Source of the DNA: Promethearchaeota archaeon | Lineage (GTDB): Archaea; Asgardarchaeota; Lokiarchaeia; Sigyniarchaeales; SOKP01 | Length of the DNA stretch: 64,000 nt | Assembly: GCA_019057865.1 (NCBI GenBank) | Contig: JAHLWP010000009.1 | Span: 1 to 64,000, forward strand | Direction: 5' to 3' | Part shown: one piece after another, positions 1 to 64,000 of the stretch | How positions within the stretch are numbered: position 1 is the stretch's first letter | Layout of the letters: every line of letters begins with the position of its first letter | Notes under the pieces: generated by a model | What the model was told of the DNA's origin: nothing | The model's database searches: none | Seen by the model: the letters and a program-made list of their open reading frames with translations, nothing else | Made by a program: the position numbers and the translations under genes

Positions 1-2
1 CA

Positions 3-998
3 AAATGGAGAATAGATGCGAGATATGATATTTCTAAAGCAGGGGATGCGAATCTGCACTTTACAAGTCCGAATCCTGATTTACTGAGCGAAGTGGACCC
101 TGAATTAATTTCCCAGTTCCAAACATTCTATTATAAGCAAATGAAACATGTTTATGATCTACTTACGAGTAATGCATTTAACTGGTTAGTAGCTTCAGTC
201 CCAAATGATGATTGGGCGGATAAATTATTCCCGGATATTCCTCAAGATAGGCGAGAGAGCAAACTTTGGGATATAATCTTTGAGATTTGCCGTATAAATC
301 AAGAAGATCCGATTGCTGCTTGGGAAAAACACAATGATAACCTCGTTAAACGCAGTAATTATTTAAATCAAAAGCAGTATACTGCGTTAAAATTGACTGC
401 TCCTGGGACAAATTTAATGATTGGTTTGCCTAAAGACCACTATTGGGAAGGTGGGAGGGGTATTGCTCAGAATGGTATAACTTTTACAGCTAATATACCT
501 ACTGAAGAAGTCTTTACAATGCCACATAAAGATAAAGTTGAGGGGGTTGTTAGTACTACTAAGCCAGTATATTATGGAGGGTGCACAATCGAAAATTGTC
601 GTTTAAAGTTCTCTAAAGGTCGAATAGTTGAAGCTCAAGCAGAAAAGGGGGAAGAATCCATACTTAAAACACTTGAAACAGATGAGGGGGCGCGCCAATT
701 AGGAGAAATAGCCTTAGTACCACATAGTTCGCCGATCTCCCAGTCTGGGGTACTTTTTTACAGTATGTTAATCGATGAGAATGCTTCTAATCATATCGCA
801 CTAGGTCAAGCTTACAGAGATTCATTGAAAAATGGTAAAGCATTAACTGATGAAGAATTCATGGCTGCTGGAGGCAATAATAGCCTTATCCATCTTGATT
901 TTATGATCGGTTCGGGAGAAATGGATGTAGATGGAATTTTGGAAGATGAAACCGCAGAACCAATAATGCGAAATGGAGAATGGGCTTTTGATGTATGA
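3..998 (+). CDS. M29 family aminopeptidase (aminopeptidase T/PepS-like), 5' end cut by window edge
   Basis: ORF 93..998 starts at GTG, but the same frame is open to base 3 (KWRIDARYDISKAGDANLHFTSPNPDLLSEV...). Motifs SPISQSGVLFYSMLIDENASNHIALGQAY and HLDFMIGSGEMDVDG are typical of M29 aminopeptidases. Confidence 0.85.
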   Translation, partial: KWRIDARYDISKAGDANLHFTSPNPDLLSEVDPELISQFQTFYYKQMKHVYDLLTSNAFNWLVASVPNDDWADKLFPDIPQDRRESKLWDIIFEICRINQEDPIAAWEKHNDNLVKRSNYLNQKQYTALKLTAPGTNLMIGLPKDHYWEGGRGIAQNGITFTANIPTEEVFTMPHKDKVEGVVSTTKPVYYGGCTIENCRLKFSKGRIVEAQAEKGEESILKTLETDEGARQLGEIALVPHSSPISQSGVLFYSMLIDENASNHIALGQAYRDSLKNGKALTDEEFMAAGGNNSLIHLDFMIGSGEMDVDGILEDETAEPIMRNGEWAFDV

Positions 999-1102
999 TT
1001 TGATATTTATTTTTAATTCGATAATCCATTTATTAGATTGCATATTTTTTCCGGGTTTTTTGTAGATCAAACAAATGGTCTGCCAGAATGAAATGTTAAT
1101 TT
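803..1102 (+). repeat. Copy R1 of the aminopeptidase/PH-gene convergent junction repeat
   Basis: Near-identical to 1922..2220. Contains the aminopeptidase 3' end plus a minus-strand remnant of the PH-like gene 3' end (about 1013..1108). Confidence 0.9.
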
Positions 1103-1177
1103 TACAGATGGCATATTATGATAAAGAAAAGGTGTAGCTCATTTTTCTTTGATTTGTGAAGTATCTGAGGGTATAAT

Positions 1178-1594
1178 TCAGGTAATCTTATATGACTCTA
1201 TATTTATTCCAAATTCTTGAAAATGGCGCGTGTTTCTGGTAATGATTTTATCTGCATTCAATAATTTTGCAGTCAAACCAATTATACAATCTGCTATATC
1301 AAGTAAAATTCCTTTCGCTCTTAGACTCCCTTTAAAAGCTCCAGATTCTTGGAGAATTAGAATGTTGATGGGAATTATATGAAAACCAGATAAGACTTTT
1401 TCAATTTGCTCTTTAATTTTATTATGAACGACGTTTCCCTTCTTTTCTTTAGTATATCCTAATCCATCATATAATTCAGCAATAGTAATAGCAGAAATGA
1501 ATAATGATTCTTCTTTATATTGTTTTAATAAGGTTTTTACTTGTGGTTTACCTCGCCATATGTCAATAATTACTGTAGTATCAACTAATATCAT
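1178..1594 (-). CDS. vapC: PIN-domain toxin, VapC-like
   Basis: MILVDTTVIIDIWRG..., ITIAELYDGL, DIADCIIGLTAKLLNADKIITRNTRHF: PIN acidic motifs. Start taken at the internal Met of the 1178..1609 ORF. Confidence 0.85.
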   Translation of the reverse strand: MILVDTTVIIDIWRGKPQVKTLLKQYKEESLFISAITIAELYDGLGYTKEKKGNVVHNKIKEQIEKVLSGFHIIPINILILQESGAFKGSLRAKGILLDIADCIIGLTAKLLNADKIITRNTRHFQEFGINIESYKIT

Positions 1595-1596
1595 GA

Positions 1597-1863
1597 TTAA
1601 TCTTCCCATAATTCAGTAAATTTTGAAGTGGATTGAAGTGCATCGTTCTTTTTTCCCTCAATGATAGCTTTTTCAAATTCACTTAAGATTTCTTCCGAAA
1701 GATTTTTGGCAATACCAAAATGTTTCAGAGGATCTTTCTGTTGATTTAATATCAACCTTTCTATTAATTCAGAGAAACTCTCGTTCAGACCTTTTAATTT
1801 CTTCAGACTTTTGTATACATCATCCCGAATTGAAATCATTTTTGAAGTCATATCATCAACCAT
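1597..1863 (-). CDS. vapB: VapB-like antitoxin (DUF217-like)
   Basis: MTSKMISIRDDVYKSLKKLKGLNESFSELIERLI; directly upstream of the PIN gene. The longer ORF start at 1944 runs into the R2 repeat, so the start is set to MVDDMTSK. Confidence 0.75.
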   Translation of the reverse strand: MVDDMTSKMISIRDDVYKSLKKLKGLNESFSELIERLILNQQKDPLKHFGIAKNLSEEILSEFEKAIIEGKKNDALQSTSKFTELWED

Positions 1864-1921
1864 AGAATAATAAATATTTATATAAATATTTATATCAATA
1901 GACTTATAAAATTTTTTGTTA

Positions 1922-2220
1922 AGGTCAAGCTTACAGAGATACATTGAAAAATGGTGAAGCTTTAACTGATGAAGAATTCATGCTGCTGGAGGCAATATCA
2001 GCCTTATCCATCTTGATTTTATGATTGGTTCGGGAGAAATGGATGTAGATGGAATCTTGGAAGATGATACCACAGAACCAATAATTCAAAATGGAGAATG
2101 GGCTTTTGATGTATGATTTGATCTTTATCTTTAATTCGATAATCCAATAATTAGATTGCATATTTTTTCCGGATTTTTTGTAGAGAAAACAAATGGTCTG
2201 CCAGAATGAAATGTTAATTT
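1922..2220 (+). repeat. Copy R2 of the junction repeat: aminopeptidase 3' fragment plus PH-gene 3' remnant
   Basis: AGGTCAAGCTTACAGAGA...AATGAAATGTTAATTT; matches R1 (300 versus 299 nt, one 1-nt deletion that frameshifts the fragment). Confidence 0.92.
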
Positions 2221-2501
2221 TTCATTTAATAAATATAAAAATTAGTGAAAATAAAATGAACATTAAATTTTTAATTGTTTATTAAAATTAAATTTATATG
2301 AATAAAGGAAATGAAGATTTCCAAATCTAAGAAAAGCAATCCTCAAGTGAATTAATAATTTATAAATTTTTTTTTTATAATCCCTTATTGAAATTTTCGA
2401 TTCTCACTGTTTCTACTTAGAATATAGTATGGACATTTAATAGATGTAATAAGGTTGGAATAATTGTATAAATTAAAATTAAAATTAAAGATGATGTAAA
2501 G

Positions 2502-3041
2502 ATGAGTTTAGTATGTAGCAATTGTGGAATAAAAATAGAGACTGTACCTCTACAATGCGGACAAAGTGTTACTATTAACAATGAAACCAACAAATGGGAA
2601 TGTGACATGGGAAGATGTGGAGTAATTTCGTTTGATAATTTTCTCTGTGAAAATTGTTGTATCAACAGTAGTATAATGGAAATCTTTCATGGATTTGAGC
2701 GCTTATCGGAAGAAAATCTAGAATTTCGTCAAGAATTAGATAATTTAAAAACGATTATTGTTCAGACTAAATTAGAAAATCCGGATTTTGCCTATTGGGT
2801 AGAATTTGGGAACGGCAAATTTAAATTTGGAAAAGGTGAAATAAGCGGTGCAACTATTGATATTATTTGCTCTCAAAAAGTCATGAGTGATATCCTTGCT
2901 GGAAAAAAAGTTAGTTTTCGTGAATTTTTCAAGGGTACTCTTAAAATGGAAGGAGATCTTCAATATGCTGTTGTATACTTTGATTTACTTGGGTTAGCTT
3001 CAGAAATTAATAGAGAAATTGAGGTGTTGAATAATGAATAA
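2502..3041 (+). CDS. Cys-rich N-terminal domain plus SCP2-like sterol/lipid-binding domain protein
   Basis: N-terminal CSNCG...CDMGRCG...CENCC; C-terminal ...SGATIDIICSQKVMSDILAGKKVSFREFFKGTLKMEGDLQYAVVYF resembles SCP2. Overlaps the next ORF by 8 nt. Confidence 0.6.
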   Translation: MSLVCSNCGIKIETVPLQCGQSVTINNETNKWECDMGRCGVISFDNFLCENCCINSSIMEIFHGFERLSEENLEFRQELDNLKTIIVQTKLENPDFAYWVEFGNGKFKFGKGEISGATIDIICSQKVMSDILAGKKVSFREFFKGTLKMEGDLQYAVVYFDLLGLASEINREIEVLNNE

Positions 3042-3786
3042 AACTTTTGTTTGGGGCCATAGGGGCTCTGGATTCATAGATATCCAAAATACTGTTGATT
3101 CATTTCACAAATCAATTGAAGTGGGAGTTGATGGCATTAAAACTGAGGCAAAATTATCTAAAGATGGCGAAATATTTTTGTGTTTTCAGCAAAGTCTAAA
3201 AAAAAATGGAGAGTATGTACCAATTAAGGATTTAGATAGTAATGAGATTAGACCCTTAAGATTAGATAATAATGAATCAATTCTAACTCTACCTGAATTT
3301 TTCAGTGAATTTCATAATTATAATATCCGCTATAATTTTGATATACGAGACCCTGAGGTTGGTATAAGAATAGTTGAAATTGCGAGAAAATTTAATTTAA
3401 TTGATAAAATTGAGATAGCGAAAACATCAATGGATTCTTTTCCACTACCTAATATCTTTTCTAAAATTAGAGAATTCGATAAAAACGTAACATTGATTAA
3501 TACTATTTTTCTAAAGCATTCTATCATTGAGAAAAAGCATCTCGAAATAGAAAGTATGAAAAAACTAAATATCCAAGGGATTAATGTGAACTATAATTTT
3601 GCTAATTTTGAATTATTTAAATTGGTAAAAGAAAATGGATTTAGATTTTATGTTTGGGGCTTACTCTTTAATAGATCAATGCAAAAATTCCTAAAGATGA
3701 ATTATAAAGGACAATCGGTAGATGCTATGATGTCAAATTTTCCTCACAGATTAGTCAAACTAAGAAACGAAATTCAAAACTACTGA
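3034..3786 (+). CDS. Glycerophosphodiester phosphodiesterase-like (GDPD) protein, probably catalytically degenerate
   Basis: WGHRGSGFIDIQNTVDSFHKSIEVGVDGIKTEAKLSKDGEIFLCF; paralog of 54488..55237. Confidence 0.75.
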   Translation: MNKTFVWGHRGSGFIDIQNTVDSFHKSIEVGVDGIKTEAKLSKDGEIFLCFQQSLKKNGEYVPIKDLDSNEIRPLRLDNNESILTLPEFFSEFHNYNIRYNFDIRDPEVGIRIVEIARKFNLIDKIEIAKTSMDSFPLPNIFSKIREFDKNVTLINTIFLKHSIIEKKHLEIESMKKLNIQGINVNYNFANFELFKLVKENGFRFYVWGLLFNRSMQKFLKMNYKGQSVDAMMSNFPHRLVKLRNEIQNY

Positions 3787-3863
3787 GAAATTCTCTAACT
3801 AAAAAAATTTTTATTTATTTCCTATTTTTATTTATAAAATAATTTCTTGATAGGGATACCATG

Positions 3864-4065
3864 GGGAGAAATGGATGTAGATGGAATATTGGATGAGAAA
3901 AAAACAGAACCAATAATGCGAAATGGAGAATGGGCTTTTGATGTATGATTTGATATTTATTTTTAATTCGATAATCCATTTATTAGATTGCATATTTGTT
4001 CCGAATTTTTTGTAGAGAAAACAAATGGTCTGCCAGATTGAAAGGTTAATTTTACAGCCTCTCCG
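3864..4065 (+). repeat. Copy R3 of the junction repeat: aminopeptidase 3' fragment (to about 3948) next to the intact PH-like gene
   Basis: GGGAGAAATGGATGTAGATGGAAT...GGGCTTTTGATGTATGATTTGATATTTATTTTTAATTCG is shared with R1 and R2. Confidence 0.9.
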
Positions 4066-4475
4066 AAATCTGTGTTATAGGCCCATGAACCATCTACTCC
4101 AAATCGAATTCCTACTCCACCGTAAGTTCTAAAATTTGCTTTAGTTTTATCACAACTGGTTATTTTTTTTATGGGAATTCTTTTATGGTTAAAAATACCA
4201 TATGCTACTTCGATTTGATTACTGGTTAAGGTAATTTTTAACCCTCGGTAATTCCAATACATAAGAAAAATAAGCAAACTCACAGCACCGCATATAATCC
4301 CTATAAATGCCAATTCTATGGGTAAGAAAGCAGTAACTATAATCCCGAGAGAAGCAATTAATATACATGCAAATAACACTACAACTTTTATAAATCTTCC
4401 AGCTGGAACCCATTCTGTATATAATATTCCATTATTTTTTTGTGTATTATTTTCCTTAATTATCTCTATCACCAA
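3963..4475 (-). CDS. Membrane protein with bacterial PH-like C-terminal domain
   Basis: Two N-terminal hydrophobic segments, then VAYGIFNHKRIPIKKITSCD...FGEAVKLTFQSGRPFVFSTKNSEQICNLINGL. Confidence 0.55.
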   Translation of the reverse strand: MVIEIIKENNTQKNNGILYTEWVPAGRFIKVVVLFACILIASLGIIVTAFLPIELAFIGIICGAVSLLIFLMYWNYRGLKITLTSNQIEVAYGIFNHKRIPIKKITSCDKTKANFRTYGGVGIRFGVDGSWAYNTDFGEAVKLTFQSGRPFVFSTKNSEQICNLINGLSN

Positions 4476-4608
4476 ATTAATTTTGCGTTTTCAATTATTA
4501 TTCAATATAGTCATTTTCACCATTTTTAACTAGCTTTCACATTAAAAAATGTGAATAATCTTTTTTTTTTGCTCATTCTGTTCCCTCCTTCCTCTCTATA
4601 AAATTATC

Positions 4609-4896
4609 TCATAAGATTTTTTCAAAGTCATCCATAGTTAAATTAGAGGGAATACCAAGTTGAGACATCTTTAGAATGAGATCGTGCAAAGAAATTCTTG
4701 CAATTTCTGCCGCACGTTCAATGGAGATTTCCTTTATCATATATTTTTGGAGAGCAAAATTTAAACGCTCTTGCTGTAATCCTTCAATTAAGATTTTCTT
4801 TACTAATGCTGAGCGATCTAAATTTTCTTGTTCAGCAAGCTCCTCAAATTCCTTGATTAAATCTTCATCTAATCTCAAATTCATTTGTTTGGTCAT
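4609..4896 (-). CDS. RHH/UPF0175-like antitoxin
   Basis: MTKQMNLRLDEDLIKEFEELAEQENLDRSALVKKILIEGL then ERAAEIARISLHDLILKMSQLGIPS; 4-nt overlap with the PIN gene. Confidence 0.8.
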   Translation of the reverse strand: MTKQMNLRLDEDLIKEFEELAEQENLDRSALVKKILIEGLQQERLNFALQKYMIKEISIERAAEIARISLHDLILKMSQLGIPSNLTMDDFEKIL

Positions 4897-5420
4897 TTAA
4901 TTTCCTCCGTTGAGTTATTTATATTATTTTTAATAATTTCTTTTGCTTTTTTATAGAAGAATTTTACAACTTCTGGTTTTAATGCTTTAATAAGAGCAAG
5001 CTCCTCGAATGATTTTGTAAAGTTCTCATAATCAATAACAGATTTTTTAAGAAGATCTAATAAAATTACTTCAGAAGTTTTAGGTTTTAAACCTATACTT
5101 AAAGCTAGATTTAAAGCTTTATGATCATCAGTTACAGGAACACCATCATCTTTTAGGCATATTTCTATGGTATCTTTTTCGCCTTTTCCTAAATTTTTAG
5201 TTGTAAAAAAATTCTTTAATTTATAACTACTTTCCCTGATTTTCTTTTTTTCAATATTTCTATTCAATATCTTAGCATCTTCAAATTGGTCAATTTCTTC
5301 TACTAATTCATTTTTTATAGTTTGACTAACAATAACTTCTCCTAATTTAGTAAGTTTTTCCTTTAAGTTAATTTTAGTCAAATATATTAGTGAACAAGCA
5401 TCAAAAACAAATTTTGTCAT
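4893..5420 (-). CDS. PIN-like toxin (DUF3368-like)
   Basis: KFVFDACSLIYLTKINL...LGKGEKDTIEICLKDDGVPVTDDHKALNLALSIGLKPKTSEVILLDLLK. Confidence 0.75.
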   Translation of the reverse strand: MTKFVFDACSLIYLTKINLKEKLTKLGEVIVSQTIKNELVEEIDQFEDAKILNRNIEKKKIRESSYKLKNFFTTKNLGKGEKDTIEICLKDDGVPVTDDHKALNLALSIGLKPKTSEVILLDLLKKSVIDYENFTKSFEELALIKALKPEVVKFFYKKAKEIIKNNINNSTEEIK

Positions 5421-5633
5421 TAATTTAAATGTAGCATCGCTAGCATTTATATCTTTTTGTTATCATTTCATAGTATTCCTTTTCTTTTTTCTGATTGAAA
5501 GATCGTCAAGAACTCTTGGAAAAAATGTAACTAATAATAATATAACTGTTGAAATTAGCGGAAAGAAAGTAAGAATTATCTTATCGAACTAACTGGTAAA
5601 TTTTTTTTACTGTATACTGTATAAAAAGAAACA

Positions 5634-6230
5634 TTAAAATTTTATCTTTTTTAACCTCTTTAATGTAGTATTTAGCCCTAATTCTTTAATTTTTCTTTCT
5701 AAAAAAGTTAAATCTATTTTTTCTTTATTTACATGAAATAATGTTAAGAAATCAATAGCATCTTGATATTCAAGTAATTCAGAATCTGGGACATCTTCTA
5801 TATTTCCTAAATATAAGATTTTACCTATCAAGACGTATTCTAAAGGTGCAATTAATAGATCTTTACTAAGAATTTTTACGTGCACTGCGTTAGTTAAAAC
5901 CTCAATTTCTCTCTGTTCTTCGGCAAATTTAATATCTAATCTTAAATAGCTTTTTTTGTCAAATACACTAATATGTGTTTTTTCTCGGTATCCTTTATAA
6001 AATTGGTCTTTCATTACATCAAATTCAAATGCTTTTAATAAATCAATTAGCTGCGGGATTTTAGAGGCATCATTCTCAATAATTAGATCAATATCTTGGG
6101 TAGTTCTAACATGACCATAATGGATTAAAGCAATTCCACCAACAATAACATATTTGATACGAATTTTTTCAAATATTTTTTCTAATCGAGATAAAATATC
6201 ATCTAATTCTGCTATGAAAATACACTCCAC
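5634..6230 (-). CDS. Nucleotidyltransferase (MNT/AbiEii-like), possible TA toxin
   Basis: YVIVGGIALIHYGHVRTTQDIDLIIENDASKIPQL. Confidence 0.7.
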   Translation of the reverse strand: MECIFIAELDDILSRLEKIFEKIRIKYVIVGGIALIHYGHVRTTQDIDLIIENDASKIPQLIDLLKAFEFDVMKDQFYKGYREKTHISVFDKKSYLRLDIKFAEEQREIEVLTNAVHVKILSKDLLIAPLEYVLIGKILYLGNIEDVPDSELLEYQDAIDFLTLFHVNKEKIDLTFLERKIKELGLNTTLKRLKKIKF

Positions 6231-6508
6231 TTTTTGGCTTTTTTTAGCTTAGTAGATATTATTAAACTTGCTTTGACTTTATCCTTTACTTCTTCTATAT
6301 TCATAAGTGGAAATCTATTAAGGATTCCATCCTCTAGTAAATTAAAAGTATTATGAATAAATAAATCCGCGATTTCAAGCGGCTCTTTTTTCGTATTTAA
6401 CAATCTAAGCGCGGCTTCAATATTTTTCCGTAATTTTTCTTTTCTTATTAATAAAAGACTTTTTTGAGATATAGATGTTAATTTGCTTTTGATTGTCTTC
6501 GAGTCCAT
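6212..6508 (-). CDS. Small partner protein of the nucleotidyltransferase (possible antitoxin)
   Basis: 98-aa helical ORF overlapping the nucleotidyltransferase ORF by 19 nt. Confidence 0.45.
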   Translation of the reverse strand: MDSKTIKSKLTSISQKSLLLIRKEKLRKNIEAALRLLNTKKEPLEIADLFIHNTFNLLEDGILNRFPLMNIEEVKDKVKASLIISTKLKKAKKWSVFS

Positions 6509-6875
6509 TGTATTATCTACTTAGGTGAAAATTTAATTAATATCTAATTATTATTATAATTCTTATTCTAAATATTTGATTGGTCACAGATAATTTTCAA
6601 GTAATTAATTTCAAATAATAATCTCTATATGGCCTTCATGATGAATGATGGTATTACTGTGGTCTTTATATTGCTTTAAATTTTTTGATTTTCAAATAAT
6701 GATTTTCGTGATTGGGATGAAATTCGCAGTTTCGCGGAAAGATTTGCTGAAAAACTCTAATATTATGGGTAATGGATAAAATGACGATAGATAAAGATAA
6801 GTTAAAACTAAATAATAATAGGTTAAATTCAATAATACTTTAAATTAGATTTTAGTCTAAAAGTCATTTTAAAAT

Positions 6876-6980
6876 TGATAATTCATGTATTAGATTGCAT
6901 ATTTTTTGTGGATTTCTTGTAGAGAAAACAAATGGTCTGCCATGTTGAAAGGTTAACTTTACAGCCTCTCCGAAATCTAG
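6876..6980 (+). repeat. Copy R4: 3' remnant of a PH-like gene (coding sense on the minus strand)
   Basis: TGTATTAGATTGCATATTTTTTGTGGATTTCTTGTAGAGAAAACAAATGGTCTGCC...ACAGCCTCTCCGAAATCTA matches 3963..4075; reverse complement reads DFGEAVKLTFQHGRPFVFSTRNPQKICNLIHELS. Confidence 0.88.
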
Positions 6981-7243
6981 TATCACATCCTAACACAACA
7001 GAGCATCATATAAGATGGATTGATGTTTACTTCTTACCTGAAGGAGAAAAATTTCCTTATCAGATTGGTAAATCAGAATTCTCCGCTCATGGAGCATCTT
7101 TTGATGGAGCAAATTCAAGTACTATTTATTCAGATCCAATAACCAGCCTTACATTCAAAACAGAAAAATCTGGAACAATTATTGCATTTTCTTTCTGTAA
7201 TATTCATGGATTATGGCAAAATACATTAGAACTTAAATTTTAA
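6981..7243 (+). pseudogene. 5'-truncated desulfoferrodoxin/superoxide reductase
   Basis: VSHPNTTEHHIRWIDVYFLPEGEKFPYQIGKSEFSAHGASF...FKTEKSGTIIAFSFCNIHGLWQNTLELKF. The N-terminal part with the first iron-ligand His is replaced by repeat R4; ORF 6932..7243 begins inside the repeat. Confidence 0.8.
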
Positions 7244-7478
7244 CATGTTTAAATAATATTTGATTTTAATTTTTTTTATTTAAAACTAACTTTAAAAGAC
7301 TTTAGAATATTTCAATGTAAAATATTATAAAATTTATACTTTAAAGACACAATCCCAATAATGCTTTCTTTTTATTTGTAAGAAATCAGGTTTTCTTAGT
7401 CTTAATCACGGAAATAATTATTATGATAAATTTTCATATTGTAATAATAGAAATTAAATAGTTTTTGAGGTGAAATTT

Positions 7479-7826
7479 TTGTCTAAAACAAAAGAAACTG
7501 AAACAGAGATTGAAGAAAAAAAAGATAAATCGTCAAAATTAAGAGCATTTCCGCAGATTTGCGCTTTCACCAATAAAGAAGGTACTGGTTATGACATAGA
7601 AATTTATTTACCTGGAGTTGAAAAAGATACTATTGAATTGAAAATGAATAAAGACTATATCACTGTAAATGGTGAAACAGAGAGTGTTAGGTATACTGGA
7701 TCTTATAAATTATGCTGCCCAGTTGAACCTGATAAAGCAAAATCAACTTATAAAGAAGGCTTACTGAAAATCAATGTACCTTTTAAAGAGGTCGAATTGC
7801 ACACTGTTAATGTCCAAATTGAGTAA
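7479..7826 (+). CDS. Hsp20/alpha-crystallin small heat shock protein
   Basis: FPQICAFTNKEGTGYDIEIYLPGVEKDTIELKMNKDYITVNGE...SYKLCCPVEPDKAKSTYKEGLLKINVPFKE. TTG start chosen 6 nt after GGTG; the track start (GTG at 7470) lies in the SD. Confidence 0.8.
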   Translation: MSKTKETETEIEEKKDKSSKLRAFPQICAFTNKEGTGYDIEIYLPGVEKDTIELKMNKDYITVNGETESVRYTGSYKLCCPVEPDKAKSTYKEGLLKINVPFKEVELHTVNVQIE

Positions 7827-7913
7827 ATCTTTTCTTTTTTTTCTTTATTTTTTTAGTAAATGTTAATCTACTCTTTATTAATTTAAAAATATATTGTTAA
7901 TTGAGGTGTAAAT

Positions 7914-8066
7914 ATTATAAAAGAATTTCAAGATTGTATTGAAAATATTCAGAACAATAAAATAATTCCTCATATGACGCAAAATAAATTAAAAGACATT
8001 GAATTCGATGAGGAACTTTTTATTCAAGATGTATGTAAAAGTTTAAGAAAAAAATCTACTTCTTAA
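7914..8066 (+). CDS. Small 50-aa ORF with possible ATT/ATA start, hypothetical
   Basis: GAGGTG then ATTATAAAAGAATTT...: IIKEFQDCIENIQNNKIIPHMTQNKLKDIEFDEELFIQDVCKSLRKKSTS*. Confidence 0.3.
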   Translation: MIKEFQDCIENIQNNKIIPHMTQNKLKDIEFDEELFIQDVCKSLRKKSTS

Positions 8067-8454
8067 ACAATGTCTTTTTAATATTTATTTGAAAAAATAA
8101 GTAACTTCGAAAAACACAATATAGTATTTTTATTGACCTTTCATGATATCCTCATATATTATATTAAAGCCCCTACAAGTAGACTTCCTTAGTATTAAGA
8201 TAGAATTTTCTATCTAATTTTTACATTTTCATCAAATTCTCTCCAAGAATTAGCAGCATTTAAGTCTAAAGGCTCTAGTTTTTGTAAATAGAATTTTTGT
8301 TAAGATAATTTATTTTATTAAAAATTAAATAAAGTTCTTAATAGAATTTATATAACCAAGGATTCTAGAATTTATAAAAGAAATCCTAAAATATATAAGA
8401 ATATAAAATGATATTTAGGAAATTAATATTAATTAAATTCAATATTAGATCAAA

Positions 8455-9963
8455 ATGATAAATAATTTAGATTTTTCAATAATGAAAGATGGCAAGGATT
8501 ATAAATATTATTCAAATGGTAAATGGAGGAAATCAACTTCAGGAGATTTAATACAAGTCTATAATCCATATAATAATGAATTGATAGCAAATGTTCAAGC
8601 TTGTACAATGGAGGAAGCAGATAAGATTATCAAAGTAGCTCATGAAAATATTGATTGTTGGGAAGAATTTCCATTAAATAAACGGGCTGAAATTTTAAAT
8701 GAATCGGCAAATCTAATGATTAAATCGTCAGAGAAATTAGGACATTTATTAATGAGAGAAATAGGTAAACCACTTAATAGTGCAATTTCGGAAATTATTA
8801 GAACCGCAGAAATATTTAAAGCAACAGCAGAATCAAGTTTGCAAATTTCGGGTGAAACAATTATAGGTGATGCTTTTGAAGGTTATTCTAAAGAAAAGTT
8901 GTCAATAACTTATAGGGTACCTTTAGGAGTAGTTTTATGTATAGGCCCATTCAATTATCCATTTAATTTGACTGGATCGAAAATTGCCCCTGCTCTTATG
9001 GCCGGAAATTCTGTAGTCATGAAGCCTCCAAGTCAAGGTCCTTTAACTGCTCTTCATTTTGGAATAATTTTAGAAAAAGCTGGAGTACCACCTGGAGTAT
9101 TCAACATTATAACGGGGCGTGGCTCTGAAATTGGAGATTATTTAGTAAGTCATCCATTAATTGACATGATAAATTTTACAGGATCTTCAGAAACAGGAAA
9201 ATTTCTAGCAAAAATTGCTGGTATGAAGCCTCTATTACTTGAATTAGGAGGTAAAGATGCTGCAATTATCTTAGATGATGCAGATTTGGATATTACTGTA
9301 AAAGCAATCGTTTCAGGAGCTTTCTCTTTTAGCGGTCAACGTTGTACAGCCGTCAAGAGGGTTTTACCCATGCCGGGAATCGCAGATAAATTGATCGAAA
9401 AGGTAACAAAAGAAACCTTAAAATTAACAATTGGAGACCCTGCAAAAAACAATATTATTGGACCATTAATTAGTTCAAAACAATGTGATTATGTTCAAGG
9501 TTTAATAGATGATGCTCTTGAGAAGGGAGCAGTATTAAAGTGTGGAAATAAACGTGAAGGTAATATTATATGGCCAACAATCTTAGATAATGTTAATGTA
9601 GATATGAGAATTGCCTGGGAAGAACCCTTTGGTCCTGTTCTTCCGTTTATAAGAATAAATAGTGCAGAACAAGCAATTAAAATTTCAAATAAATCTGAAT
9701 ATGGTCTTCAGGGGATGATCTTTACAGAAAATATTGATTTAGCTTTCAATATCGCACAAGAATTAGAAGTAGGAACAATTCAGGTTAATGGGAAAAGTTC
9801 TCGAGGACCCGATCACTTTCCTTTCCTAGGAACAAAATCTTCAGGATTAGGAACTCAAGGGATAAAGTATGCTCTTGAATCCATGAGTAGACCTAAAGTA
9901 GTTGTTATGAATTTATCCGAAAAAGGAAAGCTTATAAAAGAATGCTTTGTACCTGAAAAGTAA
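8455..9963 (+). CDS. gapN: NADP-dependent non-phosphorylating glyceraldehyde-3-phosphate dehydrogenase (aldehyde dehydrogenase superfamily)
   Basis: GPFNYPFNLTGSKIAPALMAGNSVVMKPPSQGPLTALH, LELGGKDAAIILDDADLD, FSGQRCTAVKRVL. Confidence 0.85.
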   Translation: MINNLDFSIMKDGKDYKYYSNGKWRKSTSGDLIQVYNPYNNELIANVQACTMEEADKIIKVAHENIDCWEEFPLNKRAEILNESANLMIKSSEKLGHLLMREIGKPLNSAISEIIRTAEIFKATAESSLQISGETIIGDAFEGYSKEKLSITYRVPLGVVLCIGPFNYPFNLTGSKIAPALMAGNSVVMKPPSQGPLTALHFGIILEKAGVPPGVFNIITGRGSEIGDYLVSHPLIDMINFTGSSETGKFLAKIAGMKPLLLELGGKDAAIILDDADLDITVKAIVSGAFSFSGQRCTAVKRVLPMPGIADKLIEKVTKETLKLTIGDPAKNNIIGPLISSKQCDYVQGLIDDALEKGAVLKCGNKREGNIIWPTILDNVNVDMRIAWEEPFGPVLPFIRINSAEQAIKISNKSEYGLQGMIFTENIDLAFNIAQELEVGTIQVNGKSSRGPDHFPFLGTKSSGLGTQGIKYALESMSRPKVVVMNLSEKGKLIKECFVPEK

Positions 9964-10022
9964 TTTAGTCTCTCTAATCTCCAATTATTCATTTCATAAA
10001 GTTAATAAAAACATGTAAATAA

Positions 10023-10361
10023 TTATTCATTATATATTTCATTGATTTTTGCTCCCATTATAAAATCATTAAGATGGAGTCCTTTGATTGCGTGTGTATG
10101 GAGTTCTAACACGACTTTATCATAATATATGTAGAAATCTGGATGATGGCCCTCTTCTTCAGCAAGATCCGCGACTTTATTCACAAATTTCATAGCTTCC
10201 TTGAAATCTTTGAAGTAGAACTCCTTTTTAATTCGATGAATTCCTTCACTCATAAGTGACCATCCCTCTATTTCTTTAATATATTTATTTTCTTTTTTTT
10301 CAGTTAGAGGGGGTATCCCACCTTCACACGGCACACATTTATTTTTTAGTAAATCGGGAAT
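10023..10361 (-). CDS. Pterin-4a-carbinolamine dehydratase (PCD/DCoH)
   Basis: CVPCEGGIPPLTEKKE...IEGW...EEGHHPDFYIYYDKVVLELHTHAIKGLHLNDFIMGAKI. Track start GTG at 10334; homology-like N-terminus (PDLLKNKCVPCEGG) continues to ATT at 10361, preceded by GGTG. Confidence 0.85.
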   Translation of the reverse strand: MPDLLKNKCVPCEGGIPPLTEKKENKYIKEIEGWSLMSEGIHRIKKEFYFKDFKEAMKFVNKVADLAEEEGHHPDFYIYYDKVVLELHTHAIKGLHLNDFIMGAKINEIYNE

Positions 10362-10640
10362 AGTATTTCACCAAATCAAAATATCTTATAAGGTCAAAAC
10401 AATTTCAAACTTATAAATGCTCTTATAATGGAATAAAAACATTAATAAGGAATTAACTTATTGAACATAAAGAAATTAAAGAAATTTTGAAATCTTTCAA
10501 ATCTCCTTAAAATTAGCAAAGATAATCAATTTCAACAAATTAATTAACTTTATTTTTATAGATATTAGATTTTTAAACCCAAAGCGATTAATAATTACTG
10601 AAGGAATTATTTATCATAACTTTTAAAGTTTAATTCATGA

Positions 10641-11333
10641 ATGATTATGGAAAAAGTGAACGATATGAATGATCTTGAGAAAATTGTAAGGGATAGATTA
10701 ACTTGGGATGAGAGGATAGACGAATCTCAAATTGAAGTTTCTGTAAATGATGGTATTGCTATATTAAAGGGATGTGTTTCAACTTATCCTGAAAAAGTAT
10801 TAGCTGAAATTGAAACACAAATGGTGACTGAAATAAAATCGGTAGTTAATGATATTGAAGTAAAATTTCCTGGTTCCTATGAGATGCCATCGGATCAAGA
10901 TGTAAAGGAGGCTATGTTTTGTCTATTAGATGCAAATTCAGAGATAGATTCCAATGATGTTCAAGTATCCATTAATGATGGCAATGTTATTTTAGAGGGA
11001 ACTGTGAATTCATATTGGAAAAGCGAAAAGATCCGAAAAATGGCTTCTCAAATCTCTGGTGTTGTTTCAGTTAAGAATAAAATTTCAATCATACCTGAAG
11101 TAAAGATCTCTGATGAAGATATTACTAATCTTATAATTACATCAATGCAAAACTCTGTTCATATTGATGCTCAAAAGGTTAATGTGAAAGTTAAGGATGG
11201 CATTGTCACTTTATCCGGAACACTATCTTCAATGAATGAATATGACGCAGTTAAAAAAATCGTCGAATTCACTAAAGGAGTTATTGACATTAAAAATAAT
11301 TTGAAATGGGTCCTTAGGTATCAAACAACTTAA
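10641..11333 (+). CDS. BON-domain protein (three BON repeats)
   Basis: Three repeats of the type ...I.VSVNDGIAILKGCVSTYPEK / VQVSINDGNVILEGTVNSYWKSEKI / VNVKVKDGIVTLSGTLSSMNE. Confidence 0.85.
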   Translation: MIMEKVNDMNDLEKIVRDRLTWDERIDESQIEVSVNDGIAILKGCVSTYPEKVLAEIETQMVTEIKSVVNDIEVKFPGSYEMPSDQDVKEAMFCLLDANSEIDSNDVQVSINDGNVILEGTVNSYWKSEKIRKMASQISGVVSVKNKISIIPEVKISDEDITNLIITSMQNSVHIDAQKVNVKVKDGIVTLSGTLSSMNEYDAVKKIVEFTKGVIDIKNNLKWVLRYQTT

Positions 11334-11634
11334 TTACCACTATAATTAACTTCTGACTTCAGTAATTTTGATAGAATAACTAAACTAATCTGGAAAGAAC
11401 TTTTAAAACTTTTTAATAAAAGTTAAAGAAGATCAATTGATGTATAATCAGCTTGGATAGATTTTGATATACCAAAAAAACCAGGTTTATGGATAAGTTA
11501 TATTATTAGTGGATTAGTAAGTAATTAAATGACATATTAAATTTATTTGAGATTACTCACAAAGGAGATTATTCGAGCTATTAATGAATCACATTCTGAA
11601 GATGTTTACCATATTGCAATTGCTATAATCAATT

Positions 11635-11973
11635 CTAATTATTTTCTGATATTTTTTCAATAACAGATTTTAATTCAGGTAATCTTTGTTTAATAGTCAT
11701 CCAGACTAATTTTAAATCAACTTCAGAATAAGCATGAATTAACTTATCTCTCATTCCCGCAATTTCTTTCCAGGGTATTTGCGAATGTTGATTTTTCATA
11801 TCTTCAGGAAGATTCTTAGTTGCTTCTCCAATTATTTCAAATTTTCGAATAACTGCACTCGAAGTTTTATCATCATTTTTAAATTCTTCAAAGGTCATTC
11901 CTTCTACAAAAATTTCTATGCTATTTATTGCTTCTCTAATATCATTTAAGTAAATTGTAAAATTTTTAGACAT
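11635..11973 (-). CDS. hepT: HEPN-domain toxin (HepT-like, DUF86)
   Basis: EIIGEATKNLPEDMKNQHSQIPWKEIAGMRDKLIHAYSEVDLKLVW; RX4-6H-type motif. Confidence 0.88.
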   Translation of the reverse strand: MSKNFTIYLNDIREAINSIEIFVEGMTFEEFKNDDKTSSAVIRKFEIIGEATKNLPEDMKNQHSQIPWKEIAGMRDKLIHAYSEVDLKLVWMTIKQRLPELKSVIEKISENN

Positions 11974-12300
11974 ATATTACCTCTTGAAGAATTTGTTCCC
12001 TTAATTCTTTTTTCAATGTAGGTTTTGATATCACATCAACCTTTCTATTAAAATGATCTTCTAAAAAGAGGGATAACCCAATATAATGGAATAAATCAGC
12101 ATCATCTTCAAATTCAATTAAAAAATCGATATCACTTGTCTCTTTTTGCTTATTATTTACATATGACCCGAATAATCCAATTTTTTTCACTTTATAATTT
12201 TTCTTAATTTCTGCTTTTAGTTTTTTAAGCATTTTGAGAATTTCTTCTTTGTCGTGTACCATTTTTATAACCTTTTTTAAAAACTCCTTTTCTCAAGAAA
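11776..12300 (+). repeat. Direct repeat A (hepT/mntA segment), partner of 16007..16531
   Basis: About 525 bp near-identical at constant offset 4231, no indel seen by eye. Confidence 0.9.
11966..12262 (-). CDS. mntA: MNT nucleotidyltransferase antitoxin (MntA-like)
   Basis: KKIGLFGSYVNNKQKETSDIDFLIEFEDDADLFHYIGLSLFLEDHFNRKVDVIS; overlaps hepT. Confidence 0.88.
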   Translation of the reverse strand: MVHDKEEILKMLKKLKAEIKKNYKVKKIGLFGSYVNNKQKETSDIDFLIEFEDDADLFHYIGLSLFLEDHFNRKVDVISKPTLKKELREQILQEVIYV

Positions 12301-12518
12301 AGAATTCAAGAGCATAAATTAATACTCTTTATAGAAATATTATCAATTAGAATTAATAAATAAAATGGAGATAATATTTATTGTTTTATTTGTTTGTGAG
12401 TCCTTAAAAATAGAGGTTTGAAAATTAATTGTTTGATTTGAGTTTTCAAAAAATGGACTCCTAATATCTTATATTATCTCAGTTAAACATATTACATAAT
12501 TTTTTAAGTGCTCCAAAT

Positions 12519-12944
12519 TTATGATTGGAGATATTTTTTTCTTTGTTCTAATAATTCTATCTTCTCTTGAATACTCTTAAAACGATTGGATTCAATTCTG
12601 TGAATCATATCTTTCCAAATTGAACGGTAATGATAAAAATATTCTGATATTTCAAGAGGATTTCCAAAAACAACTTGATAGTTCTCAATGACCTCAATTT
12701 TTAAGCTTAATGATAGTAATTCAAAGATTTTTATGTCATAAGTCTCAGGGAATTCCCCCCAAAAATTTTTCCAAATTGATATATTTGATTCTTTATTTCT
12801 TTTTTGGGTAATAATTGCAATATCGATATCAGATTTATGAGGAATATAATAATCAGAAAGATAACTCCCATAAATTACTACCCAGTATTTATCCAGCTTT
12901 TTTAAATCTTTTTTAACTTTATTTAGATCATTAGAGTTTTTCAT
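12519..12944 (-). CDS. MNT nucleotidyltransferase
   Basis: YWVVIYGSYLSDYYIPHKSDIDIAIITQKRNKE. Confidence 0.75.
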   Translation of the reverse strand: MKNSNDLNKVKKDLKKLDKYWVVIYGSYLSDYYIPHKSDIDIAIITQKRNKESNISIWKNFWGEFPETYDIKIFELLSLSLKIEVIENYQVVFGNPLEISEYFYHYRSIWKDMIHRIESNRFKSIQEKIELLEQRKKYLQS

Positions 12945-13332
12945 TAATTACTTTCTCCACTTCCTTTACAAATTTTTTAAGAATATCCGCAAAATTATTT
13001 TTTTCTTGAATAATTCTTTCTTCTTCAATTTTATTATATCTATGTACCAGTACATTTCTTAAACCATTCAAACGGCGTAAATCTTTTAATAAATCCATCT
13101 GGAATATATTAAGGCTCTCTAACTCATCAATATTCGAATAATCGTCCCGAACTGTTATACCCAAATCTTTGCACAACATTGCAACTATATCCATTGCAGC
13201 ATCAATAGAAATTTGTAGGCGGTAGAATAATGCATCAATGTAAAAAATATTTTCTTCAATATTATCAGGTAATAAAGAAATCTTATCAATTATAAATTCT
13301 AGTTTTCGGCTATATTGATCCTTTCGTTTCAT
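12931..13332 (-). CDS. HEPN-like (HepT/DUF86-type) protein
   Basis: LQISIDAAMDIVAMLCKDLGITVRDDYSN...LNGLRNVLVHRYNKIEEERI; overlaps the MNT gene by 14 nt. Confidence 0.8.
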   Translation of the reverse strand: MKRKDQYSRKLEFIIDKISLLPDNIEENIFYIDALFYRLQISIDAAMDIVAMLCKDLGITVRDDYSNIDELESLNIFQMDLLKDLRRLNGLRNVLVHRYNKIEEERIIQEKNNFADILKKFVKEVEKVINEKL

Positions 13333-13588
13333 ATTAAATCATATAATCTGGAGATAAATTATGAATCATATAAATTCTAGCTCTTTATTGAATTATTATC
13401 TACAAGAATTAATAAATAAAATGGAGATAAGATTTATGGTTTTATTTGTTTGTGAGTACTTAAAAGTATACTTTTGATAATTGAGATTTATTGTTATTTA
13501 AATTTTTACATTTAAGTATTTTACTTTAAAAAAAAGGGTCTAAAAGAGGTCCCAAAGATAAAAAAAAAAAGAGATGATAAAATAATTA

Positions 13589-15658
13589 TTATCTTGTTAT
13601 TTCGTATGTGTAATCTGCAGGACCTACAGTAGGACTGACTATCACTATCAAATAACCATCCTCATGTATATAGCCACTCAAATCTAATGAACCAAACTCA
13701 TTAACATCATCAAGTGATAATTCAAATACATCATTGTAAGATGGAATTTCGTTAATGACAGTAACATCAACTATAGATACAACAAAGTCGGTTTCAGGTA
13801 GAGGAGGAGTGGTGAATACAACCATATCATCAGCGTTATCAATTAATACGTCATTAATTTTGATGTTATCCACCCACCAGCCTGGATTTTCTGTTCCCCA
13901 ATCTGTCATATATCTAAAGCTTAAACGAACTGTTTGTCCTGCATAACGGGTAAGATTAAAATGCATAGTATCCCAGCCAAATGACCCCGTTAATCCTGGT
14001 AAGTTCTCTACAATCGCAGGATATGCGTCAGGATCATGATCCATTGTTGTATACTCATTTTCTAATGATGTCCAGGTTTCTCCATTGTCATCAGATATTT
14101 GAACAAATCCATAATCCCAAAGTTCTTCAATGTCGTAATATGTTTCAAATGATAAAGTGGCAGTACCAGTAGGTACATTAATAACTGTGTTCATTGAAAG
14201 ATCCTTTTCTGGTCCGGCACTTGTAGAGTACCACTCAAGATCTCCGTCACCATCTTGATCTACTCTTGTCCATATAGGAGGATTTGCAACGTCATTGCCA
14301 TCAAAAATAAATTCTTGGCTCATTGATTCACTTAATCCACTTAACATAAAGTAATCTGTACCATAAGATCCTACTAAATAAACTTCGGTATTTTTATGTA
14401 ATATGGTTTTTGTTTGACCAAAATCGGCTCCTGTTTTTGGAGGAATCCATGGTCTCTTAACATCATAAACTCTAATTGGGTCTGCATCTTCACATCCTAA
14501 ATCAATCGTAAGATAGTTGTATTTTCCATTTCCAATTTCATTTGTATGTAGAAGATTTGCAAGTGTCCAATCATAAAAAACTTCTTCAAAGGATTCAGTG
14601 GCTCCAAAATTTTCAAGAGCATTGTTAATCCCTTCTATCCCTGGAATTCCTGTTTGAACAAAATACGAGATAAAGTCAACACCACCGTAATGATCACTTA
14701 AATATTTTGACCAAAGTAATCCTTGTCCATAATCAGCTAAGATATTAATATTCCCTTGATCTCCCCATACTGTTAATGAATTATCTGGAGTAGCTAGAAA
14801 ACTATTAATAGATCCCCAATCAATAGGGTATCCACATAATGGTTCTGCATACATTGAGCATCCTTCATTCATGAAAGTATCATCTTCTGGATTATAATCA
14901 TCATGAATGAGATGTTGATATTCGTGAGCCACAGTAGCTTCATAAAGGTTTGGTCTAGCAGCATCATCACCTACTCGGTTTTCCCAATCAGCACTATCAA
15001 TCGAAATGATATTCCTGTCAAATTGCCTTTCAAAATAGGACCAGTAGAATCCTACAATGTAATAAGGATAACTTCTAACATAATACGCCGTATCTCTAAT
15101 ATTGGAAACCAGGATTACTGTTCTTCCACTTTCATCTTCATATGTTCCTTCTGGAACCACTCCGTCTATTACTAGTTGAGAGTTGCTTCCATCATGAAAA
15201 TCAGGGACTCCAAAGTAATCATTACAAATTGGAGCTATATCATTCTCGAATTCTTCCAACATATAATTCACTTGTTCATCTGTTATTACTGGGACATCTC
15301 TACCATCTGGATAAGCCATATCGACTTGAACCCAAAGTTCTGCAACCATACCGATTGCTCTTAATTCAAAAGTATCAAAAAAAGACTCTCCATTATAATC
15401 GTCAAGTATCAACCAGTCCAATGGGTCACCAACTACATAGTAGTCAGATTGAGCCGTTTTTAATCTTGGTGTCATTTCTTTTTGAGAAAATGACCCTGTT
15501 ATGGGTAATTCTTTTGTTCTTAATTCAGGACCAATATCAATAGGGATTAAATCTATGGATTCTGTATTAGAAGCTAAGGTAAATCCAAATATGAGGCCTA
15601 TTGATATAGGGAGAATTAAAAGTATTAATATTGTTGAAATTTTAGTAGATTTTTTCAT
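13589..15658 (-). CDS. Secreted M6-like (immune inhibitor A-like) metallopeptidase
   Basis: N-terminal signal-like hydrophobic segment; VAHEYQHLIHDDYNPEDDTFMNEGCSMYAEPL (HEXXH with downstream E); C-terminal sandwich region DDNGETWTSLENEY...WWVDNIKI. Confidence 0.8.
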   Translation of the reverse strand: MKKSTKISTILILLILPISIGLIFGFTLASNTESIDLIPIDIGPELRTKELPITGSFSQKEMTPRLKTAQSDYYVVGDPLDWLILDDYNGESFFDTFELRAIGMVAELWVQVDMAYPDGRDVPVITDEQVNYMLEEFENDIAPICNDYFGVPDFHDGSNSQLVIDGVVPEGTYEDESGRTVILVSNIRDTAYYVRSYPYYIVGFYWSYFERQFDRNIISIDSADWENRVGDDAARPNLYEATVAHEYQHLIHDDYNPEDDTFMNEGCSMYAEPLCGYPIDWGSINSFLATPDNSLTVWGDQGNINILADYGQGLLWSKYLSDHYGGVDFISYFVQTGIPGIEGINNALENFGATESFEEVFYDWTLANLLHTNEIGNGKYNYLTIDLGCEDADPIRVYDVKRPWIPPKTGADFGQTKTILHKNTEVYLVGSYGTDYFMLSGLSESMSQEFIFDGNDVANPPIWTRVDQDGDGDLEWYSTSAGPEKDLSMNTVINVPTGTATLSFETYYDIEELWDYGFVQISDDNGETWTSLENEYTTMDHDPDAYPAIVENLPGLTGSFGWDTMHFNLTRYAGQTVRLSFRYMTDWGTENPGWWVDNIKINDVLIDNADDMVVFTTPPLPETDFVVSIVDVTVINEIPSYNDVFELSLDDVNEFGSLDLSGYIHEDGYLIVIVSPTVGPADYTYEITR

Positions 15659-15943
15659 TTTTTTAACCTTTCAAAAATGTGTGGTTAAAAGAAATTCGAT
15701 TGAGATAAAAAGAAATGAGGTATATTTCTTCCCAATTGACAAAAGATTAAAAAATTAAAACCATATTTTTAATAGTCCTTTTTTCACTCCTATGATATTT
15801 AATTCGTTTTCCAAATATATGTATGGTTTCATGGGCTTTGAGGAGTCAAAAGCTGCAATTATTGGATCTATTACAAACGTTAATAATTAATTTAAAGAAA
15901 AAATCCTTGAAGTTTTTCGATTTCCGAATCAAAGTGATATTTT

Positions 15944-16204
15944 TTAAATTAAAAACCATTTTTTTTTATTGAATGAACCTAGCCGCGATATTGTTATATT
16001 TGGTTTTATTTGCGAATGTTGATTTTTCATATCTTCAGGAAGATTCTTAGTTGCTTCTCCAATTATTTCAAATTTTCGAATAACTGCACTCGAAGTTTTA
16101 TCATCATTTTTAAATTCTTCAAAGGTCATTCCTTCTACAAAAATTTCTATGCTATTTATTGCTTCTCTAATATCATTTAAGTAAATTGTAAAATTTTTAG
16201 ACAT
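15944..16204 (-). pseudogene. C-terminally truncated HepT copy
   Basis: Same N-terminus as 11635..11973 up to KNQHSQI, then unrelated FKPNITISRLGSFNKKKWFLI; lacks the RX4-6H region. Confidence 0.8.
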
Positions 16205-16531
16205 ATATTACCTCTTGAAGAATTTGTTCCCTTAATTCTTTTTTCAATGTAGGTTTTGATATCACATCAACCTTTCTATTAAAATGATCTTCTAAAAAGA
16301 GGGATAACCCAATATAATGGAATAAATCAGCATCATCTTCAAATTCAATTAAAAAATCGATATCACTTGTCTCTTTTTGCTTATTATTTACATATGAGCC
16401 GAATAATCCAATACTATTTACTTTATATTTTTTCTTGATTTCAGCCTTTAGTTTTTTAAGCATTTTGAGAATTTCTTCTTTACCCTTTACCATTTTTAAG
16501 ACCTTTTTTAAACAATCCTTTTCTCAAGAAA
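16007..16531 (+). repeat. Direct repeat B of 11776..12300
   Basis: Near-identical 525 bp, same orientation. Confidence 0.9.
16197..16493 (-). CDS. mntA: MNT nucleotidyltransferase antitoxin (MntA-like), duplicate
   Basis: Almost identical to 11966..12262. Confidence 0.8.
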   Translation of the reverse strand: MVKGKEEILKMLKKLKAEIKKKYKVNSIGLFGSYVNNKQKETSDIDFLIEFEDDADLFHYIGLSLFLEDHFNRKVDVISKPTLKKELREQILQEVIYV

Positions 16532-16607
16532 TTCTTTTCTTTCATGGGAAAATTAAAAGAGCCAAAGGTTTTATTAGGATATTTGCTATTGATTGGGTCA
16601 ACTCAAA

Positions 16608-16775
16608 TTATTTTTTAGTTTTAAGTTTTTTTAAATATTGTACTGCTCGATATAAATGTAGTTCAAATAGCATTTCATCCTGCGGAAATTCTTCTTTTAA
16701 TTCTTTAATTAAATCTTCCTTTTGCTCCTTTGATAATTCCAAATCTTTTAAGAGCATTTCTATATCATATAACAT
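16608..16775 (-). CDS. Small protein downstream of PIN gene, possible antitoxin
   Basis: MLYDIEMLLKDLELSKEQKEDLIKELKEEFPQDEMLFELHLYRAVQYLKKLKTKK*; 55 aa, below the ORF-track cutoff. Confidence 0.45.
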   Translation of the reverse strand: MLYDIEMLLKDLELSKEQKEDLIKELKEEFPQDEMLFELHLYRAVQYLKKLKTKK

Positions 16776-16786
16776 ATTATCCACCT

Positions 16787-17239
16787 CTATAATTCTGGGG
16801 GTGCAAGTATTTCAATAGATTTATAGCCTTCCTTTAAATTAATCAAATTGACTCCTATTCGAGTCTTTCTTTTAACAAGATGTTTAAAATTCCAACTAAT
16901 TAGAATATCAAGTGAATAGACAGTTGTTAAAGCAAGTAGAAGAGCGTCATTTTCAAATTTTTCTGGAATAAGTCCCTCTTTTACGTAAATAGATTTCATC
17001 TTATCAACTTCATTTGTAATCTTAATTTTATTTCCTTTTTTTAAGAATTTCTTTAATTTCTTTTTTATTTCTTCATTTTTTACTGCTTCTATTTCTTCGA
17101 CATTTATATTTGAAAAATAAAGCTCAAAATTATCAATACTTTTCCAAAAATCTTCTGTTTGTTTTTGACGTATGGGATCTCTATCATATAACATAGCACT
17201 ATAAACAGAAGTGTCCAAAAGAATTTTTAGTTTTTTCAT
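16787..17239 (-). CDS. PIN-domain protein (VapC-like)
   Basis: KILLDTSVYSAMLYDRDPIRQKQTEDFW...PEKFENDALLLALTTVYSLDILISWNFKHLV. Confidence 0.8.
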   Translation of the reverse strand: MKKLKILLDTSVYSAMLYDRDPIRQKQTEDFWKSIDNFELYFSNINVEEIEAVKNEEIKKKLKKFLKKGNKIKITNEVDKMKSIYVKEGLIPEKFENDALLLALTTVYSLDILISWNFKHLVKRKTRIGVNLINLKEGYKSIEILAPPEL

Positions 17240-17757
17240 TTAAAATCCCCACTTTTCTTATTTTCTAAGTATAAATTAAGATGATTCTAAAATATATATG
17301 TTTAAAGTCTCATTTATTTTTTACATAAATTCTCAATTAAATTATTTAGTATTTTCTTGTATTTTTTCATGGAATCTCAAAAAAAGTATATTTTTATTGT
17401 CTCAGATCTTATATAGAGTTCTTTTATCCATATCTCAGTTAAATTCACGATATCTTTAATAAAACTCTTTTCTTTAATGTTAGAGCGATACATTGTATTC
17501 AAATTTTCACAGAAATTAACTTTTGATTTCATATAATTTGATAACTTTTTATTGTTTTAAGATGGTAACCGTTTCATGATGATCTATATTTTGTAGGTTT
17601 ATTGGAGAATAGTATTAATCTTTTATAGAGGAAATTTTCTATTAAAACGTGATGGTTTTGAATATAGAAGCTAATTTAATAAATAAGTTTTTTAAGCTTA
17701 GTTAAGATAATACTAAGTAATGATAAAATAAACATTAGAATAGTCTGGTAAATAAAC

Positions 17758-18045
17758 ATGGTTTCTCAAATTGAAAAGCTTAAAGAAAAAATTTTGGAGA
17801 CATTAAGAGAGCATGAGGTTAAAAGAGCCTCCTTATTTGGATCTATAGTAAGAGAAGAAATGACTGATGAGAGCGATATAGATATATTAATAGAATTTAG
17901 AGGGACTAAAAGCTTATTAGATTTAGCAAGATTAAAAATAGAACTTGAGGAAGTATTAAAACGTAAAGTAGATGTACTGACGTATAATTCTCTCCATCCC
18001 TTATTAAAAGATCAAATTTTAGCTGAACAAGTTGAGATTTTATGA
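17758..18045 (+). CDS. MNT nucleotidyltransferase antitoxin
   Basis: EVKRASLFGSIVREEMTDESDIDILIEFRGTKSLLDLARLKIELEEVLKRKVDVLTYNSLHPLLKDQIL. Confidence 0.85.
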   Translation: MVSQIEKLKEKILETLREHEVKRASLFGSIVREEMTDESDIDILIEFRGTKSLLDLARLKIELEEVLKRKVDVLTYNSLHPLLKDQILAEQVEIL

Positions 18046-18380
18046 AAAAAAATGTAAAAATTTTTTTAGAGCACATTCTAGAAGCGATTAATTTAATTGA
18101 AGAGTATATTAAGGACAAGGAGAAATAAGATTTCCTTGAATCTAAGCAATTACAAGATTCTGTAATTAGAAGGATAGAAATTATAGGGGAAGTTATTAAA
18201 AACATCCCTAGTGATTTTAAGGACAGTCATGAAAATATCCCTTGGAAAGAAATAGCGGGAATGAGAGATATTTTAATCCATCAATACTTCGGGGTGGATT
18301 TAGAACTTACGTGGGAAGCTATTAAAGTAGATTTACCAAAATTGAAAAAATCAATTATTTCTATAATAAATGAATCGTAA
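18042..18380 (+). pseudogene. HepT-like HEPN gene interrupted by an in-frame TAA
   Basis: MKKNVKIFLEHILEAINLIEEYIKDKEK*DFLESKQLQDSVIRRIEIIGEVIKNIPSDFKDSHENIPWKEIAGMRDILIHQYFGVDLELTWEAIKVDLPKLK; ATGA overlap with the MNT gene; TAA at 18126..18128. Confidence 0.85.
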
Positions 18381-18633
18381 AAATTTAGAGGATTTCTAAT
18401 TCTGGACAATGGCAGGTTTATAATCTATAATGGGCGCTATTTTAGAGAGAATTTCTTTGCAAATTGTATAAGTATCAAAATGCAATTTATTTTTCAATTA
18501 AATTCTTGAAAGTTTTATTAATATTAAATAAACGATTTGTATTATTTATCTTAAATATAAAATTCGAAATCTTTAAAGAAAAATAAATGATCTAATTATT
18601 TTTAGTAAAAATTGAGAAAAAAGGTGGTTTAAA

Positions 18634-19479
18634 ATTCCAATATTTAGGAAAGATAATATCGAACTAAATTATATAAAAGAAGGAGAAGGCGAGCCTCTTG
18701 TATTAATTAATGGATATTGTTGTAAATTAGAGAGTTGGAATTTTCAAATATCATTTTTTAAACAAAAAATGACGGTTGTTGCATTTGATAATCGAGGAGA
18801 AGGAAAAAGTTCGAGACCAAATGATCCTTATACCATCGACACCTTCGTGGAGGATATCAAGGATTTATTGGAGTATTTAGACATACAAGAACAAATCCAT
18901 CTATGCGGTTTTAGCAATGGAAGTGCTATTGCTCAGGCATTCGTATTAAAATATCCTGCTTTAGTTAAGACCCTAATCTTATTAGGAACTGCTTCTTATT
19001 TATCTGATATAGAATTTGAACAACAACTTAAAGTTCTAGAAGGGACTTTTAAAAATGCTACTCCAGAAGATATAATCCAACTTACACTTTCTTCTATGTT
19101 CTCATTGTCTTTTAGAAAAAAATTGAAACGAGACAAGGAATTATTTGAATTATACAAAAATGATATGGGTTTAATTACTCAGTTAAAAGATCCTCCCCGA
19201 TATCAAGATTACGTCAATCAATGGAAAGCATTTAAGGGCTTTGATACTCGAGAGTTATTACATACAATTACACAGCCAACTTTGATAATGGTAGGCTCTA
19301 AAGATCAAGGTAATCTGAGAGACTCAAAAGCTATGCATGAAAAAATTCCAAACTCAATTATCGAAGTACTTGAGGATATAGGGCATGGTATCATTATTGA
19401 AGCCGCAGAAAAAACTAATAACATCATGTGGAATTTTTTAAAGGAGCGTTTAAATTTAAAAACTTCAATGCAAATTTAA
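18634..19479 (+). CDS. Alpha/beta hydrolase, probable ATT start
   Basis: IPIFRKDNIELNYIKEGEGEPLVLINGYCCKLESWNFQISFFKQKMTVVAFDNRGEGKSSRP...CGFSNGSAIAQ. The track starts at ATG 18769, after the conserved N-terminal part. Confidence 0.85.
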   Translation: MPIFRKDNIELNYIKEGEGEPLVLINGYCCKLESWNFQISFFKQKMTVVAFDNRGEGKSSRPNDPYTIDTFVEDIKDLLEYLDIQEQIHLCGFSNGSAIAQAFVLKYPALVKTLILLGTASYLSDIEFEQQLKVLEGTFKNATPEDIIQLTLSSMFSLSFRKKLKRDKELFELYKNDMGLITQLKDPPRYQDYVNQWKAFKGFDTRELLHTITQPTLIMVGSKDQGNLRDSKAMHEKIPNSIIEVLEDIGHGIIIEAAEKTNNIMWNFLKERLNLKTSMQI

Positions 19480-19576
19480 TAAATATTTGTAAATGTTCAA
19501 CACAATTTCGCGAACTTTTTTTATATATTACATTCTGCTCATTTTCTTTAAAAAAAATAATATTTTTTTATAAAAA

Positions 19577-20845
19577 TTAGTAATATGTATCAGGAATAGA
19601 TGGTTTTTTTGGAAATAGAATTTTGATCAATTTTTCTGATCCTGGTTTCAAAATTGAATCTTTGAGAATATATTTAATTTCTTCAAAAGTTTTATCTGAA
19701 AGAAGTAATTTTATTAAAGTTGAGTTAGGTATTTTAACATCGCAACTTCCTGGGATAGGATATCCTTTTTTTACCTCAATATCTTCAACTTTCCCATTTT
19801 TGAATCTTAAAGTAAAGATCTCTCTATAATCACTAATTACAATATCTTGAGATAATCCTTTATATGAAGATCTTTCTATTCTTTGTTCTAATACCGGACT
19901 AATAGCATGCAAAAATTCTTTGATATTTGGGATTCTGATTTGCCAGCCGTAACCTAAATCTCTCTTTCCTCCTATTGAGCAAATATATTGTGCAAATTTT
20001 GTATCAGAATTTACGTGAAAGACAATTTGATCCTTTTCCTCATTAAGGGTTTTAACGCATTGTAAAATCTTAATCATACTTTCTTCATTGACTTCCGGAA
20101 CTATAAGTGAAAAAGCAACATTATCATAAGACATGCCAATAGAAAAATAAGAAATTGGCTTTCCTTTTATCTTGATAAGAAATGTACTTAAAAAATTATC
20201 GTCAAAATCATCATTCATGAACTTATACATAAAATTATCTGAATTAAATCTGTTGGTTACAAAAAATCTTTCTTGTTCTTTATTATAAATCGATTTAATG
20301 AAAGCTAAGTCTTGTTTTGCAGCTTTTTGAAAAGAAATCATTTCAAGTTTTCTTGAAGGGACTTGACTTTTATTTAATAATATGCGTTCATCAAGATTTA
20401 AAGCAAATTCATATCCAAATCTTCGATAATAATAGGGAATCCCTCTAATTACAGAAAGGAGGTATCCTTCTTGTCTCATGATGTTCTCATATAATTTATT
20501 CATAATTCCCATAAGCCCTCTATTTCTATATTCAGGTAGAGTACCTACAAGCCCCATTTCACATATAGGGATTGGTATTCCATTAAAATTCCATTCTAAT
20601 GGCATTAGTGTAATAGAAGAAACTATTTTATTGGAATCCTTTTTTTCTATATAAATCCAATAGATTTCGTCTCTCTTGGGATGTTGCAAATATAAGCGAC
20701 TTATATATTTTTTTAAGGATTCTTCTTGATGCACAGTTACATTAAATGAAAGAAGCCTTTCTAATTCATCTGTATCATCAATAGCTACTCGTAAGGTCAA
20801 ATTATTTCCAATTATTTTAGAATATCCTTTTTGTATCATCATCAA
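19577..20845 (-). CDS. GNAT acetyltransferase, Eis-like with C-terminal SCP2-like region
   Basis: ICEMGLVGTLPEYRNRGLMGIMNKLYENIMRQEGYLLSVIRGIPYYYRRFGYEFALN. Confidence 0.75.
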   Translation of the reverse strand: MMMIQKGYSKIIGNNLTLRVAIDDTDELERLLSFNVTVHQEESLKKYISRLYLQHPKRDEIYWIYIEKKDSNKIVSSITLMPLEWNFNGIPIPICEMGLVGTLPEYRNRGLMGIMNKLYENIMRQEGYLLSVIRGIPYYYRRFGYEFALNLDERILLNKSQVPSRKLEMISFQKAAKQDLAFIKSIYNKEQERFFVTNRFNSDNFMYKFMNDDFDDNFLSTFLIKIKGKPISYFSIGMSYDNVAFSLIVPEVNEESMIKILQCVKTLNEEKDQIVFHVNSDTKFAQYICSIGGKRDLGYGWQIRIPNIKEFLHAISPVLEQRIERSSYKGLSQDIVISDYREIFTLRFKNGKVEDIEVKKGYPIPGSCDVKIPNSTLIKLLLSDKTFEEIKYILKDSILKPGSEKLIKILFPKKPSIPDTYY

Positions 20846-21095
20846 CTTTTAAATAATAAAAATTTTCATTGAATAAGCAAATTTAAACCATATTAAAAAA
20901 TTTGTTTGATAACTATGAAAGAAAATTCTACAATTAAGCCATCTATAACCTGTCCATTAAAACCAAAATTTCATTTTTTAGCGCTCTTAAATTGGAATAT
21001 TTAAAAACTGAATAATTTAAGGTTTTAAAAATGGACTCCTAATGTCTTATATTATCTCAAACCAACTTTAAATATAAAATCAATGTCATTGAAAA

Positions 21096-21920
21096 ATGCT
21101 AGCTGACAAACCCATTAAATCAATCATTATTTTAATAGTTACAAATTTAGCTATAGTTGTTGCTGCAGCTTTTATATCTTTATTAATTCCATCTATCGAT
21201 CAAAATGTTGACCAGATCATACAAATCATTGTTACTTTTATGTTTTGGTGCTCATTAGTGTTTTTAATTGTCCCATTTGTTTATAAACTCCCAAAAAAAT
21301 GCGATACTTTTCGAGTTTATTTAGATGGGATTCATTTAACTAATTATCGCCCTTTTTCAAGGATACTATTGTATACTGTTAGCTGTTATTTTATTTTTGT
21401 TATCTTTCAACTTATTGGATCTTTAATATATGGTCAATACAGTTTCGATACTTCTCGAATATTGCCTCCTGAATCATATTGGCTACTAAATATTAACGCT
21501 GGACTATTTGAGGAAATAATGTTTCGAGGGATCATATTAACTCTATTATTGGCAGCCATTTCTGAAAAAAAATCCTTAATTATTTCCGCAGTTCTTTTTG
21601 GAGTAGTACATTATGCAAATCTGCTTCATGAGTTTAATTATGAACATCTTATTTTTACAACGGCTCAAGTTATTTGGGCAATCGGTATGGGACTACTCTG
21701 GGGATATTTAGTCATAAAAACAAATTCCCTCATACCAGGTATAATTTTACATTATTTAAGTAATGCTCTTGATTCCTTATGGCTTTTTGTACCAAACTCA
21801 TCAATCGAAATAAAACTCTTATATATGTTATTATTTGGAAAATTTATCCCTATCATCTTGTCAATGTTTTGGATAAAATTCATTTCTAATTCTGGAAAAA
21901 GAACTTCTAAAGTGTATTAA
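21096..21920 (+). CDS. CPBP family intramembrane glutamic protease (CAAX/Abi)
   Basis: NAGLFEEIMFRGIILTLLL, SAVLFGVVHYANLLHE, GIILHYLSNALDSLW; multiple hydrophobic segments. Confidence 0.88.
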   Translation: MLADKPIKSIIILIVTNLAIVVAAAFISLLIPSIDQNVDQIIQIIVTFMFWCSLVFLIVPFVYKLPKKCDTFRVYLDGIHLTNYRPFSRILLYTVSCYFIFVIFQLIGSLIYGQYSFDTSRILPPESYWLLNINAGLFEEIMFRGIILTLLLAAISEKKSLIISAVLFGVVHYANLLHEFNYEHLIFTTAQVIWAIGMGLLWGYLVIKTNSLIPGIILHYLSNALDSLWLFVPNSSIEIKLLYMLLFGKFIPIILSMFWIKFISNSGKRTSKVY

Positions 21921-21923
21921 ACA

Positions 21924-24155
21924 TTAAATCCTAAAATAGATTGTTTTTGGAGTAGTTCTTACACAAATTGATTTACTTAAGTCAATTGCAGTTGTCCATA
22001 TATCTTCATCCCAGGTTTTTTCACTTTCTGCAATTTTTAATAACTTTTTTATAGCTTTTATTGTATTTGCGCAGGTTATCTGTTTATTTGTTTTAGATTT
22101 TTCACTTATATAATTCTGAACGCTATTTTTTACTTGTTCTAGCCCAATTTCAATGGGGGATCGTTGTGTAATTGGAGTTATCTTGAATAATTGTGCTTCC
22201 GAGCTATATTCATGCACTGGGGGTTGAATAAATTCAGTTATTTTTGTTTCTGGTGAAGGAATCGTAATTTCAGTGAGTTTAGATAGCTCTTTTAATTTAC
22301 TTCTAATTGTAATAGGGGATAAATTGAGTTTATTTAGAATAAATTCAACATCTTGAAGGGGAGGTTCGATTCTAAAAATATTTTCATAATGTACCATTAA
22401 TGAGATATAAGCTAATTCAAGATCATTTAATTTACTTATTCTACCTAAATGTGGATATAGTTCATTTGGAAGACTGTATCTATGCCGTATGTCTAATTCA
22501 ACATTAGTTATCCAAATGACATAATCTAAGGCTTTCTCTCTTAACAAATCAAATGTTTTATTAATATCTCCTTTTGAAACTTCTTTTCCTTTCCGATACA
22601 TCTTAACTTCTATTCCGACCTTCTTTATATATTCAGAACCTTCATTTCCAAAAAATTCTAAAAAAACATCAGGCTTTTTCTTTGATTCTCCTAAGGGAGG
22701 CTCATGTTTCACATCTGTTAAGTAATTGTAATCAGGTTGAGTGCTTAAAATTTCAAAGAATTTGCATAAAACATTCTCAACCATTGTGGATCGCTGTTTA
22801 TCTTGAATATGACTATCTAAAAGCTTATTCCTAAGTTCTTTTTGTTCGATATAAGAAAGAGTTAAATCATCCCTAGTTCTAAAAGCCCTGAAAGCTTTAA
22901 AGAAAGTATCAACAAGTTCTAGTTCTTTAGTTTTCCTATAACTCTCTATTAATTCATATAGATTTTTTAATGTCTTTCTTAAATCTTGCCCATTATTTTC
23001 ATAAAGATATTTAATACTGTTTTCTCCAAATGGGAATAAGATCTTATCATGTGGAGGACTAAAATTGAATTTATTCCAGAAGTTCAGGATGTATTGAGTT
23101 ATTACCATAATAACAGTATCAGGATCTAAATTAGTAAGGGCGAGAGTTTTTGACCAATAATCTAATTGTTGACGTTGGTCGCCTTGTAGTACATCATCAA
23201 AGTCACTATAAGCGTCTAAAGTGCCTGAAAGAATAATGGTCATAAATTTCTTTTGTCGCAAATTTAAAAGTAATGAAAACAAATTGGAAAATACTTTGTC
23301 TTTTAATCCTGACCCTCCTGCTTCTAAATGGTCAAAAATTACAACAAAACAAGTCTTATTATCAAATGTCCATCTAAACATCTCAATTAATTCGTCAATG
23401 TATTTTGATGCATCATTATCAGTGCTCACATTGAAACCTTTGTATGCATCATTTCCTCTAAAGGCGTTGAGACTTTCCATATATTCTGGATTCTGAACAT
23501 AAGACTTCCAAAAAGTTAATAAGAAGTTTAAATCAACAGGTATAAATCGGTTTAATATCGCTGCGTTTTCGTTGACTAAATCGAAAATTTTCTGATTAAA
23601 ACGAGCATTCTGAGTTTTTTCTTTAATATAATCAAGATTAGAAGTTAATTTTAAAACATCCTCTCCAGAAAACTTATGTAATAATTGCTCTTCAAGTTTA
23701 CCTCCTTTTTCAGTAATGAGTTTTATAACTTTACTAATCGTGCTCATGAGTAGCAAATCTAAAAATTCTACCTTTTCCAATCTTGAAACAATTTGACGGT
23801 AAAATGATTTCATCTTAAAATCTTCAGGTTGCCCACTCGTTTCGAGATATACAATAGGGAGGAGAAATTCTTTACTCAACTCATCTACAGAGTAGCAAAT
23901 TAAGGTAGATTTTCCAATCCCTTGCTTTCCAATTACTCGAAGTAATTTTGGCTCAAAATATTTAATACTATCTTTTATTTCTTCAGATATCTCTTTTATA
24001 TAATCATCTCGGCCAAAACAAAAGAGAGGAGGATTATTATAAAAGTTTATGGCAATTGGAGGTTTTGGAAAGGGATTTAGATTTTCTCTATTAATAATTT
24101 CAGTTTTACACTTCTTTAACCAATCTTTTTGAGTTTTATATCCATCCAATTGCAT
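21924..24155 (-). CDS. AAA+/ORC-like P-loop ATPase with PD-(D/E)XK-like nuclease region
   Basis: Walker A GKQGIGKST; Walker B-like CFVVIFDHLE; C-terminal KKPDVFLEFFGNEGSEYIKKVGIEVKMYRKGKEVSKGDI resembles a D...ExK nuclease core. Confidence 0.6.
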   Translation of the reverse strand: MQLDGYKTQKDWLKKCKTEIINRENLNPFPKPPIAINFYNNPPLFCFGRDDYIKEISEEIKDSIKYFEPKLLRVIGKQGIGKSTLICYSVDELSKEFLLPIVYLETSGQPEDFKMKSFYRQIVSRLEKVEFLDLLLMSTISKVIKLITEKGGKLEEQLLHKFSGEDVLKLTSNLDYIKEKTQNARFNQKIFDLVNENAAILNRFIPVDLNFLLTFWKSYVQNPEYMESLNAFRGNDAYKGFNVSTDNDASKYIDELIEMFRWTFDNKTCFVVIFDHLEAGGSGLKDKVFSNLFSLLLNLRQKKFMTIILSGTLDAYSDFDDVLQGDQRQQLDYWSKTLALTNLDPDTVIMVITQYILNFWNKFNFSPPHDKILFPFGENSIKYLYENNGQDLRKTLKNLYELIESYRKTKELELVDTFFKAFRAFRTRDDLTLSYIEQKELRNKLLDSHIQDKQRSTMVENVLCKFFEILSTQPDYNYLTDVKHEPPLGESKKKPDVFLEFFGNEGSEYIKKVGIEVKMYRKGKEVSKGDINKTFDLLREKALDYVIWITNVELDIRHRYSLPNELYPHLGRISKLNDLELAYISLMVHYENIFRIEPPLQDVEFILNKLNLSPITIRSKLKELSKLTEITIPSPETKITEFIQPPVHEYSSEAQLFKITPITQRSPIEIGLEQVKNSVQNYISEKSKTNKQITCANTIKAIKKLLKIAESEKTWDEDIWTTAIDLSKSICVRTTPKTIYFRI

Positions 24156-24162
24156 AATTTCT

Positions 24163-24705
24163 TTAAATTTTCTTTAATTTAAACCATACATAAGTTTGAC
24201 CATCTTTAACCAAAGGTTCACCTTGAACTATTTTACCAGGCTGTAAATCAACCTTATACTCCATAAACAACTTATACAGCTCATTATGTATTCTTTCTCT
24301 AGACCATGGGATAAAATCTTTGATTTTTTGAGTAAGAGCTGAAATAGAAACAAAATCACCAAATCTTTTTTCAAGAGAGTTATAGGCAGTATTAATTGTT
24401 CTAATAAATTGCTGTTTAGTTATATCTTGAAATTTTTCTTCAGGTTCTGTCTTAAAAACTACATTTTCTAGTTTTGATAGCCTTATTTCAAAATCTTGAA
24501 ATTTATTTAATATTAATTCTAAATCCGAAATTGCACTACTAGATGTAGTAGTTTGGGTTATACTAGTTTTTTTAATTCCTTTTCCTTTTTTTCTCCGTTG
24601 AATTTCCCATTTTCTGAAGTTTGCAGTGATTTTATCTCTCCATATAGCATTCTTTCCAGTTTCTGCTTCAAATTGTAGCATTAATTCTGTCTTTTTAATA
24701 GTCAT
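24163..24705 (-). CDS. Small partner of the AAA+ ATPase with an N-terminal TGKxAxW motif
   Basis: MLQFEAETGKNAIWRDKITANFRKWEIQRRKKGKG; 7 nt upstream of the ATPase ORF on the same strand. Confidence 0.5.
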   Translation of the reverse strand: MTIKKTELMLQFEAETGKNAIWRDKITANFRKWEIQRRKKGKGIKKTSITQTTTSSSAISDLELILNKFQDFEIRLSKLENVVFKTEPEEKFQDITKQQFIRTINTAYNSLEKRFGDFVSISALTQKIKDFIPWSRERIHNELYKLFMEYKVDLQPGKIVQGEPLVKDGQTYVWFKLKKI

Positions 24706-25154
24706 AAGTGGGACAATTTTTTGTTTTATCTAACGATTTCTAAATAAAATACCTATTAAAAAATATTTAAATTTACTTCTTTTTTGATTTGCCTTGAAAT
24801 CGTGGATTGTTACGATTTAATTGATTTGCCCGATTATCTCTCCCTGCTTTATAAGCAGGATTATTTTTATTTTTAACTATTGACCTATTATCATTAGGAG
24901 CTCAATCTCATAGATTTAAACAAGAACCTAAAAATATTAAAAGTAATTTTATAATATCTGAAGAAAATATTTTAAAAGATTATCAATTGAATGGAAATCG
25001 TTTGAAAACATTATTTTAAAGTTTAAAATTGAAGATAGATGAGATAAAAGTTTTTTGAAACTTAAACTAAAGAGTTTATCGCGTAAAGAAAAGGTAAAAA
25101 CAAAAGTTGAAGAAGAAAAAGAATATTGGAAATTAATAAAGAATATTTAAAAAT

Positions 25155-26879
25155 TTATATTTTAAAATTAACTCTTATAAATTCATCAGGATAATTAAGC
25201 GCATTGAAAAATAAGGGCGTTCCAGAAAAAAATAACGGTGAGAGTGGACCAATAGTCATAAAAGGATACTCTCGTTTTCCTAAACCACTTTGCGGATCTT
25301 TAAAGTTTTGATATAACCTTATTGCTTCTCTATTACCTCCTATAATTTCCTGGAGGGCGCGCAATTCATTACCCCAACCAAGACCAAACCCAAATGTAAA
25401 GACTCTTATTTGATTGATAATTTCATGATGGATACTTGAAAGCGTCTGACTAATAAACATCCATCCAAGGCCGTATTTTCGAGTGGTTCTAATAGCATCA
25501 ATAAAGGTTGTTCTTATTCTTTTGATATTTTCATTTTCTATTCTTCCTCTCGGTGCTAACCTATGCGCCTCGTCAACTACTACTAAAGAGTTTATGTTGC
25601 CTCCTTGTTTAAATTTATTTTCTGTCTGTATCGTAATTTTACTAAGAAATTGTTGTATTGCAATTAATTGAATATCTTCATTCCACAAGATATTCGTAGG
25701 TTTTTCTCTTGATGATAAATCTATTATAACTAAAGGATTTCCTTCTGATGCTTTTTCAAATAAAGTTGTTAATCTCACACTGTCTTTAGCTCTTTTATAG
25801 CTAAATAAATTTGTAATTCCTGCCCATAAATCATACATACTGTCTTCATTTAATGAAAGCCATACACTCTTGACTCTTTCTCTCGGCTCTTTAGTAAAAA
25901 TTACCCTCTGTAAAAACTGTTCATCAGGGATTAAACTCCATACTATTTTAAATGCATCTCTTCTGTAATATTCCCAAGGTTTAAATCCATTAAATATTTG
26001 GGTTTTAGTATTAAGAATTCTAATAATTTCATCTACAAAACGAGGCCAATGTTCTTCATAATAGATTTTTAATCTATTAAAGAATCCTGAGGCAATTAAT
26101 AGATCTTTGAATAAACTGTCGGAATAATCAAGCACTAAATTTTGTATTGTATAGATTTTAATTTTTCTACCTATTTCTTTCTCAATTATTTGTTTTAATT
26201 TTTCATTAGAAGAAAACTCAAGAGAGAATTCACCTTGAGGATCCAAAATAAAAATCGACATATTTTTATGTTTTGCATAACCACTCACCATCATTTTAGC
26301 TAGAACAGATTTACCAGAACCTGTTTTACCAAAAATACCAATGTGATAAGCTTCACCAATACCATCCTTTCCAATGTCGAAATGTTTAAACCACATTGGA
26401 AGTTTTATGTTTGAACCATAAGCTTTCCCTAAGTAAAATAACTCTTCTTGGTAATCATCTAATAAATCCTCCATTATTTCTTCATCAAATAATTTAATGG
26501 AAGTTCCTGTTGGTGGTACTGTACCTAGTATGCTAGGAACAAGATGTTGATCGTTGTTAGCAAAAACAGAACTCACCATCATTTTAGCAATATGAAGATC
26601 TTGCCTTTCTGTGATTGGGTCAACTCGGCCTTTTTGTCTAATAATACCTCTCATAGTTGGGTCTTTAGCTCAAATATTTCGCATCACGATTTCAGATATT
26701 TGTCCTAAAGCATAATGGGCCATTCCATCTTGCATAAAATTAAAAATGCTTAACTTACCTACTAATTTTTTATTAACCGCAGTTCCAATTATATCAATCG
26801 TTAATTCTCCTGTCGAAGAGGGAGAACCAATTACTCCTATTCTTTCTGCCTTGTCAATTTTCTCATTAACATTACTAAT
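25155..26879 (-). pseudogene. herA: HerA-family helicase gene with an in-frame TGA and probable ATT start
   Basis: ORF 25155..26654: GIFGKTGSGKSVLAKMMVSGYAKHKNMSIFILDPQGEFSLEF, LVVVDEAHRLAPRG. Upstream in the same frame: SNVNEKIDKAERIGVIGSPSSTGELTIDIIGTAVNKKLVGKLSIFNFMQDGMAHYALGQISEIVMRNI*AKDPTMRGIIRQKG (TGA at 26670..26672). Confidence 0.85.
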
Positions 26880-26890
26880 TTTTAATCACC

Positions 26891-28027
26891 TCATTTCCCC
26901 CAATCAGTACGATATCCATGTAAGGTAAAATAAATATTCCCTTCTTCTCCTTTCCAATTTAAAGTCATATCTTGAGTTGCTGTTCTTCTAATCGCTGGTA
27001 AGGCTTTTCTTAGATGTTTAACCATTCTATCTGCGAAATATAATGGATAAGGTTCTATAATCCCTGGAACACCACATTGTAATTTTATAGATTCAAATAA
27101 CATTGCTAACCTATAATTATTCGTTGCTATTGAAGGAGCAATTTCCACTCTTAATACTGGAAAAAATTCAGATGGTCTATAGTAAACCATATTAATCTCA
27201 TTTAATGCATTTATGATCCTTTTGAATTGTTCTATTGTATCAGATGGCAAGTAATCTAGGCTCCATTTTGATATTGGTTTTTCAATTTTCATCGGCCCTA
27301 CAAATTCACCTGCTTTTAATATGAATGAAAGTAACCCACGATCTTCAAATCCATCCAAATTCAAAATATTTTGTGATATTTGATTTATAGTAGTATATTT
27401 AGGTACACCAGTGAATATTTGGTCAGATTTTTTAGAAATAAGTATTTTTTCATACGATTTCAATGCCGGATTTAATAATTCAAATAGTACATTGATTAGT
27501 TCCTTTACAGGGGTGATATTAGGATTTAAAGCTTTAATAATATTAATAAAATGTGACATTAACGAACCATCGATAAATACTACATCGTGAGGTGCATTTC
27601 CCGCCAGAATCAATTCCATACACATCATTATTGCTCTTGAAATCATAGTAGTAGTATCATTATGGGGTAGAGTTAGAACGTTAGAGTTATGATATGGTGC
27701 TGACCAATATCTAACTTCAGTTGGAGGTGCTAATCCTTCAACCGCTACACCAGCAATACCAACTATATCTGTAGAGAGTAATTTCTCTACAGCAAAAGCT
27801 CCATCTACACCACAAGTTGTTGGATGAGATGGCGTTAATGTAATTTCAGAATCTTTTCTTAGTAAATTTTTATCTTTTAATGTATTTCTCGCTTGTTTTT
27901 TAAGATTTAATAATTTTTGAAAGGTAATTGACAATTTTCTACTTATTCCATCACATTGAATTAACATATCCTCAACTAAAGCCTCAGGTAATTCTTTAAA
28001 AGGAGTTTTTAAAATACTTCTCGACAT
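26891..28027 (-). CDS. nurA: NurA-domain nuclease
   Basis: TTCGVDGAFAVEKLLSTDIVGIAGVAVEGL, DVVFIDGSLMSHFINII; gene next to herA on the same strand. Confidence 0.8.
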   Translation of the reverse strand: MSRSILKTPFKELPEALVEDMLIQCDGISRKLSITFQKLLNLKKQARNTLKDKNLLRKDSEITLTPSHPTTCGVDGAFAVEKLLSTDIVGIAGVAVEGLAPPTEVRYWSAPYHNSNVLTLPHNDTTTMISRAIMMCMELILAGNAPHDVVFIDGSLMSHFINIIKALNPNITPVKELINVLFELLNPALKSYEKILISKKSDQIFTGVPKYTTINQISQNILNLDGFEDRGLLSFILKAGEFVGPMKIEKPISKWSLDYLPSDTIEQFKRIINALNEINMVYYRPSEFFPVLRVEIAPSIATNNYRLAMLFESIKLQCGVPGIIEPYPLYFADRMVKHLRKALPAIRRTATQDMTLNWKGEEGNIYFTLHGYRTDWGK

Positions 28028-28272
28028 TAAATAAATCTCAACTCATTGAATTTTATCTTAAAATTTCTTAAATATATTGTACATTTAGGTAAAAATAAAT
28101 GTTATTAAATTTAGACTGAAACAGATGAAAATAATTATTTTCAAAAGATTAATAATTAGAATTTAATCAAAAAGGGGTATATTATATGAATATTAAATTC
28201 AAGCTGTTTTTCATCAATAATAAGCTATCTAATATTTGTTATTGAATCTCTTAAAGTAAGATTATTAATTTG

Positions 28273-28336
28273 CTCATTCGTTTATAAGATTGCAAATTTT
28301 TTGCGGATTTCTTGTAGAGAAGACGAAAGGTCTGCC
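28273..28336 (+). repeat. Copy R5: short 3' remnant of a PH-like gene
   Basis: Reverse complement reads GRPFVFSTRNPQKICNLINE*, the same C-terminal end as gene 3963..4475. Confidence 0.8.
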
Positions 28337-28390
28337 CTACAATTAATCACAATTAAAAAATATGAATAATTTCTTTGAAAAAGGAATTCC

Positions 28391-28513
28391 CTATAAAACC
28401 TTCTTTCCACATACTTGACAAATTGATTGTCCTTCTGGAAGTTTAGCGCCGCAATGCTTGCAATATAATTCATTTAACAAAAGAAAAAGGTTAAAAGGCA
28501 GTAAATAGGGCAT
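28391..28513 (-). CDS. Short double zinc-ribbon ORF, possible fragment of a Roadblock/zinc-ribbon gene
   Basis: MPYLLPFNLFLLLNELYCKHCGAKLPEGQSICQVCGKKVL*, similar to the C-terminus of 30186..30701 (ELYCKFCGSKLAKKQKFCSLCGKMII). Confidence 0.5.
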   Translation of the reverse strand: MPYLLPFNLFLLLNELYCKHCGAKLPEGQSICQVCGKKVL

Positions 28514-28530
28514 AATTAAAAATTTTTATC

Positions 28531-29124
28531 CTAAGTTATATTTTCATATCCTATATTGCAGCTTTTACAATAATAAATTAATTTCCCGCGGGGAACAGTA
28601 ATTGAGCGTAACATATTATCACATCGAGGGCAATATATTATAGTCCCCTTCTGAATAATAGTTTCTTTATCAATAGTTATGGTTTCTTTATCAATGTTTG
28701 ATTTCAGAATCATTTTTTTCTCTTTAATTCTCAAATCAAATGTAATTTTACAGTCAGGATAACCACTACAACCATAAAATAAGCCATATTTTCCTTTTCG
28801 TTCTCTCATAATTCTACCACACTTAGGACAAGAGATATTAGTAGGATCCTCGAAGTTATATGAAAAATTACATTTAGGATAGCCATTACAACCGAGGAAA
28901 ATGCCGAATTTTCCCTTATAAATTGCTAAGTTTTTTCCACATTTAGGGCAAACAGAAGGTATACTTGCTCGAGTAGTAGTTATTTTTCCTGATATATCTT
29001 GAGTATATTTACATTTAGGATATCCAGTACAGTCCAAGTAAGTCCCATAATCTCCATGACGGATTTTTAATGGTTTTCCACATTTTGGACATTTTTTTGG
29101 TGCTTTAAAATCAGAATTTTTCAT
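28531..29124 (-). CDS. Stand-alone topoisomerase IA-type C4 zinc-finger protein
   Basis: Four CPxC units: CPKCGKPLKIRHGDYGTYLDCTGYPKCKYTQD, CPKCGKNLAIYKGKFGIFLGCNGYPKCNF, CPKCGRIMRERKGKYGLFYGCSGYPDCKI, CPRCDNMLRS...CKSC; no topoisomerase catalytic domain. Confidence 0.8.
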   Translation of the reverse strand: MKNSDFKAPKKCPKCGKPLKIRHGDYGTYLDCTGYPKCKYTQDISGKITTTRASIPSVCPKCGKNLAIYKGKFGIFLGCNGYPKCNFSYNFEDPTNISCPKCGRIMRERKGKYGLFYGCSGYPDCKITFDLRIKEKKMILKSNIDKETITIDKETIIQKGTIIYCPRCDNMLRSITVPRGKLIYYCKSCNIGYENIT

Positions 29125-29240
29125 AGTAAATGGTTTATCTAAGAAGTATATAATTATATAAGTTATTTTTATTCTTATCTTTCTAATTTTGACTAAATAA
29201 TGTATTAATGAATAATATTTCTGAGCTTGAAAAAATTATT

Positions 29241-29624
29241 TTATTCAACGTATGCAGCATCTTTTACTCCTGGAGGGCCTCGCCTATTATTAAAAGTGCG
29301 AAATGTGAGAGTTGAACTAGCTTCACTTCTTACCAATTTGCATAAAATAAATTCCTCTCCTACTTTTGACAAAATAATTATCCCTTCATTACCTTCTATG
29401 AGAATTTGTTTCAAATCTCCACGAATAAACTCTTTTACAGCATGCTCGGACATAGTTAATATCGCTGCAATCATTGCACTTACTAATTCCTCATTTGTAT
29501 TATGTGCAAGCATAAAACATATAGGTAAACCTTGAACTGAAATGATTGCTGCACCTTGGATATCGGGATTGACTTCCAATAACTTTTCCAACATAATACG
29601 AAGATTTTCATCAGTATATTCCAT
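29241..29624 (-). CDS. Roadblock/LC7 domain protein
   Basis: LRIMLEKLLEVNPDIQGAAIISVQGLPICFMLAHNTNEELVSAMIAAILTMSEHAVKEFIRGDLKQILIEGNEGIIILSKVGEEFILCKLV. Start taken at Met4 of the track ORF. Confidence 0.88.
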   Translation of the reverse strand: MEYTDENLRIMLEKLLEVNPDIQGAAIISVQGLPICFMLAHNTNEELVSAMIAAILTMSEHAVKEFIRGDLKQILIEGNEGIIILSKVGEEFILCKLVRSEASSTLTFRTFNNRRGPPGVKDAAYVE

Positions 29625-29675
29625 AGAAGCCACGTTTCTTGTTATTTAAATTTAATTTTTCTATCTGCAAATCGT

Positions 29676-30071
29676 TTACCGATGAAACTCATCCTCATCA
29701 TTATCATAGTCAAAATCTCCTAACTTAGCAATTTTCTCGCAAGTGCGTTTACAATCCAAAAGTATTAATCCTAATCTAACATCTCTAGTAGAAACTGTTA
29801 ATATAGCATTGTGGCCAGCTTGCATGACTAATAGATAACCATCTGATCCTTTTATGTATAAATGGTCAAAATCACCTTGGTTCATCTCGTTAACGGATTC
29901 CTTGGCTAAGGAGTGCATCGAAGTAGTCATGGCAGCAATTCTTGTCTCATCGACTCCTTGAGGTAGAGCTGATGCAATGAGTAAACCCTCTGTAGACACA
30001 ACTCTTGTTTCTAATGTATGCTTATCTTTCTCGAGTTCAATTAAGACTTTTAAGATATCATCCCATTTCAT
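29676..30071 (-). CDS. Roadblock/LC7 domain protein
   Basis: VVSTEGLLIASALPQGVDETRIAAMTTSMHSLAKESVNEMNQGDFDHLYIKGSDGYLLVMQAGHNAILTVSTR. Confidence 0.88.
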   Translation of the reverse strand: MKWDDILKVLIELEKDKHTLETRVVSTEGLLIASALPQGVDETRIAAMTTSMHSLAKESVNEMNQGDFDHLYIKGSDGYLLVMQAGHNAILTVSTRDVRLGLILLDCKRTCEKIAKLGDFDYDNDEDEFHR

Positions 30072-30185
30072 AATTCTCCAATCAACACGAAAACTAAAAG
30101 TTAGAATCGCTTAATTACTAATTAAAAAATATTACAATTTATTTCTTTAGAATTTTTTCTCAAATTCGTATTTGTTAGATCTTCT

Positions 30186-30701
30186 CTAAATAATCATCTT
30201 TCCACATAAACTACAAAACTTTTGCTTTTTTGCGAGTTTACTGCCACAAAACTTACAATATAATTCATACTCTGGTTCTTCTTCTATAATAACTTCTTGT
30301 ACTTTTTGTTTGGCACTACTTGCGGTACCTGGAGAGCTAGGTGAAATAGTGGGAAATGGAGTTAGAAATCCATTGTCGTTTTGATCTTTACTACCAAAAA
30401 GCTTACACGAAATAGCATTTTCTCCTGCTTTTGACAAAATAATACTTCCCTCATTACCTTCTATGAGAATTCGCTTTAAATCTCCACGAGCAAGTTCTTT
30501 TAAAGCTGCTCTTTTTGCTAATGAAAAAAGCGTGGCAGTCATAGCAGCAACTCTTTTCTCATAGACTCCTTGGGGAAGAGTAGAAGTGATAGGTAACCCC
30601 TCCATGGACACAATTGCCACAGCTTCCACCTCTGAAATAGAACCAAATTTTTTTTTTTTTCTTTTTGCTTTATCAGCAGCATAAGGGTCCATATAAGGCA
30701 C
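30186..30701 (-). CDS. Roadblock/LC7 domain protein with C-terminal zinc ribbon
   Basis: AVAIVSMEGLPITSTLPQGVYEKRVAAMTATLFSLAKRAALKELARGDLKRILIEGNEGSIILSKAGENAISCKLF ... LYCKFCGSKLAKKQKFCSLCGKMII. Confidence 0.88.
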   Translation of the reverse strand: MPYMDPYAADKAKRKKKKFGSISEVEAVAIVSMEGLPITSTLPQGVYEKRVAAMTATLFSLAKRAALKELARGDLKRILIEGNEGSIILSKAGENAISCKLFGSKDQNDNGFLTPFPTISPSSPGTASSAKQKVQEVIIEEEPEYELYCKFCGSKLAKKQKFCSLCGKMII

Positions 30702-30958
30702 GATTCTTACTAATTAGTTTTTTTTAGTATGGGTTATAAAAAAATGCTTGTCATTTGATAACATTGGTAGTGTTATTTAATAATCAAGTAAAGAACTTAT
30801 TTATACGTTTTTGTAAATGTTAAAAAAATAAAAAATAGAATCATTGAACATGAATATAAGATATTCTCCATCCTTTCCTCCTTTTTTAATAAGAACACCA
30901 TTTAATTTTTTAATTTACATATAAGTAAAATTTAAACCTCAAGAGATTATATAAACAT

Positions 30959-31603
30959 TCACATAAATCCAAAATTGTCATAATTTTGCGTTCGTCTCGC
31001 ACATTCGGAAAAGCTGCGATATACATCTTTTCTTTTATCGTATAATGCACATGTTTTATAAATAATGGGATTCCGAATATATAATTCATGATCTGGTTCA
31101 AACCATAGTTTTTCATCTTTTAAGACATGTTTGAAATCTTCCTTTCCAATTACATCCTTTAAATCTTGCTTATTTAGCATTACTATGAGAGGAATTTCTT
31201 TGATTAATTTTCCTCTTGCTGTATCTTTTAGTTCCTTTAATGACTCAATATTATCTTCAAATAGATATGTTTGGGAATCAACTGTAAAAATTACACCATC
31301 TGTTCCCTCAAATATCTTCTTTCTTAATGGAGAAAATCTTTTTTGACCTGCAACGGTGTACACATGGAAGGTTATATTTCTTTTACCTTTTTGGTTGGTT
31401 GATTGAAAGGTTCCTCGATCAAAATATAAAGTAGCACCGCTTGCCATAGAAATTTTAGTTAAATCACCTATAGGCACTATATCTTTTTCGCTTTCTTTTG
31501 TTAGTCTATAAAGTGTGTCAACTATTGTCGTCTTTCCCGATGCTGCCATACCCCAATAGAGAATCTTTATATAAGCTTTATTATTTGCTGTAAGTCGAAC
31601 TAT
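30959..31603 (-). CDS. Ras-superfamily small GTPase (MglA/Arf-like)
   Basis: G1 YWGMAASGKTT, G3 YTVAGQKRFSPLRK, G4 MLNKQD, G5-like TCAL. Start proposed at ATA 31603, 6 nt after GGTG; the track GTG (31612) lies inside the GGTG. Confidence 0.85.
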   Translation of the reverse strand: MVRLTANNKAYIKILYWGMAASGKTTIVDTLYRLTKESEKDIVPIGDLTKISMASGATLYFDRGTFQSTNQKGKRNITFHVYTVAGQKRFSPLRKKIFEGTDGVIFTVDSQTYLFEDNIESLKELKDTARGKLIKEIPLIVMLNKQDLKDVIGKEDFKHVLKDEKLWFEPDHELYIRNPIIYKTCALYDKRKDVYRSFSECARRTQNYDNFGFM

Positions 31604-31730
31604 TGAAGACACCCTTTAAAAGGTCGGTTTTGTAAGATTTTATTCTGGATAATATAATAATAATTACTTCTTGAAATTTTAAGTTTTTGGCAAATTTTCT
31701 TATTATTTAGATTTCTATTTTTTTGAGCAA

Positions 31731-32513
31731 TCATGATTCTTTTTGACAGCTTGGACAATAAAATCCATGTCTTCCAGAAAGTTCAAAACGTTCGATTTCA
31801 GTATTACAGATTGGACATTGTTCCTCTTTCTTGCGGTGGGGTATTAGAAAGCTGTTCGGATAGATACTTAAATCACCTTGTTTTTCTATTCCAAACTTTA
31901 AAACTCCTTTAATATTATCATATAACTCTTTTATTTTACTTTCATTTAAAGAATCAATTTTAGTTTTGGGATGTAATTTTGTTCTGAATAAAATTTCATC
32001 AGAATAAATATTGCCAATACCAGCAACCAAGCTTTGATTTAATAAAGCATTTTTAAGGATAGCAGTTCTTCGGTTAGTGGCTTCTTTAAATTCTTCAAGG
32101 CTCATTTTAAATGCATCTGGTCCTAATTTTTTCTTTGCGATAAATTCCTGAATTGAATCAACGATATCTAATTTTCCAAACATTCTACGAGATATATAAG
32201 CTAAATTAAAGCCATTCTTGAATTGAAATATGACTTTACAGAATTTAGGATCATCCTCTTTTTTATTATAATATTCTAATTCTCCAGTCATGCCAAAATG
32301 CAACACAAGATATTTTGGCTTGAGATGAACAAGAACATATTTACCATGTCTCGTGGATGATTCGAATTGTTTATCTTTTACTGATTTTATTAGATAAGAA
32401 TCATCGACATTTAAAACTCTAGTATCAATTATTTTAACTTCTTTAATCACTTGCTTTAAAGATGTTTTATCTAAATACCGTTTATAAGTTTCCACTTCTG
32501 GAAGTTCTGGCAT
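31731..32513 (-). CDS. mutM: Formamidopyrimidine-DNA glycosylase (Fpg/MutM family)
   Basis: MPELPEVETYKRYL, NQSLVAGIGNIYSDEILF, C-terminal zinc finger CPICNTEIERFELSGRHGFYCPSCQ. Confidence 0.92.
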   Translation of the reverse strand: MPELPEVETYKRYLDKTSLKQVIKEVKIIDTRVLNVDDSYLIKSVKDKQFESSTRHGKYVLVHLKPKYLVLHFGMTGELEYYNKKEDDPKFCKVIFQFKNGFNLAYISRRMFGKLDIVDSIQEFIAKKKLGPDAFKMSLEEFKEATNRRTAILKNALLNQSLVAGIGNIYSDEILFRTKLHPKTKIDSLNESKIKELYDNIKGVLKFGIEKQGDLSIYPNSFLIPHRKKEEQCPICNTEIERFELSGRHGFYCPSCQKES

Positions 32514-32606
32514 GATTACACAAATTAATAATCAATTGATTTTAAATTTAAGGCTCTATATTTTTATGCTATAGTGGTAATATTAGAAGGTATAATCTTT
32601 GGATTT

Positions 32607-33047
32607 TTAAATATAATCATCAATGAACATCATTTTTACTTCAGATGATAATTTCTCTATGTTATTTAGAATTTCTTTTTCCTTCTTCATGCATAATGGA
32701 ATATTAAGAACTATTGCAACTGCTAATGAATAAGAATCTGCAAGAGAAATTGGAAAATTGCATTTTAACCGAAAGGCATCATCTCTTAAGATACTTTCGG
32801 AACAGATAATGAAATCTTTTAAAAAATCAGATACAATCTTTTTTGCTTCTTGATACCCATTTCGCCTGCAAAAGATGTATTTGAGTTCAGTATCAGTTAT
32901 TGGACTGATATAATATCTTTCGAATTGTGGATTTTCTAAGAAATGTTTAGAAAATATTTTTCCCAATTCTGAATTTTCAAGTAATTCAACTAAAACTCCA
33001 GTATCAATAATAATTGATGTTTCAGGTAAATCTTTTTTCGCGCTCAT
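32607..33047 (-). CDS. PIN-domain toxin (VapC-like)
   Basis: SIIIDTGVLVELLENS...FPISLADSYSLAVAIVLNIPLCMKKEKEI. Confidence 0.85.
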   Translation of the reverse strand: MSAKKDLPETSIIIDTGVLVELLENSELGKIFSKHFLENPQFERYYISPITDTELKYIFCRRNGYQEAKKIVSDFLKDFIICSESILRDDAFRLKCNFPISLADSYSLAVAIVLNIPLCMKKEKEILNNIEKLSSEVKMMFIDDYI

Positions 33048-33285
33048 AGTTTTTCTCTCTTAATTCTTTAAGTAAATCTTTTCCTTCATTAGGTTTAAGG
33101 ATACCTTGATATTTTTTAAGATTTTTCAAGAATTCTTCTCTATTAAATTCTATTTTTTCTTCTTTTAATAAGAACTTAATAGCCTCATCGTAAGTCACTC
33201 TTCGCCCCCAATCCTTTTCAAGTTGATTCATAATCATAAATAATTTCTTCTTTGTTTCTTCAGAAATTTGAATTGTTGTAGGCAT
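33022..33285 (-). CDS. VapB-like antitoxin
   Basis: MPTTIQISEETKKKLFMIMNQLEKDWGRRVTYDEAIKFLL. Confidence 0.8.
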   Translation of the reverse strand: MPTTIQISEETKKKLFMIMNQLEKDWGRRVTYDEAIKFLLKEEKIEFNREEFLKNLKKYQGILKPNEGKDLLKELREKNYEREKRFT

Positions 33286-33386
33286 ATTTAATTTTTCTAT
33301 AATTATTATAATTATTATAGTAATTATAATTTATATATTATACTATTTTACTTTTGAAAAAAAGGAGTTTAATCACACTAAGAAAG

Positions 33387-33995
33387 TTAATTATTCAGAA
33401 ATACCATCAGACTAAGAACGAAGTAGTATAGTTGAAAGGGAGTGACCATTATTCTTTCAATTATCCCCCTATCCTTACCTGCGGCAAATATACCCGAGAT
33501 AATTACGCCAATTAATGAAGCAATAGCTGAAATAAGTGAAAATGTAGCAAAACCACTCCATATGGATACGAACTGTAATCGAATCCAAAGTGCCACCATC
33601 CCAGCAATAGTTAATAATCCCATTACGACTACAAGGATTATATGCATTTTTCCTCTAAGAGTTGTGAATTCACCTCCTTCATCAAGAGGAAAGAAAAGAG
33701 CAACCATTATTCCCAAAATGGAACTAATCAGAAGAACAATTGGTCCAACAATGGAACCTCCCCCATCATTGATACCTTCATGTAATCCAATGAAAAATAC
33801 AAACAATAAAAAGCTTTCTGTAATCACGAATGATTGTGCTAAGCGTTTATTAGGAGCACCAACTGCAAACAGTGAACTTATATCATCTCGAATATGATTA
33901 TAATCCGAATCTAAGTTTCCACAAATAATCCACATCGCAGTATATATGATGGGACTAAGCATTCCACAAACTGCTAAAATCTGAAGTATTGTCAT
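33387..33995 (-). CDS. DUF998-like membrane protein
   Basis: Six or so hydrophobic segments; HIRDDISSLFAVGAPNKRLAQ. Confidence 0.65.
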   Translation of the reverse strand: MTILQILAVCGMLSPIIYTAMWIICGNLDSDYNHIRDDISSLFAVGAPNKRLAQSFVITESFLLFVFFIGLHEGINDGGGSIVGPIVLLISSILGIMVALFFPLDEGGEFTTLRGKMHIILVVVMGLLTIAGMVALWIRLQFVSIWSGFATFSLISAIASLIGVIISGIFAAGKDRGIIERIMVTPFQLYYFVLSLMVFLNN

Positions 33996-34083
33996 AATTA
34001 TTAATAATAGTTATTAATAATACTAAAATATTATATAATTTTGATGAGAAAAATCGTACATATGAATAATTGAGGAGACTAAA

Positions 34084-34746
34084 ATGGAAAAGAAGAAAAT
34101 TATAGGGATTGTTAGTTTAGGAATTGGAATAGGTTTGTTTATATTTTCTATTATTTCTGCTTGGATACTTACACCAGAATTTATGAAGTTAGGCGAAGAT
34201 TATTGGCCAACTGTTGGAACACCTGGTAAAATTTTCGGTTATTTCTGGGCACTATCATTTCCAATAGGTAGTATTTTAATTTTTCTGGGGATTTTAACAA
34301 GAATAAATGTTGAATCAAAGCGAATTATGATTTACTTGGTGAGTCTATTAGTATTAATTTTCATTATAATCAATATAGATATATACAGATCTTCTCTATT
34401 TTTTGGAATTGGGGGGATTCTGATTGAAATATTTTTGATTATGATTTTATGGTATTGGGGGAAGAATAGAGTGTTTCTTGAGAAGGAAGAAAAAATTATT
34501 GGGGATCTGCGAATAATTGGATATTTATTTTTGGCTCTAGCAACATGGTTCATGTGTGGTCTTGGAGCCATGGTCATGTTTGCTACGAATGCGGACAATA
34601 TAGCCCTTTTTGTTGCCAGTACAGAAACTCAAAAAAACATGATTAGTATTCAATATAAAATAATGATATGCCTAATTATTGGGTGGTTTTTTATCTCCTT
34701 TAGTTATTTGAAATCAAACCTTATAACTAAAAAGAGAAAAGAATAA
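34084..34746 (+). CDS. Multi-pass membrane protein of unknown function
   Basis: Several hydrophobic segments; GGAG-type SD upstream. Confidence 0.55.
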   Translation: MEKKKIIGIVSLGIGIGLFIFSIISAWILTPEFMKLGEDYWPTVGTPGKIFGYFWALSFPIGSILIFLGILTRINVESKRIMIYLVSLLVLIFIIINIDIYRSSLFFGIGGILIEIFLIMILWYWGKNRVFLEKEEKIIGDLRIIGYLFLALATWFMCGLGAMVMFATNADNIALFVASTETQKNMISIQYKIMICLIIGWFFISFSYLKSNLITKKRKE

Positions 34747-34844
34747 ACTAAAATTCAACATATTTACTTACTCGTTTATTTTTTATATCTTTATTTTTTC
34801 AATCTTATGCATATTACAAATGGTAGCATATTAATCTTGTAAAG

Positions 34845-35645
34845 TTACTTATCTAATTTCTTAAGTTTTTTAATAATTTTTTTTTTGATTTTTTCATATG
34901 AGGGTGGAGGGCCTGTTCTTATTTGTTGGTCATCAATGTATAAAGCGTCTAAAATCCCCCATTCTAACAGCTTTTCTCGTTCAAATGTATCAATTTCTCG
35001 ATAAATAACTTTATCTCCTAATTCACTTGCGGCCCTTTTAGCTCTCTCTCTTATTAAATTTTGTGCGGGACACCATCCGTTTAGAAAAGAAGTTATTAAA
35101 ACTTTACCAGGTATTGGTTGAGGTTGCTTTTTTTCTTTTATCCACTTAGGAGGAATCGCATCATCGGTAAACGGTTTCCATAGCAATGTTGCAATCCCAT
35201 CTTTATCTATTCTTGAATAACCATTCTTTTTAAACCACGAAGCTTTCATCCAAAATGGAAGAGAAACGCCCCACGCAACCATTCCCTTAGCACCTCTCTT
35301 TTTAACATCATCTTCAGCAGCTTGAAGTAAAGCCTTACCAAAACCCATTTTTTGAAAATTCCCTCGTCCTTCCTGATATCCATGAACCCAGATACAATTT
35401 ATGAAATAGAGATCAACTCCTTCAGCATTAGAATATTCTATTGGGATATACTGAATCATTCCACCAGCCACTCCTTTATCATCAACGGCAAGTTTAACTC
35501 CAAGCCCTTTATCCTTCATCTTATTAAACCATACCTGTTTATGATTTCCTGCTTCTTGTATCTCATCTGACCATTCTTCAAGACACATAAAATACTCTTG
35601 TAGATATTTATCCTCAAGATCTATAATCTTCATATCTATTACCAT
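34845..35645 (-). CDS. GNAT acetyltransferase with YoaP-like C-terminal domain
   Basis: MGFGKALLQAAEDDVKKRGAKGMVAWGV...WFKKNGYSRID; KVLITSFLNGWCPAQNLIRERA. Confidence 0.75.
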   Translation of the reverse strand: MVIDMKIIDLEDKYLQEYFMCLEEWSDEIQEAGNHKQVWFNKMKDKGLGVKLAVDDKGVAGGMIQYIPIEYSNAEGVDLYFINCIWVHGYQEGRGNFQKMGFGKALLQAAEDDVKKRGAKGMVAWGVSLPFWMKASWFKKNGYSRIDKDGIATLLWKPFTDDAIPPKWIKEKKQPQPIPGKVLITSFLNGWCPAQNLIRERAKRAASELGDKVIYREIDTFEREKLLEWGILDALYIDDQQIRTGPPPSYEKIKKKIIKKLKKLDK

Positions 35646-35704
35646 TCGATACTTTTACACTAAATTTATGGGAATTAAATTAAATTGTCTTAATAAAAAA
35701 GTGG

Positions 35705-36658
35705 TTACTCTTTTAGAGTTATTACTACTTTTCCTTTAGGATGACCTTCTTCATAGTATCTATGAGCCTCGGCAATCTGACTCAATGGATAAACTTTATC
35801 AATAGTTGATTTAATCTTTCCAGCTTCAATGAGATCTCTGAGATAATCAAGTTTTTCAGCAACAACATTACCCATGTACCCTCTTACTTTTTTGTTCAAC
35901 ATATATTTAAAAAACACCGACTCTGGATCAACTGTAACAAAAATCCCATTCTTAGTTAACGAGTTTTTACATTTTGAGTATGAAGTTACTTTTCGACCCA
36001 CCGCATCAAATATAATATCGTAATTTTGTCCATTTTTAGTGAAATCATCTTTAGTATAATCAATCACAGCATTTGCTCCGAGAGATTTTACCATACTTAC
36101 AGCACTTGTACTACATACGCCTGTTACTTCAGTTGTAAATGTCCTCGCAATTTGTACAGCATAAGTGCCTATTCCTCCAGATGCGCCAAAGATAAGCACT
36201 CTTTGCCCCTCTTTAATAGTAACTGCATCTCTAAGCCCAGTCAAAGCTGTGCCACATGTATCAGGTACCGCCGCAGCTTCTATATGGCTCATATTAGCGG
36301 GTTTTATTGCGGCCAACTTTTCAGGAACGCAAACATATTCGGCATTTGCACCAGGGCTTCTAAGACATACATAAATAAGATCACCTTTTTTAAATTTTGT
36401 TATCTTTTTTCCTACGGATTCAACCTCTCCAGATACATCAAACCCTAAAATTTTATGTTTTGGTTTTTTAAATCCCGCCATTAATTTTGTCATTCCAAAT
36501 AACAGCGTAGCACCACTCCGAAAAATTATATCAAGGGCGTTTACTGAAGTTGCCAACACCTTAACAAGCATTTCATCATCCTTAGGTGTAGGTTTTTCTA
36601 CTTCTTTTAATTCAAGAACGTCCGGTGAACCGAATTCTTCATATACAATCGCTTTCAT
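35705..36658 (-). CDS. NAD(P)-dependent alcohol dehydrogenase/quinone oxidoreductase-like (MDR family)
   Basis: GFDVSGEVESVGKKITKFKKGDLIYV, GQRVLIFGASGGIGTYAVQIAR. Confidence 0.9.
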   Translation of the reverse strand: MKAIVYEEFGSPDVLELKEVEKPTPKDDEMLVKVLATSVNALDIIFRSGATLLFGMTKLMAGFKKPKHKILGFDVSGEVESVGKKITKFKKGDLIYVCLRSPGANAEYVCVPEKLAAIKPANMSHIEAAAVPDTCGTALTGLRDAVTIKEGQRVLIFGASGGIGTYAVQIARTFTTEVTGVCSTSAVSMVKSLGANAVIDYTKDDFTKNGQNYDIIFDAVGRKVTSYSKCKNSLTKNGIFVTVDPESVFFKYMLNKKVRGYMGNVVAEKLDYLRDLIEAGKIKSTIDKVYPLSQIAEAHRYYEEGHPKGKVVITLKE

Positions 36659-36840
36659 AATATTTTACTTATAAGTTAGCATTTTATATATATTAATCAG
36701 AATTTCCAATCATTAAACTTGAAGTCTTTTTTTAAAGAAAGAGAGTTGATTCTCCTGATGATTTTAAAAAGATAATTAATAGTTAAAGTTAAATATTCTA
36801 TAGAATTATTTTTATTATAACTCTATAGAAATAAAATGAT

Positions 36841-37113
36841 ATGACTACAACAATCCAAATTGATGATGAAACCAAGAAAAAATTATTCAGGATCAAACTA
36901 AGATTAGAAGAACAAAAGGGGCAAGCTATAACATATAACGATCTCATTGCATATCTAATAGAAAGCCAACCATCGAACCTGATTAGAAAATCAAATTTAC
37001 GGGAATTCAGAAGCTTGAAAGGAATATTACCAAAATCCGCAAAGAAGACTTATTTAGACGAAAAAAGAAAAGATTTGAACGAAGAAGAAAAACTTGCCCC
37101 CATTAAAGAATAA
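36841..37113 (+). CDS. VapB-like antitoxin
   Basis: MTTTIQIDDETKKKLFRIKLRLEEQKGQAITYNDLIAYLI. Confidence 0.8.
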   Translation: MTTTIQIDDETKKKLFRIKLRLEEQKGQAITYNDLIAYLIESQPSNLIRKSNLREFRSLKGILPKSAKKTYLDEKRKDLNEEEKLAPIKE

Positions 37114-37127
37114 ACAGAAGTGATTCA

Positions 37128-37574
37128 ATGAGTACTAAACAAATCTTAATTGATACCCCTAATCTTGTTTTAGACACAAGTGTTTTGCTTGGTTATTTCA
37201 TGAGTGAGGCACGAAATATTAATTCTTTATTAGAGGCGTATGTTTTTACCCAAGAATCAAAGATTATACTATATGGACATAATTTAATTAAATTAGAAAT
37301 TTTCTATATAACTTGTCGCGAAAAAGGTATAACTGAAGCTGAGATGGTTTTAAAAAAGACAGAAGGTATAATGAACACTATAAGTGACACATGGTTGTTC
37401 AAAAAGGCAGCTAATATTAAATGTAGATATCCCATCGCCATCTCGGATTGCTACTCAATTTCCTTAGCAATCCTACAAGAGTGTCCTGTGTTTTTCCTTC
37501 CAGAAGTAGAACTTTCAAGAGAAATCGTAGACGAAATAAACAGAGAATATAATGCGAAAATTCAAATAGTGTGA
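37128..37574 (+). CDS. PIN-domain toxin (VapC-like)
   Basis: NLVLDTSVLLGYFMSE...YPIAISDCYSISLAILQECPVFF. Confidence 0.85.
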   Translation: MSTKQILIDTPNLVLDTSVLLGYFMSEARNINSLLEAYVFTQESKIILYGHNLIKLEIFYITCREKGITEAEMVLKKTEGIMNTISDTWLFKKAANIKCRYPIAISDCYSISLAILQECPVFFLPEVELSREIVDEINREYNAKIQIV

Positions 37575-37629
37575 ATGCAACAAAACCAAAATCTCCTTTT
37601 AATACCCTCTGAATAAGTAATTATTAAAT

Positions 37630-39354
37630 TTAAACTTCTAATGGGGTTATTTCCTTCAATTTTTTTATTTTTTTGACTTTAGGGTGTTTAATTAAATGAC
37701 CTCTGATTATAACCTTAGAGACTTCTCCTAAATAATCAATCCTTTCGAGAGGATTCCCCGGAACTACTATTAGATCTGCAGATTTTCCGACTTCAATACT
37801 TCCAGTAGCATCATCTATACCAATGTTTTCAGCGTTTCCTTTAGTAGCAATAAATATTGCTTCTTGTGGAGTCATTTCGGTATACTTTAGGTAATATTTT
37901 AATTCTTTCCAGACTTCGTATTGAGTGGAATATGGGACAGATGCATCAGTACCACATGATATTCTCAATCTTTCTTTATATGCTTTTTGTAAAGCCAGGA
38001 TCATACCTTTCATTATAATCTGTGCGTTTTCAAAACTTTCTGTAGTAATTTTCGTTTCTTCCTTGGGTAAAACAGCCATTCCCATACCAGCAGAAAGAGT
38101 GGGAACAATCACGGTGTATCCTCTTAAAGCTTTGGGATTATTTCTAATTAAAGGCACCAAATCATCAGGAATTTCAGCAACATGTTCTATGCTGTCAATT
38201 CCTCCCTCTAAAGCTTCTCTTATCCCTTCTGTGGACTCACAATGTGTTGCAACTAATAAACCACCTCTATGGGCTTCAAAACAAGCAGTTTCTATCTCTT
38301 CAATAGTCATTTGGGGTCGTCCAGCTTCTCCAACTTTCCTTGCATCCATAACTCCTCCAGTAGAAAGTATTTTTATATGATCAACTCTCATCCGTAAATT
38401 CTGTCTTATTGCTTTTCTAATCTCAGGGATAGAATCTGCGATAAAACCGGATACCCATCCATGTCCTCCTGTAATACAAATTCCTTTACCTGCACACAAT
38501 AATCTAGGGCAAATAATTTTACCATCAATAATTTTATCTCTCACTTTTAAATCAATATATAAAGGATCTGACATAGAGCGTAATGTTGTGACACCAGCGT
38601 TTAATGCATTTAAAGCATTTTTTTTCATAAGTTTGAATAAAATTATTTTTCCGAGTGGTGTAGCAAGGAATTTGAATAACCTTACCATATTTTTATCGCT
38701 TAATTTCATCAATCTGGTAGGTTTTCCACTACCTGTTAAGTGACAATGGGCGTTAATTAATCCAGGAAGTACATAAGTTCCTTCTAAATCAATTTTTTTG
38801 AAATCATTTGGTATCTCAATTTCACTTTCAGTTCCAACTCCGGTAATTAATCCTGGAGTTTCGTCCTTTTCAGTGATATTCTTAATTAAGATGACACCAT
38901 TCGGAATGATTTTACTATCTCTATTTCCGTCAATAATATTACAGTTTACTAGAGCTATATTGGTTTTTGGTTCCTTTTTCTTGTATTTTAACCCTAATAA
39001 CCACGTTATTATGAGATACATTAGAAAAATATCAATTAAACTTCCGATAATTGAAATAATCCAATACCACGCAATGGGCAACCAACTGGAATTCAAACGG
39101 GCGATATCTAATGTTAAATTGTACATTTTAAAACCATAGATGCCTAACACATCCAAAATTCCCAATGGAATTCCCACAAACGGAATAATCCAAGGAAAAA
39201 AGTTTAAAATTCCAACGATTAAATAGGCTAAGCTTCCAATAATACCTTCATATGTGCCATAGGTAATCCATGCTAATAAGGATATGAATATTATAAAGAT
39301 TAAAATTGATAATAAGAATTTGGTTCCAAATTTTGAACTTTTATTATTTTCCAT
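37630..39354 (-). CDS. Membrane-anchored amidohydrolase
   Basis: N-terminal hydrophobic segments, then LEGTYVLPGLINAHCHLTGSG, VATHCESTEGIREALEGGIDSIEH, GTDASVP, GKSADLIVVPGNPL. Confidence 0.88.
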   Translation of the reverse strand: MENNKSSKFGTKFLLSILIFIIFISLLAWITYGTYEGIIGSLAYLIVGILNFFPWIIPFVGIPLGILDVLGIYGFKMYNLTLDIARLNSSWLPIAWYWIISIIGSLIDIFLMYLIITWLLGLKYKKKEPKTNIALVNCNIIDGNRDSKIIPNGVILIKNITEKDETPGLITGVGTESEIEIPNDFKKIDLEGTYVLPGLINAHCHLTGSGKPTRLMKLSDKNMVRLFKFLATPLGKIILFKLMKKNALNALNAGVTTLRSMSDPLYIDLKVRDKIIDGKIICPRLLCAGKGICITGGHGWVSGFIADSIPEIRKAIRQNLRMRVDHIKILSTGGVMDARKVGEAGRPQMTIEEIETACFEAHRGGLLVATHCESTEGIREALEGGIDSIEHVAEIPDDLVPLIRNNPKALRGYTVIVPTLSAGMGMAVLPKEETKITTESFENAQIIMKGMILALQKAYKERLRISCGTDASVPYSTQYEVWKELKYYLKYTEMTPQEAIFIATKGNAENIGIDDATGSIEVGKSADLIVVPGNPLERIDYLGEVSKVIIRGHLIKHPKVKKIKKLKEITPLEV

Positions 39355-39460
39355 TATAATATATCACGATAAATAAAGATAGAAATTATTTATGAATAAT
39401 TTTAAATTCTTATTTAATTTATTTGATAGTTAGAATAATCTTCCAAGTGTAAAATCAGAT

Positions 39461-40000
39461 ATGGAAAAATCTAAAAATGATGATCCAGCTCAAGAGGATA
39501 TAGTTATATTACGAAAGAAAAAGAAAAGAAATCCATTCAGCCAATTTTTTCTAGACTTGAAAAAGGGCTTTAAAGGGTTTTCTGAAAAATCAGGGGAATT
39601 CTTCGTAGAAGTTGATAAAAATTTTCAAAATAATTTGAAAAAAATAAAAGCTTCGTGGAAAAAGATGATGAAGAATATAAAGGAGAGTGATCCTAAGTAT
39701 AAGCGTTATAAAAAACTAAGTATCAAATTAGAAAAGATGGAATATAAACTATCTAATATAAAAGATGATACTACAGAGATCAAACTGGAACTCTCTCTTG
39801 TTATATCTATGATTGAAACAATTATGGAGACTATGAGCGATATTGAGGACTATATGAAAGAAAATCTAGGTTCCGATTGGAAAATATTAAAGAATGCTTG
39901 GCAAAGATGCAAGGACGGAGAAATTTCAAAAGCAGAATTCATTAAGACTGGATTAACAAAAATAGGCAAAAAATTCGCAAGTATCTTTATTAGATTATAA
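39461..40000 (+). CDS. Lysine-rich, probably coiled-coil protein of unknown function
   Basis: KLEKMEYKLSNIKDDTTEIKLELSLVISMIETIMETMSDIEDYM. Confidence 0.5.
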   Translation: MEKSKNDDPAQEDIVILRKKKKRNPFSQFFLDLKKGFKGFSEKSGEFFVEVDKNFQNNLKKIKASWKKMMKNIKESDPKYKRYKKLSIKLEKMEYKLSNIKDDTTEIKLELSLVISMIETIMETMSDIEDYMKENLGSDWKILKNAWQRCKDGEISKAEFIKTGLTKIGKKFASIFIRL

Positions 40001-40212
40001 AATATTTTTTTATTAATTAAAAATCCTGATTTATTTATCATTTAAAATCTTTATTTTGAAATGAAATGAATTTCTTTGAGTAATTATATTTTTAATCACT
40101 TGGTCATATTTATTGTAAAATTTGATATTTAGTTAAATAATTCTTTATAAAATTGTAAAGAATGTTCTTTACGCTTAAAGTTTAAATAAAATACTATTTT
40201 TAATAACAAGCT

Positions 40213-41232
40213 ATGGTTTTATTATCAGTTCTTTTTCTAATATTAGGGTTTATTGTGTTATATTTTGGTGCTAAATGTGTGATAATTGGACTTGAAAATA
40301 TTGCAGATCGCTTACATATTAGTCATATAATGGTAGGACTGACGATATTATCGATAGGGACTAGTTTACCAGAGATTTCTGTAAGCATAATGGGTGGTCT
40401 TGATAAGATTTTGGGCATTGATCCTAACATTGATGGAATAGTAATTGGAAATAAAGTTGGTTCTTTTTTGACTCAAATTACTTTAATCATTGGAATTTTA
40501 GCAGTAAGCCAACCGATTTTCGTTAGTAAGTGGGAATTGAGAAGAGAAGGTCCTATGCTCTTTATTTCCTTATTGATTTTTCTTTTTTTCGCCTTAGATA
40601 GAGTTTTTACTCAATTTGAAGCACTTTTAATGATAATAATATATTTCATTTATCTATCATTAGTAATTTGGAGTGAGAGGCGTCTAACAAAATCTAAACT
40701 AGAACTTACTTATATTGAAAAAGAACGCTTAGATACTGTAAGTTTTGAACCAATTGAGAGCCCTCATAAAATCTCATCAACATCTAAAGATATTGGTATT
40801 TTTTTGATAGGGCTTTTAATCCTATTATTCGCAGCAGAAATCACATTACTATCAGCACATGATTTATCAAAAGAATTTCATATTCCTGAAAATGTAGTTG
40901 GAATCATAATAGTGGGGTTTGGTACAAGTTTACCAGAACTAGTTGCTGATTTAACTGCTATAAGGAGAGGATCCTACGGAATCGCTGTAGGAGATATATT
41001 AGGTTCCAATATATGTGATATTTTATTAGCCACAGGATCAGGAGCAATAATCATAAATTTTAATGTTCCAAGGATAATTCTGGTTTTTGATATACCGGTT
41101 CTTTTTTTGGCGTTATTTATCGCGTTATATTTCTTATGGAGTGAAAAAACCTTAAAAAGATGGGAAGGAATACTATTAATTAGTTTTTATGGCGTTTATA
41201 CAATTTTGAAATTATCAATATTTCAAATCTAA
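40213..41232 (+). CDS. CaCA-family Na+/Ca2+ exchanger-like protein
   Basis: Two inverted alpha repeats: TILSIGTSLPEISVSIMGG...IGNKVGSFLTQ and IVGFGTSLPELVADLTAIRRG...VGDILGSNICDI. Confidence 0.9.
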   Translation: MVLLSVLFLILGFIVLYFGAKCVIIGLENIADRLHISHIMVGLTILSIGTSLPEISVSIMGGLDKILGIDPNIDGIVIGNKVGSFLTQITLIIGILAVSQPIFVSKWELRREGPMLFISLLIFLFFALDRVFTQFEALLMIIIYFIYLSLVIWSERRLTKSKLELTYIEKERLDTVSFEPIESPHKISSTSKDIGIFLIGLLILLFAAEITLLSAHDLSKEFHIPENVVGIIIVGFGTSLPELVADLTAIRRGSYGIAVGDILGSNICDILLATGSGAIIINFNVPRIILVFDIPVLFLALFIALYFLWSEKTLKRWEGILLISFYGVYTILKLSIFQI

Positions 41233-41408
41233 AGAATTAATTTTTTAGTAATAAATATTCTATTATTTTCTATTGGAAAGAAAACAGTTATATACTCTAA
41301 AAGCTAATACTTATTTCAAACGAAATCTAATAAAAAATCATTTAATGAGATATAAGTAACAACTTAAACATATCTTAAAAGTAAAAAAAATAAAGGTGTA
41401 AATATAAT

Positions 41409-41708
41409 ATGGCATATATAGTAATTACTGGAAAATTCCCAGGGCATATGGCTTCTGAAATTGGAAAAAGATTTCTTGATCTCCCCAAATTACCTGATTT
41501 TGTCAAAACTGAGCATGTTTTTAACTCTGCTGATGGGAAATACAGATTTTTTTCAATTTATGAAATCACAGAGGAAGATAAATATTTTAAAGCATTAAAA
41601 GCAATTTACACGAGATATGCTGGATATAAAGATATTGAAGGATATGAATATACTGTGCACCCTGTTTTAGAAGCTAAAGATGCTCTTAGAATAATAGGAC
41701 TAGGTTAA
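41409..41708 (+). CDS. Small conserved-looking protein of unknown function
   Basis: 99 aa; GGTG upstream of the ATG start. Confidence 0.5.
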   Translation: MAYIVITGKFPGHMASEIGKRFLDLPKLPDFVKTEHVFNSADGKYRFFSIYEITEEDKYFKALKAIYTRYAGYKDIEGYEYTVHPVLEAKDALRIIGLG

Positions 41709-41742
41709 TCTTAAATTAATTTTTTTTAAAAAACTTTTTTTT

Positions 41743-42189
41743 TTAAATTAGGTTTTTTTCAATGAAATTATACAATCCATCAGGATATAGAGGGCGATTT
41801 TCTTGTTTAATTTCATTTAAACTTTTCCAGTAAGCATTAAATTTAGTTTGGTTTTCATCATCCTCTTGAACTATGAGATTTTTTTCATATAAAGAAGTAT
41901 CAACTAAAGTTCCATCAAAGACCAATACAATCTCATGACCAATCTTTCCCTCATACGTAAAAATGTTCTCAAATATTGTTAAAAACTTTAAATCTTTTAC
42001 TTCGGCTTGTATTTCCTCTCTAATTTCTCTTTTTACTGCTTGTTCTCCATATTCACCAAATTCTATTGCTCCTCCTAAAGGTCTATAAAAGATTTCATCC
42101 TTTCCTTTATCATATCCTTCAAAAACAAGAATCTTTTCATTATAGTAGAATAAGCATATAACAATTGGTCTTATCTCCCTCCAACTCAT
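41743..42189 (-). CDS. NUDIX hydrolase
   Basis: GGAIEFGEYGEQAVKREIREEIQAEV. Confidence 0.88.
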   Translation of the reverse strand: MSWREIRPIVICLFYYNEKILVFEGYDKGKDEIFYRPLGGAIEFGEYGEQAVKREIREEIQAEVKDLKFLTIFENIFTYEGKIGHEIVLVFDGTLVDTSLYEKNLIVQEDDENQTKFNAYWKSLNEIKQENRPLYPDGLYNFIEKNLI

Positions 42190-42262
42190 TGTTGTATCAC
42201 TATATACTTTGAATAATTAAAAGTTAAAAAAACCTGTGTTTTTTCAGACCTAAGAAAAAAAA

Positions 42263-43792
42263 TCAATAAGGACAACTTAAATCACCGCCTAACCAATCTC
42301 CCGTTAGACCATAAGCAGTTAAGCGACAACCTCCACATAATCTATTCATATTGCATCTTGAGCATTTTCCACTAACACTTTTACGATTTCTTATTCGTTT
42401 TAAGATAGGGTGCTTAGTCCAAATATTATATAAACCTTCTTTCAAAATGTTTCCTAATTTAATATGACCTGCAGGAGCACAAGGAATTATATAACCATCA
42501 CAATCTAATCCACAGTAGAATAATCCTGTAGCGCATCCACTAAAAAACCTATTAAGTCGATGAAGTAATTCTGCTGTATTGCTTTTAAATAAATTCTGGT
42601 ATTTTGCTTCATTACCAGTTAAAATTTCACAAAGGGGATAATAGTTTCCTTGACTTAAGTCATAGCAAGTTTTACTAAAGTATGGCATACCTCTTCCTAA
42701 CACTTCTAATGCAAAATTATTATGAATATTTTCTATAAATTTTTGTGCCATAAACCTCATAACTTTCCGTTTAATATCTTTACTAACATCATGCTCCAAA
42801 TAATATTGCCCTCTGCCTACTGGTAAAATGCGAGAAATATAGTACCTTGAAATACCTAAATCCTTGACAAAATCATAAATTAATGGAATTTCCTTATAAT
42901 TAAAATCTGCTAAGGTGGTATTAATGATCAATTCATCAAATTTTCCAAATTCAACAGCATTATTTATCCCATTAATAGCCATATTAAATGCTCCTGAAAC
43001 ATTTCGTAATGAATCATGTTTCTTGGCAGAGATACTATCTAAACTTATTGAAACACTATGTACTCCTACATCATATAACTTTTGACATAAAACTTTAGTT
43101 AATAATGTAGCATTAGTAGATATTGAGGGTTAAATACCATTTTTTTGAGTATAGTTAATGACTTCGAGTAAATCATCCCGAGTTAATGGTTCACCACCAC
43201 AAAAGTTCACAGTAACAACATCATTGGCTGCTAAAATATCAATAACTTTTTTAGCATCCTCAGTCGTAAGCTCGTTTTTTGATTGTTGATTAAAAAGTGA
43301 ATCTGAAAAGCAATGAGAACATTTTAAATTGCATTTTTTAGTGTAGTTCCAGACGACACTTAATGGTGCTCCAGTTACAAATGGTATTCTAAAACCAAAT
43401 AAAGCAAATCCTTTAAAGATATTCTTTAATACCCTGCGAAATGTTGTATTTGCTGTGAAACTATAAAGAGTCTGAGAATCAATTTTATTAAGGGATAGCC
43501 ATCTAAGCATGACAAATTTAAAGATTTTTGCTTGAGTTCGACAGTTAAAGCAAAGCTCGTTATCTTTTTTGGAAATATAATCCAAAATTGAATCAAATCG
43601 ACTAGAACCACACTTATTACAATCTTTAGTGAGATTTCTCCCAAAACCTTGCATTGATTGTTTGAGTAATGGAAAAGAAAGTGGATTTACCATGTTATTG
43701 ATATTTATTGATTTATACTTATTATTTTTTGTTATTCTCTTGACAAAGTAGTATATACTATTATCCAATCTCCATTGAGAATTCTTTCTCAT
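42263..43792 (-). pseudogene. Radical SAM/SPASM protein gene split by an in-frame TAA
   Basis: ORF 43130..43792 has CNLKCSHCFSD and VNFCGGEPLTRDDLLEVINYTQKNGI*; the same frame continues PSISTNATLLTKVLCQKLYDVGVHSVSISLDSISAKKHDSLRNVSGAFN into 42982..42263 with C-terminal GKCSRCNMNRLCGGCR. Confidence 0.88.
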
Positions 43793-43914
43793 TAAAACCT
43801 AATAATAAGTCTTATAATTGAAATAGCATACCTGACGAATTAAATAATACTCGGAACGAAAAAAAAAAGATTTTTATAAAAAGGGGATGAATTCTTATTT
43901 AATCAGTTTCCTTC

Positions 43915-44298
43915 TCATTCTCTTGCCAAAGCAGCGCGAGCCTTGTCTAAGTCATCGACTCCGAGAACTATTCTGTTATTCTCAGCAAGGTAGATTAGGT
44001 CAATGTTAACGCCAGCATTACCTATTTTACGAGCCATTTTCCCTCCTGTGCCCGGTTTCCCTGCAATATTACCAATATCCAAAACGAGTACTTCACGCAC
44101 AGCACGTACTTCAAAACCAGCGTCTTCGAGTACCCAGCGGGCGGTGGTTTCATCTTCTACCAAAAGATGAATAATGCCTTCATTTTTTTGGGGAAATCCA
44201 CATAGTCCTTCCATATTGATGCCATTTTTGCCTAGAGTCTCCCCCATATCAGCTAGCATACCCGGTTGATTTTTTAAAATAACAGTTAAATCTTTCAA
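43915..44298 (-). CDS. ACT-domain protein
   Basis: LKDLTVILKNQPGMLADMGETLGKNGINMEGLCGFPQKNEGIIHLLVEDETTARWVLEDAGFEV; TTG start after GGAGG. Confidence 0.8.
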   Translation of the reverse strand: MKDLTVILKNQPGMLADMGETLGKNGINMEGLCGFPQKNEGIIHLLVEDETTARWVLEDAGFEVRAVREVLVLDIGNIAGKPGTGGKMARKIGNAGVNIDLIYLAENNRIVLGVDDLDKARAALARE

Positions 44299-44397
44299 TA
44301 TTTTTGTCCTCCTATTTTTACTTTTTTTATTTATTAAATCTTATCTTGTTTTTTTAGAAACTAAAAATATCCTTAAAATAATAGGATTTGATTAAGA

Positions 44398-44622
44398 TTA
44401 TTCTTCACGAAATTTTATTAATAATATCACTCCTACACAAACAAGAATAACACTAGCTACTATACTAACTACTAGTATATTAGTCATAACAACTTTAATA
44501 AGCTTTTTTGGCATGTCCATCTGTTCATATAAACGAGGAAATACGACGAGAGATATAAACATTGATACAAGTTCACCACCTGCTACTCCAAACAAAATAA
44601 ATCCTATATTCTTCTTTTTCAT
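44398..44622 (-). CDS. Small two-TM membrane protein
   Basis: 74 aa, two hydrophobic segments. Confidence 0.45.
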   Translation of the reverse strand: MKKKNIGFILFGVAGGELVSMFISLVVFPRLYEQMDMPKKLIKVVMTNILVVSIVASVILVCVGVILLIKFREE

Positions 44623-44740
44623 TCTACATTACCAATTATTATTATTCTAAATTTTTCTCGTTAAACGTAAATAGATTTTTATGTAAAAAGATTATGAATA
44701 GACATATAATATTTTTTGTTAAATTGGAAAGAAAATAAAG

Positions 44741-45388
44741 TCAGGTTTCTTTATACCATTTACTAATTAAATTATGCTTTTTAATATATCTAAGAAGATA
44801 AACGGCGATAACAGCCGTAATTAAGGTTTCAATAAACCATATAAGTTGATATACTGTTAAATCAGCGTCTATTTGGTTTTGCCCAATATTAATGGTACCA
44901 AAATCTTTTATAGAGTAAAGTAATATCTCAGGAGATTGCATAATTATCGGAAAAAAGATCTCTATAGTTTCATGTGCGGGGAGATCGAGTAAAAGATGTG
45001 TTAATCCTCCTATCAATGCAGAATAAGATGCAACAATAAAAAATTTTCTATTATATTTTTTTTTCTTTAAGTTATCCCAGTCATCTATGCCAAAATATTT
45101 TAAAGGTTTAGCTAAAATTCCATTTCTCTTTGTCAGGTTAGCGTAAATTGGTCCAATATATGTACAAAATAGCATTGTTAAAATAAGTGTTAAAGGTAAA
45201 GTAATTAATAATAACCCCAATAGACTATGAGTAATATTTCTAAATGTGAACGGTAAAAACGGGTCAAAAATTACATTGACGTCAGGAACTAATGTACTAA
45301 TACATAAAGCTGTTCCATCAAATTTTTTTGGATATTTTACTTTTAATATCAATCCCGGTGCTTGGTGAGATAATATTCCGCTTGGCAT
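44741..45388 (-). CDS. DUF4184-like membrane protein
   Basis: MPSGILSHQAPGLILK...LVPDVNVIFDPFLPFTFRNITHSLLGLLLITLPLTLIL. Confidence 0.6.
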   Translation of the reverse strand: MPSGILSHQAPGLILKVKYPKKFDGTALCISTLVPDVNVIFDPFLPFTFRNITHSLLGLLLITLPLTLILTMLFCTYIGPIYANLTKRNGILAKPLKYFGIDDWDNLKKKKYNRKFFIVASYSALIGGLTHLLLDLPAHETIEIFFPIIMQSPEILLYSIKDFGTINIGQNQIDADLTVYQLIWFIETLITAVIAVYLLRYIKKHNLISKWYKET

Positions 45389-45418
45389 CTGATTATTATA
45401 CTCTTTCTATTGTTATTT

Positions 45419-46231
45419 TTACTTAATTAAGACTTTCACTTTTTTACGAGAGCGTGGAGGGGAGCGTAGATATTTTATATCTGGATAACCTATTGCCATT
45501 ACTCCCCAACTTTTACCTCTGATCCCTGCGAGTTTAGTTAATCTAGGATTAATTTCAAAAGCTATTTGTGTCCAACCATTCCAACACGTGCCTAAACCAA
45601 GTGCTTGAGCAGCTAATCGTCCATAGGTAATTATATTCCCAATATTAAAATGTTCAAAAGTAGTTTTACCTAAAGAGTATACAATTATTATATGTGGTGC
45701 ATCATAATAAAGAGGATACTCATAAATCTTTTTTCTAATTTCATATGATTCCGCAAAATGTGATTTAGTTGATGGATTTTTAAGAAGTTCTTCTATAATT
45801 GCATCAGATAAAGCTTTTAGCTGTTCTGGGTCAGACAAAATTACAAATTTCTCCCCTCTTAGATTTGCAGCAGTAGGAGCACATTCCATTGCTTTAATAA
45901 CTTTTTGTAAGGTCTCTTCAGGTACTTTTTTGTGTTTATAAAATCTAATTGAACGATTTGCTCGTAGAAAGTTATACATTTTTTCATATGGTATATAATT
46001 TGGTAAATTTACTATTCCATCAAATGTATAAGGTTCATCTCCTAAATTTTCATATAGGATTGCTTCTTGAGGGCATATTGCAATACAATGACCACATAAC
46101 GAACAAGATCCAAAAGAATCATTAAAGATAATTTTCTCTTGTTCTTTATCTTGGCTGTATCTTCTCGGACATACCCTTACACATAATCCACAATTTGTAC
46201 ATTTAACATTATCAATTCCTACTATTGGCAT
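45419..46231 (-). CDS. Ferredoxin-nitroreductase fusion
   Basis: CTNCGLCVRVCP and CSLCGHCIAICP, then RANRSIRFYKHKKVPEETLQKVIKAMECAPTAANLRGEKFVIL...GRLAAQALGLGTCWNGW. Confidence 0.9.
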   Translation of the reverse strand: MPIVGIDNVKCTNCGLCVRVCPRRYSQDKEQEKIIFNDSFGSCSLCGHCIAICPQEAILYENLGDEPYTFDGIVNLPNYIPYEKMYNFLRANRSIRFYKHKKVPEETLQKVIKAMECAPTAANLRGEKFVILSDPEQLKALSDAIIEELLKNPSTKSHFAESYEIRKKIYEYPLYYDAPHIIIVYSLGKTTFEHFNIGNIITYGRLAAQALGLGTCWNGWTQIAFEINPRLTKLAGIRGKSWGVMAIGYPDIKYLRSPPRSRKKVKVLIK

Positions 46232-46470
46232 CTTAATTTTCCTCCTACTTTTAAACTATAAAAGAAGCTTTGTTCTAATAATTTCCTAAAATATAATGTA
46301 TGTCTTAAAAAATTATTAATTTTATGATATGGAAGGTCTAGTAATACAGAATATAATTCCAATATAAAAAACAACTAACATTGCAAGGATTTTTTCAGTA
46401 AACCTAAAATATAAGGCTTAATTATTTTGTTACTTGATTTTTTATTAAAAAAAAAACATAACGAAATAAT

Positions 46471-47394
46471 ATGACACAAAAGAGAGAAAAAGTTAAATGT
46501 CCAGTATGTGGTTCTAAATTTATTCCTGAATCTTTTCATTTTGAAAAAACAAGTTTTGATCAAGTAGAATCTAAAGGAGAGCTTGTAGAATTTCCAAAAG
46601 GCTCTCATCAGCTTGAAGTTAAACCATTCACATCAATCCGGGGTTCATTTGTAACTTATTGTCCTCAATGTGGATATCTGATAAAATTTGCATCAGAAAT
46701 TGGTAGAAAAGAAATAGTAGAAGAACCATCTCGCATAAAAAAGCGGGGTTCATTTAAGGAATTTGGGCAATCATATAAATATAAGTTTAACCCACGTGAA
46801 AAACCCTATATGGATTATTCAGATTATTTTATAGAAAAAGTTGATAATATTAAAAAAAAAATTAAAAATGCATTAGATGAAATAAATTTTGCTCAATGGG
46901 GAAGTTCATATAGCAAATGGAAAGAAGATAAATCTATAGATTCGTTCAAATTCTTAATACACTTTTATTCAACTTTAGTAGACTATTTGGATTCCCAAAT
47001 TGAGAATCATAGTAATAAATCAATGGTACAAAAAATAGAGGAATTAAATGTATCTAAAAGTCTTGAACTATTGATTAAAAAAGTAGGAGAATTAAGGAAT
47101 AAAATAGCTCATGAAGTCTATGAACTAAATGAAGAGGAAGAAGATTTAGTTGAGAGAACCTTTACTCAATTTATGAATTATCTAGTAATGAAGCAATTAA
47201 ACCCTCTAAATTTGGATAAGATTAAGATTGAACCTGAATATTTCTTTATTGATATTAATAAAATTAAATATGAAATTCAGGAGTTTTTAAATTTGTATTT
47301 AGGGAATTTGTTGCCTTTAAAGGAGTTTTATAATAATTTCTTAATTCCATTATTAGAGGAACTTGGAGTTAGAATCCCTAATTATAATCCTTAA
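46471..47394 (+). CDS. Zinc-ribbon protein with C-terminal HEPN/DUF4145-like region
   Basis: CPVCGSKF...YCPQCGYLIKFASE; ELRNKIAHEVYELNEEEEDLVERTF. Confidence 0.45.
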   Translation: MTQKREKVKCPVCGSKFIPESFHFEKTSFDQVESKGELVEFPKGSHQLEVKPFTSIRGSFVTYCPQCGYLIKFASEIGRKEIVEEPSRIKKRGSFKEFGQSYKYKFNPREKPYMDYSDYFIEKVDNIKKKIKNALDEINFAQWGSSYSKWKEDKSIDSFKFLIHFYSTLVDYLDSQIENHSNKSMVQKIEELNVSKSLELLIKKVGELRNKIAHEVYELNEEEEDLVERTFTQFMNYLVMKQLNPLNLDKIKIEPEYFFIDINKIKYEIQEFLNLYLGNLLPLKEFYNNFLIPLLEELGVRIPNYNP

Positions 47395-47522
47395 AGATTT
47401 TTTTTATTGAAATTTGTTAACATTTCTGAATGTTTGCAAACTCATGACAATTAGAGAAACCAATGAAGGAAAACCAAAACTCAATTTTGAATTTAAAGTT
47501 TAATTTGTTTAAATAAATAATT

Positions 47523-47948
47523 TTACTCAAATGCCTGAGGGATCCATGTAGAATGGCCCTTAACAATCTTATACTTATTTACTATATCTTGATGAATCTT
47601 TTTTAAATTATTAAAGAAATCTTCGCCATATAATGGAATTCCTTCCTTCATAGCAAATAAACTAGTGCAGTGTCTACTTTTAATCATTGAAATGAATTCA
47701 GATGGGGTAAATCCTAGAGGTTCAATGGGGTCATATGTTTCTATTAGTTCAAATAATAAAGTAGCTCTTTGATAATAATCTTTTGGAAGGTTTGAACTAA
47801 TAACAATTATATCAATGTCGCTTCTTTGATTAAAATCTCCTCTTGCGAGAGATCCATATAAGATAATGCACTTCGGATTTAAGGTACTAATCACGTTGTT
47901 ACAGAATTTTTTTATTCCTTTTCTGAAAATTTTTTTAGGTTCTTTCAT
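47523..47948 (-). CDS. MNT nucleotidyltransferase
   Basis: KCIILYGSLARGDFNQRSDIDIIVISSNLP. Confidence 0.85.
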   Translation of the reverse strand: MKEPKKIFRKGIKKFCNNVISTLNPKCIILYGSLARGDFNQRSDIDIIVISSNLPKDYYQRATLLFELIETYDPIEPLGFTPSEFISMIKSRHCTSLFAMKEGIPLYGEDFFNNLKKIHQDIVNKYKIVKGHSTWIPQAFE

Positions 47949-48340
47949 TTCTTTAGTCCTTTAATGAAATTCATTATTATTTGAGCATTTTCTAATGCTT
48001 CTTTTGCAATATTTTCATCGTGGTATTCATACGGGGATCCAGATGAGTGAGCATTCGGATATCGTGAAGGGATGTAATGTAAATCCAATTTTTTACTAGG
48101 AGTTAATATTTCAGAAATATCATATTTCTGGTCTTTAAGGTCTTTAATCAGTTTAGTTAAAGAATGACCAAAAGGAGTAAGTCCCAATCCATATAGAAAC
48201 CCTTTAAGTGCAAACTCTGCTGCTTGTTGGCATTTAAAGCAACACCAGTTATAAAATTTATTTTCTTTGTCAATTAAAGCGGATTTGTAAGTATTTTCAG
48301 CTTCTTTCATCCATCTATTATATTCATCATCATCAAACAT
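47945..48340 (-). CDS. HEPN-domain protein
   Basis: MKEAENTYKSALIDKENKFYNWCCFKCQQAAEFALKGFLYGLGLTPFGHSLTKLI; 4-nt overlap with the MNT gene. Confidence 0.88.
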   Translation of the reverse strand: MFDDDEYNRWMKEAENTYKSALIDKENKFYNWCCFKCQQAAEFALKGFLYGLGLTPFGHSLTKLIKDLKDQKYDISEILTPSKKLDLHYIPSRYPNAHSSGSPYEYHDENIAKEALENAQIIMNFIKGLKK

Positions 48341-48485
48341 TATTATTCACTAGATATAAAATAATTGTAATAAATTTGTTTATCAACACACAAATTTTAG
48401 TTTTTAAATAGATTAATTTTTATTTTCTTGATTATAAAAGTTATAATTAGTTTTAAATAACTATGAAAAAAATATTAATTAGATT

Positions 48486-50051
48486 ATGAATGAAATTCAA
48501 GAAAATTTCCAGTCTGTTACAGAATTTCGTCTGACCAAGAAGAAATTCCTTCTTAATTTGATAAAGTTACTCCCGAAAATGAGAAAAATTAGGAAGAGAG
48601 CCGAAAAAATTTTATCTGAAATTAAAATCCCAAAGTTAGAAGTAAAAGCACCTGCTAAAGATATTATTCAGAAGGATTTAGAAGATATTTGTAAGGTTCC
48701 ACACCGGAGGATAGGAACCAAGGAAGCTCATGAAATTGAAGATTTTTTGGTGAGTAAACTTCAAGAATTAGGATTGGAATCTGTTAAGAAGGAATCACTT
48801 GATATTATAAATTGGAGTGCTACTAACTGGCTATTAATGGTATCAACGAAAGATGAAAAAATTGAAGTCCCATGCTTTTATGTACTTAATACAGGATTTA
48901 CTAAAGATAATGGTATAACGGCTCCATTGGTCTATGTTGGAACTGGACAAGATAAAGACTTTAAAGAAAAAGATGTCCAAGATAAGATTGTAGTTGCAGA
49001 TATTGAATGTCCAACTTTACCTTTAGGCAAATTAATAAACATAGCAAAGCCATATTATGTTTCTGATCCCTCAAATTCAATTGATAAAACTACTGAAATG
49101 ACTTTAACTTTTGCTTTAATAAATTTTCCTCCTCAAGCTTTAGGTGGAAAAAGAAGAGAGGATTCTGTCTATTGGAAAGCATTCGATAGAGGAGCATTGG
49201 GATTAATCTTAATTCTAAGGGATTATTCTTCAAATATTAATAGTCATTGGGGCCCCTATGATGGAGTTATGAAACCTCTTCCTGCATTATACGTAGGGAA
49301 ATATGACGGAATAAAAATTCGAGAATTAGCACAAGAGGAACATTCTCAAGGTACAATAATCCTTGAAGGATTTAAAGAACCAAGTGTAGCTCATAATATT
49401 TGGGGCATTTTACCTGGAAATTCAGAAAAAATGATAATGATTTCCAGTCATCATGATTCAGCTTTTAAAGGAGCATCAGAAGATGGAACTGGAGTAGCTA
49501 TGGTATTAGCTCAATTAAGAGCTTGGTCAAAAATTCCTAAGAAAGAAAGACCGAGATCTTTATTGTTTTGTTTATCAGCAGGACATCTATATGCAGGGAT
49601 AGGAGCTGAAACTTTTGCACGCAAATATAAAAACACAATATTAAAAAACGTATTGGTTGATGTAAATTTAGAGCATTTATGCGCGAAAGAAGTTATAGAA
49701 GACCAAGAGACTCATAATTTCAAACTAACAGATAATTTAGCCTTGGGGGCTGTTTTTTTATCACAAAATGAAAACTTAGTTGCACAAACTATTAAGGCAT
49801 TTAAAGAATACAAGATTGAAAGAATGATATTAATTCCAGATAATTTTTTCGCAACACCTCCAATAGGAGAGGCAGGACATTTTGCAACTCAAGGAGATTT
49901 AAAAGTGATTCAGTGGATTCGATCTCCATATTACTTACTTACAGCCGAAGATACATTAGATAAAATTGATATAAATAAATTACATCCTACTGCTCAATGT
50001 ATAACTGATTTGATCAATTCCTTGATGTTAATGCCACAAGAGAAATTTTAG
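48486..50051 (+). CDS. M28-family metallopeptidase-like protein
   Basis: MISSHHDSAFKGASEDGTGVAMVLAQLRAWSKIPKKERPRSLLFCLSAGHLYAGIGAETFARK. Confidence 0.75.
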   Translation: MNEIQENFQSVTEFRLTKKKFLLNLIKLLPKMRKIRKRAEKILSEIKIPKLEVKAPAKDIIQKDLEDICKVPHRRIGTKEAHEIEDFLVSKLQELGLESVKKESLDIINWSATNWLLMVSTKDEKIEVPCFYVLNTGFTKDNGITAPLVYVGTGQDKDFKEKDVQDKIVVADIECPTLPLGKLINIAKPYYVSDPSNSIDKTTEMTLTFALINFPPQALGGKRREDSVYWKAFDRGALGLILILRDYSSNINSHWGPYDGVMKPLPALYVGKYDGIKIRELAQEEHSQGTIILEGFKEPSVAHNIWGILPGNSEKMIMISSHHDSAFKGASEDGTGVAMVLAQLRAWSKIPKKERPRSLLFCLSAGHLYAGIGAETFARKYKNTILKNVLVDVNLEHLCAKEVIEDQETHNFKLTDNLALGAVFLSQNENLVAQTIKAFKEYKIERMILIPDNFFATPPIGEAGHFATQGDLKVIQWIRSPYYLLTAEDTLDKIDINKLHPTAQCITDLINSLMLMPQEKF

Positions 50052-50135
50052 AACTAAAGTAAAATGACCCCCTATGATTATGAATTATATATATATCAAA
50101 TTAATTATAAAACCAAGTTTGGAGGTAAATAAGAA

Positions 50136-50927
50136 ATGCCAAAAGCTAAAGTTAATGGTTTTAATTTATATTACGAGATTCACGGTGAAGGTTTTCCGCT
50201 TTTAATGATTCTAGGTTTATCTGAAAATGTTTATTGGTGGGATCCTCCTCTTATAGAAGAACTTTCAAAGAGCTTCAAAGTAATTGTATTTGATAATAGA
50301 GACGTTGGACGGAGTGATAAAACTGAAGGTGAATTGACATGTAAAATGATGGCTGATGATATAGTTGGATTAATGGACGCTTTAGATATCAATAGGGCAC
50401 ATATTTTAGGTCATTCTATGGGTGGTTATATCTCTCAAGAGTTAGTTCTTAATTACCCTGAGCGAGTTGAAAGACTTATTCTTTGTTCTTCAGGTTGTGG
50501 TGGTTCAAAAGCACCTCTAATAAATCCTAAAACGCTGCGTTTTTTAATGAAATTATCTCGACGAGAGCATACAAGAAAATTGGTTGAAGAAGGGGTGCCG
50601 CATATGTTCTCAGATGATATTATAAAGAATAATCCTGAGTATATAGACAAAAAAATTGACGATATACTCATAATTCCAACGGGTCCAGATGTTTTTAAGC
50701 GGCAAATAGCTAGTTTTAATTCATATAGGCGATTGAAAAACATAAAAGTACCTACTTTAATACTACATGGTAAGAAAGATATTATTTTACCCCCTGGAAA
50801 TGCTGAAATCTTTGCAGAAAAAATATCTGGGGCAAAACTCATATATTTTGAGAATAGTGCACATATGATATTTATGGAGGAACCAGTAAAATTTGCAGAG
50901 ATAGTACTTGAATTTCTTAAAGGATAA
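50136..50927 (+). CDS. Alpha/beta hydrolase
   Basis: VIVFDNRDVGRSDKTEGELT, ILGHSMGGYISQELVLNYPERVERLILCSSGCGG; GGAGGT SD. Confidence 0.92.
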   Translation: MPKAKVNGFNLYYEIHGEGFPLLMILGLSENVYWWDPPLIEELSKSFKVIVFDNRDVGRSDKTEGELTCKMMADDIVGLMDALDINRAHILGHSMGGYISQELVLNYPERVERLILCSSGCGGSKAPLINPKTLRFLMKLSRREHTRKLVEEGVPHMFSDDIIKNNPEYIDKKIDDILIIPTGPDVFKRQIASFNSYRRLKNIKVPTLILHGKKDIILPPGNAEIFAEKISGAKLIYFENSAHMIFMEEPVKFAEIVLEFLKG

Positions 50928-50975
50928 TTAATTTGTCTTTTTCCAATAGTTAAACGAAACCGTAATGAATCTGAA

Positions 50976-51410
50976 TTAAAATTCAAACCTACATTTAGTA
51001 CAAACTCTCTTTTTTGCATAGATGCGTCTTGGAATATAGCTAATAATCTTAGATTTATCATCCTCTTCTCTAATAGCAAAACCCATCGCACCACAGTTAG
51101 GGCATAGCCTTTTTAGCGTGCTAGTAACTACACCGGAAGGAGTTGTAGGGGGTGCTTGTTGTGTTGGTACTGTTGGGGTAGGTACTGTTGGTGTATACGA
51201 TTGCTGGCTTGGGTAAGATGGTGGAGTTGGCTGGAGTGATACGTTTTGAATTTGAGCTTTTAATTGGCTGTTCTCATTTAGTAATTTGGTTATTTGATTT
51301 TCCTGTTGAGTGACAAGTACTTGATAATATTGAACTTGATTCCATAATTTTGTGATTTGATTCGACAATTTATTAATTATTGTTTCATAATCGGATTCGG
51401 GATCATCCAT
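50976..51410 (-). CDS. Coiled-coil, Pro/Thr-rich linker, zinc-ribbon protein
   Basis: VTQQENQITKLLNENSQLKAQIQ; PTPPSYPSQQSYTPTVPTPTVPTQQAPPTTPSG; LCPNCGAMGF...RVCTKCRFEF. Confidence 0.55.
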   Translation of the reverse strand: MDDPESDYETIINKLSNQITKLWNQVQYYQVLVTQQENQITKLLNENSQLKAQIQNVSLQPTPPSYPSQQSYTPTVPTPTVPTQQAPPTTPSGVVTSTLKRLCPNCGAMGFAIREEDDKSKIISYIPRRIYAKKRVCTKCRFEF

Positions 51411-51431
51411 ATTGCTATATATTCTTTCCTC

Positions 51432-51455
51432 ACATTCGACAATATTGTCGCATGT
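51432..51455. promoter_or_regulatory. 24-bp imperfect palindrome, possible operator of the gene at 50976..51410
   Basis: ACATTCGACAATATTGTCGCATGT; the core CGACAATATTGTCG is a perfect palindrome, 22 nt upstream of the minus-strand start. Confidence 0.5.
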
Positions 51456-51619
51456 TCCTATTGTACTTAGTTTGTACTAAAATATAAATATTATTAGATT
51501 GAATTTTTTGCATAATTTAACAATTGACAGTTAAATATAAAAATCTTTATCTAAAGATATTATAGAATGAGTACATTCTAAGTAAATAAATTTAAAAACA
51601 TAAATAATTTGAGTGAAAT

Positions 51620-52075
51620 ATGCCTAATGTTAATATTAATGATACCGAGTTGTATTATATTGAACATGGTTCGGGAACTCCCTTTTTAGTTATGCATGGG
51701 GGCTTAGGAGTTGATCATACCTATTTTCGTCCAGCACTTGATCCTTTGGGTGATATTTTCAAACTGATTTTTTATGATCATAGAGGTCATGGTCGTTCTG
51801 GGCGACCACCAATCAATACAATTACGTATGAGCAACTTGCTGATGATGCTAATGCATTGAGAGAGACCTTAGGTTATGATAAAATTGGAGTTATAGGGGA
51901 TTCTGCTGGCGGATATATTGCATTGCACTATGCAATTCGCCATCAAAAAAACATCAGCTATCTGACGCATTTAAAATGCTCCAAAAAGAAGTCGCACGAG
52001 ATTCTGCAATTGCGCAAAAATATGATGATTAATATTAATCTGAAAAAAAGATATTTTTATAAATTTAGAATTTAA
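51620..52075 (+). pseudogene. C-terminally decayed alpha/beta hydrolase
   Basis: HGGLGVDHTYFRPALDPLGDIFKLIFYDHRGHGRSGRPP...IGDSAGGYIALHYAIRHQ, then frame disruption. Another frame gives AFKMLQKEVARDSAIAQKYDD. Confidence 0.7.
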
Positions 52076-52084
52076 AATTTATAA

Positions 52085-53134
52085 TTACATTTTAAATGGT
52101 AATTTTGTATTAGAAGGAATTGTATCGATGTATTTCTTTCTAAATTCTTCATTTAACATAGGGCATTCTTTTTTCACCCATTCTTCCCAAAACATTGGAT
52201 TGTCCCACATTCTATCTAAAATTGTTTTCAGAGGTTCTTCCCTGACGTTTCCGAAAGTAAGCGGCATAAAGCAACAAGGCTGGACATCGCCATAAGGTGA
52301 AATATAAAAATACAATTGATCTGCTACTCCCCTGCATTGGCTTGAAGTTTGGGTTTGAAAATAGAAATCACGACAAACATAGGGAAAATCTACAATTTTT
52401 CTAACTGTTCGCTCTTCTTCCTGTGTTAGTGCTACTTCAGGATGATATAGCCATCTTCCCGCGGGAGTAGGTAATAAATATCTTACTCCATTAGCTCCAA
52501 GATCTTTTGCCAATTGGATGACCTTTTCAAACTCCCCATTAGCTAAATTTTCCTTCGTTATATAAGTAGATAAAGTACATTTTAGTCTCGCATCAAGTGC
52601 ATTTTTTATACCTTGTACAGCTTTCTCAAAAGTCCCTTTCACACCTCGTAATTCATCGTGCATTTCTGGAATAGGACTATCGATACTTACATAGAGCATT
52701 TCTAAGCCGTGTTCTTTTAATTGTTTTGCGTAATCTCTCGTAATTTTTAATCCATTTGTATCACAGAAGACGTATACAGATCTCTCTGAAGCATACTTTA
52801 TTAATTCCATGATATCTGGTCTCATGGTTGGCTCACCACCAAAAAAGTTAACTACAAACGCTTTAGCTGATTGATCTAGCACATCCTTAATTTCATCCGT
52901 TGATAGCTCTCTATTTGGCTCATTTTCGTAACTACCGACACAACAATGTGGACATGTAAGTTGACAGTTATACGTTATACCAAACATGAGATAAAAGACA
53001 TCAGCTCCTCCTCTTACGCCTCCTCTTTCTTCATTAAACCACTTAGATATAAGTTCCTGGTTATAAGTTAATGGAATTTTATATTCTTCCCATAGATTAT
53101 CTTCTTCCGAAAATCTTTCATCTTCTATTTCCAT
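52085..53134 (-). CDS. Radical SAM/SPASM-like protein
   Basis: CQLTCPHCCVGSYENEPNRELSTDEIKDVLDQ, VNFFGGEPTMRPDIMELI, C-terminal SQCRGVADQLYFYISPYGDVQPCCFMPLTFGNVREEPL. Confidence 0.88.
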   Translation of the reverse strand: MEIEDERFSEEDNLWEEYKIPLTYNQELISKWFNEERGGVRGGADVFYLMFGITYNCQLTCPHCCVGSYENEPNRELSTDEIKDVLDQSAKAFVVNFFGGEPTMRPDIMELIKYASERSVYVFCDTNGLKITRDYAKQLKEHGLEMLYVSIDSPIPEMHDELRGVKGTFEKAVQGIKNALDARLKCTLSTYITKENLANGEFEKVIQLAKDLGANGVRYLLPTPAGRWLYHPEVALTQEEERTVRKIVDFPYVCRDFYFQTQTSSQCRGVADQLYFYISPYGDVQPCCFMPLTFGNVREEPLKTILDRMWDNPMFWEEWVKKECPMLNEEFRKKYIDTIPSNTKLPFKM

Positions 53135-53363
53135 TTATAATCCCACTATTTTTCTTTGGAATAAAGATTGATAGGTGAATAGATGATATTAGACTTTATA
53201 AGGATGATTATTGATTTTATTAATTTATTAAATAAATCCAAAAAAAAGATTTTTAACTAGTTAATTACCTTAATTAAGATATATTTACTAATGATGTTAA
53301 GAAATGATGGATAGAGATAACCTCGAAGAATAACAATGCAAAAAATTAGAAAAAAAAAATTTC

Positions 53364-54245
53364 TTATAAACCTTTATAGATTTTGAAACCTTGGCTAAGC
53401 CAGTATGTAACTCCTTTAACTAGCATTTCAGGAAATTGCTCAAGAGTGGATTTAGGAATTAATTTTTCAAAAACATTTTCAATTAAATAGGGAACATCGT
53501 CCAAATGGTCTGTATTCTCTTCAAATGCTTTCCAATATAGCTCATAATTTGCTATAGATTCGTCAAGAATACTTTTAGCCTCCTCGTCATAAATATAACC
53601 AAAATGATCTAAACTCATAGTCTCATAATCAATTTTTTTAAGTTTATCGATTGCTTTAAGATAAGCCTCAAGATTCCATTTAGGGGGCAAAAATGGAGGG
53701 ACGAATACATTATCTTCAACTTTCATCCCAATTATATCTCCTACGAATAAATTTTTATTTTTTTCATCAAGGATGGAAATATCATCATTCATATGACCTG
53801 GTGTCTCAAAAATTTTCAATGTTATTCCATCTAAATCAACAGTATCACCTTCTTTAAGTGGTATAATATCATCTTCAATATTGTTGAAGGGACCAGACTC
53901 AAAAACGTCGTTAAAAGATTGATCCCTTAAGTTGGGAATTGCAGCTTCAGATGCATATATTTCAATTTCTTTTCCTAATTTCTTAGCTCTCTGGCTTAGA
54001 AAAGGTATTGCTTGAACATGATCCCAATGAGAATGGGTAATAATAATTATATCAGGGGGGAAAAAATTCAATCCTTTTAGCTTTTTAAGGGTTTTACGTG
54101 CTTCAATATGAGTTCCTGAATCTATTAAACATTTTTTTCCTGCTTCTATAAGATATATAGACATTATTCTTGGAATTCCCATCATCTCAGCGTCGATTAG
54201 TGTTGTATCCTCATTAACTTTTCCTGGTGTTCTATTAGCAGTCAT
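53364..54245 (-). CDS. Metallo-beta-lactamase fold hydrolase
   Basis: CLIDSGTHIEARKTL...IIITHSHWDHVQAIPFL...ETPGHMNDDISIL. Confidence 0.92.
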   Translation of the reverse strand: MTANRTPGKVNEDTTLIDAEMMGIPRIMSIYLIEAGKKCLIDSGTHIEARKTLKKLKGLNFFPPDIIIITHSHWDHVQAIPFLSQRAKKLGKEIEIYASEAAIPNLRDQSFNDVFESGPFNNIEDDIIPLKEGDTVDLDGITLKIFETPGHMNDDISILDEKNKNLFVGDIIGMKVEDNVFVPPFLPPKWNLEAYLKAIDKLKKIDYETMSLDHFGYIYDEEAKSILDESIANYELYWKAFEENTDHLDDVPYLIENVFEKLIPKSTLEQFPEMLVKGVTYWLSQGFKIYKGL

Positions 54246-54487
54246 TAAATCATTTCACCTCTTTTCTTAAATAAAGATGCATAGTTGAAAAGATTATATC
54301 AGAATTTATAAGGCTAATTGTTATGAGAGAATATTAATAATTTTATGAGCTAATAAACTATTAAGATTTTTCTCTTAATGATGATTAATTATAACTTATC
54401 TGAAAGGCTCTTTTTTAATATTTAAGCGTTTTATTTAAATACTACCTTAATCTCAATTTAAATAGTTAATATTCTAGGTGGATACAA

Positions 54488-55237
54488 ATGAAAAATATGA
54501 TAGTTTGGGGTCATAGGGGTGCAGGATTAAGAGAAGTTGAAAATACATTAATATCGTTCAGAAAAGCTGTTGAAATGGGGGTTGATGGTATTAAAACAGA
54601 AGCTCAATTATCAAAAGATGGAGAAATAATCCTTCAATTCTTACCATTTCTAATAATCAATAACAATAAAATTTCGATTAAAGATTTAAATCTTGAAGAG
54701 ATTAAACAAGTTAAGCTGGAGAATGGTGATGAGATTCCTACCCTTCGTGAAATGTTTGAAGAATTTAAAAATACAATCGTGTATTGCTTTGACATAAAAG
54801 AGGTTGAAACAGGGATAAAAATAATAGATTTAGCAAAAGAATATGATCTTCTTGAAAAAATTGAAATTACTAAGCCAGCTACTCATACAGGCTCAATTGA
54901 TTCATTTTTTAAGCCATTGAGGGAGAAAAGCAGAGAAGTTACTTTAGTGATTTCTTTTTTTAATGATAAACAAATAATGGAAAACAATTATTCAGTGTTA
55001 AAAAAGTTAAAAGAACTAAATGTTCAAGTTGTAAATTTACTTCACCATCGATTTAATTTAGAAGTCTTCGAACAAGTAAAGAAAGCTGGCTTTAAATTTT
55101 ATCTCTGGGCCGTTCTTTTTAAATATTTTATGAAGAAGTACATTAATTTGAGTTACGATGGATATAAAATTGATGGAATCTTCACAAACTTTCCTGATAA
55201 ATTAGTAAACTTAAGAACAGAAGTTCAATACTTATAA
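54488..55237 (+). CDS. GDPD-like protein, probably catalytically degenerate (paralog of 3034..3786)
   Basis: MIVWGHRGAGLREVENTLISFRKAVEMGVDGIKTEAQLSKDGEIILQFLP; GGTG-N7-ATG. Confidence 0.78.
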   Translation: MKNMIVWGHRGAGLREVENTLISFRKAVEMGVDGIKTEAQLSKDGEIILQFLPFLIINNNKISIKDLNLEEIKQVKLENGDEIPTLREMFEEFKNTIVYCFDIKEVETGIKIIDLAKEYDLLEKIEITKPATHTGSIDSFFKPLREKSREVTLVISFFNDKQIMENNYSVLKKLKELNVQVVNLLHHRFNLEVFEQVKKAGFKFYLWAVLFKYFMKKYINLSYDGYKIDGIFTNFPDKLVNLRTEVQYL

Positions 55238-55245
55238 GAAAAAAA

Positions 55246-56169
55246 TTATTCCTCTTTAATAGATTTTTGAATATATTCCTTCATTCCCTTTATGCTATTT
55301 GATATAAACTTTTTTTCTCTTTTTTTAATTTCTTCATCAAATAGGATTACATTAGCAAAATTCTTATCTTTTTTCATTAATTCTTTAATTACGTGATCCT
55401 CAAAATCCAATTGTTCTCTCTTGATTAACGTATTCTCTATAACTTGTTTCCATATTGTTAATTGTTCTTTTGCAATCTTAAGCATTTGCTCTGCATTATC
55501 TCTAATTCCGTAATGGGCATAACAAATCTTAACATCTGCCAAATTTAAGGAAAGTAGTTTGTCAAGTGAGGCTATAGCAATATCATAATTAAAGATGGGT
55601 GGAGTTGCTGGTCGAATGTAGAATTTATTTTGTATGGGAAAGTGAACGCCTGCTGCATCTCCAATAAATAAATATCTCTGAAAGAGGTAAGAAAGATGAT
55701 GTGATGCATGTCCTATGGTTTCGATTGCTTTTATTTCTTGTCTCCCAATATTTTCCTGAAATGTTATTTTATTTTCTGGTACTGGTATAATTTCACCATA
55801 CATATCTGCTACTTCACCTAGCACCTTCTTACTGGCATTCCATAAATTCTCGGGGTTAATAAGATGTTTCATGCCTCGTGGATGACATATAACATGAGCT
55901 CTTGGGAAAAAGGAAAGAAGTTTTCCTGTTCCTCCTGCATGATCAATGTGAATATGAGTTAAAAGAATGTAATTGAGATTCTTTTTAGTAATTCCAATGG
56001 ATGCTAACTTTTCCTTTAGAAAATATATTGTTGACGCTGGACCTGGATCTACTATAAAGCACAAATCTTTATCTTTATAGACCCAAGTACTTATAAAATT
56101 GCTAAAACCTGCTCTTGGTTGTTCTAGATCGATATGATAAAGAGAATCATCAACTTTTTTAACAGCCAT
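55246..56169 (-). CDS. Metallo-beta-lactamase fold hydrolase
   Basis: YILLTHIHIDHAGGTGKLLSFFPRAHVICHPRGMKHL, GHASHHLSYLF, FIGDAAG. Start set to MAVKKVDDSLYHID. Confidence 0.9.
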   Translation of the reverse strand: MAVKKVDDSLYHIDLEQPRAGFSNFISTWVYKDKDLCFIVDPGPASTIYFLKEKLASIGITKKNLNYILLTHIHIDHAGGTGKLLSFFPRAHVICHPRGMKHLINPENLWNASKKVLGEVADMYGEIIPVPENKITFQENIGRQEIKAIETIGHASHHLSYLFQRYLFIGDAAGVHFPIQNKFYIRPATPPIFNYDIAIASLDKLLSLNLADVKICYAHYGIRDNAEQMLKIAKEQLTIWKQVIENTLIKREQLDFEDHVIKELMKKDKNFANVILFDEEIKKREKKFISNSIKGMKEYIQKSIKEE

Positions 56170-56287
56170 AAATATCAAATTAAAATTTTCTAAACTCAAA
56201 AATATGAGGAGGATAATTTAAGGAAAGATAAAAATCCAATGATAAGTAAATAAAGAACGATTAGAAAAAGATAAATGTCTGAGAGTT

Positions 56288-57559
56288 TTATTTAGAAATT
56301 TCTGCAGTCCGATAATCTACATTAGGAAGTTTTGCGATCGAGTAAGGAAGTGTTGCATCATCAGGAATCGGATCGATATAAAAATGACGGAATTTATGAT
56401 GCTGCATCCTGCAGAACGTACTTCGATGATTAAAGGCAGGATGCCTCGCCATCCTTATCCAGATCTTTTTTAGAGGCTCTTTGCGGATATTTCCAAAAGA
56501 AATGGGACAAAAATCACAAGGTGCAATATCTCCGTAAGCAGAAGCATAATACTGTATATTTGCTGCCAGACACCCAATACCTGCAAGATTTGCTTCTATA
56601 GAGTTTTGCCATGACTGAGAAGACAGAGGAGGAACAATCTTATTTTTGAATATATTAGCTGAAAATTCATATATTTCATCACGCAGCTTCCAAGTCAGCA
56701 ACTCGTCTATATTATGCAACATATTTCCTGTAGGGACACCATCAAAAAGAATTATGTTATGAACACCGAGTTTCTGACCAAGTTTATGTAGTTTTTTATA
56801 CATTCCCTGTTCTGTATTAGAACGAATGGCATAAGAAGAGAGACCAACAAATACTCCTTTTTCTTTCAATCTCTTAAGGCCCTTTATAGCCGCCTCATAA
56901 AGCCCTGGCACACCTCTCACACTATCATGTTCTTCAGGAATGGGACTATCAATACTTACAAAGATTGAATATAGACCTGCATCGACCAATTTTTGCACAT
57001 TTTCATCTGTGAGAAATTGTCCATTTGTAAACATAATAGGCATAGTCTTTCGCTTATCTACATATGAAATAAGTTCGAAAATATCATCTCTTAGCAAAGG
57101 TTCTCCTCCAGTGAAGGCCAAAATTGTCACACCAAGTTTTTGACTATCATCTATGAGTTTTTTTGCTTCTTCGGTAGTGAGTTCTTGTACATCTTTTCTT
57201 AAATGCTTTCCCGCACTACAATGAACGCACTTACACTGGCACCTATAAGTCACTGCGAAAGTCATTGCAATGGGAACGCGCCATGGTAATAAATGAGATT
57301 TTATTAACCCTCTAAATGCACGCAATTGTGGACGACTTCCAATAGGAGGCGCAAAGGTATTTGGAACTATTTTCCCTTTCCATCTTCCAAGATTATAATT
57401 TTTGTAAAATCCTGCTTGTAAAATAAGCATTACAAGTAGACGTAGTTTTTTAATGAGAGGATTTAAAATACCTGTACCAATAATCTCGCCATCGTCGAGC
57501 ATTTTGAAGCTTATGAGGTTTCTCCCAAATATTTTCAAAAATACTTGTTCTTTTTCCAT
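56288..57559 (-). CDS. Radical SAM/SPASM-like protein
   Basis: YRCQCKCVHCSAGKHLRKDVQELTTEEAKKLIDDSQKLG, AFTGGEPLLRDDIFELISYV, ...GDIAPCDFCPISFGNIRKEPLKKIW. Confidence 0.9.
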   Translation of the reverse strand: MEKEQVFLKIFGRNLISFKMLDDGEIIGTGILNPLIKKLRLLVMLILQAGFYKNYNLGRWKGKIVPNTFAPPIGSRPQLRAFRGLIKSHLLPWRVPIAMTFAVTYRCQCKCVHCSAGKHLRKDVQELTTEEAKKLIDDSQKLGVTILAFTGGEPLLRDDIFELISYVDKRKTMPIMFTNGQFLTDENVQKLVDAGLYSIFVSIDSPIPEEHDSVRGVPGLYEAAIKGLKRLKEKGVFVGLSSYAIRSNTEQGMYKKLHKLGQKLGVHNIILFDGVPTGNMLHNIDELLTWKLRDEIYEFSANIFKNKIVPPLSSQSWQNSIEANLAGIGCLAANIQYYASAYGDIAPCDFCPISFGNIRKEPLKKIWIRMARHPAFNHRSTFCRMQHHKFRHFYIDPIPDDATLPYSIAKLPNVDYRTAEISK

Positions 57560-57849
57560 GGAAACACCAAATTTCTTTTAAGTATTTTACTATTCTAGCT
57601 AATTTATTAATCTTATTAAAACTTGTAAAAAAAATTAATAATTATTCAATAAATCTTTATTTGCCTAATATTAGCCCTAAAATATATTAAATGGCTTCTT
57701 AGAATATCAAATGGTATTATTTCAATGGAAATTTATTCATGATCTTTTTTAGTATTCCTTCTTAGTAAAAAAATTAAAATGTATCGGTCAATTTTTTCTT
57801 ATATTAATTCTTTTTTATTTTTTGATTTAAAATTAATCGTGTAAATACC

Positions 57850-58653
57850 ATGTCAATATTAGGAATAGATTATGATAAATGTAGTAATTGTGGAATCTGC
57901 TTAACTACATGTTTTATGTTTAGATGGGATAAAGAGCAAGAAAAAGTTATCTTTAGTGATTCTTATAACTTATGTAATTTATGTGCTCATTGTATTGCTA
58001 GGTGTCCTGAAGATGCTATTCAACATGAGGGTATAGGGGAGGCATTTGAATATGAAGGTGTTGCTAAACCTGAAACAATTGCCTCATACGATACTATTTA
58101 CAAATTTCTCAGAGCGAATAGGTCAGTTCGACTTTATAAAAAGAAAAAAGTACCACCTGAAATACTGAGGAAGGTTTTTCAAGCAATGGAGAATGCGCCT
58201 ACTGGAGATAATAGAAGAACAGAGAACTTTTCGATTATATCAAATACTGAGCAAATAAAAAAACTTTCTGATGCTATTCAAGAGGAATTATTAAATCATC
58301 CTTTAACAAAGGAAAGATACACACGAGTTTTTCGAATTCTTGGAAAAGTTTTCCGTAGTCCTATATTTTTTGATGCTCCGCATGTAATTTTCATAGATTC
58401 TCCCGAACATCATGAAGTAGAGGCAAATAACATAGGAATTATTATTACCTATGGAAGATTAGCTGCTCAAGCACTTGGCTTAGGTACATGTTGGAATGGT
58501 TGGTCACAAATTGCAATGAATTCTAACCCTGAAATTAAAAAGTTAGCTAATATTGATGGAAAAGGAATCGGGGCGTTCATTATAGGATATCCTGCTGTTA
58601 AATTTGTTCGTTCTCCACCACGTGCTCCAAAAGAAATTAAAGGTTTAGAGTAA
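57850..58653 (+). CDS. Ferredoxin-nitroreductase fusion (paralog of 45419..46231)
   Basis: CSNCGICLTTCFM, CNLCAHCIARCP, RANRSVRLYKKKKVPPEILRKVFQAMENAPTGDNRRTENF. Confidence 0.9.
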   Translation: MSILGIDYDKCSNCGICLTTCFMFRWDKEQEKVIFSDSYNLCNLCAHCIARCPEDAIQHEGIGEAFEYEGVAKPETIASYDTIYKFLRANRSVRLYKKKKVPPEILRKVFQAMENAPTGDNRRTENFSIISNTEQIKKLSDAIQEELLNHPLTKERYTRVFRILGKVFRSPIFFDAPHVIFIDSPEHHEVEANNIGIIITYGRLAAQALGLGTCWNGWSQIAMNSNPEIKKLANIDGKGIGAFIIGYPAVKFVRSPPRAPKEIKGLE

Positions 58654-58736
58654 AATTATCCCTCTATAAAAGCTAAGTAGATTGTAAGAGTTTTTCTCTT
58701 TTAGATCGAAATATTTATATATGAAAATATCATATA

Positions 58737-58765
58737 GTTCTATATAGAACAGTTCGATATGGAAC
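58737..58765. promoter_or_regulatory. Tandem palindromic operator-like element
   Basis: GTTCTATATAGAAC-A-GTTCGATATGGAAC, just downstream of a TATA-like ATATTTATATATG (58711..58723) and upstream of the 58786..60829 gene set. Confidence 0.65.
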
Positions 58766-58785
58766 AATATAAATAGATCAAAAAA

Positions 58786-58947
58786 ATGGATAAGACCAGA
58801 TATTCTTGTGAAAATATTTATTTTGAGTTTCTCAATAATGGAAGAACTCAGAAAGATGATGATGATGAAATAAGGAGAAAAAGAGTTTCTGAACTGTTTA
58901 AAAAAATTAGATACAATGTTAATGATAGAATAAGGTGTGAAAAATAG
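58786..58947 (+). CDS. Small 53-aa ORF, hypothetical, first gene of the MarR-containing operon
   Basis: MDKTRYSCENIYFEFLNNGRTQKDDDDEIRRKRVSELFKKIRYNVNDRIRCEK*. Confidence 0.4.
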   Translation: MDKTRYSCENIYFEFLNNGRTQKDDDDEIRRKRVSELFKKIRYNVNDRIRCEK

Positions 58948-59510
58948 AAAAGATAAAAACAGGAATGAAATTGCCCCTTTTACCATTGCCGGTATGTATA
59001 ATAGGGGCTCATGTTGATGGTAAACCAAATTTTAACACTATAGTTTGGTTTAACCTATTGAATTCTCCACCTTCTCAGATAGGAGTTGCAATGTCCAAAA
59101 GGCATTACACTAATAAGGGTATTAAGGAAAATGAAGCTTTTAGCATTAATATACCTTCTGCTGAAATGGTTACGGTAACCGACTATGTTGGTTTACATTC
59201 AGGTTCTAAGGTTGATAAGTCAGAAGTATTTGAAGTGTTTTATGGAGATCTTGAAAGGGCACCAATGATAAAAGATTGTCCTTTAAATATAGAGTGCAAA
59301 TTGGCAAGAGTAATAGAATTTGAAAGAACAGAATTATTTGTAGGGGAAATTGTTGAAGTTTACACAGAAGAGAAATACTTAACTGAAAATAAACCAGATT
59401 TTAACAAAATGAATTTATTTATATTTTTAATGCCTGAAGGTCCATATTTGAGAGTTGGAGAATATCTCGCAAAAGCGTATGATATAGGAAATAGCTATAA
59501 AAAAAAATAA
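58944..59510 (+). CDS. Flavin reductase/flavoredoxin-like FMN-binding protein, probable ATA start
   Basis: EKIKTGMKLPLLPLPVCIIGAHVDGKPNFNTIVWFNLLNSPPSQIGVAMSKRHYTNKGI. Track start ATG 58965; GGTG-N6-ATA at 58944. Confidence 0.78.
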   Translation: MEKIKTGMKLPLLPLPVCIIGAHVDGKPNFNTIVWFNLLNSPPSQIGVAMSKRHYTNKGIKENEAFSINIPSAEMVTVTDYVGLHSGSKVDKSEVFEVFYGDLERAPMIKDCPLNIECKLARVIEFERTELFVGEIVEVYTEEKYLTENKPDFNKMNLFIFLMPEGPYLRVGEYLAKAYDIGNSYKKK

Positions 59511-59548
59511 TAAAAAATAGAAAAAAAAATAAAAAAGGGGATAGAATT

Positions 59549-59887
59549 ATGGATAAAATAATCGTATATTGTGGTCTTAATTGTGCCAAATGTCCTGCTT
59601 ATATAGCTACTCAAAAAGGAGATGAAGAAGAAATTAAAAGAATTGCTAAAGAATGGTCTGGTGAGACGATGTCTTTTAAACCGGAGGATATCTATTGTGA
59701 TGGTTGTAATATGGAAGGAAGAATTTTTAGTTGGAGTAATGAGTGTGATATAAGAAATTGTTGTATGGAGAAACAATATGAAAATTGTGCTTATTGCGAA
59801 GAGTACATCTGTGATAATTTAAAAAAGTGCTTTGAAAGAAGTCCTTCAGCTAAGCAAAATCTAGAGGAAATTAGGAAAAATATATAA
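59549..59887 (+). CDS. DUF3795-like Cys-rich protein
   Basis: YCGLNCAKCPAYIATQKGDEEE...CDGCNMEGRIFSWSNECDIRNCCMEKQYENCAYCEEYICDNLKKCF. Confidence 0.8.
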   Translation: MDKIIVYCGLNCAKCPAYIATQKGDEEEIKRIAKEWSGETMSFKPEDIYCDGCNMEGRIFSWSNECDIRNCCMEKQYENCAYCEEYICDNLKKCFERSPSAKQNLEEIRKNI

Positions 59888-59909
59888 GACCTATTGAGAG
59901 GTAATACAA

Positions 59910-60371
59910 ATGGAATTAGAAGAAGCAAAAAAGCAGAGTTTAGAATTAATAGAAATGTCCAAATCAGCATATCTTACAACAATTGATCCTGATGGTTTTC
60001 CTATAACGAGGGCAATGTTTAACCTTAGAAATAAGGAGCAATTCCCCGAATTTTCTGAATTTTTTCAAAAGCAAGAAAATAAATTTGCAATATATATTGG
60101 AACTAATACATCATCCTCCAAGGTTGCTCATATAAAGAACAATCCGAAAATTAGCGTTTACTATTGTGATCCAGAAGATTTTAAAGGAGTTATGTTTGGA
60201 GGATTAGTGGAAATCGTTGAGGACCAAAATCTTAAAAAGGCCATATGGCTTGATTGGTGGACAAGATATTATGTAAAAGGACCAAATGATCCAGATTACA
60301 CACTACTCGTATTAAATCCAAAACATGCCAGATTTTATTACAAATTAAATCTAGTTAATTTTAAATTATGA
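59910..60371 (+). CDS. Pyridoxamine 5'-phosphate oxidase-like FMN-binding protein
   Basis: SKSAYLTTIDPDGFPITRAMFNLRN...FAIYIGTNTSSSKVAHIKNNPKISVYYCDPEDFKGVMFGGLVEIVED. Confidence 0.85.
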   Translation: MELEEAKKQSLELIEMSKSAYLTTIDPDGFPITRAMFNLRNKEQFPEFSEFFQKQENKFAIYIGTNTSSSKVAHIKNNPKISVYYCDPEDFKGVMFGGLVEIVEDQNLKKAIWLDWWTRYYVKGPNDPDYTLLVLNPKHARFYYKLNLVNFKL

Positions 60372-60829
60372 AGGAAACAATGAAACAACAAAGACAGGGC
60401 GGCTTTCTGATATCTAAAATTCATCAAATATCTCAGAGAATTTTTGCCAGGGTTCTAAAGAATCATAAACTCGATGAATTTAACCCTGCTCAAGGGAGAA
60501 TTATGTTTGTACTTTGGCAGAAAGATAATATACCAATTCATGAACTTGTCGAAAGAACTCAATATAGTAAATCTACTTTAACTTCGATGTTGGATAACCT
60601 AGAAAAAGCTGGATTTATAAAACGTGTTTCATCAAAAGAAGATAGGCGAGAAATTCTAATTGCCTTAACAGAAAAGGATAGATTATTACAAGATAAATAT
60701 ATAGATATTTCTCGTGAAATGGGAAAATTTTACTACAATAGATTTAGTGATAAGGAAATAGATGACTTCGAAAATTACTTAGAAAGAATATTAGAAAATC
60801 TAATAGATTACGATACAAAACACAAATAA
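60368..60829 (+). CDS. MarR-family transcriptional regulator
   Basis: NPAQGRIMFVLWQKDNIPIHELVERTQYSKSTLTSMLDNLEKAGFIKRVSSKEDRREILIALTEKD. Confidence 0.9.
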   Translation: MKETMKQQRQGGFLISKIHQISQRIFARVLKNHKLDEFNPAQGRIMFVLWQKDNIPIHELVERTQYSKSTLTSMLDNLEKAGFIKRVSSKEDRREILIALTEKDRLLQDKYIDISREMGKFYYNRFSDKEIDDFENYLERILENLIDYDTKHK

Positions 60830-60919
60830 ACGAAGTTAATCAATTAAAATCTAATAAATAAAAATATTAAAAATTCAAAATTTACTATTTTTTTTTCAAA
60901 GAGTTATAGAAATACAACA

Positions 60920-62185
60920 TTAGTTGGTTTTCTTTTTTACAAGTTTTTCTAAATAATTCTGAAAACTTTGAGTTAATTTTCCCCTATAATAAGTATTCTT
61001 TCCTGTTTCTTTTTGATATTTTTTAGCTATTTTTCGCTTCCATTCTTGAAAATTTTTTGTCTCCATTCCATTCCATACAGCATTCTTACCGGTTAATGAT
61101 TCAAATGCAAAAGATTCAGAAATGGCTCTTTCTTCTTTTTTAGGTATTGTATTGGAAGTCTTCTTCTTAATAGGGATTTTTTTTTTATTGGATTTAGTTT
61201 TCGGAAGATTTCTCAAGTATTGAGTAAAATTATTCGTAGGTTTTCCTTTATAATAGGCAGTTTTTCCAGTTTCTTTACGATACTTATTGGCAACTTTTAC
61301 TTTCCATTCTTGAAAATTCTTTGTTTCTACTCCATTCCATATAGCATTCTTACCAGTTAAAGTTTCAAATACTCCTACTTCAGAATTTTCTTTATCTTCT
61401 TTTTTAGGAATACTCTTTTTAGATTTTGGTTTAATAGGTGTTTTTTTCTTTTTATCAGTTTTACTTTCTAAAAGATTCTTTAAATATTGGGAAAAATATT
61501 TTGTAGGTTTTCCCTTATAATAAGTAATTTTTCCAGATTCTATTCGATATTTATTTATATTCTTAGCTTTCCAATTTTTAAAAGCTTTAGTTTCAGTTTC
61601 ATTCCAAAAAGCATTTTTATTAGTAAGTTTTTCAAATACAAATACCTCTACATCTTGAAGTATTTTTTCCTCTTTTAATTGCTTTAGGTTATTCTTTATT
61701 TTTCTCTGGTGAGATTTGATTTCTGGTTGTTTTTTATGATTTATAGTTCTTAAAAACTCTGAACAACTTAGTTTTTTTCCTGTACCATTTGTAAAAAAAG
61801 GATCCTCTAAAACATCCATATGAACAGAAAAATCGAAAATTTGGTGATCATTTAAGCTTGGCCCCATATATTTAGCTAAAACAACAATAGTACCATTATT
61901 TTGAGAAATATCAATAAGGTTATTAGAGGTTTGGGTGGATTGATATAAAGATAGATGATTGAAATCATTAATTCTGTCAATACTTTTAATATTTTCTCTA
62001 TTTTTAATTATTGAATTATAATTAGGCTGCTTTTTCCCATTAATTGAAACATCAAGAGCAGTTAATCTATATTCCATATTTTTTTTCAGTGTTTTTTGAA
62101 TCACAAACTTAATGAATTTCTTCACTTGATTCCATTTTGATGTTTCAACTAAACCTATAATTTCTCTTAAGCTTTCCTCAGACAT
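60920..62185 (-). CDS. Protein with three TGKxAxW/TGKxAYYKGK repeats
   Basis: VFETLTGKNAIWNGVETKNFQEWKVKVANKYRKETGKTAYYKGKPTNNFTQYL and two related copies, separated by Lys-rich linkers. Confidence 0.6.
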   Translation of the reverse strand: MSEESLREIIGLVETSKWNQVKKFIKFVIQKTLKKNMEYRLTALDVSINGKKQPNYNSIIKNRENIKSIDRINDFNHLSLYQSTQTSNNLIDISQNNGTIVVLAKYMGPSLNDHQIFDFSVHMDVLEDPFFTNGTGKKLSCSEFLRTINHKKQPEIKSHQRKIKNNLKQLKEEKILQDVEVFVFEKLTNKNAFWNETETKAFKNWKAKNINKYRIESGKITYYKGKPTKYFSQYLKNLLESKTDKKKKTPIKPKSKKSIPKKEDKENSEVGVFETLTGKNAIWNGVETKNFQEWKVKVANKYRKETGKTAYYKGKPTNNFTQYLRNLPKTKSNKKKIPIKKKTSNTIPKKEERAISESFAFESLTGKNAVWNGMETKNFQEWKRKIAKKYQKETGKNTYYRGKLTQSFQNYLEKLVKKKTN

Positions 62186-62290
62186 TTAGAACACTTGATA
62201 TTAAAACGCCTAAAATACCTCAAGTTATGGAAAAAAAAAGAATATACACTTTTTCCCAAAATATAGATAAAAAAAGATCTTAATATATTT

Positions 62291-63115
62291 TTATTTTTGA
62301 GCAGAAAAATTTCCTTTTTCAAGATAAAATTTATTATATAATAAAATTATCAAAACTGCTGCTACTCCTGTTGAGAAAAGAACATCTGATGCAAAGTGAG
62401 CGCCAATTATAATAGTACTAATTCCTACTAATGAGCCCCACGTTATTGTAAGTATTGTAACGATAATTCTAATAGGATCTTTCCATTCTCGATCTTTTAT
62501 TAAGATTAAGAAAGGTAAAAATAACCAACCTTGAGCAGTATGACCACTTGGAAAACTAAAATTTCCAAAACTTGGTCCAGGAGGAATAAACCAAGGAGTA
62601 TAATCGGTATAACCAGCTGCTAAATAATTAAAACGAATTCTCCCACATAATAGTTTAGTAACTTGCACAAATAATAATGAATTGATGATGGAAAGTGCTA
62701 CAAATATTGTAGCAATTTTTTTATATTCTCTCCAGTCCTTTTTTAAAAATGCAATTAAAAGGATTAAATTAACGAAAGCCATTCCTGCACTCAAATTAAG
62801 TAACCATGGATTCCAAAGAATTAAAGAAATAATGAATATGATTAATCCAATAAAAATTAATACAACTGCCGGGATTTTTTGCTTTTTTACGTCTTCAATA
62901 TAACTTCCTATCAATAATGCTCCAGTAGCAAATGATAAGCCCCAACCTGGAGCTTCAAAAAAATATAAAAATTTAGCTAATAAGAAATCTCTGTCTACAA
63001 CTGCTTTAGATATTTCTAAATCTGTAAATCCGAAGATAATTGCTAAAACAATCCAGGAAAGTATTATTATCAATAATAATTTTGCTAAAAATGTTTCTTT
63101 TAATTTTTCTAACAT
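62291..63115 (-). CDS. PAP2-family phosphatase (membrane)
   Basis: FGNFSFPSGHTAQGWLFLPFL...GAHFASDVLFSTG. Confidence 0.9.
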   Translation of the reverse strand: MLEKLKETFLAKLLLIIILSWIVLAIIFGFTDLEISKAVVDRDFLLAKFLYFFEAPGWGLSFATGALLIGSYIEDVKKQKIPAVVLIFIGLIIFIISLILWNPWLLNLSAGMAFVNLILLIAFLKKDWREYKKIATIFVALSIINSLLFVQVTKLLCGRIRFNYLAAGYTDYTPWFIPPGPSFGNFSFPSGHTAQGWLFLPFLILIKDREWKDPIRIIVTILTITWGSLVGISTIIIGAHFASDVLFSTGVAAVLIILLYNKFYLEKGNFSAQK

Positions 63116-63187
63116 AACTCTTTCTCGTTTTCCCTTTAATAAAAGTTTATTTATTATCTCATGTATAAAGTATTTTTATTTCTATTT

Positions 63188-63532
63188 TTAAAGTATTTGA
63201 ACGCATTTCAAAGGAACCCATCCATGTTTCCCTTCTTTATTAGTAGCCCATACCCATTCACTTTCTATTTTTTCAATTTCTAATTTTTCACCTACTTTTA
63301 CTGTAAGTTCTGTAGCTTCATAATCTTGTAAAACTTTAGAAGAATCTTCATAAATTTCGAGATAATTTTCTGGTATCCAACGCCCTTTTCCCAATTCATT
63401 TATGCACCATACCCAACCACTCCACTTACTCTCTTTCTTTTCAAATCTTAAAATCTCTCCTTTAGTAAATCTTATTGGATCCGGGTAAGCTGCTTTATAT
63501 TCTTTAATGACTCGGCAATACTGTTTCTTCAT
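63188..63532 (-). CDS. Tandem SH3-like domain protein
   Basis: YKAAYPDPIRFTKGEILRFEKKESKWSGWVWCINELGKGRWIPENYLEIY and YEATELTVKVGEKLEIEKIESEWVWATNKEGKHGWVPLKCVQIL. Confidence 0.8.
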   Translation of the reverse strand: MKKQYCRVIKEYKAAYPDPIRFTKGEILRFEKKESKWSGWVWCINELGKGRWIPENYLEIYEDSSKVLQDYEATELTVKVGEKLEIEKIESEWVWATNKEGKHGWVPLKCVQIL

Positions 63533-63592
63533 AATTATTTTATATCATTAAATGATTTATATTTTAGAGAAAAAGTTAAAGTGATAAAAACT

Positions 63593-64000
63593 ATGGTTGT
63601 ATGTCGTTTTTTAGGGAATGCCTGCATAGAATTAATTAGCGAAAAAGATCATATAATTATTGATCCTGTGTTTTTGGCATATCCAAAAAAAGGAATTGAA
63701 TCAATATTTTTAACACATCATCATCCAGATCACACTAATCTTGAAAAAATTAATGAAATTAAGAAAGGGTTTTCAAAAGAAGGTAAGGAACTCGAGATTT
63801 TTGGTCCAGAATGTATTCATGAAGAATTCAATCTCGATTTTACTCTAATTTTACCAGGCTCAAAAGTTGATCTTAACAATGGCTATATAGAAGTCTTTGA
63901 AAATAATTGTTGGAAAGCTGAAGGATGTGTAGCTTATTTAATAGAAATAGATGGTAAAAAAATACTCCATACAGCAGACTCAGCAGATTATTCAGAACAA
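63593..64000 (+). CDS. Metallo-beta-lactamase-like hydrolase, 3' end cut by window edge
   Basis: MVVCRFLGNACIELISEKDHIIIDPVFLAYPKKGIESIFLTHHHPDHTNLEKI...KKILHTADSADYSEQ, open to the end of the window. Confidence 0.8.
   Translation, partial: MVVCRFLGNACIELISEKDHIIIDPVFLAYPKKGIESIFLTHHHPDHTNLEKINEIKKGFSKEGKELEIFGPECIHEEFNLDFTLILPGSKVDLNNGYIEVFENNCWKAEGCVAYLIEIDGKKILHTADSADYSEQ

What the first reader, a model, noticed from the sequence alone, without database searches (positions are those of the whole stretch)
803..4075. Gene-end junction copied as direct repeats that bracket cargo genes (possible undescribed integration/expansion mechanism)
Three same-orientation copies of one convergent junction (aminopeptidase 3' end facing the PH-like gene 3' end) occur at 803..1102, 1922..2220 and 3864..4065. 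R1 carries the (nearly) whole aminopeptidase plus only a PH-gene tail. R3 carries only an aminopeptidase tail plus the whole PH gene. R2 has both tails. The simplest reading is an ancestral aminopeptidase-PH pair split twice, once by vapBC and once by the SCP2-GDPD gene pair, each event leaving a junction copy. Elements that integrate at a gene end and carry a replacement 3' end leave such scars, but no integrase is visible here. Tandem duplication with later deletion is an alternative.
Basis: partly seen in the sequence, partly recalled or inferred. Interest (0 to 1): 0.8.

Follow-up and report, generated by a model that had tools for sequence, protein, structure and literature searches.

The report
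Recombination scars in Lokiarchaeial toxin-antitoxin hotspot
In an uncultured Lokiarchaeia genome, a neighbouring pair of genes found intact in a sister species has been split by two sets of extra genes, leaving broken copies of the gene ends behind; this looks like ordinary homologous-recombination gene turnover in a busy hotspot, not a new type of mobile element.

Summary
In detail: three same-orientation copies of one convergent M29-aminopeptidase/PH-like junction (803-1107, 1922-2224, about 3841-4057; 91-93% identical) bracket vapBC and an SCP2-GDPD pair. A sister species (G005, about 95.5% identical) and a more distant congener (G006) have the pair uninterrupted, so the empty site exists. 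The cargos occur elsewhere, patchily, in congeners. So the "split pair" reading is supported.

The proposed novel integration mechanism is not. There is no integrase on the contig, no tRNA nearby and no shared cargo-end motif; AP-side repeat ends differ, and R1 and R2 share only a PH-side end (within about 4 bp). R2's AP tail carries alleles of other species (P=1e-4), R1's PH tail groups with R2's while R3's is native, and R1 and R3 share a 93-bp identical tract (P=0.001). This fits additive homologous recombination between divergent alleles. A second cargo-bracketing repeat lies at 11776-12300/16007-16531. In sampled loci of the genus, orphan gene fragments are mostly 3' ends (37 versus 11), a real but unexplained bias. 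Event order and donor form are unresolved; the 93-bp tract exceeds the inferred assembly k-mer (55).

The parts
1..998 (+). M29 aminopeptidase (AP), 5' part off-contig (contig C5 starts here)
   Evidence: Pfam Peptidase_M29 E 3.8e-123; 93% nt identity to intact AP of G005
803..1107 (+). R1: AP 3' end plus 31-residue PH tail, first junction copy
1178..1609 (-). VapC PIN toxin (cargo 1)
   Evidence: Pfam PIN E 2.1e-16; 79% nt homologues in G016 at other places
1597..1875 (-). VapB antitoxin (cargo 1)
   Evidence: Pfam VAPB_antitox E 5.9e-15
1922..2224 (+). R2: AP tail (frameshifted) plus PH tail, second junction copy; AP part carries alleles of other species
2502..3041 (+). SCP2-domain protein (cargo 2)
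   Evidence: Pfam SCP2 E 2.8e-8; with GDPD in 8 congeners at 70-87%
3034..3786 (+). GDPD-family phosphodiesterase (cargo 2)
   Evidence: Pfam GDPD E 3e-14
3841..4057 (+). R3: decayed AP tail plus native PH 3' end, third junction copy
3963..4475 (-). Complete PH-like membrane protein gene, orthologue of G005 PH (91% aa)
   Evidence: no Pfam match
4609..5420 (-). RHH/UPF0175 antitoxin plus PIN-like protein; 97% nt identical cassette in the G013 hotspot; absent from the G005 locus
5634..6508 (-). Nucleotidyltransferase plus small partner protein (toxin-antitoxin type), absent from the G005 locus
6866..6978 (-). R4: PH tail remnant abutting a 5'-truncated desulfoferrodoxin remnant (deletion scar)
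11776..12300 (.). HEPN-MNT repeat copy A (second direct-repeat system; single copy in G005)
12314..12426 (.). Short repeat copy, matched at 13370-13482 (85%), brackets an MNT-HepT cassette
13370..13482 (.). Second copy of the short repeat
16007..16531 (.). HEPN-MNT repeat copy B: first 390 bp identical to A, last 135 bp about 13% divergent

Best explanation
This is a gene-turnover hotspot, rich in toxin-antitoxin cassettes, in a Lokiarchaeia genome. DNA from related lineages, carrying its own divergent copies of the AP-PH junction next to cargo genes, was added by RadA-type homologous recombination at the junction. Additive events (single-crossover integration of a circle, unequal crossover, or 'alternative pairing' of an incoming fragment) leave a junction copy on each side of the cargo. 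Shown: the intact empty site in sister species, the repeat geometry, the divergence and mosaicism of the copies. Inferred: that recombination was homologous and additive, that donors were other Lokiarchaeia, and that later decay (frameshift, deletions) turned the surplus gene ends into scars.
For: Intact AP-PH adjacency in G005 and G006. G005 is collinear with the window at about 95-96% around the insertions. Copies differ by 7-9%, as much as species, not like recent duplicates. R2's AP tail: 4 of 9 substitutions against the native allele match G001, null P=0.0001. R1 and R2 share PH-tail alleles at 1048, 1054, 1088 and 1094, where R3 equals G005, while R1 groups with G005 in the AP part, so R1 looks chimeric. 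A 93-bp identical R1-R3 tract flanked by divergence on both sides, P=0.0012. A second, mosaic, cargo-bracketing repeat in the same hotspot and several in a toxin-antitoxin island of G016, against none in 135 kb of background contigs. No integrase on C5. Precedents: hotspots without mobile elements driven by recombination at flanking core genes (PMC5635113); hybrid-repeat-bounded duplications from transformation (PMC3784515).
Against: R1 and R2 end within about 4 bp of the same PH position although followed by different cargo, which recombination at random points does not predict. The chimera rests on eight informative sites. No donor genome with AP-vapBC or PH-SCP2 adjacency was found, so the direction of transfer is inferred. 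R1-R2 differences also fit a duplication older than the split from G005 with later loss in G005.
Confidence: 0.55

Rival explanations
1. Purely intragenomic tandem duplication of the junction, followed by insertion of cargo between copies and partial deletion and decay, before the split from G005; G005 restored the pair by recombination between repeats.
For: Repeats are direct and R2 is a decayed pseudogene; private substitutions are common in R2; recombination between R1 and R3 would restore exactly the G005 state.
Against: R2's substitutions match other species' alleles more often than random decay gives (P=1e-4); AP-part and PH-part groupings conflict; needs a loss in G005.
Confidence: 0.25
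2. Assembly artefact: strain variants or an excised circle joined into one contig.
For: The window is the very start of contig C5, whose first 55 bases equal those of C85, a k=55 graph break; the R1-R3 exact tract is 93 bp and copies A/B share 390 identical bp, both longer than 55; the assembly has about 5% contamination.
Against: R1-R2 and R2-R3 share at most 35 exact bases, so the joins through vapBC, R2 and SCP2-GDPD are unambiguous at k=55; R2 and the truncated PH tails are real sequences with no counterpart in G005.
Confidence: 0.12
3. Site-specific integration at the PH 3' end by elements carrying a replacement tail.
For: R1 and R2 PH-side ends coincide within about 4 bp with different cargo; PH tails are the commonest orphan fragment in this genome.
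Against: No integrase on C5; AP-side ends differ; other PH-tail ends (R4, 28268, C85, C81) fall at different codons between about 134 and 153; the repeat extends 200 bp into AP; no shared cargo ends; no cargo with such tails in 18 congeners.
Confidence: 0.08

Closest known systems
[quoted passage not shown]
   Same: Variable accessory genes between conserved genes, no integrase, strong turnover, toxin-type cargo
   Different: Described for bacteria with double-crossover replacement; here the flank ends are duplicated, i.e. the events are additive
Transformation-induced merodiploids by alternative pairing (PMC3784515)
   Same: Direct duplication bounded by a hybrid repeat, made by homologous recombination without a transposase
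   Different: Pneumococcal duplications are about 100-900 kb and between IS copies; here repeats are 200-300 bp gene ends and the bracketed DNA is foreign-like cargo
Homology-facilitated illegitimate recombination (PMC3240628)
   Same: One homologous anchor plus an arbitrary joint adds foreign DNA next to a homologous segment
   Different: Joint microhomology could not be tested without donor flanks
Asgard integrative elements and aloposons (PMC8813620)
   Same: Insertions at gene ends in Asgard genomes
   Different: Aloposons target tRNA genes and carry giant genes; here no tRNA, integrase or giant genes

Membership tests
Recombination-driven turnover hotspot | Gene content differs among relatives between conserved flanks | tested here: met
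   AP-PH interval: 14 bp in G005, about 60 bp in G006, 3 kb in own, 1.6 kb (aminotransferase) in L142/L149, 3.8 kb in L153; PH-HEPN interval about 0.2 kb in G005, 7.1 kb in own
Recombination-driven turnover hotspot | No mobility gene needed or present | tested here: met
   No Phage_integrase on contig C5; no transposase or integrase among the island proteins scanned
Recombination-driven turnover hotspot | Recombination signal in the flanking genes | tested here: met
   Mosaic R1 and 93-bp identical tract; few sites, so moderate strength
Site-specific integrative element | Integrase or recombinase gene in or near the element | tested here: not met
Site-specific integrative element | att repeats with constant ends at each insertion | tested here: not met
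   PH-side ends of R1/R2 coincide, but AP-side ends differ and other PH tails end elsewhere
Transposon with target-site duplication | Short fixed-length duplication and terminal inverted repeats | tested here: not met
   Duplications of about 304 and 194-217 bp; no common or inverted cargo ends beyond AT-rich runs
Homology-facilitated illegitimate recombination | Microhomology at the non-homologous joint | not testable with these tools
   Donor flanks unknown

The most novel reading that the evidence does not exclude
Lokiarchaeia have an unknown process, or a recombinase acting in trans, that preferentially breaks and rejoins DNA at the 3' ends of genes, adding cassettes (mostly toxin-antitoxin pairs) between convergent genes and leaving arrays of orphan 3' ends; the shared R1/R2 PH breakpoint and the 37:11 excess of 3'-end remnants would be its footprint.
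Probability: 0.08. Interest if true: 0.7.

Novelty: new member of a known kind. Interest (0 to 1): 0.3.

Why it matters
It gives a polarised example (empty site, occupied site, mosaic repeats) of how Lokiarchaeia add genes without a visible mobile element, and suggests that homologous recombination between species-level alleles is active in an Asgard lineage. The excess of 3'-end over 5'-end remnants is a simple, testable genome-wide statistic: it may reflect selection against promoter-bearing 5' fragments or a bias in where DNA is joined.

Tried and rejected
Rfam scan of 1-34000: nothing. tRNA targets: none in 1-20000. PH relatives in viral contigs: none. Integrase: none on C5. Shared cargo-end motifs: only AT-rich runs. 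Idea that PH tails persist because their antisense T-runs terminate the convergent AP or histone transcript: plausible for R1 and C85 but fails for R4, which has no convergent neighbour, so not adopted. Claim that the HEPN-MNT repeat shows the same reciprocal crossover pattern as R1/R3: rejected, because copy A becomes G005-like again at 12314-12378. A tree with the R2 and R3 tails gave no resolved placement.

Full report
What is there. The window is bases 1-64000 of contig C5 of a Lokiarchaeia metagenome-assembled genome (the closest relatives are all Candidatus Lokiarchaeota/Lokiarchaeia MAGs). The three junction copies are real: R1 803-1107, R2 1922-2224, R3 about 3841-4057, all in one orientation. 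R1 belongs to the M29 aminopeptidase (AP), which runs in from the contig start. R3 belongs to the intact PH-like gene 3963-4475, which has no Pfam match. R2 has only tails; its AP tail is frameshifted. Between R1 and R2 lies vapBC; between R2 and R3 an SCP2-GDPD pair.

Ancestral state. In G005, a sister species about 95-96% identical around the locus, AP and PH are convergent, intact and 14 bp apart (ORFs 10242-11507 minus and 9715-10227 plus in L034). In the more distant G006 they are about 60 bp apart. G005 also lacks window 4486-11606 (only about 0.2 kb there), so the first 17 kb of the window is a turnover hotspot. In L142/L149 an aminotransferase and in L153 several genes lie between PH and AP, without junction copies. 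The cargos live elsewhere in congeners: vapBC only in G016 (79%, two places), SCP2-GDPD in eight congeners. G016's vapBC homology ends at 1917, just before R2 begins at 1922. The RHH-PIN cassette 4543-5492 is 97% identical to one near the PH gene of G013, and the MNT-HepT cassette 12532-13347 is 91% identical to one on the same G013 contig, which points to recent exchange of cassettes between species.

How the copies are related. If each insertion had simply duplicated its target, young copies would be alike and all would be native. They are not. R1 and R3 differ at 14 of 194 sites, but 93 consecutive sites are identical (P=0.0012 by shuffling). To the right of that tract R1 shares alleles with R2 against R3 and G005 (1048, 1054, 1088, 1094); in the AP part R1 shares alleles with G005 against R2 (822, 837, 842, 908). 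R2's AP-part substitutions match G001's alleles at 4 of 9 sites (null P=0.0001). So R1 looks like a chimera with a native left and an R2-like right, R3 has a decayed left and a native right, and R2 is not a copy of this genome's AP made after the split from G005. This is what homologous recombination within the junction, between divergent alleles, leaves. Whether the donor was a circle (single crossover), a linear fragment paired alternatively with sister chromosomes, or a ready-made island taken over by flank recombination cannot be decided. Eight informative sites carry the chimera claim, so I call it suggestive.

Not a one-off. A second cargo-bracketing direct repeat lies at 11776-12300/16007-16531 (HEPN-MNT, single in G005): 390 bp identical, then 135 bp about 13% different, again a mosaic; a shorter pair (12314-12426/13370-13482) brackets an MNT-HepT cassette. 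A toxin-antitoxin island in G016 (C11) has several such repeats. Background contigs C1, C2, C3 (part) and C4 of this genome (135 kb) have none; C81 has one. R4 (6866-6978) is different: a PH tail and a 5'-truncated desulfoferrodoxin meet at their broken 5' ends (about 6978), which reads as a deletion scar of a divergent pair (inference).

Against an integrating element. No phage-type integrase on the 132-kb contig, although the genome has five matches elsewhere, four over the cut-off; no tRNA; different AP-side ends; PH-tail ends scattered over about codons 134-153; no shared cargo ends; no such scars around other cargo in 18 congeners. For it: R1 and R2 break within about 4 bp of the same PH position.

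The 3'-end bias. In sampled contigs of this genome, 13 orphan fragments are C-terminal, 1 N-terminal and 1 internal (two of the C-terminal ones, on C3, are doubtful); in loci of relatives 24, 10 and 7. A control shows that N-terminal pieces are, if anything, easier to detect. Loci were picked for PH or AP, which inflates the own-genome figure; leaving out PH and AP in the own genome gives about 28-30 to 10 (my recount). The cheapest explanation is that 5' fragments keep promoters and are selected against. A joining bias is not excluded.

Caveats. C5:1-55 equals C85:1-55, a k=55 assembly break inside AP. C85 joins an AP fragment to a histone gene, a PH tail, toxin-antitoxin genes and a PH 5' piece, and may be a strain variant of this hotspot. 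The 93-bp R1/R3 tract is longer than 55, so the link across it depends on read pairing; an intact AP-PH plus a circle would give the same graph. Joins through R2 are unambiguous (longest exact match 35).

Verdict. Observation confirmed; 'pair split twice' supported; new mechanism not supported. Best filed as a recombination-driven, toxin-antitoxin-rich hotspot (compare PMC5635113 and PMC3784515), new as an instance in Lokiarchaeia.

Noticed in passing
window 6866-7243: A PH tail (minus) and a 5'-truncated desulfoferrodoxin (plus) meet at their broken 5' ends, as if one deletion removed both promoters.
   Followed up: partly
L032 (contig C85) 1-4637: First 55 bases identical to C5:1-55 inside AP, then histone, PH tail, lipocalin, TumE-like pairs in both orientations, DUF433 and a PH 5' piece: probably a strain variant or second scarred copy of the hotspot.
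   Followed up: partly
window 28268-28465: Two orphan 3' ends in the same orientation (PH and a Roadblock-domain family) in tandem between intact genes.
   Followed up: partly
own contigs and relatives' loci: Orphan gene fragments are mostly 3' ends (37 C-terminal against 11 N-terminal), not explained by detection bias.
   Followed up: partly
window 4543-5492 and L048 11500-12450: RHH-PIN cassette 97% identical in DNA between species whose PH proteins are only about 76% identical: recent exchange between species.
   Followed up: partly
L121/L085/L122 (G016 C11): 35-kb toxin-antitoxin island with several direct repeats, including copies of a DsbA-like gene's 5' region at two non-coding places.
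   Followed up: partly
window 60927-61642: Internal direct repeats of about 190-400 bp at 73% identity, not examined.
   Followed up: no

What the first reader, a model, noticed from the sequence alone, without database searches (positions are those of the whole stretch)
18613..18770. Alpha/beta hydrolase appears to start at ATT, 45 codons before the first ATG
In-frame coding from 18634 gives IPIFRKDNIELNYIKEGEGEPLVLINGYCCKLESWNFQISFF, the standard N-terminal part of this family. The frame is closed upstream by TGA at 18613. No ATG, GTG or TTG occurs before that homologous region. GGTG lies exactly 7 nt before ATT.
Basis: partly seen in the sequence, partly recalled or inferred. Interest (0 to 1): 0.7.

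Follow-up and report, generated by a model that had tools for sequence, protein, structure and literature searches.

The report
Lokiarchaeal genes starting at AUU/AUA/AUC
This Lokiarchaeal enzyme gene lacks a normal start codon and almost certainly begins translation at an isoleucine-type codon behind a strong ribosome-binding site; the same arrangement recurs in at least five gene families across related species, pointing to an overlooked start-codon class in this Asgard lineage.

Summary
At 18634 an in-frame ATT opens a complete alpha/beta-hydrolase gene. TGA closes the frame at 18613. No ATG, GTG or TTG occurs until codon 46. GGTG lies exactly 7 nt upstream.

It is not an isolated oddity or a sequencing error. 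The 75% and 68% identical orthologs in two other Lokiarchaeota MAGs have ATT and ATA at the same codon; more distant members have ATA, ATC or ATG, aligned to the same first residue. The first 44 codons after it are under purifying selection and fold as three core strands and helix A.

Beyond the finding, ThiF/MoeB (18 of 30), two aldehyde-ferredoxin-oxidoreductase subfamilies and a HerA-like ATPase (also in this window) start the same way. In G000 all eight GGTG-N7 sites upstream of a first canonical start in long frames precede ATT/ATA/ATC; none of 1,960 other codons do (p 1e-7). The pattern was absent from samples outside this archaeal family.

Best explanation: Shine-Dalgarno-dependent initiation by ordinary Met-tRNAi (CAU) at AUU/AUA/AUC, probably throttled. 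Bacteria do this in single genes (infC, pcnB, S. aureus ccpN). I found no report in archaea. No protein evidence exists yet.

The parts
18613..18615 (+). in-frame TGA that closes the hydrolase frame upstream
18622..18626 (+). Shine-Dalgarno core AGGTG, 7 nt before ATT, complementary to the 16S rRNA 3' end (...GGATCACCTCC)
18634..18636 (+). proposed AUU start codon, aligned with ATT/ATA/ATC/ATG starts of relatives
18634..19479 (+). complete alpha/beta hydrolase gene (281 aa, Pfam Abhydrolase_1) with stop TAA 19477-19479
18769..18771 (+). first in-frame ATG (codon 46), where a gene caller limited to ATG/GTG/TTG would start; an internal Met conserved in the family
26887..26890 (-). GGTG Shine-Dalgarno core 7 nt before a second ATT start
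26877..26879 (-). second proposed AUU start in the window (HerA-like ATPase); orthologs have ATT (L285, L286) or ATG (L287, L288) here

Best explanation
The gene is an intact alpha/beta hydrolase whose mRNA is initiated at AUU. A Shine-Dalgarno duplex (AGGUG(A/G) pairing with the 16S 3' end) places the start codon in the P site at the usual distance. There the ordinary initiator Met-tRNAi (anticodon CAU) accepts AUH (AUU, AUA or AUC) despite the third-position mismatch, so the protein most likely begins with Met. This is one member of a class of SD-led AUH-start genes, roughly 1% of genes in the sampled genomes of this Lokiarchaeal family. Shown by sequence: the position of the start codon, the SD and its spacing, conservation across species, interchange with ATG, and a normal CAU initiator tRNA. 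Inferred: initiation by Met-tRNAi, and reduced or regulated protein output.
For: Orthologs at the same codon have ATT (L011, 75% identity), ATA (L012, 68%), ATT (L015), ATA (L016) and ATC (L002, a paralog in the same genome), often with a stop 1-2 codons upstream. In five homology-collected families, 41 ATH starts without a nearby upstream in-frame canonical start all carry an SD core of at least 4 nt, mostly at one fixed spacing, against 16 of 27 ATG starts (Fisher p 8.5e-6, not corrected for kinship). ThiF: 18 ATH, 9 ATG and 1 GTG at one codon. AOR1: ATA in all 9 orthologs. The codons ATT/ATA/ATC at starts (21/14/6) follow internal Ile usage (53/34/13%), so the third base looks unconstrained. 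dN/dS values in codons 2-45 are 0.093/1.38 and 0.047/0.56. The survey gives p 1e-7 for G000 and p 0.002 for G004. The initiator tRNA of G000 has CAU and two introns. Residues 1-45 are a confidently modelled part of the core fold.
Against: There is no peptide, ribosome-profiling or transcript evidence. All sequences are MAGs. On trees there are too few independent switches (2-3 on well supported branches per family) for a kinship-corrected test of the SD association. Six of the 47 ATH members have an in-frame ATG, GTG or TTG within 6 codons upstream that could serve instead. A scan of 381 kb of fragmentary flanks found no further cases, so the 1% frequency is a rough estimate.
Confidence: 0.87

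Rival explanations
1. Translation begins at ATG 18769 (Met46) and the upstream homology is a decaying remnant.
For: It is the first canonical start codon and is conserved as Met in many relatives.
Against: Codons 2-45 are under strong purifying selection. They form three strands and helix A of the core at pLDDT 75-97. Pfam coverage of the short form misses the first 28 profile positions. ATG-start relatives begin at the upstream codon.
Confidence: 0.03
2. The start codon is a mutated or mis-sequenced ATG, so the gene is silenced or the assembly is wrong.
For: The window has other broken genes: a HepT-like gene with in-frame TAA and the HerA-like gene with in-frame TGA.
Against: Relatives in separate assemblies carry ATT, ATA and ATC at the same codon, the rest of each gene is intact, and unrelated families show it with a fixed SD spacing.
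Confidence: 0.03
3. A canonical start in the SD region is used (GTG inside GGTG, or an upstream start joined by frameshifting).
For: In some members a GTG lies in frame 3 codons upstream (L023, L027, L032, L207, L239).
Against: With the dominant 7-nt spacing the GTG is out of frame, and where it is in frame a stop often intervenes (L002, L037, L038). The frame distance varies between 9 and 10 nt, which no fixed frameshift explains.
Confidence: 0.04
4. A dedicated tRNA initiates with isoleucine at AUH.
For: Start codons are all Ile codons in the proportion of internal Ile codons.
Against: The only initiator-type tRNA located in G000 has anticodon CAU. The Ile tRNAs found, GAT and intron-bearing TAT, lack the GGG:CCC anticodon stem of initiators. 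Initiator-like sequences with other anticodons found by pattern were not recognised as tRNAs, though introns limit that search.
Confidence: 0.03

Closest known systems
Staphylococcus aureus infC (AUA), cvfC1 (AUU), ccpN (AUA), citZ (AUA) starts (PMC13009471)
   Same: AUA/AUU start directed by an extended Shine-Dalgarno motif; conserved among relatives for some; reporters there give about 10% of AUG output (read)
   Different: Bacterial, with IF3; a handful of genes. Here archaeal (aIF1-type machinery), many families, all three AUH codons interchangeable with each other and with AUG.
Escherichia coli infC and pcnB (AUU starts)
   Same: AUU start; pcnB limited by its inefficient start codon (title cited in PMC13009471), infC autoregulated by IF3 (PMC13009471 and established knowledge)
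   Different: Isolated genes; infC is controlled by its own product, whereas the genes here are metabolic enzymes, helicases and regulators.
Borrelia burgdorferi pncA/BBE22 (AUU start, PMC13398362)
   Same: An enzyme begun at AUU and mis-annotated from a downstream start, losing N-terminal residues of the catalytic site
   Different: A single bacterial plasmid gene.
SD-led archaeal mRNAs, e.g. Pyrococcus abyssi aEF1A GGAGGUGAUUUAAAUG (PMC6237735)
   Same: Same SD core and spacing (GGUG-N6-start) as L038 GGTGATTTAAATC
   Different: AUG start, elongation-factor gene.

Membership tests
Alpha/beta hydrolase (Abhydrolase_1) | Profile match over the full domain | tested here: met
   PF00561 E 8.2e-26, profile 2-244/245; best solved relative Est1 6eb3, E 6e-24
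Alpha/beta hydrolase (Abhydrolase_1) | Nucleophile elbow G-x-S-x-G, acid and His | tested here: met
   G92-F-S94-N-G96 and H251 invariant, D224 nearly invariant; enzymatic activity not tested
Genes with SD-directed AUH (infC/ccpN-type) start codons | No ATG/GTG/TTG usable at the conserved N-terminus | tested here: met
Genes with SD-directed AUH (infC/ccpN-type) start codons | AUU, AUA or AUC at the codon where relatives have AUG | tested here: met
Genes with SD-directed AUH (infC/ccpN-type) start codons | Strong SD at functional spacing | tested here: met
Genes with SD-directed AUH (infC/ccpN-type) start codons | Conservation of the non-AUG start among relatives | tested here: met
   L011, L012; AOR1 9/9, ThiF 18/30
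Genes with SD-directed AUH (infC/ccpN-type) start codons | Reduced initiation, regulation by an initiation factor | not testable with these tools
   needs reporters or ribosome profiling; aIF1 genes could not be fetched

The most novel reading that the evidence does not exclude
In this Lokiarchaeal family the third position of the start codon is generally not inspected when a GGUG Shine-Dalgarno is present: AUN works as one start-codon class, used by about 1% of genes, because of a lineage-specific change in the initiation machinery (aIF1/aIF1A, 16S decoding centre or a modification of the initiator tRNA). It is absent from the other Asgard families sampled.
Probability: 0.3. Interest if true: 0.85.

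Novelty: new variant of a known kind. Interest (0 to 1): 0.72.

Why it matters
Automatic gene callers restricted to ATG, GTG and TTG would truncate these proteins, in the candidates here by 17 to 88 residues, including catalytic and binding parts. If confirmed, an Asgard lineage close to the eukaryotic stem uses near-cognate start codons as a standing class behind Shine-Dalgarno sequences, although such sequences are otherwise rare in it. That gives a tractable system for asking how start-codon stringency (aIF1, aIF2, initiator tRNA) evolved before eukaryotic scanning.

Tried and rejected
Pseudogene or sequencing error: rejected by conserved ATT/ATA/ATC in other MAGs and by selection on codons 2-45. 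Start at Met46: rejected by fold and selection. GTG in the SD or frameshift: spacing alternates between 9 and 10 nt, stops intervene. RNA editing to AUG: no single edit turns AUU, AUA and AUC into AUG. Special initiator tRNA: the initiator of G000 is CAU; the pattern search for NAU initiator variants gave no recognised tRNA other than CAU, but introns limit it. Larger sampling of G030, G037 and G009 failed for the same reason. Candidates L085 (TFB-like), L060 and L069 were discarded as SD-like words inside coding sequence or unconvincing. The kinship-corrected test of SD against start class had too few pairs. Literature: ten searches found no Asgard or archaeal report of AUH starts; most subscription papers and preprints were not covered.

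Full report
CHECK OF THE OBSERVATION. The window reads AATTGAGAAAAAAGGTGGTTTAAAATTCCAATATTT at 18610-18645. TGA is at 18613-18615, GGTG at 18623-18626, seven bases follow, then ATT at 18634-18636. The frame runs to TAA at 19477-19479 (281 codons). The first ATG, GTG or TTG in it is ATG 18769, codon 46. Pfam finds Abhydrolase_1 from residue 21, profile 2-244 of 245; starting at Met46 the match begins at profile position 29.

WHERE IT IS. The window is the first 64 kb of contig C5 of a 4.26 Mb MAG, G000. The nearest named relatives are Candidatus Lokiarchaeota MAGs. G+C of the sampled sequence of G000 and its relative G004 is 29%. The 3' end of 16S rRNA in the same genome reads GGCTGGATCACCTCC, which pairs with AGGTGAT.

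THE START CODON IS NOT A MUTATED ATG. The 75% identical ortholog L011 has ATT and the 68% identical ortholog L012 (contig CP070831.1) has ATA at the same codon, with stop codons one and two codons upstream, and GGTGGT before it. More distant members have ATT (L015), ATA (L016, L017, L029, L037) or ATC (L038 and the paralog L002 of the same genome). Others have ATG there (L018, L020, L022, L026, L030, L033-L036, L040, L041). Between window and L011 or L012, codons 2-45 show dN 0.05-0.09 against dS of 0.56 or more. In the AlphaFold2 model (mean pLDDT 90) residues 3-6, 9-16 and 21-25 are strands and 32-42 a helix, in blocks at pLDDT 75-97; a start at Met46 would remove them. S94, H251 and (nearly) D224 are conserved, so the enzyme looks intact.

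OTHER GENES DO THE SAME. A scan for GGTG upstream of in-frame codons ahead of the first canonical start picked out further genes in G000 and G004: a ThiF/MoeB-like protein (L097, ATT), an aldehyde ferredoxin oxidoreductase (L091, ATA), an XPD-like helicase (L088, ATA), another hydrolase (L100, ATT), a response regulator/AsnC protein whose receiver domain would be lost with the first canonical start at codon 88 (L074, ATA), a DsrE-like protein (L075, ATA), a DEAD helicase (L128, ATA) and others; Pfam assignments. Several of these single candidates have not been tested against orthologs. For those that were, the result was clear. ThiF: 30 orthologs, ATT/ATA/ATC in 18 (17 without an upstream in-frame alternative), ATG in 9, GTG in 1, at the same codon. 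AOR: ATA in all nine orthologs. A second AOR subfamily: ATT in five, ATG in three. A HerA-like ATPase in this window, minus strand from 26879: ATT in G000, L285 and L286, ATG in L287 and L288.

STATISTICS. In long frames of G000, GGTG-N7 upstream of the first canonical start precedes ATH 8 times in 306 and other codons 0 times in 1960 (Fisher p 1e-7); in G004 5/369 against 5/3005 (p 0.002); in 800 kb from four genomes outside this family (G066, G078, G080, G081) 0/233 against 3/2290. The spacing profile peaks sharply at 7 nt. Over five families collected by protein homology, 41 ATH starts without an upstream in-frame alternative all have an SD core of at least four bases, against 16 of 27 ATG starts (p 8.5e-6); this is not corrected for kinship, and trees with 4 (ThiF) and 6 (hydrolase) switches give too few independent pairs for a corrected test. 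[quoted passage not shown] ATT/ATA/ATC at starts (21/14/6) match internal Ile usage (53/34/13%), so the third base appears free.

MECHANISM. The anatomy is that of an ordinary SD-led archaeal mRNA: the P. abyssi aEF1A leader GGAGGUGAUUUAAAUG (PMC6237735) has the same core and nearly the same spacing. The initiator tRNA of G000 has a CAU anticodon and two introns, so the most economical reading is Met-tRNAi on AUH, held in place by the SD duplex. Lower and perhaps regulated output is inferred by analogy with S. aureus, where AUA/AUU starts with extended SD give about 10% of AUG activity (PMC13009471).

LIMITS. No protein-level evidence exists. The scan used one SD core and misses cases where the GTG of GGTG is in frame. 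A scan of 381 kb of short flanks found no new case. Literature was searched only in open-licence papers.

VERDICT. A real, conserved AUU start, one instance of a class of SD-led AUH starts in a Lokiarchaeal family. The principle is known in bacteria; its breadth and its presence in an archaeon appear unreported in the papers I could search.

Noticed in passing
window 18042-18382 (+): HepT-like gene directly after a minimal nucleotidyltransferase gene (17758-18045) has an in-frame TAA at 18126-18128, so this MNT/HepT-type pair looks broken or mis-sequenced.
   Followed up: partly
window 15944-16493 (-): A second nucleotidyltransferase/HepT-like pair; the C-terminus of the HepT-like frame looks frame-shifted.
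   Followed up: no
window 26670-26672 (-): The HerA-like gene that starts at ATT 26879 is interrupted by TGA at codon 70; orthologs in two related genomes are open.
   Followed up: partly
L193 (G000 C41:172466-172621): Intron-containing tRNA-Ile with anticodon TAT; archaea usually read AUA with a CAU tRNA carrying agmatidine (own knowledge).
   Followed up: no
L281 (G000 C77:728-862): The initiator tRNA gene carries two introns, one after the anticodon and one in the T-arm region, and was missed by the Rfam tRNA search of the genome.
   Followed up: partly
L052 minus strand, starts at 3654 and 2840: Two neighbouring paralogous coiled-coil proteins, both apparently starting at ATT behind GAGGTGA with an 8-nt spacer.
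   Followed up: no
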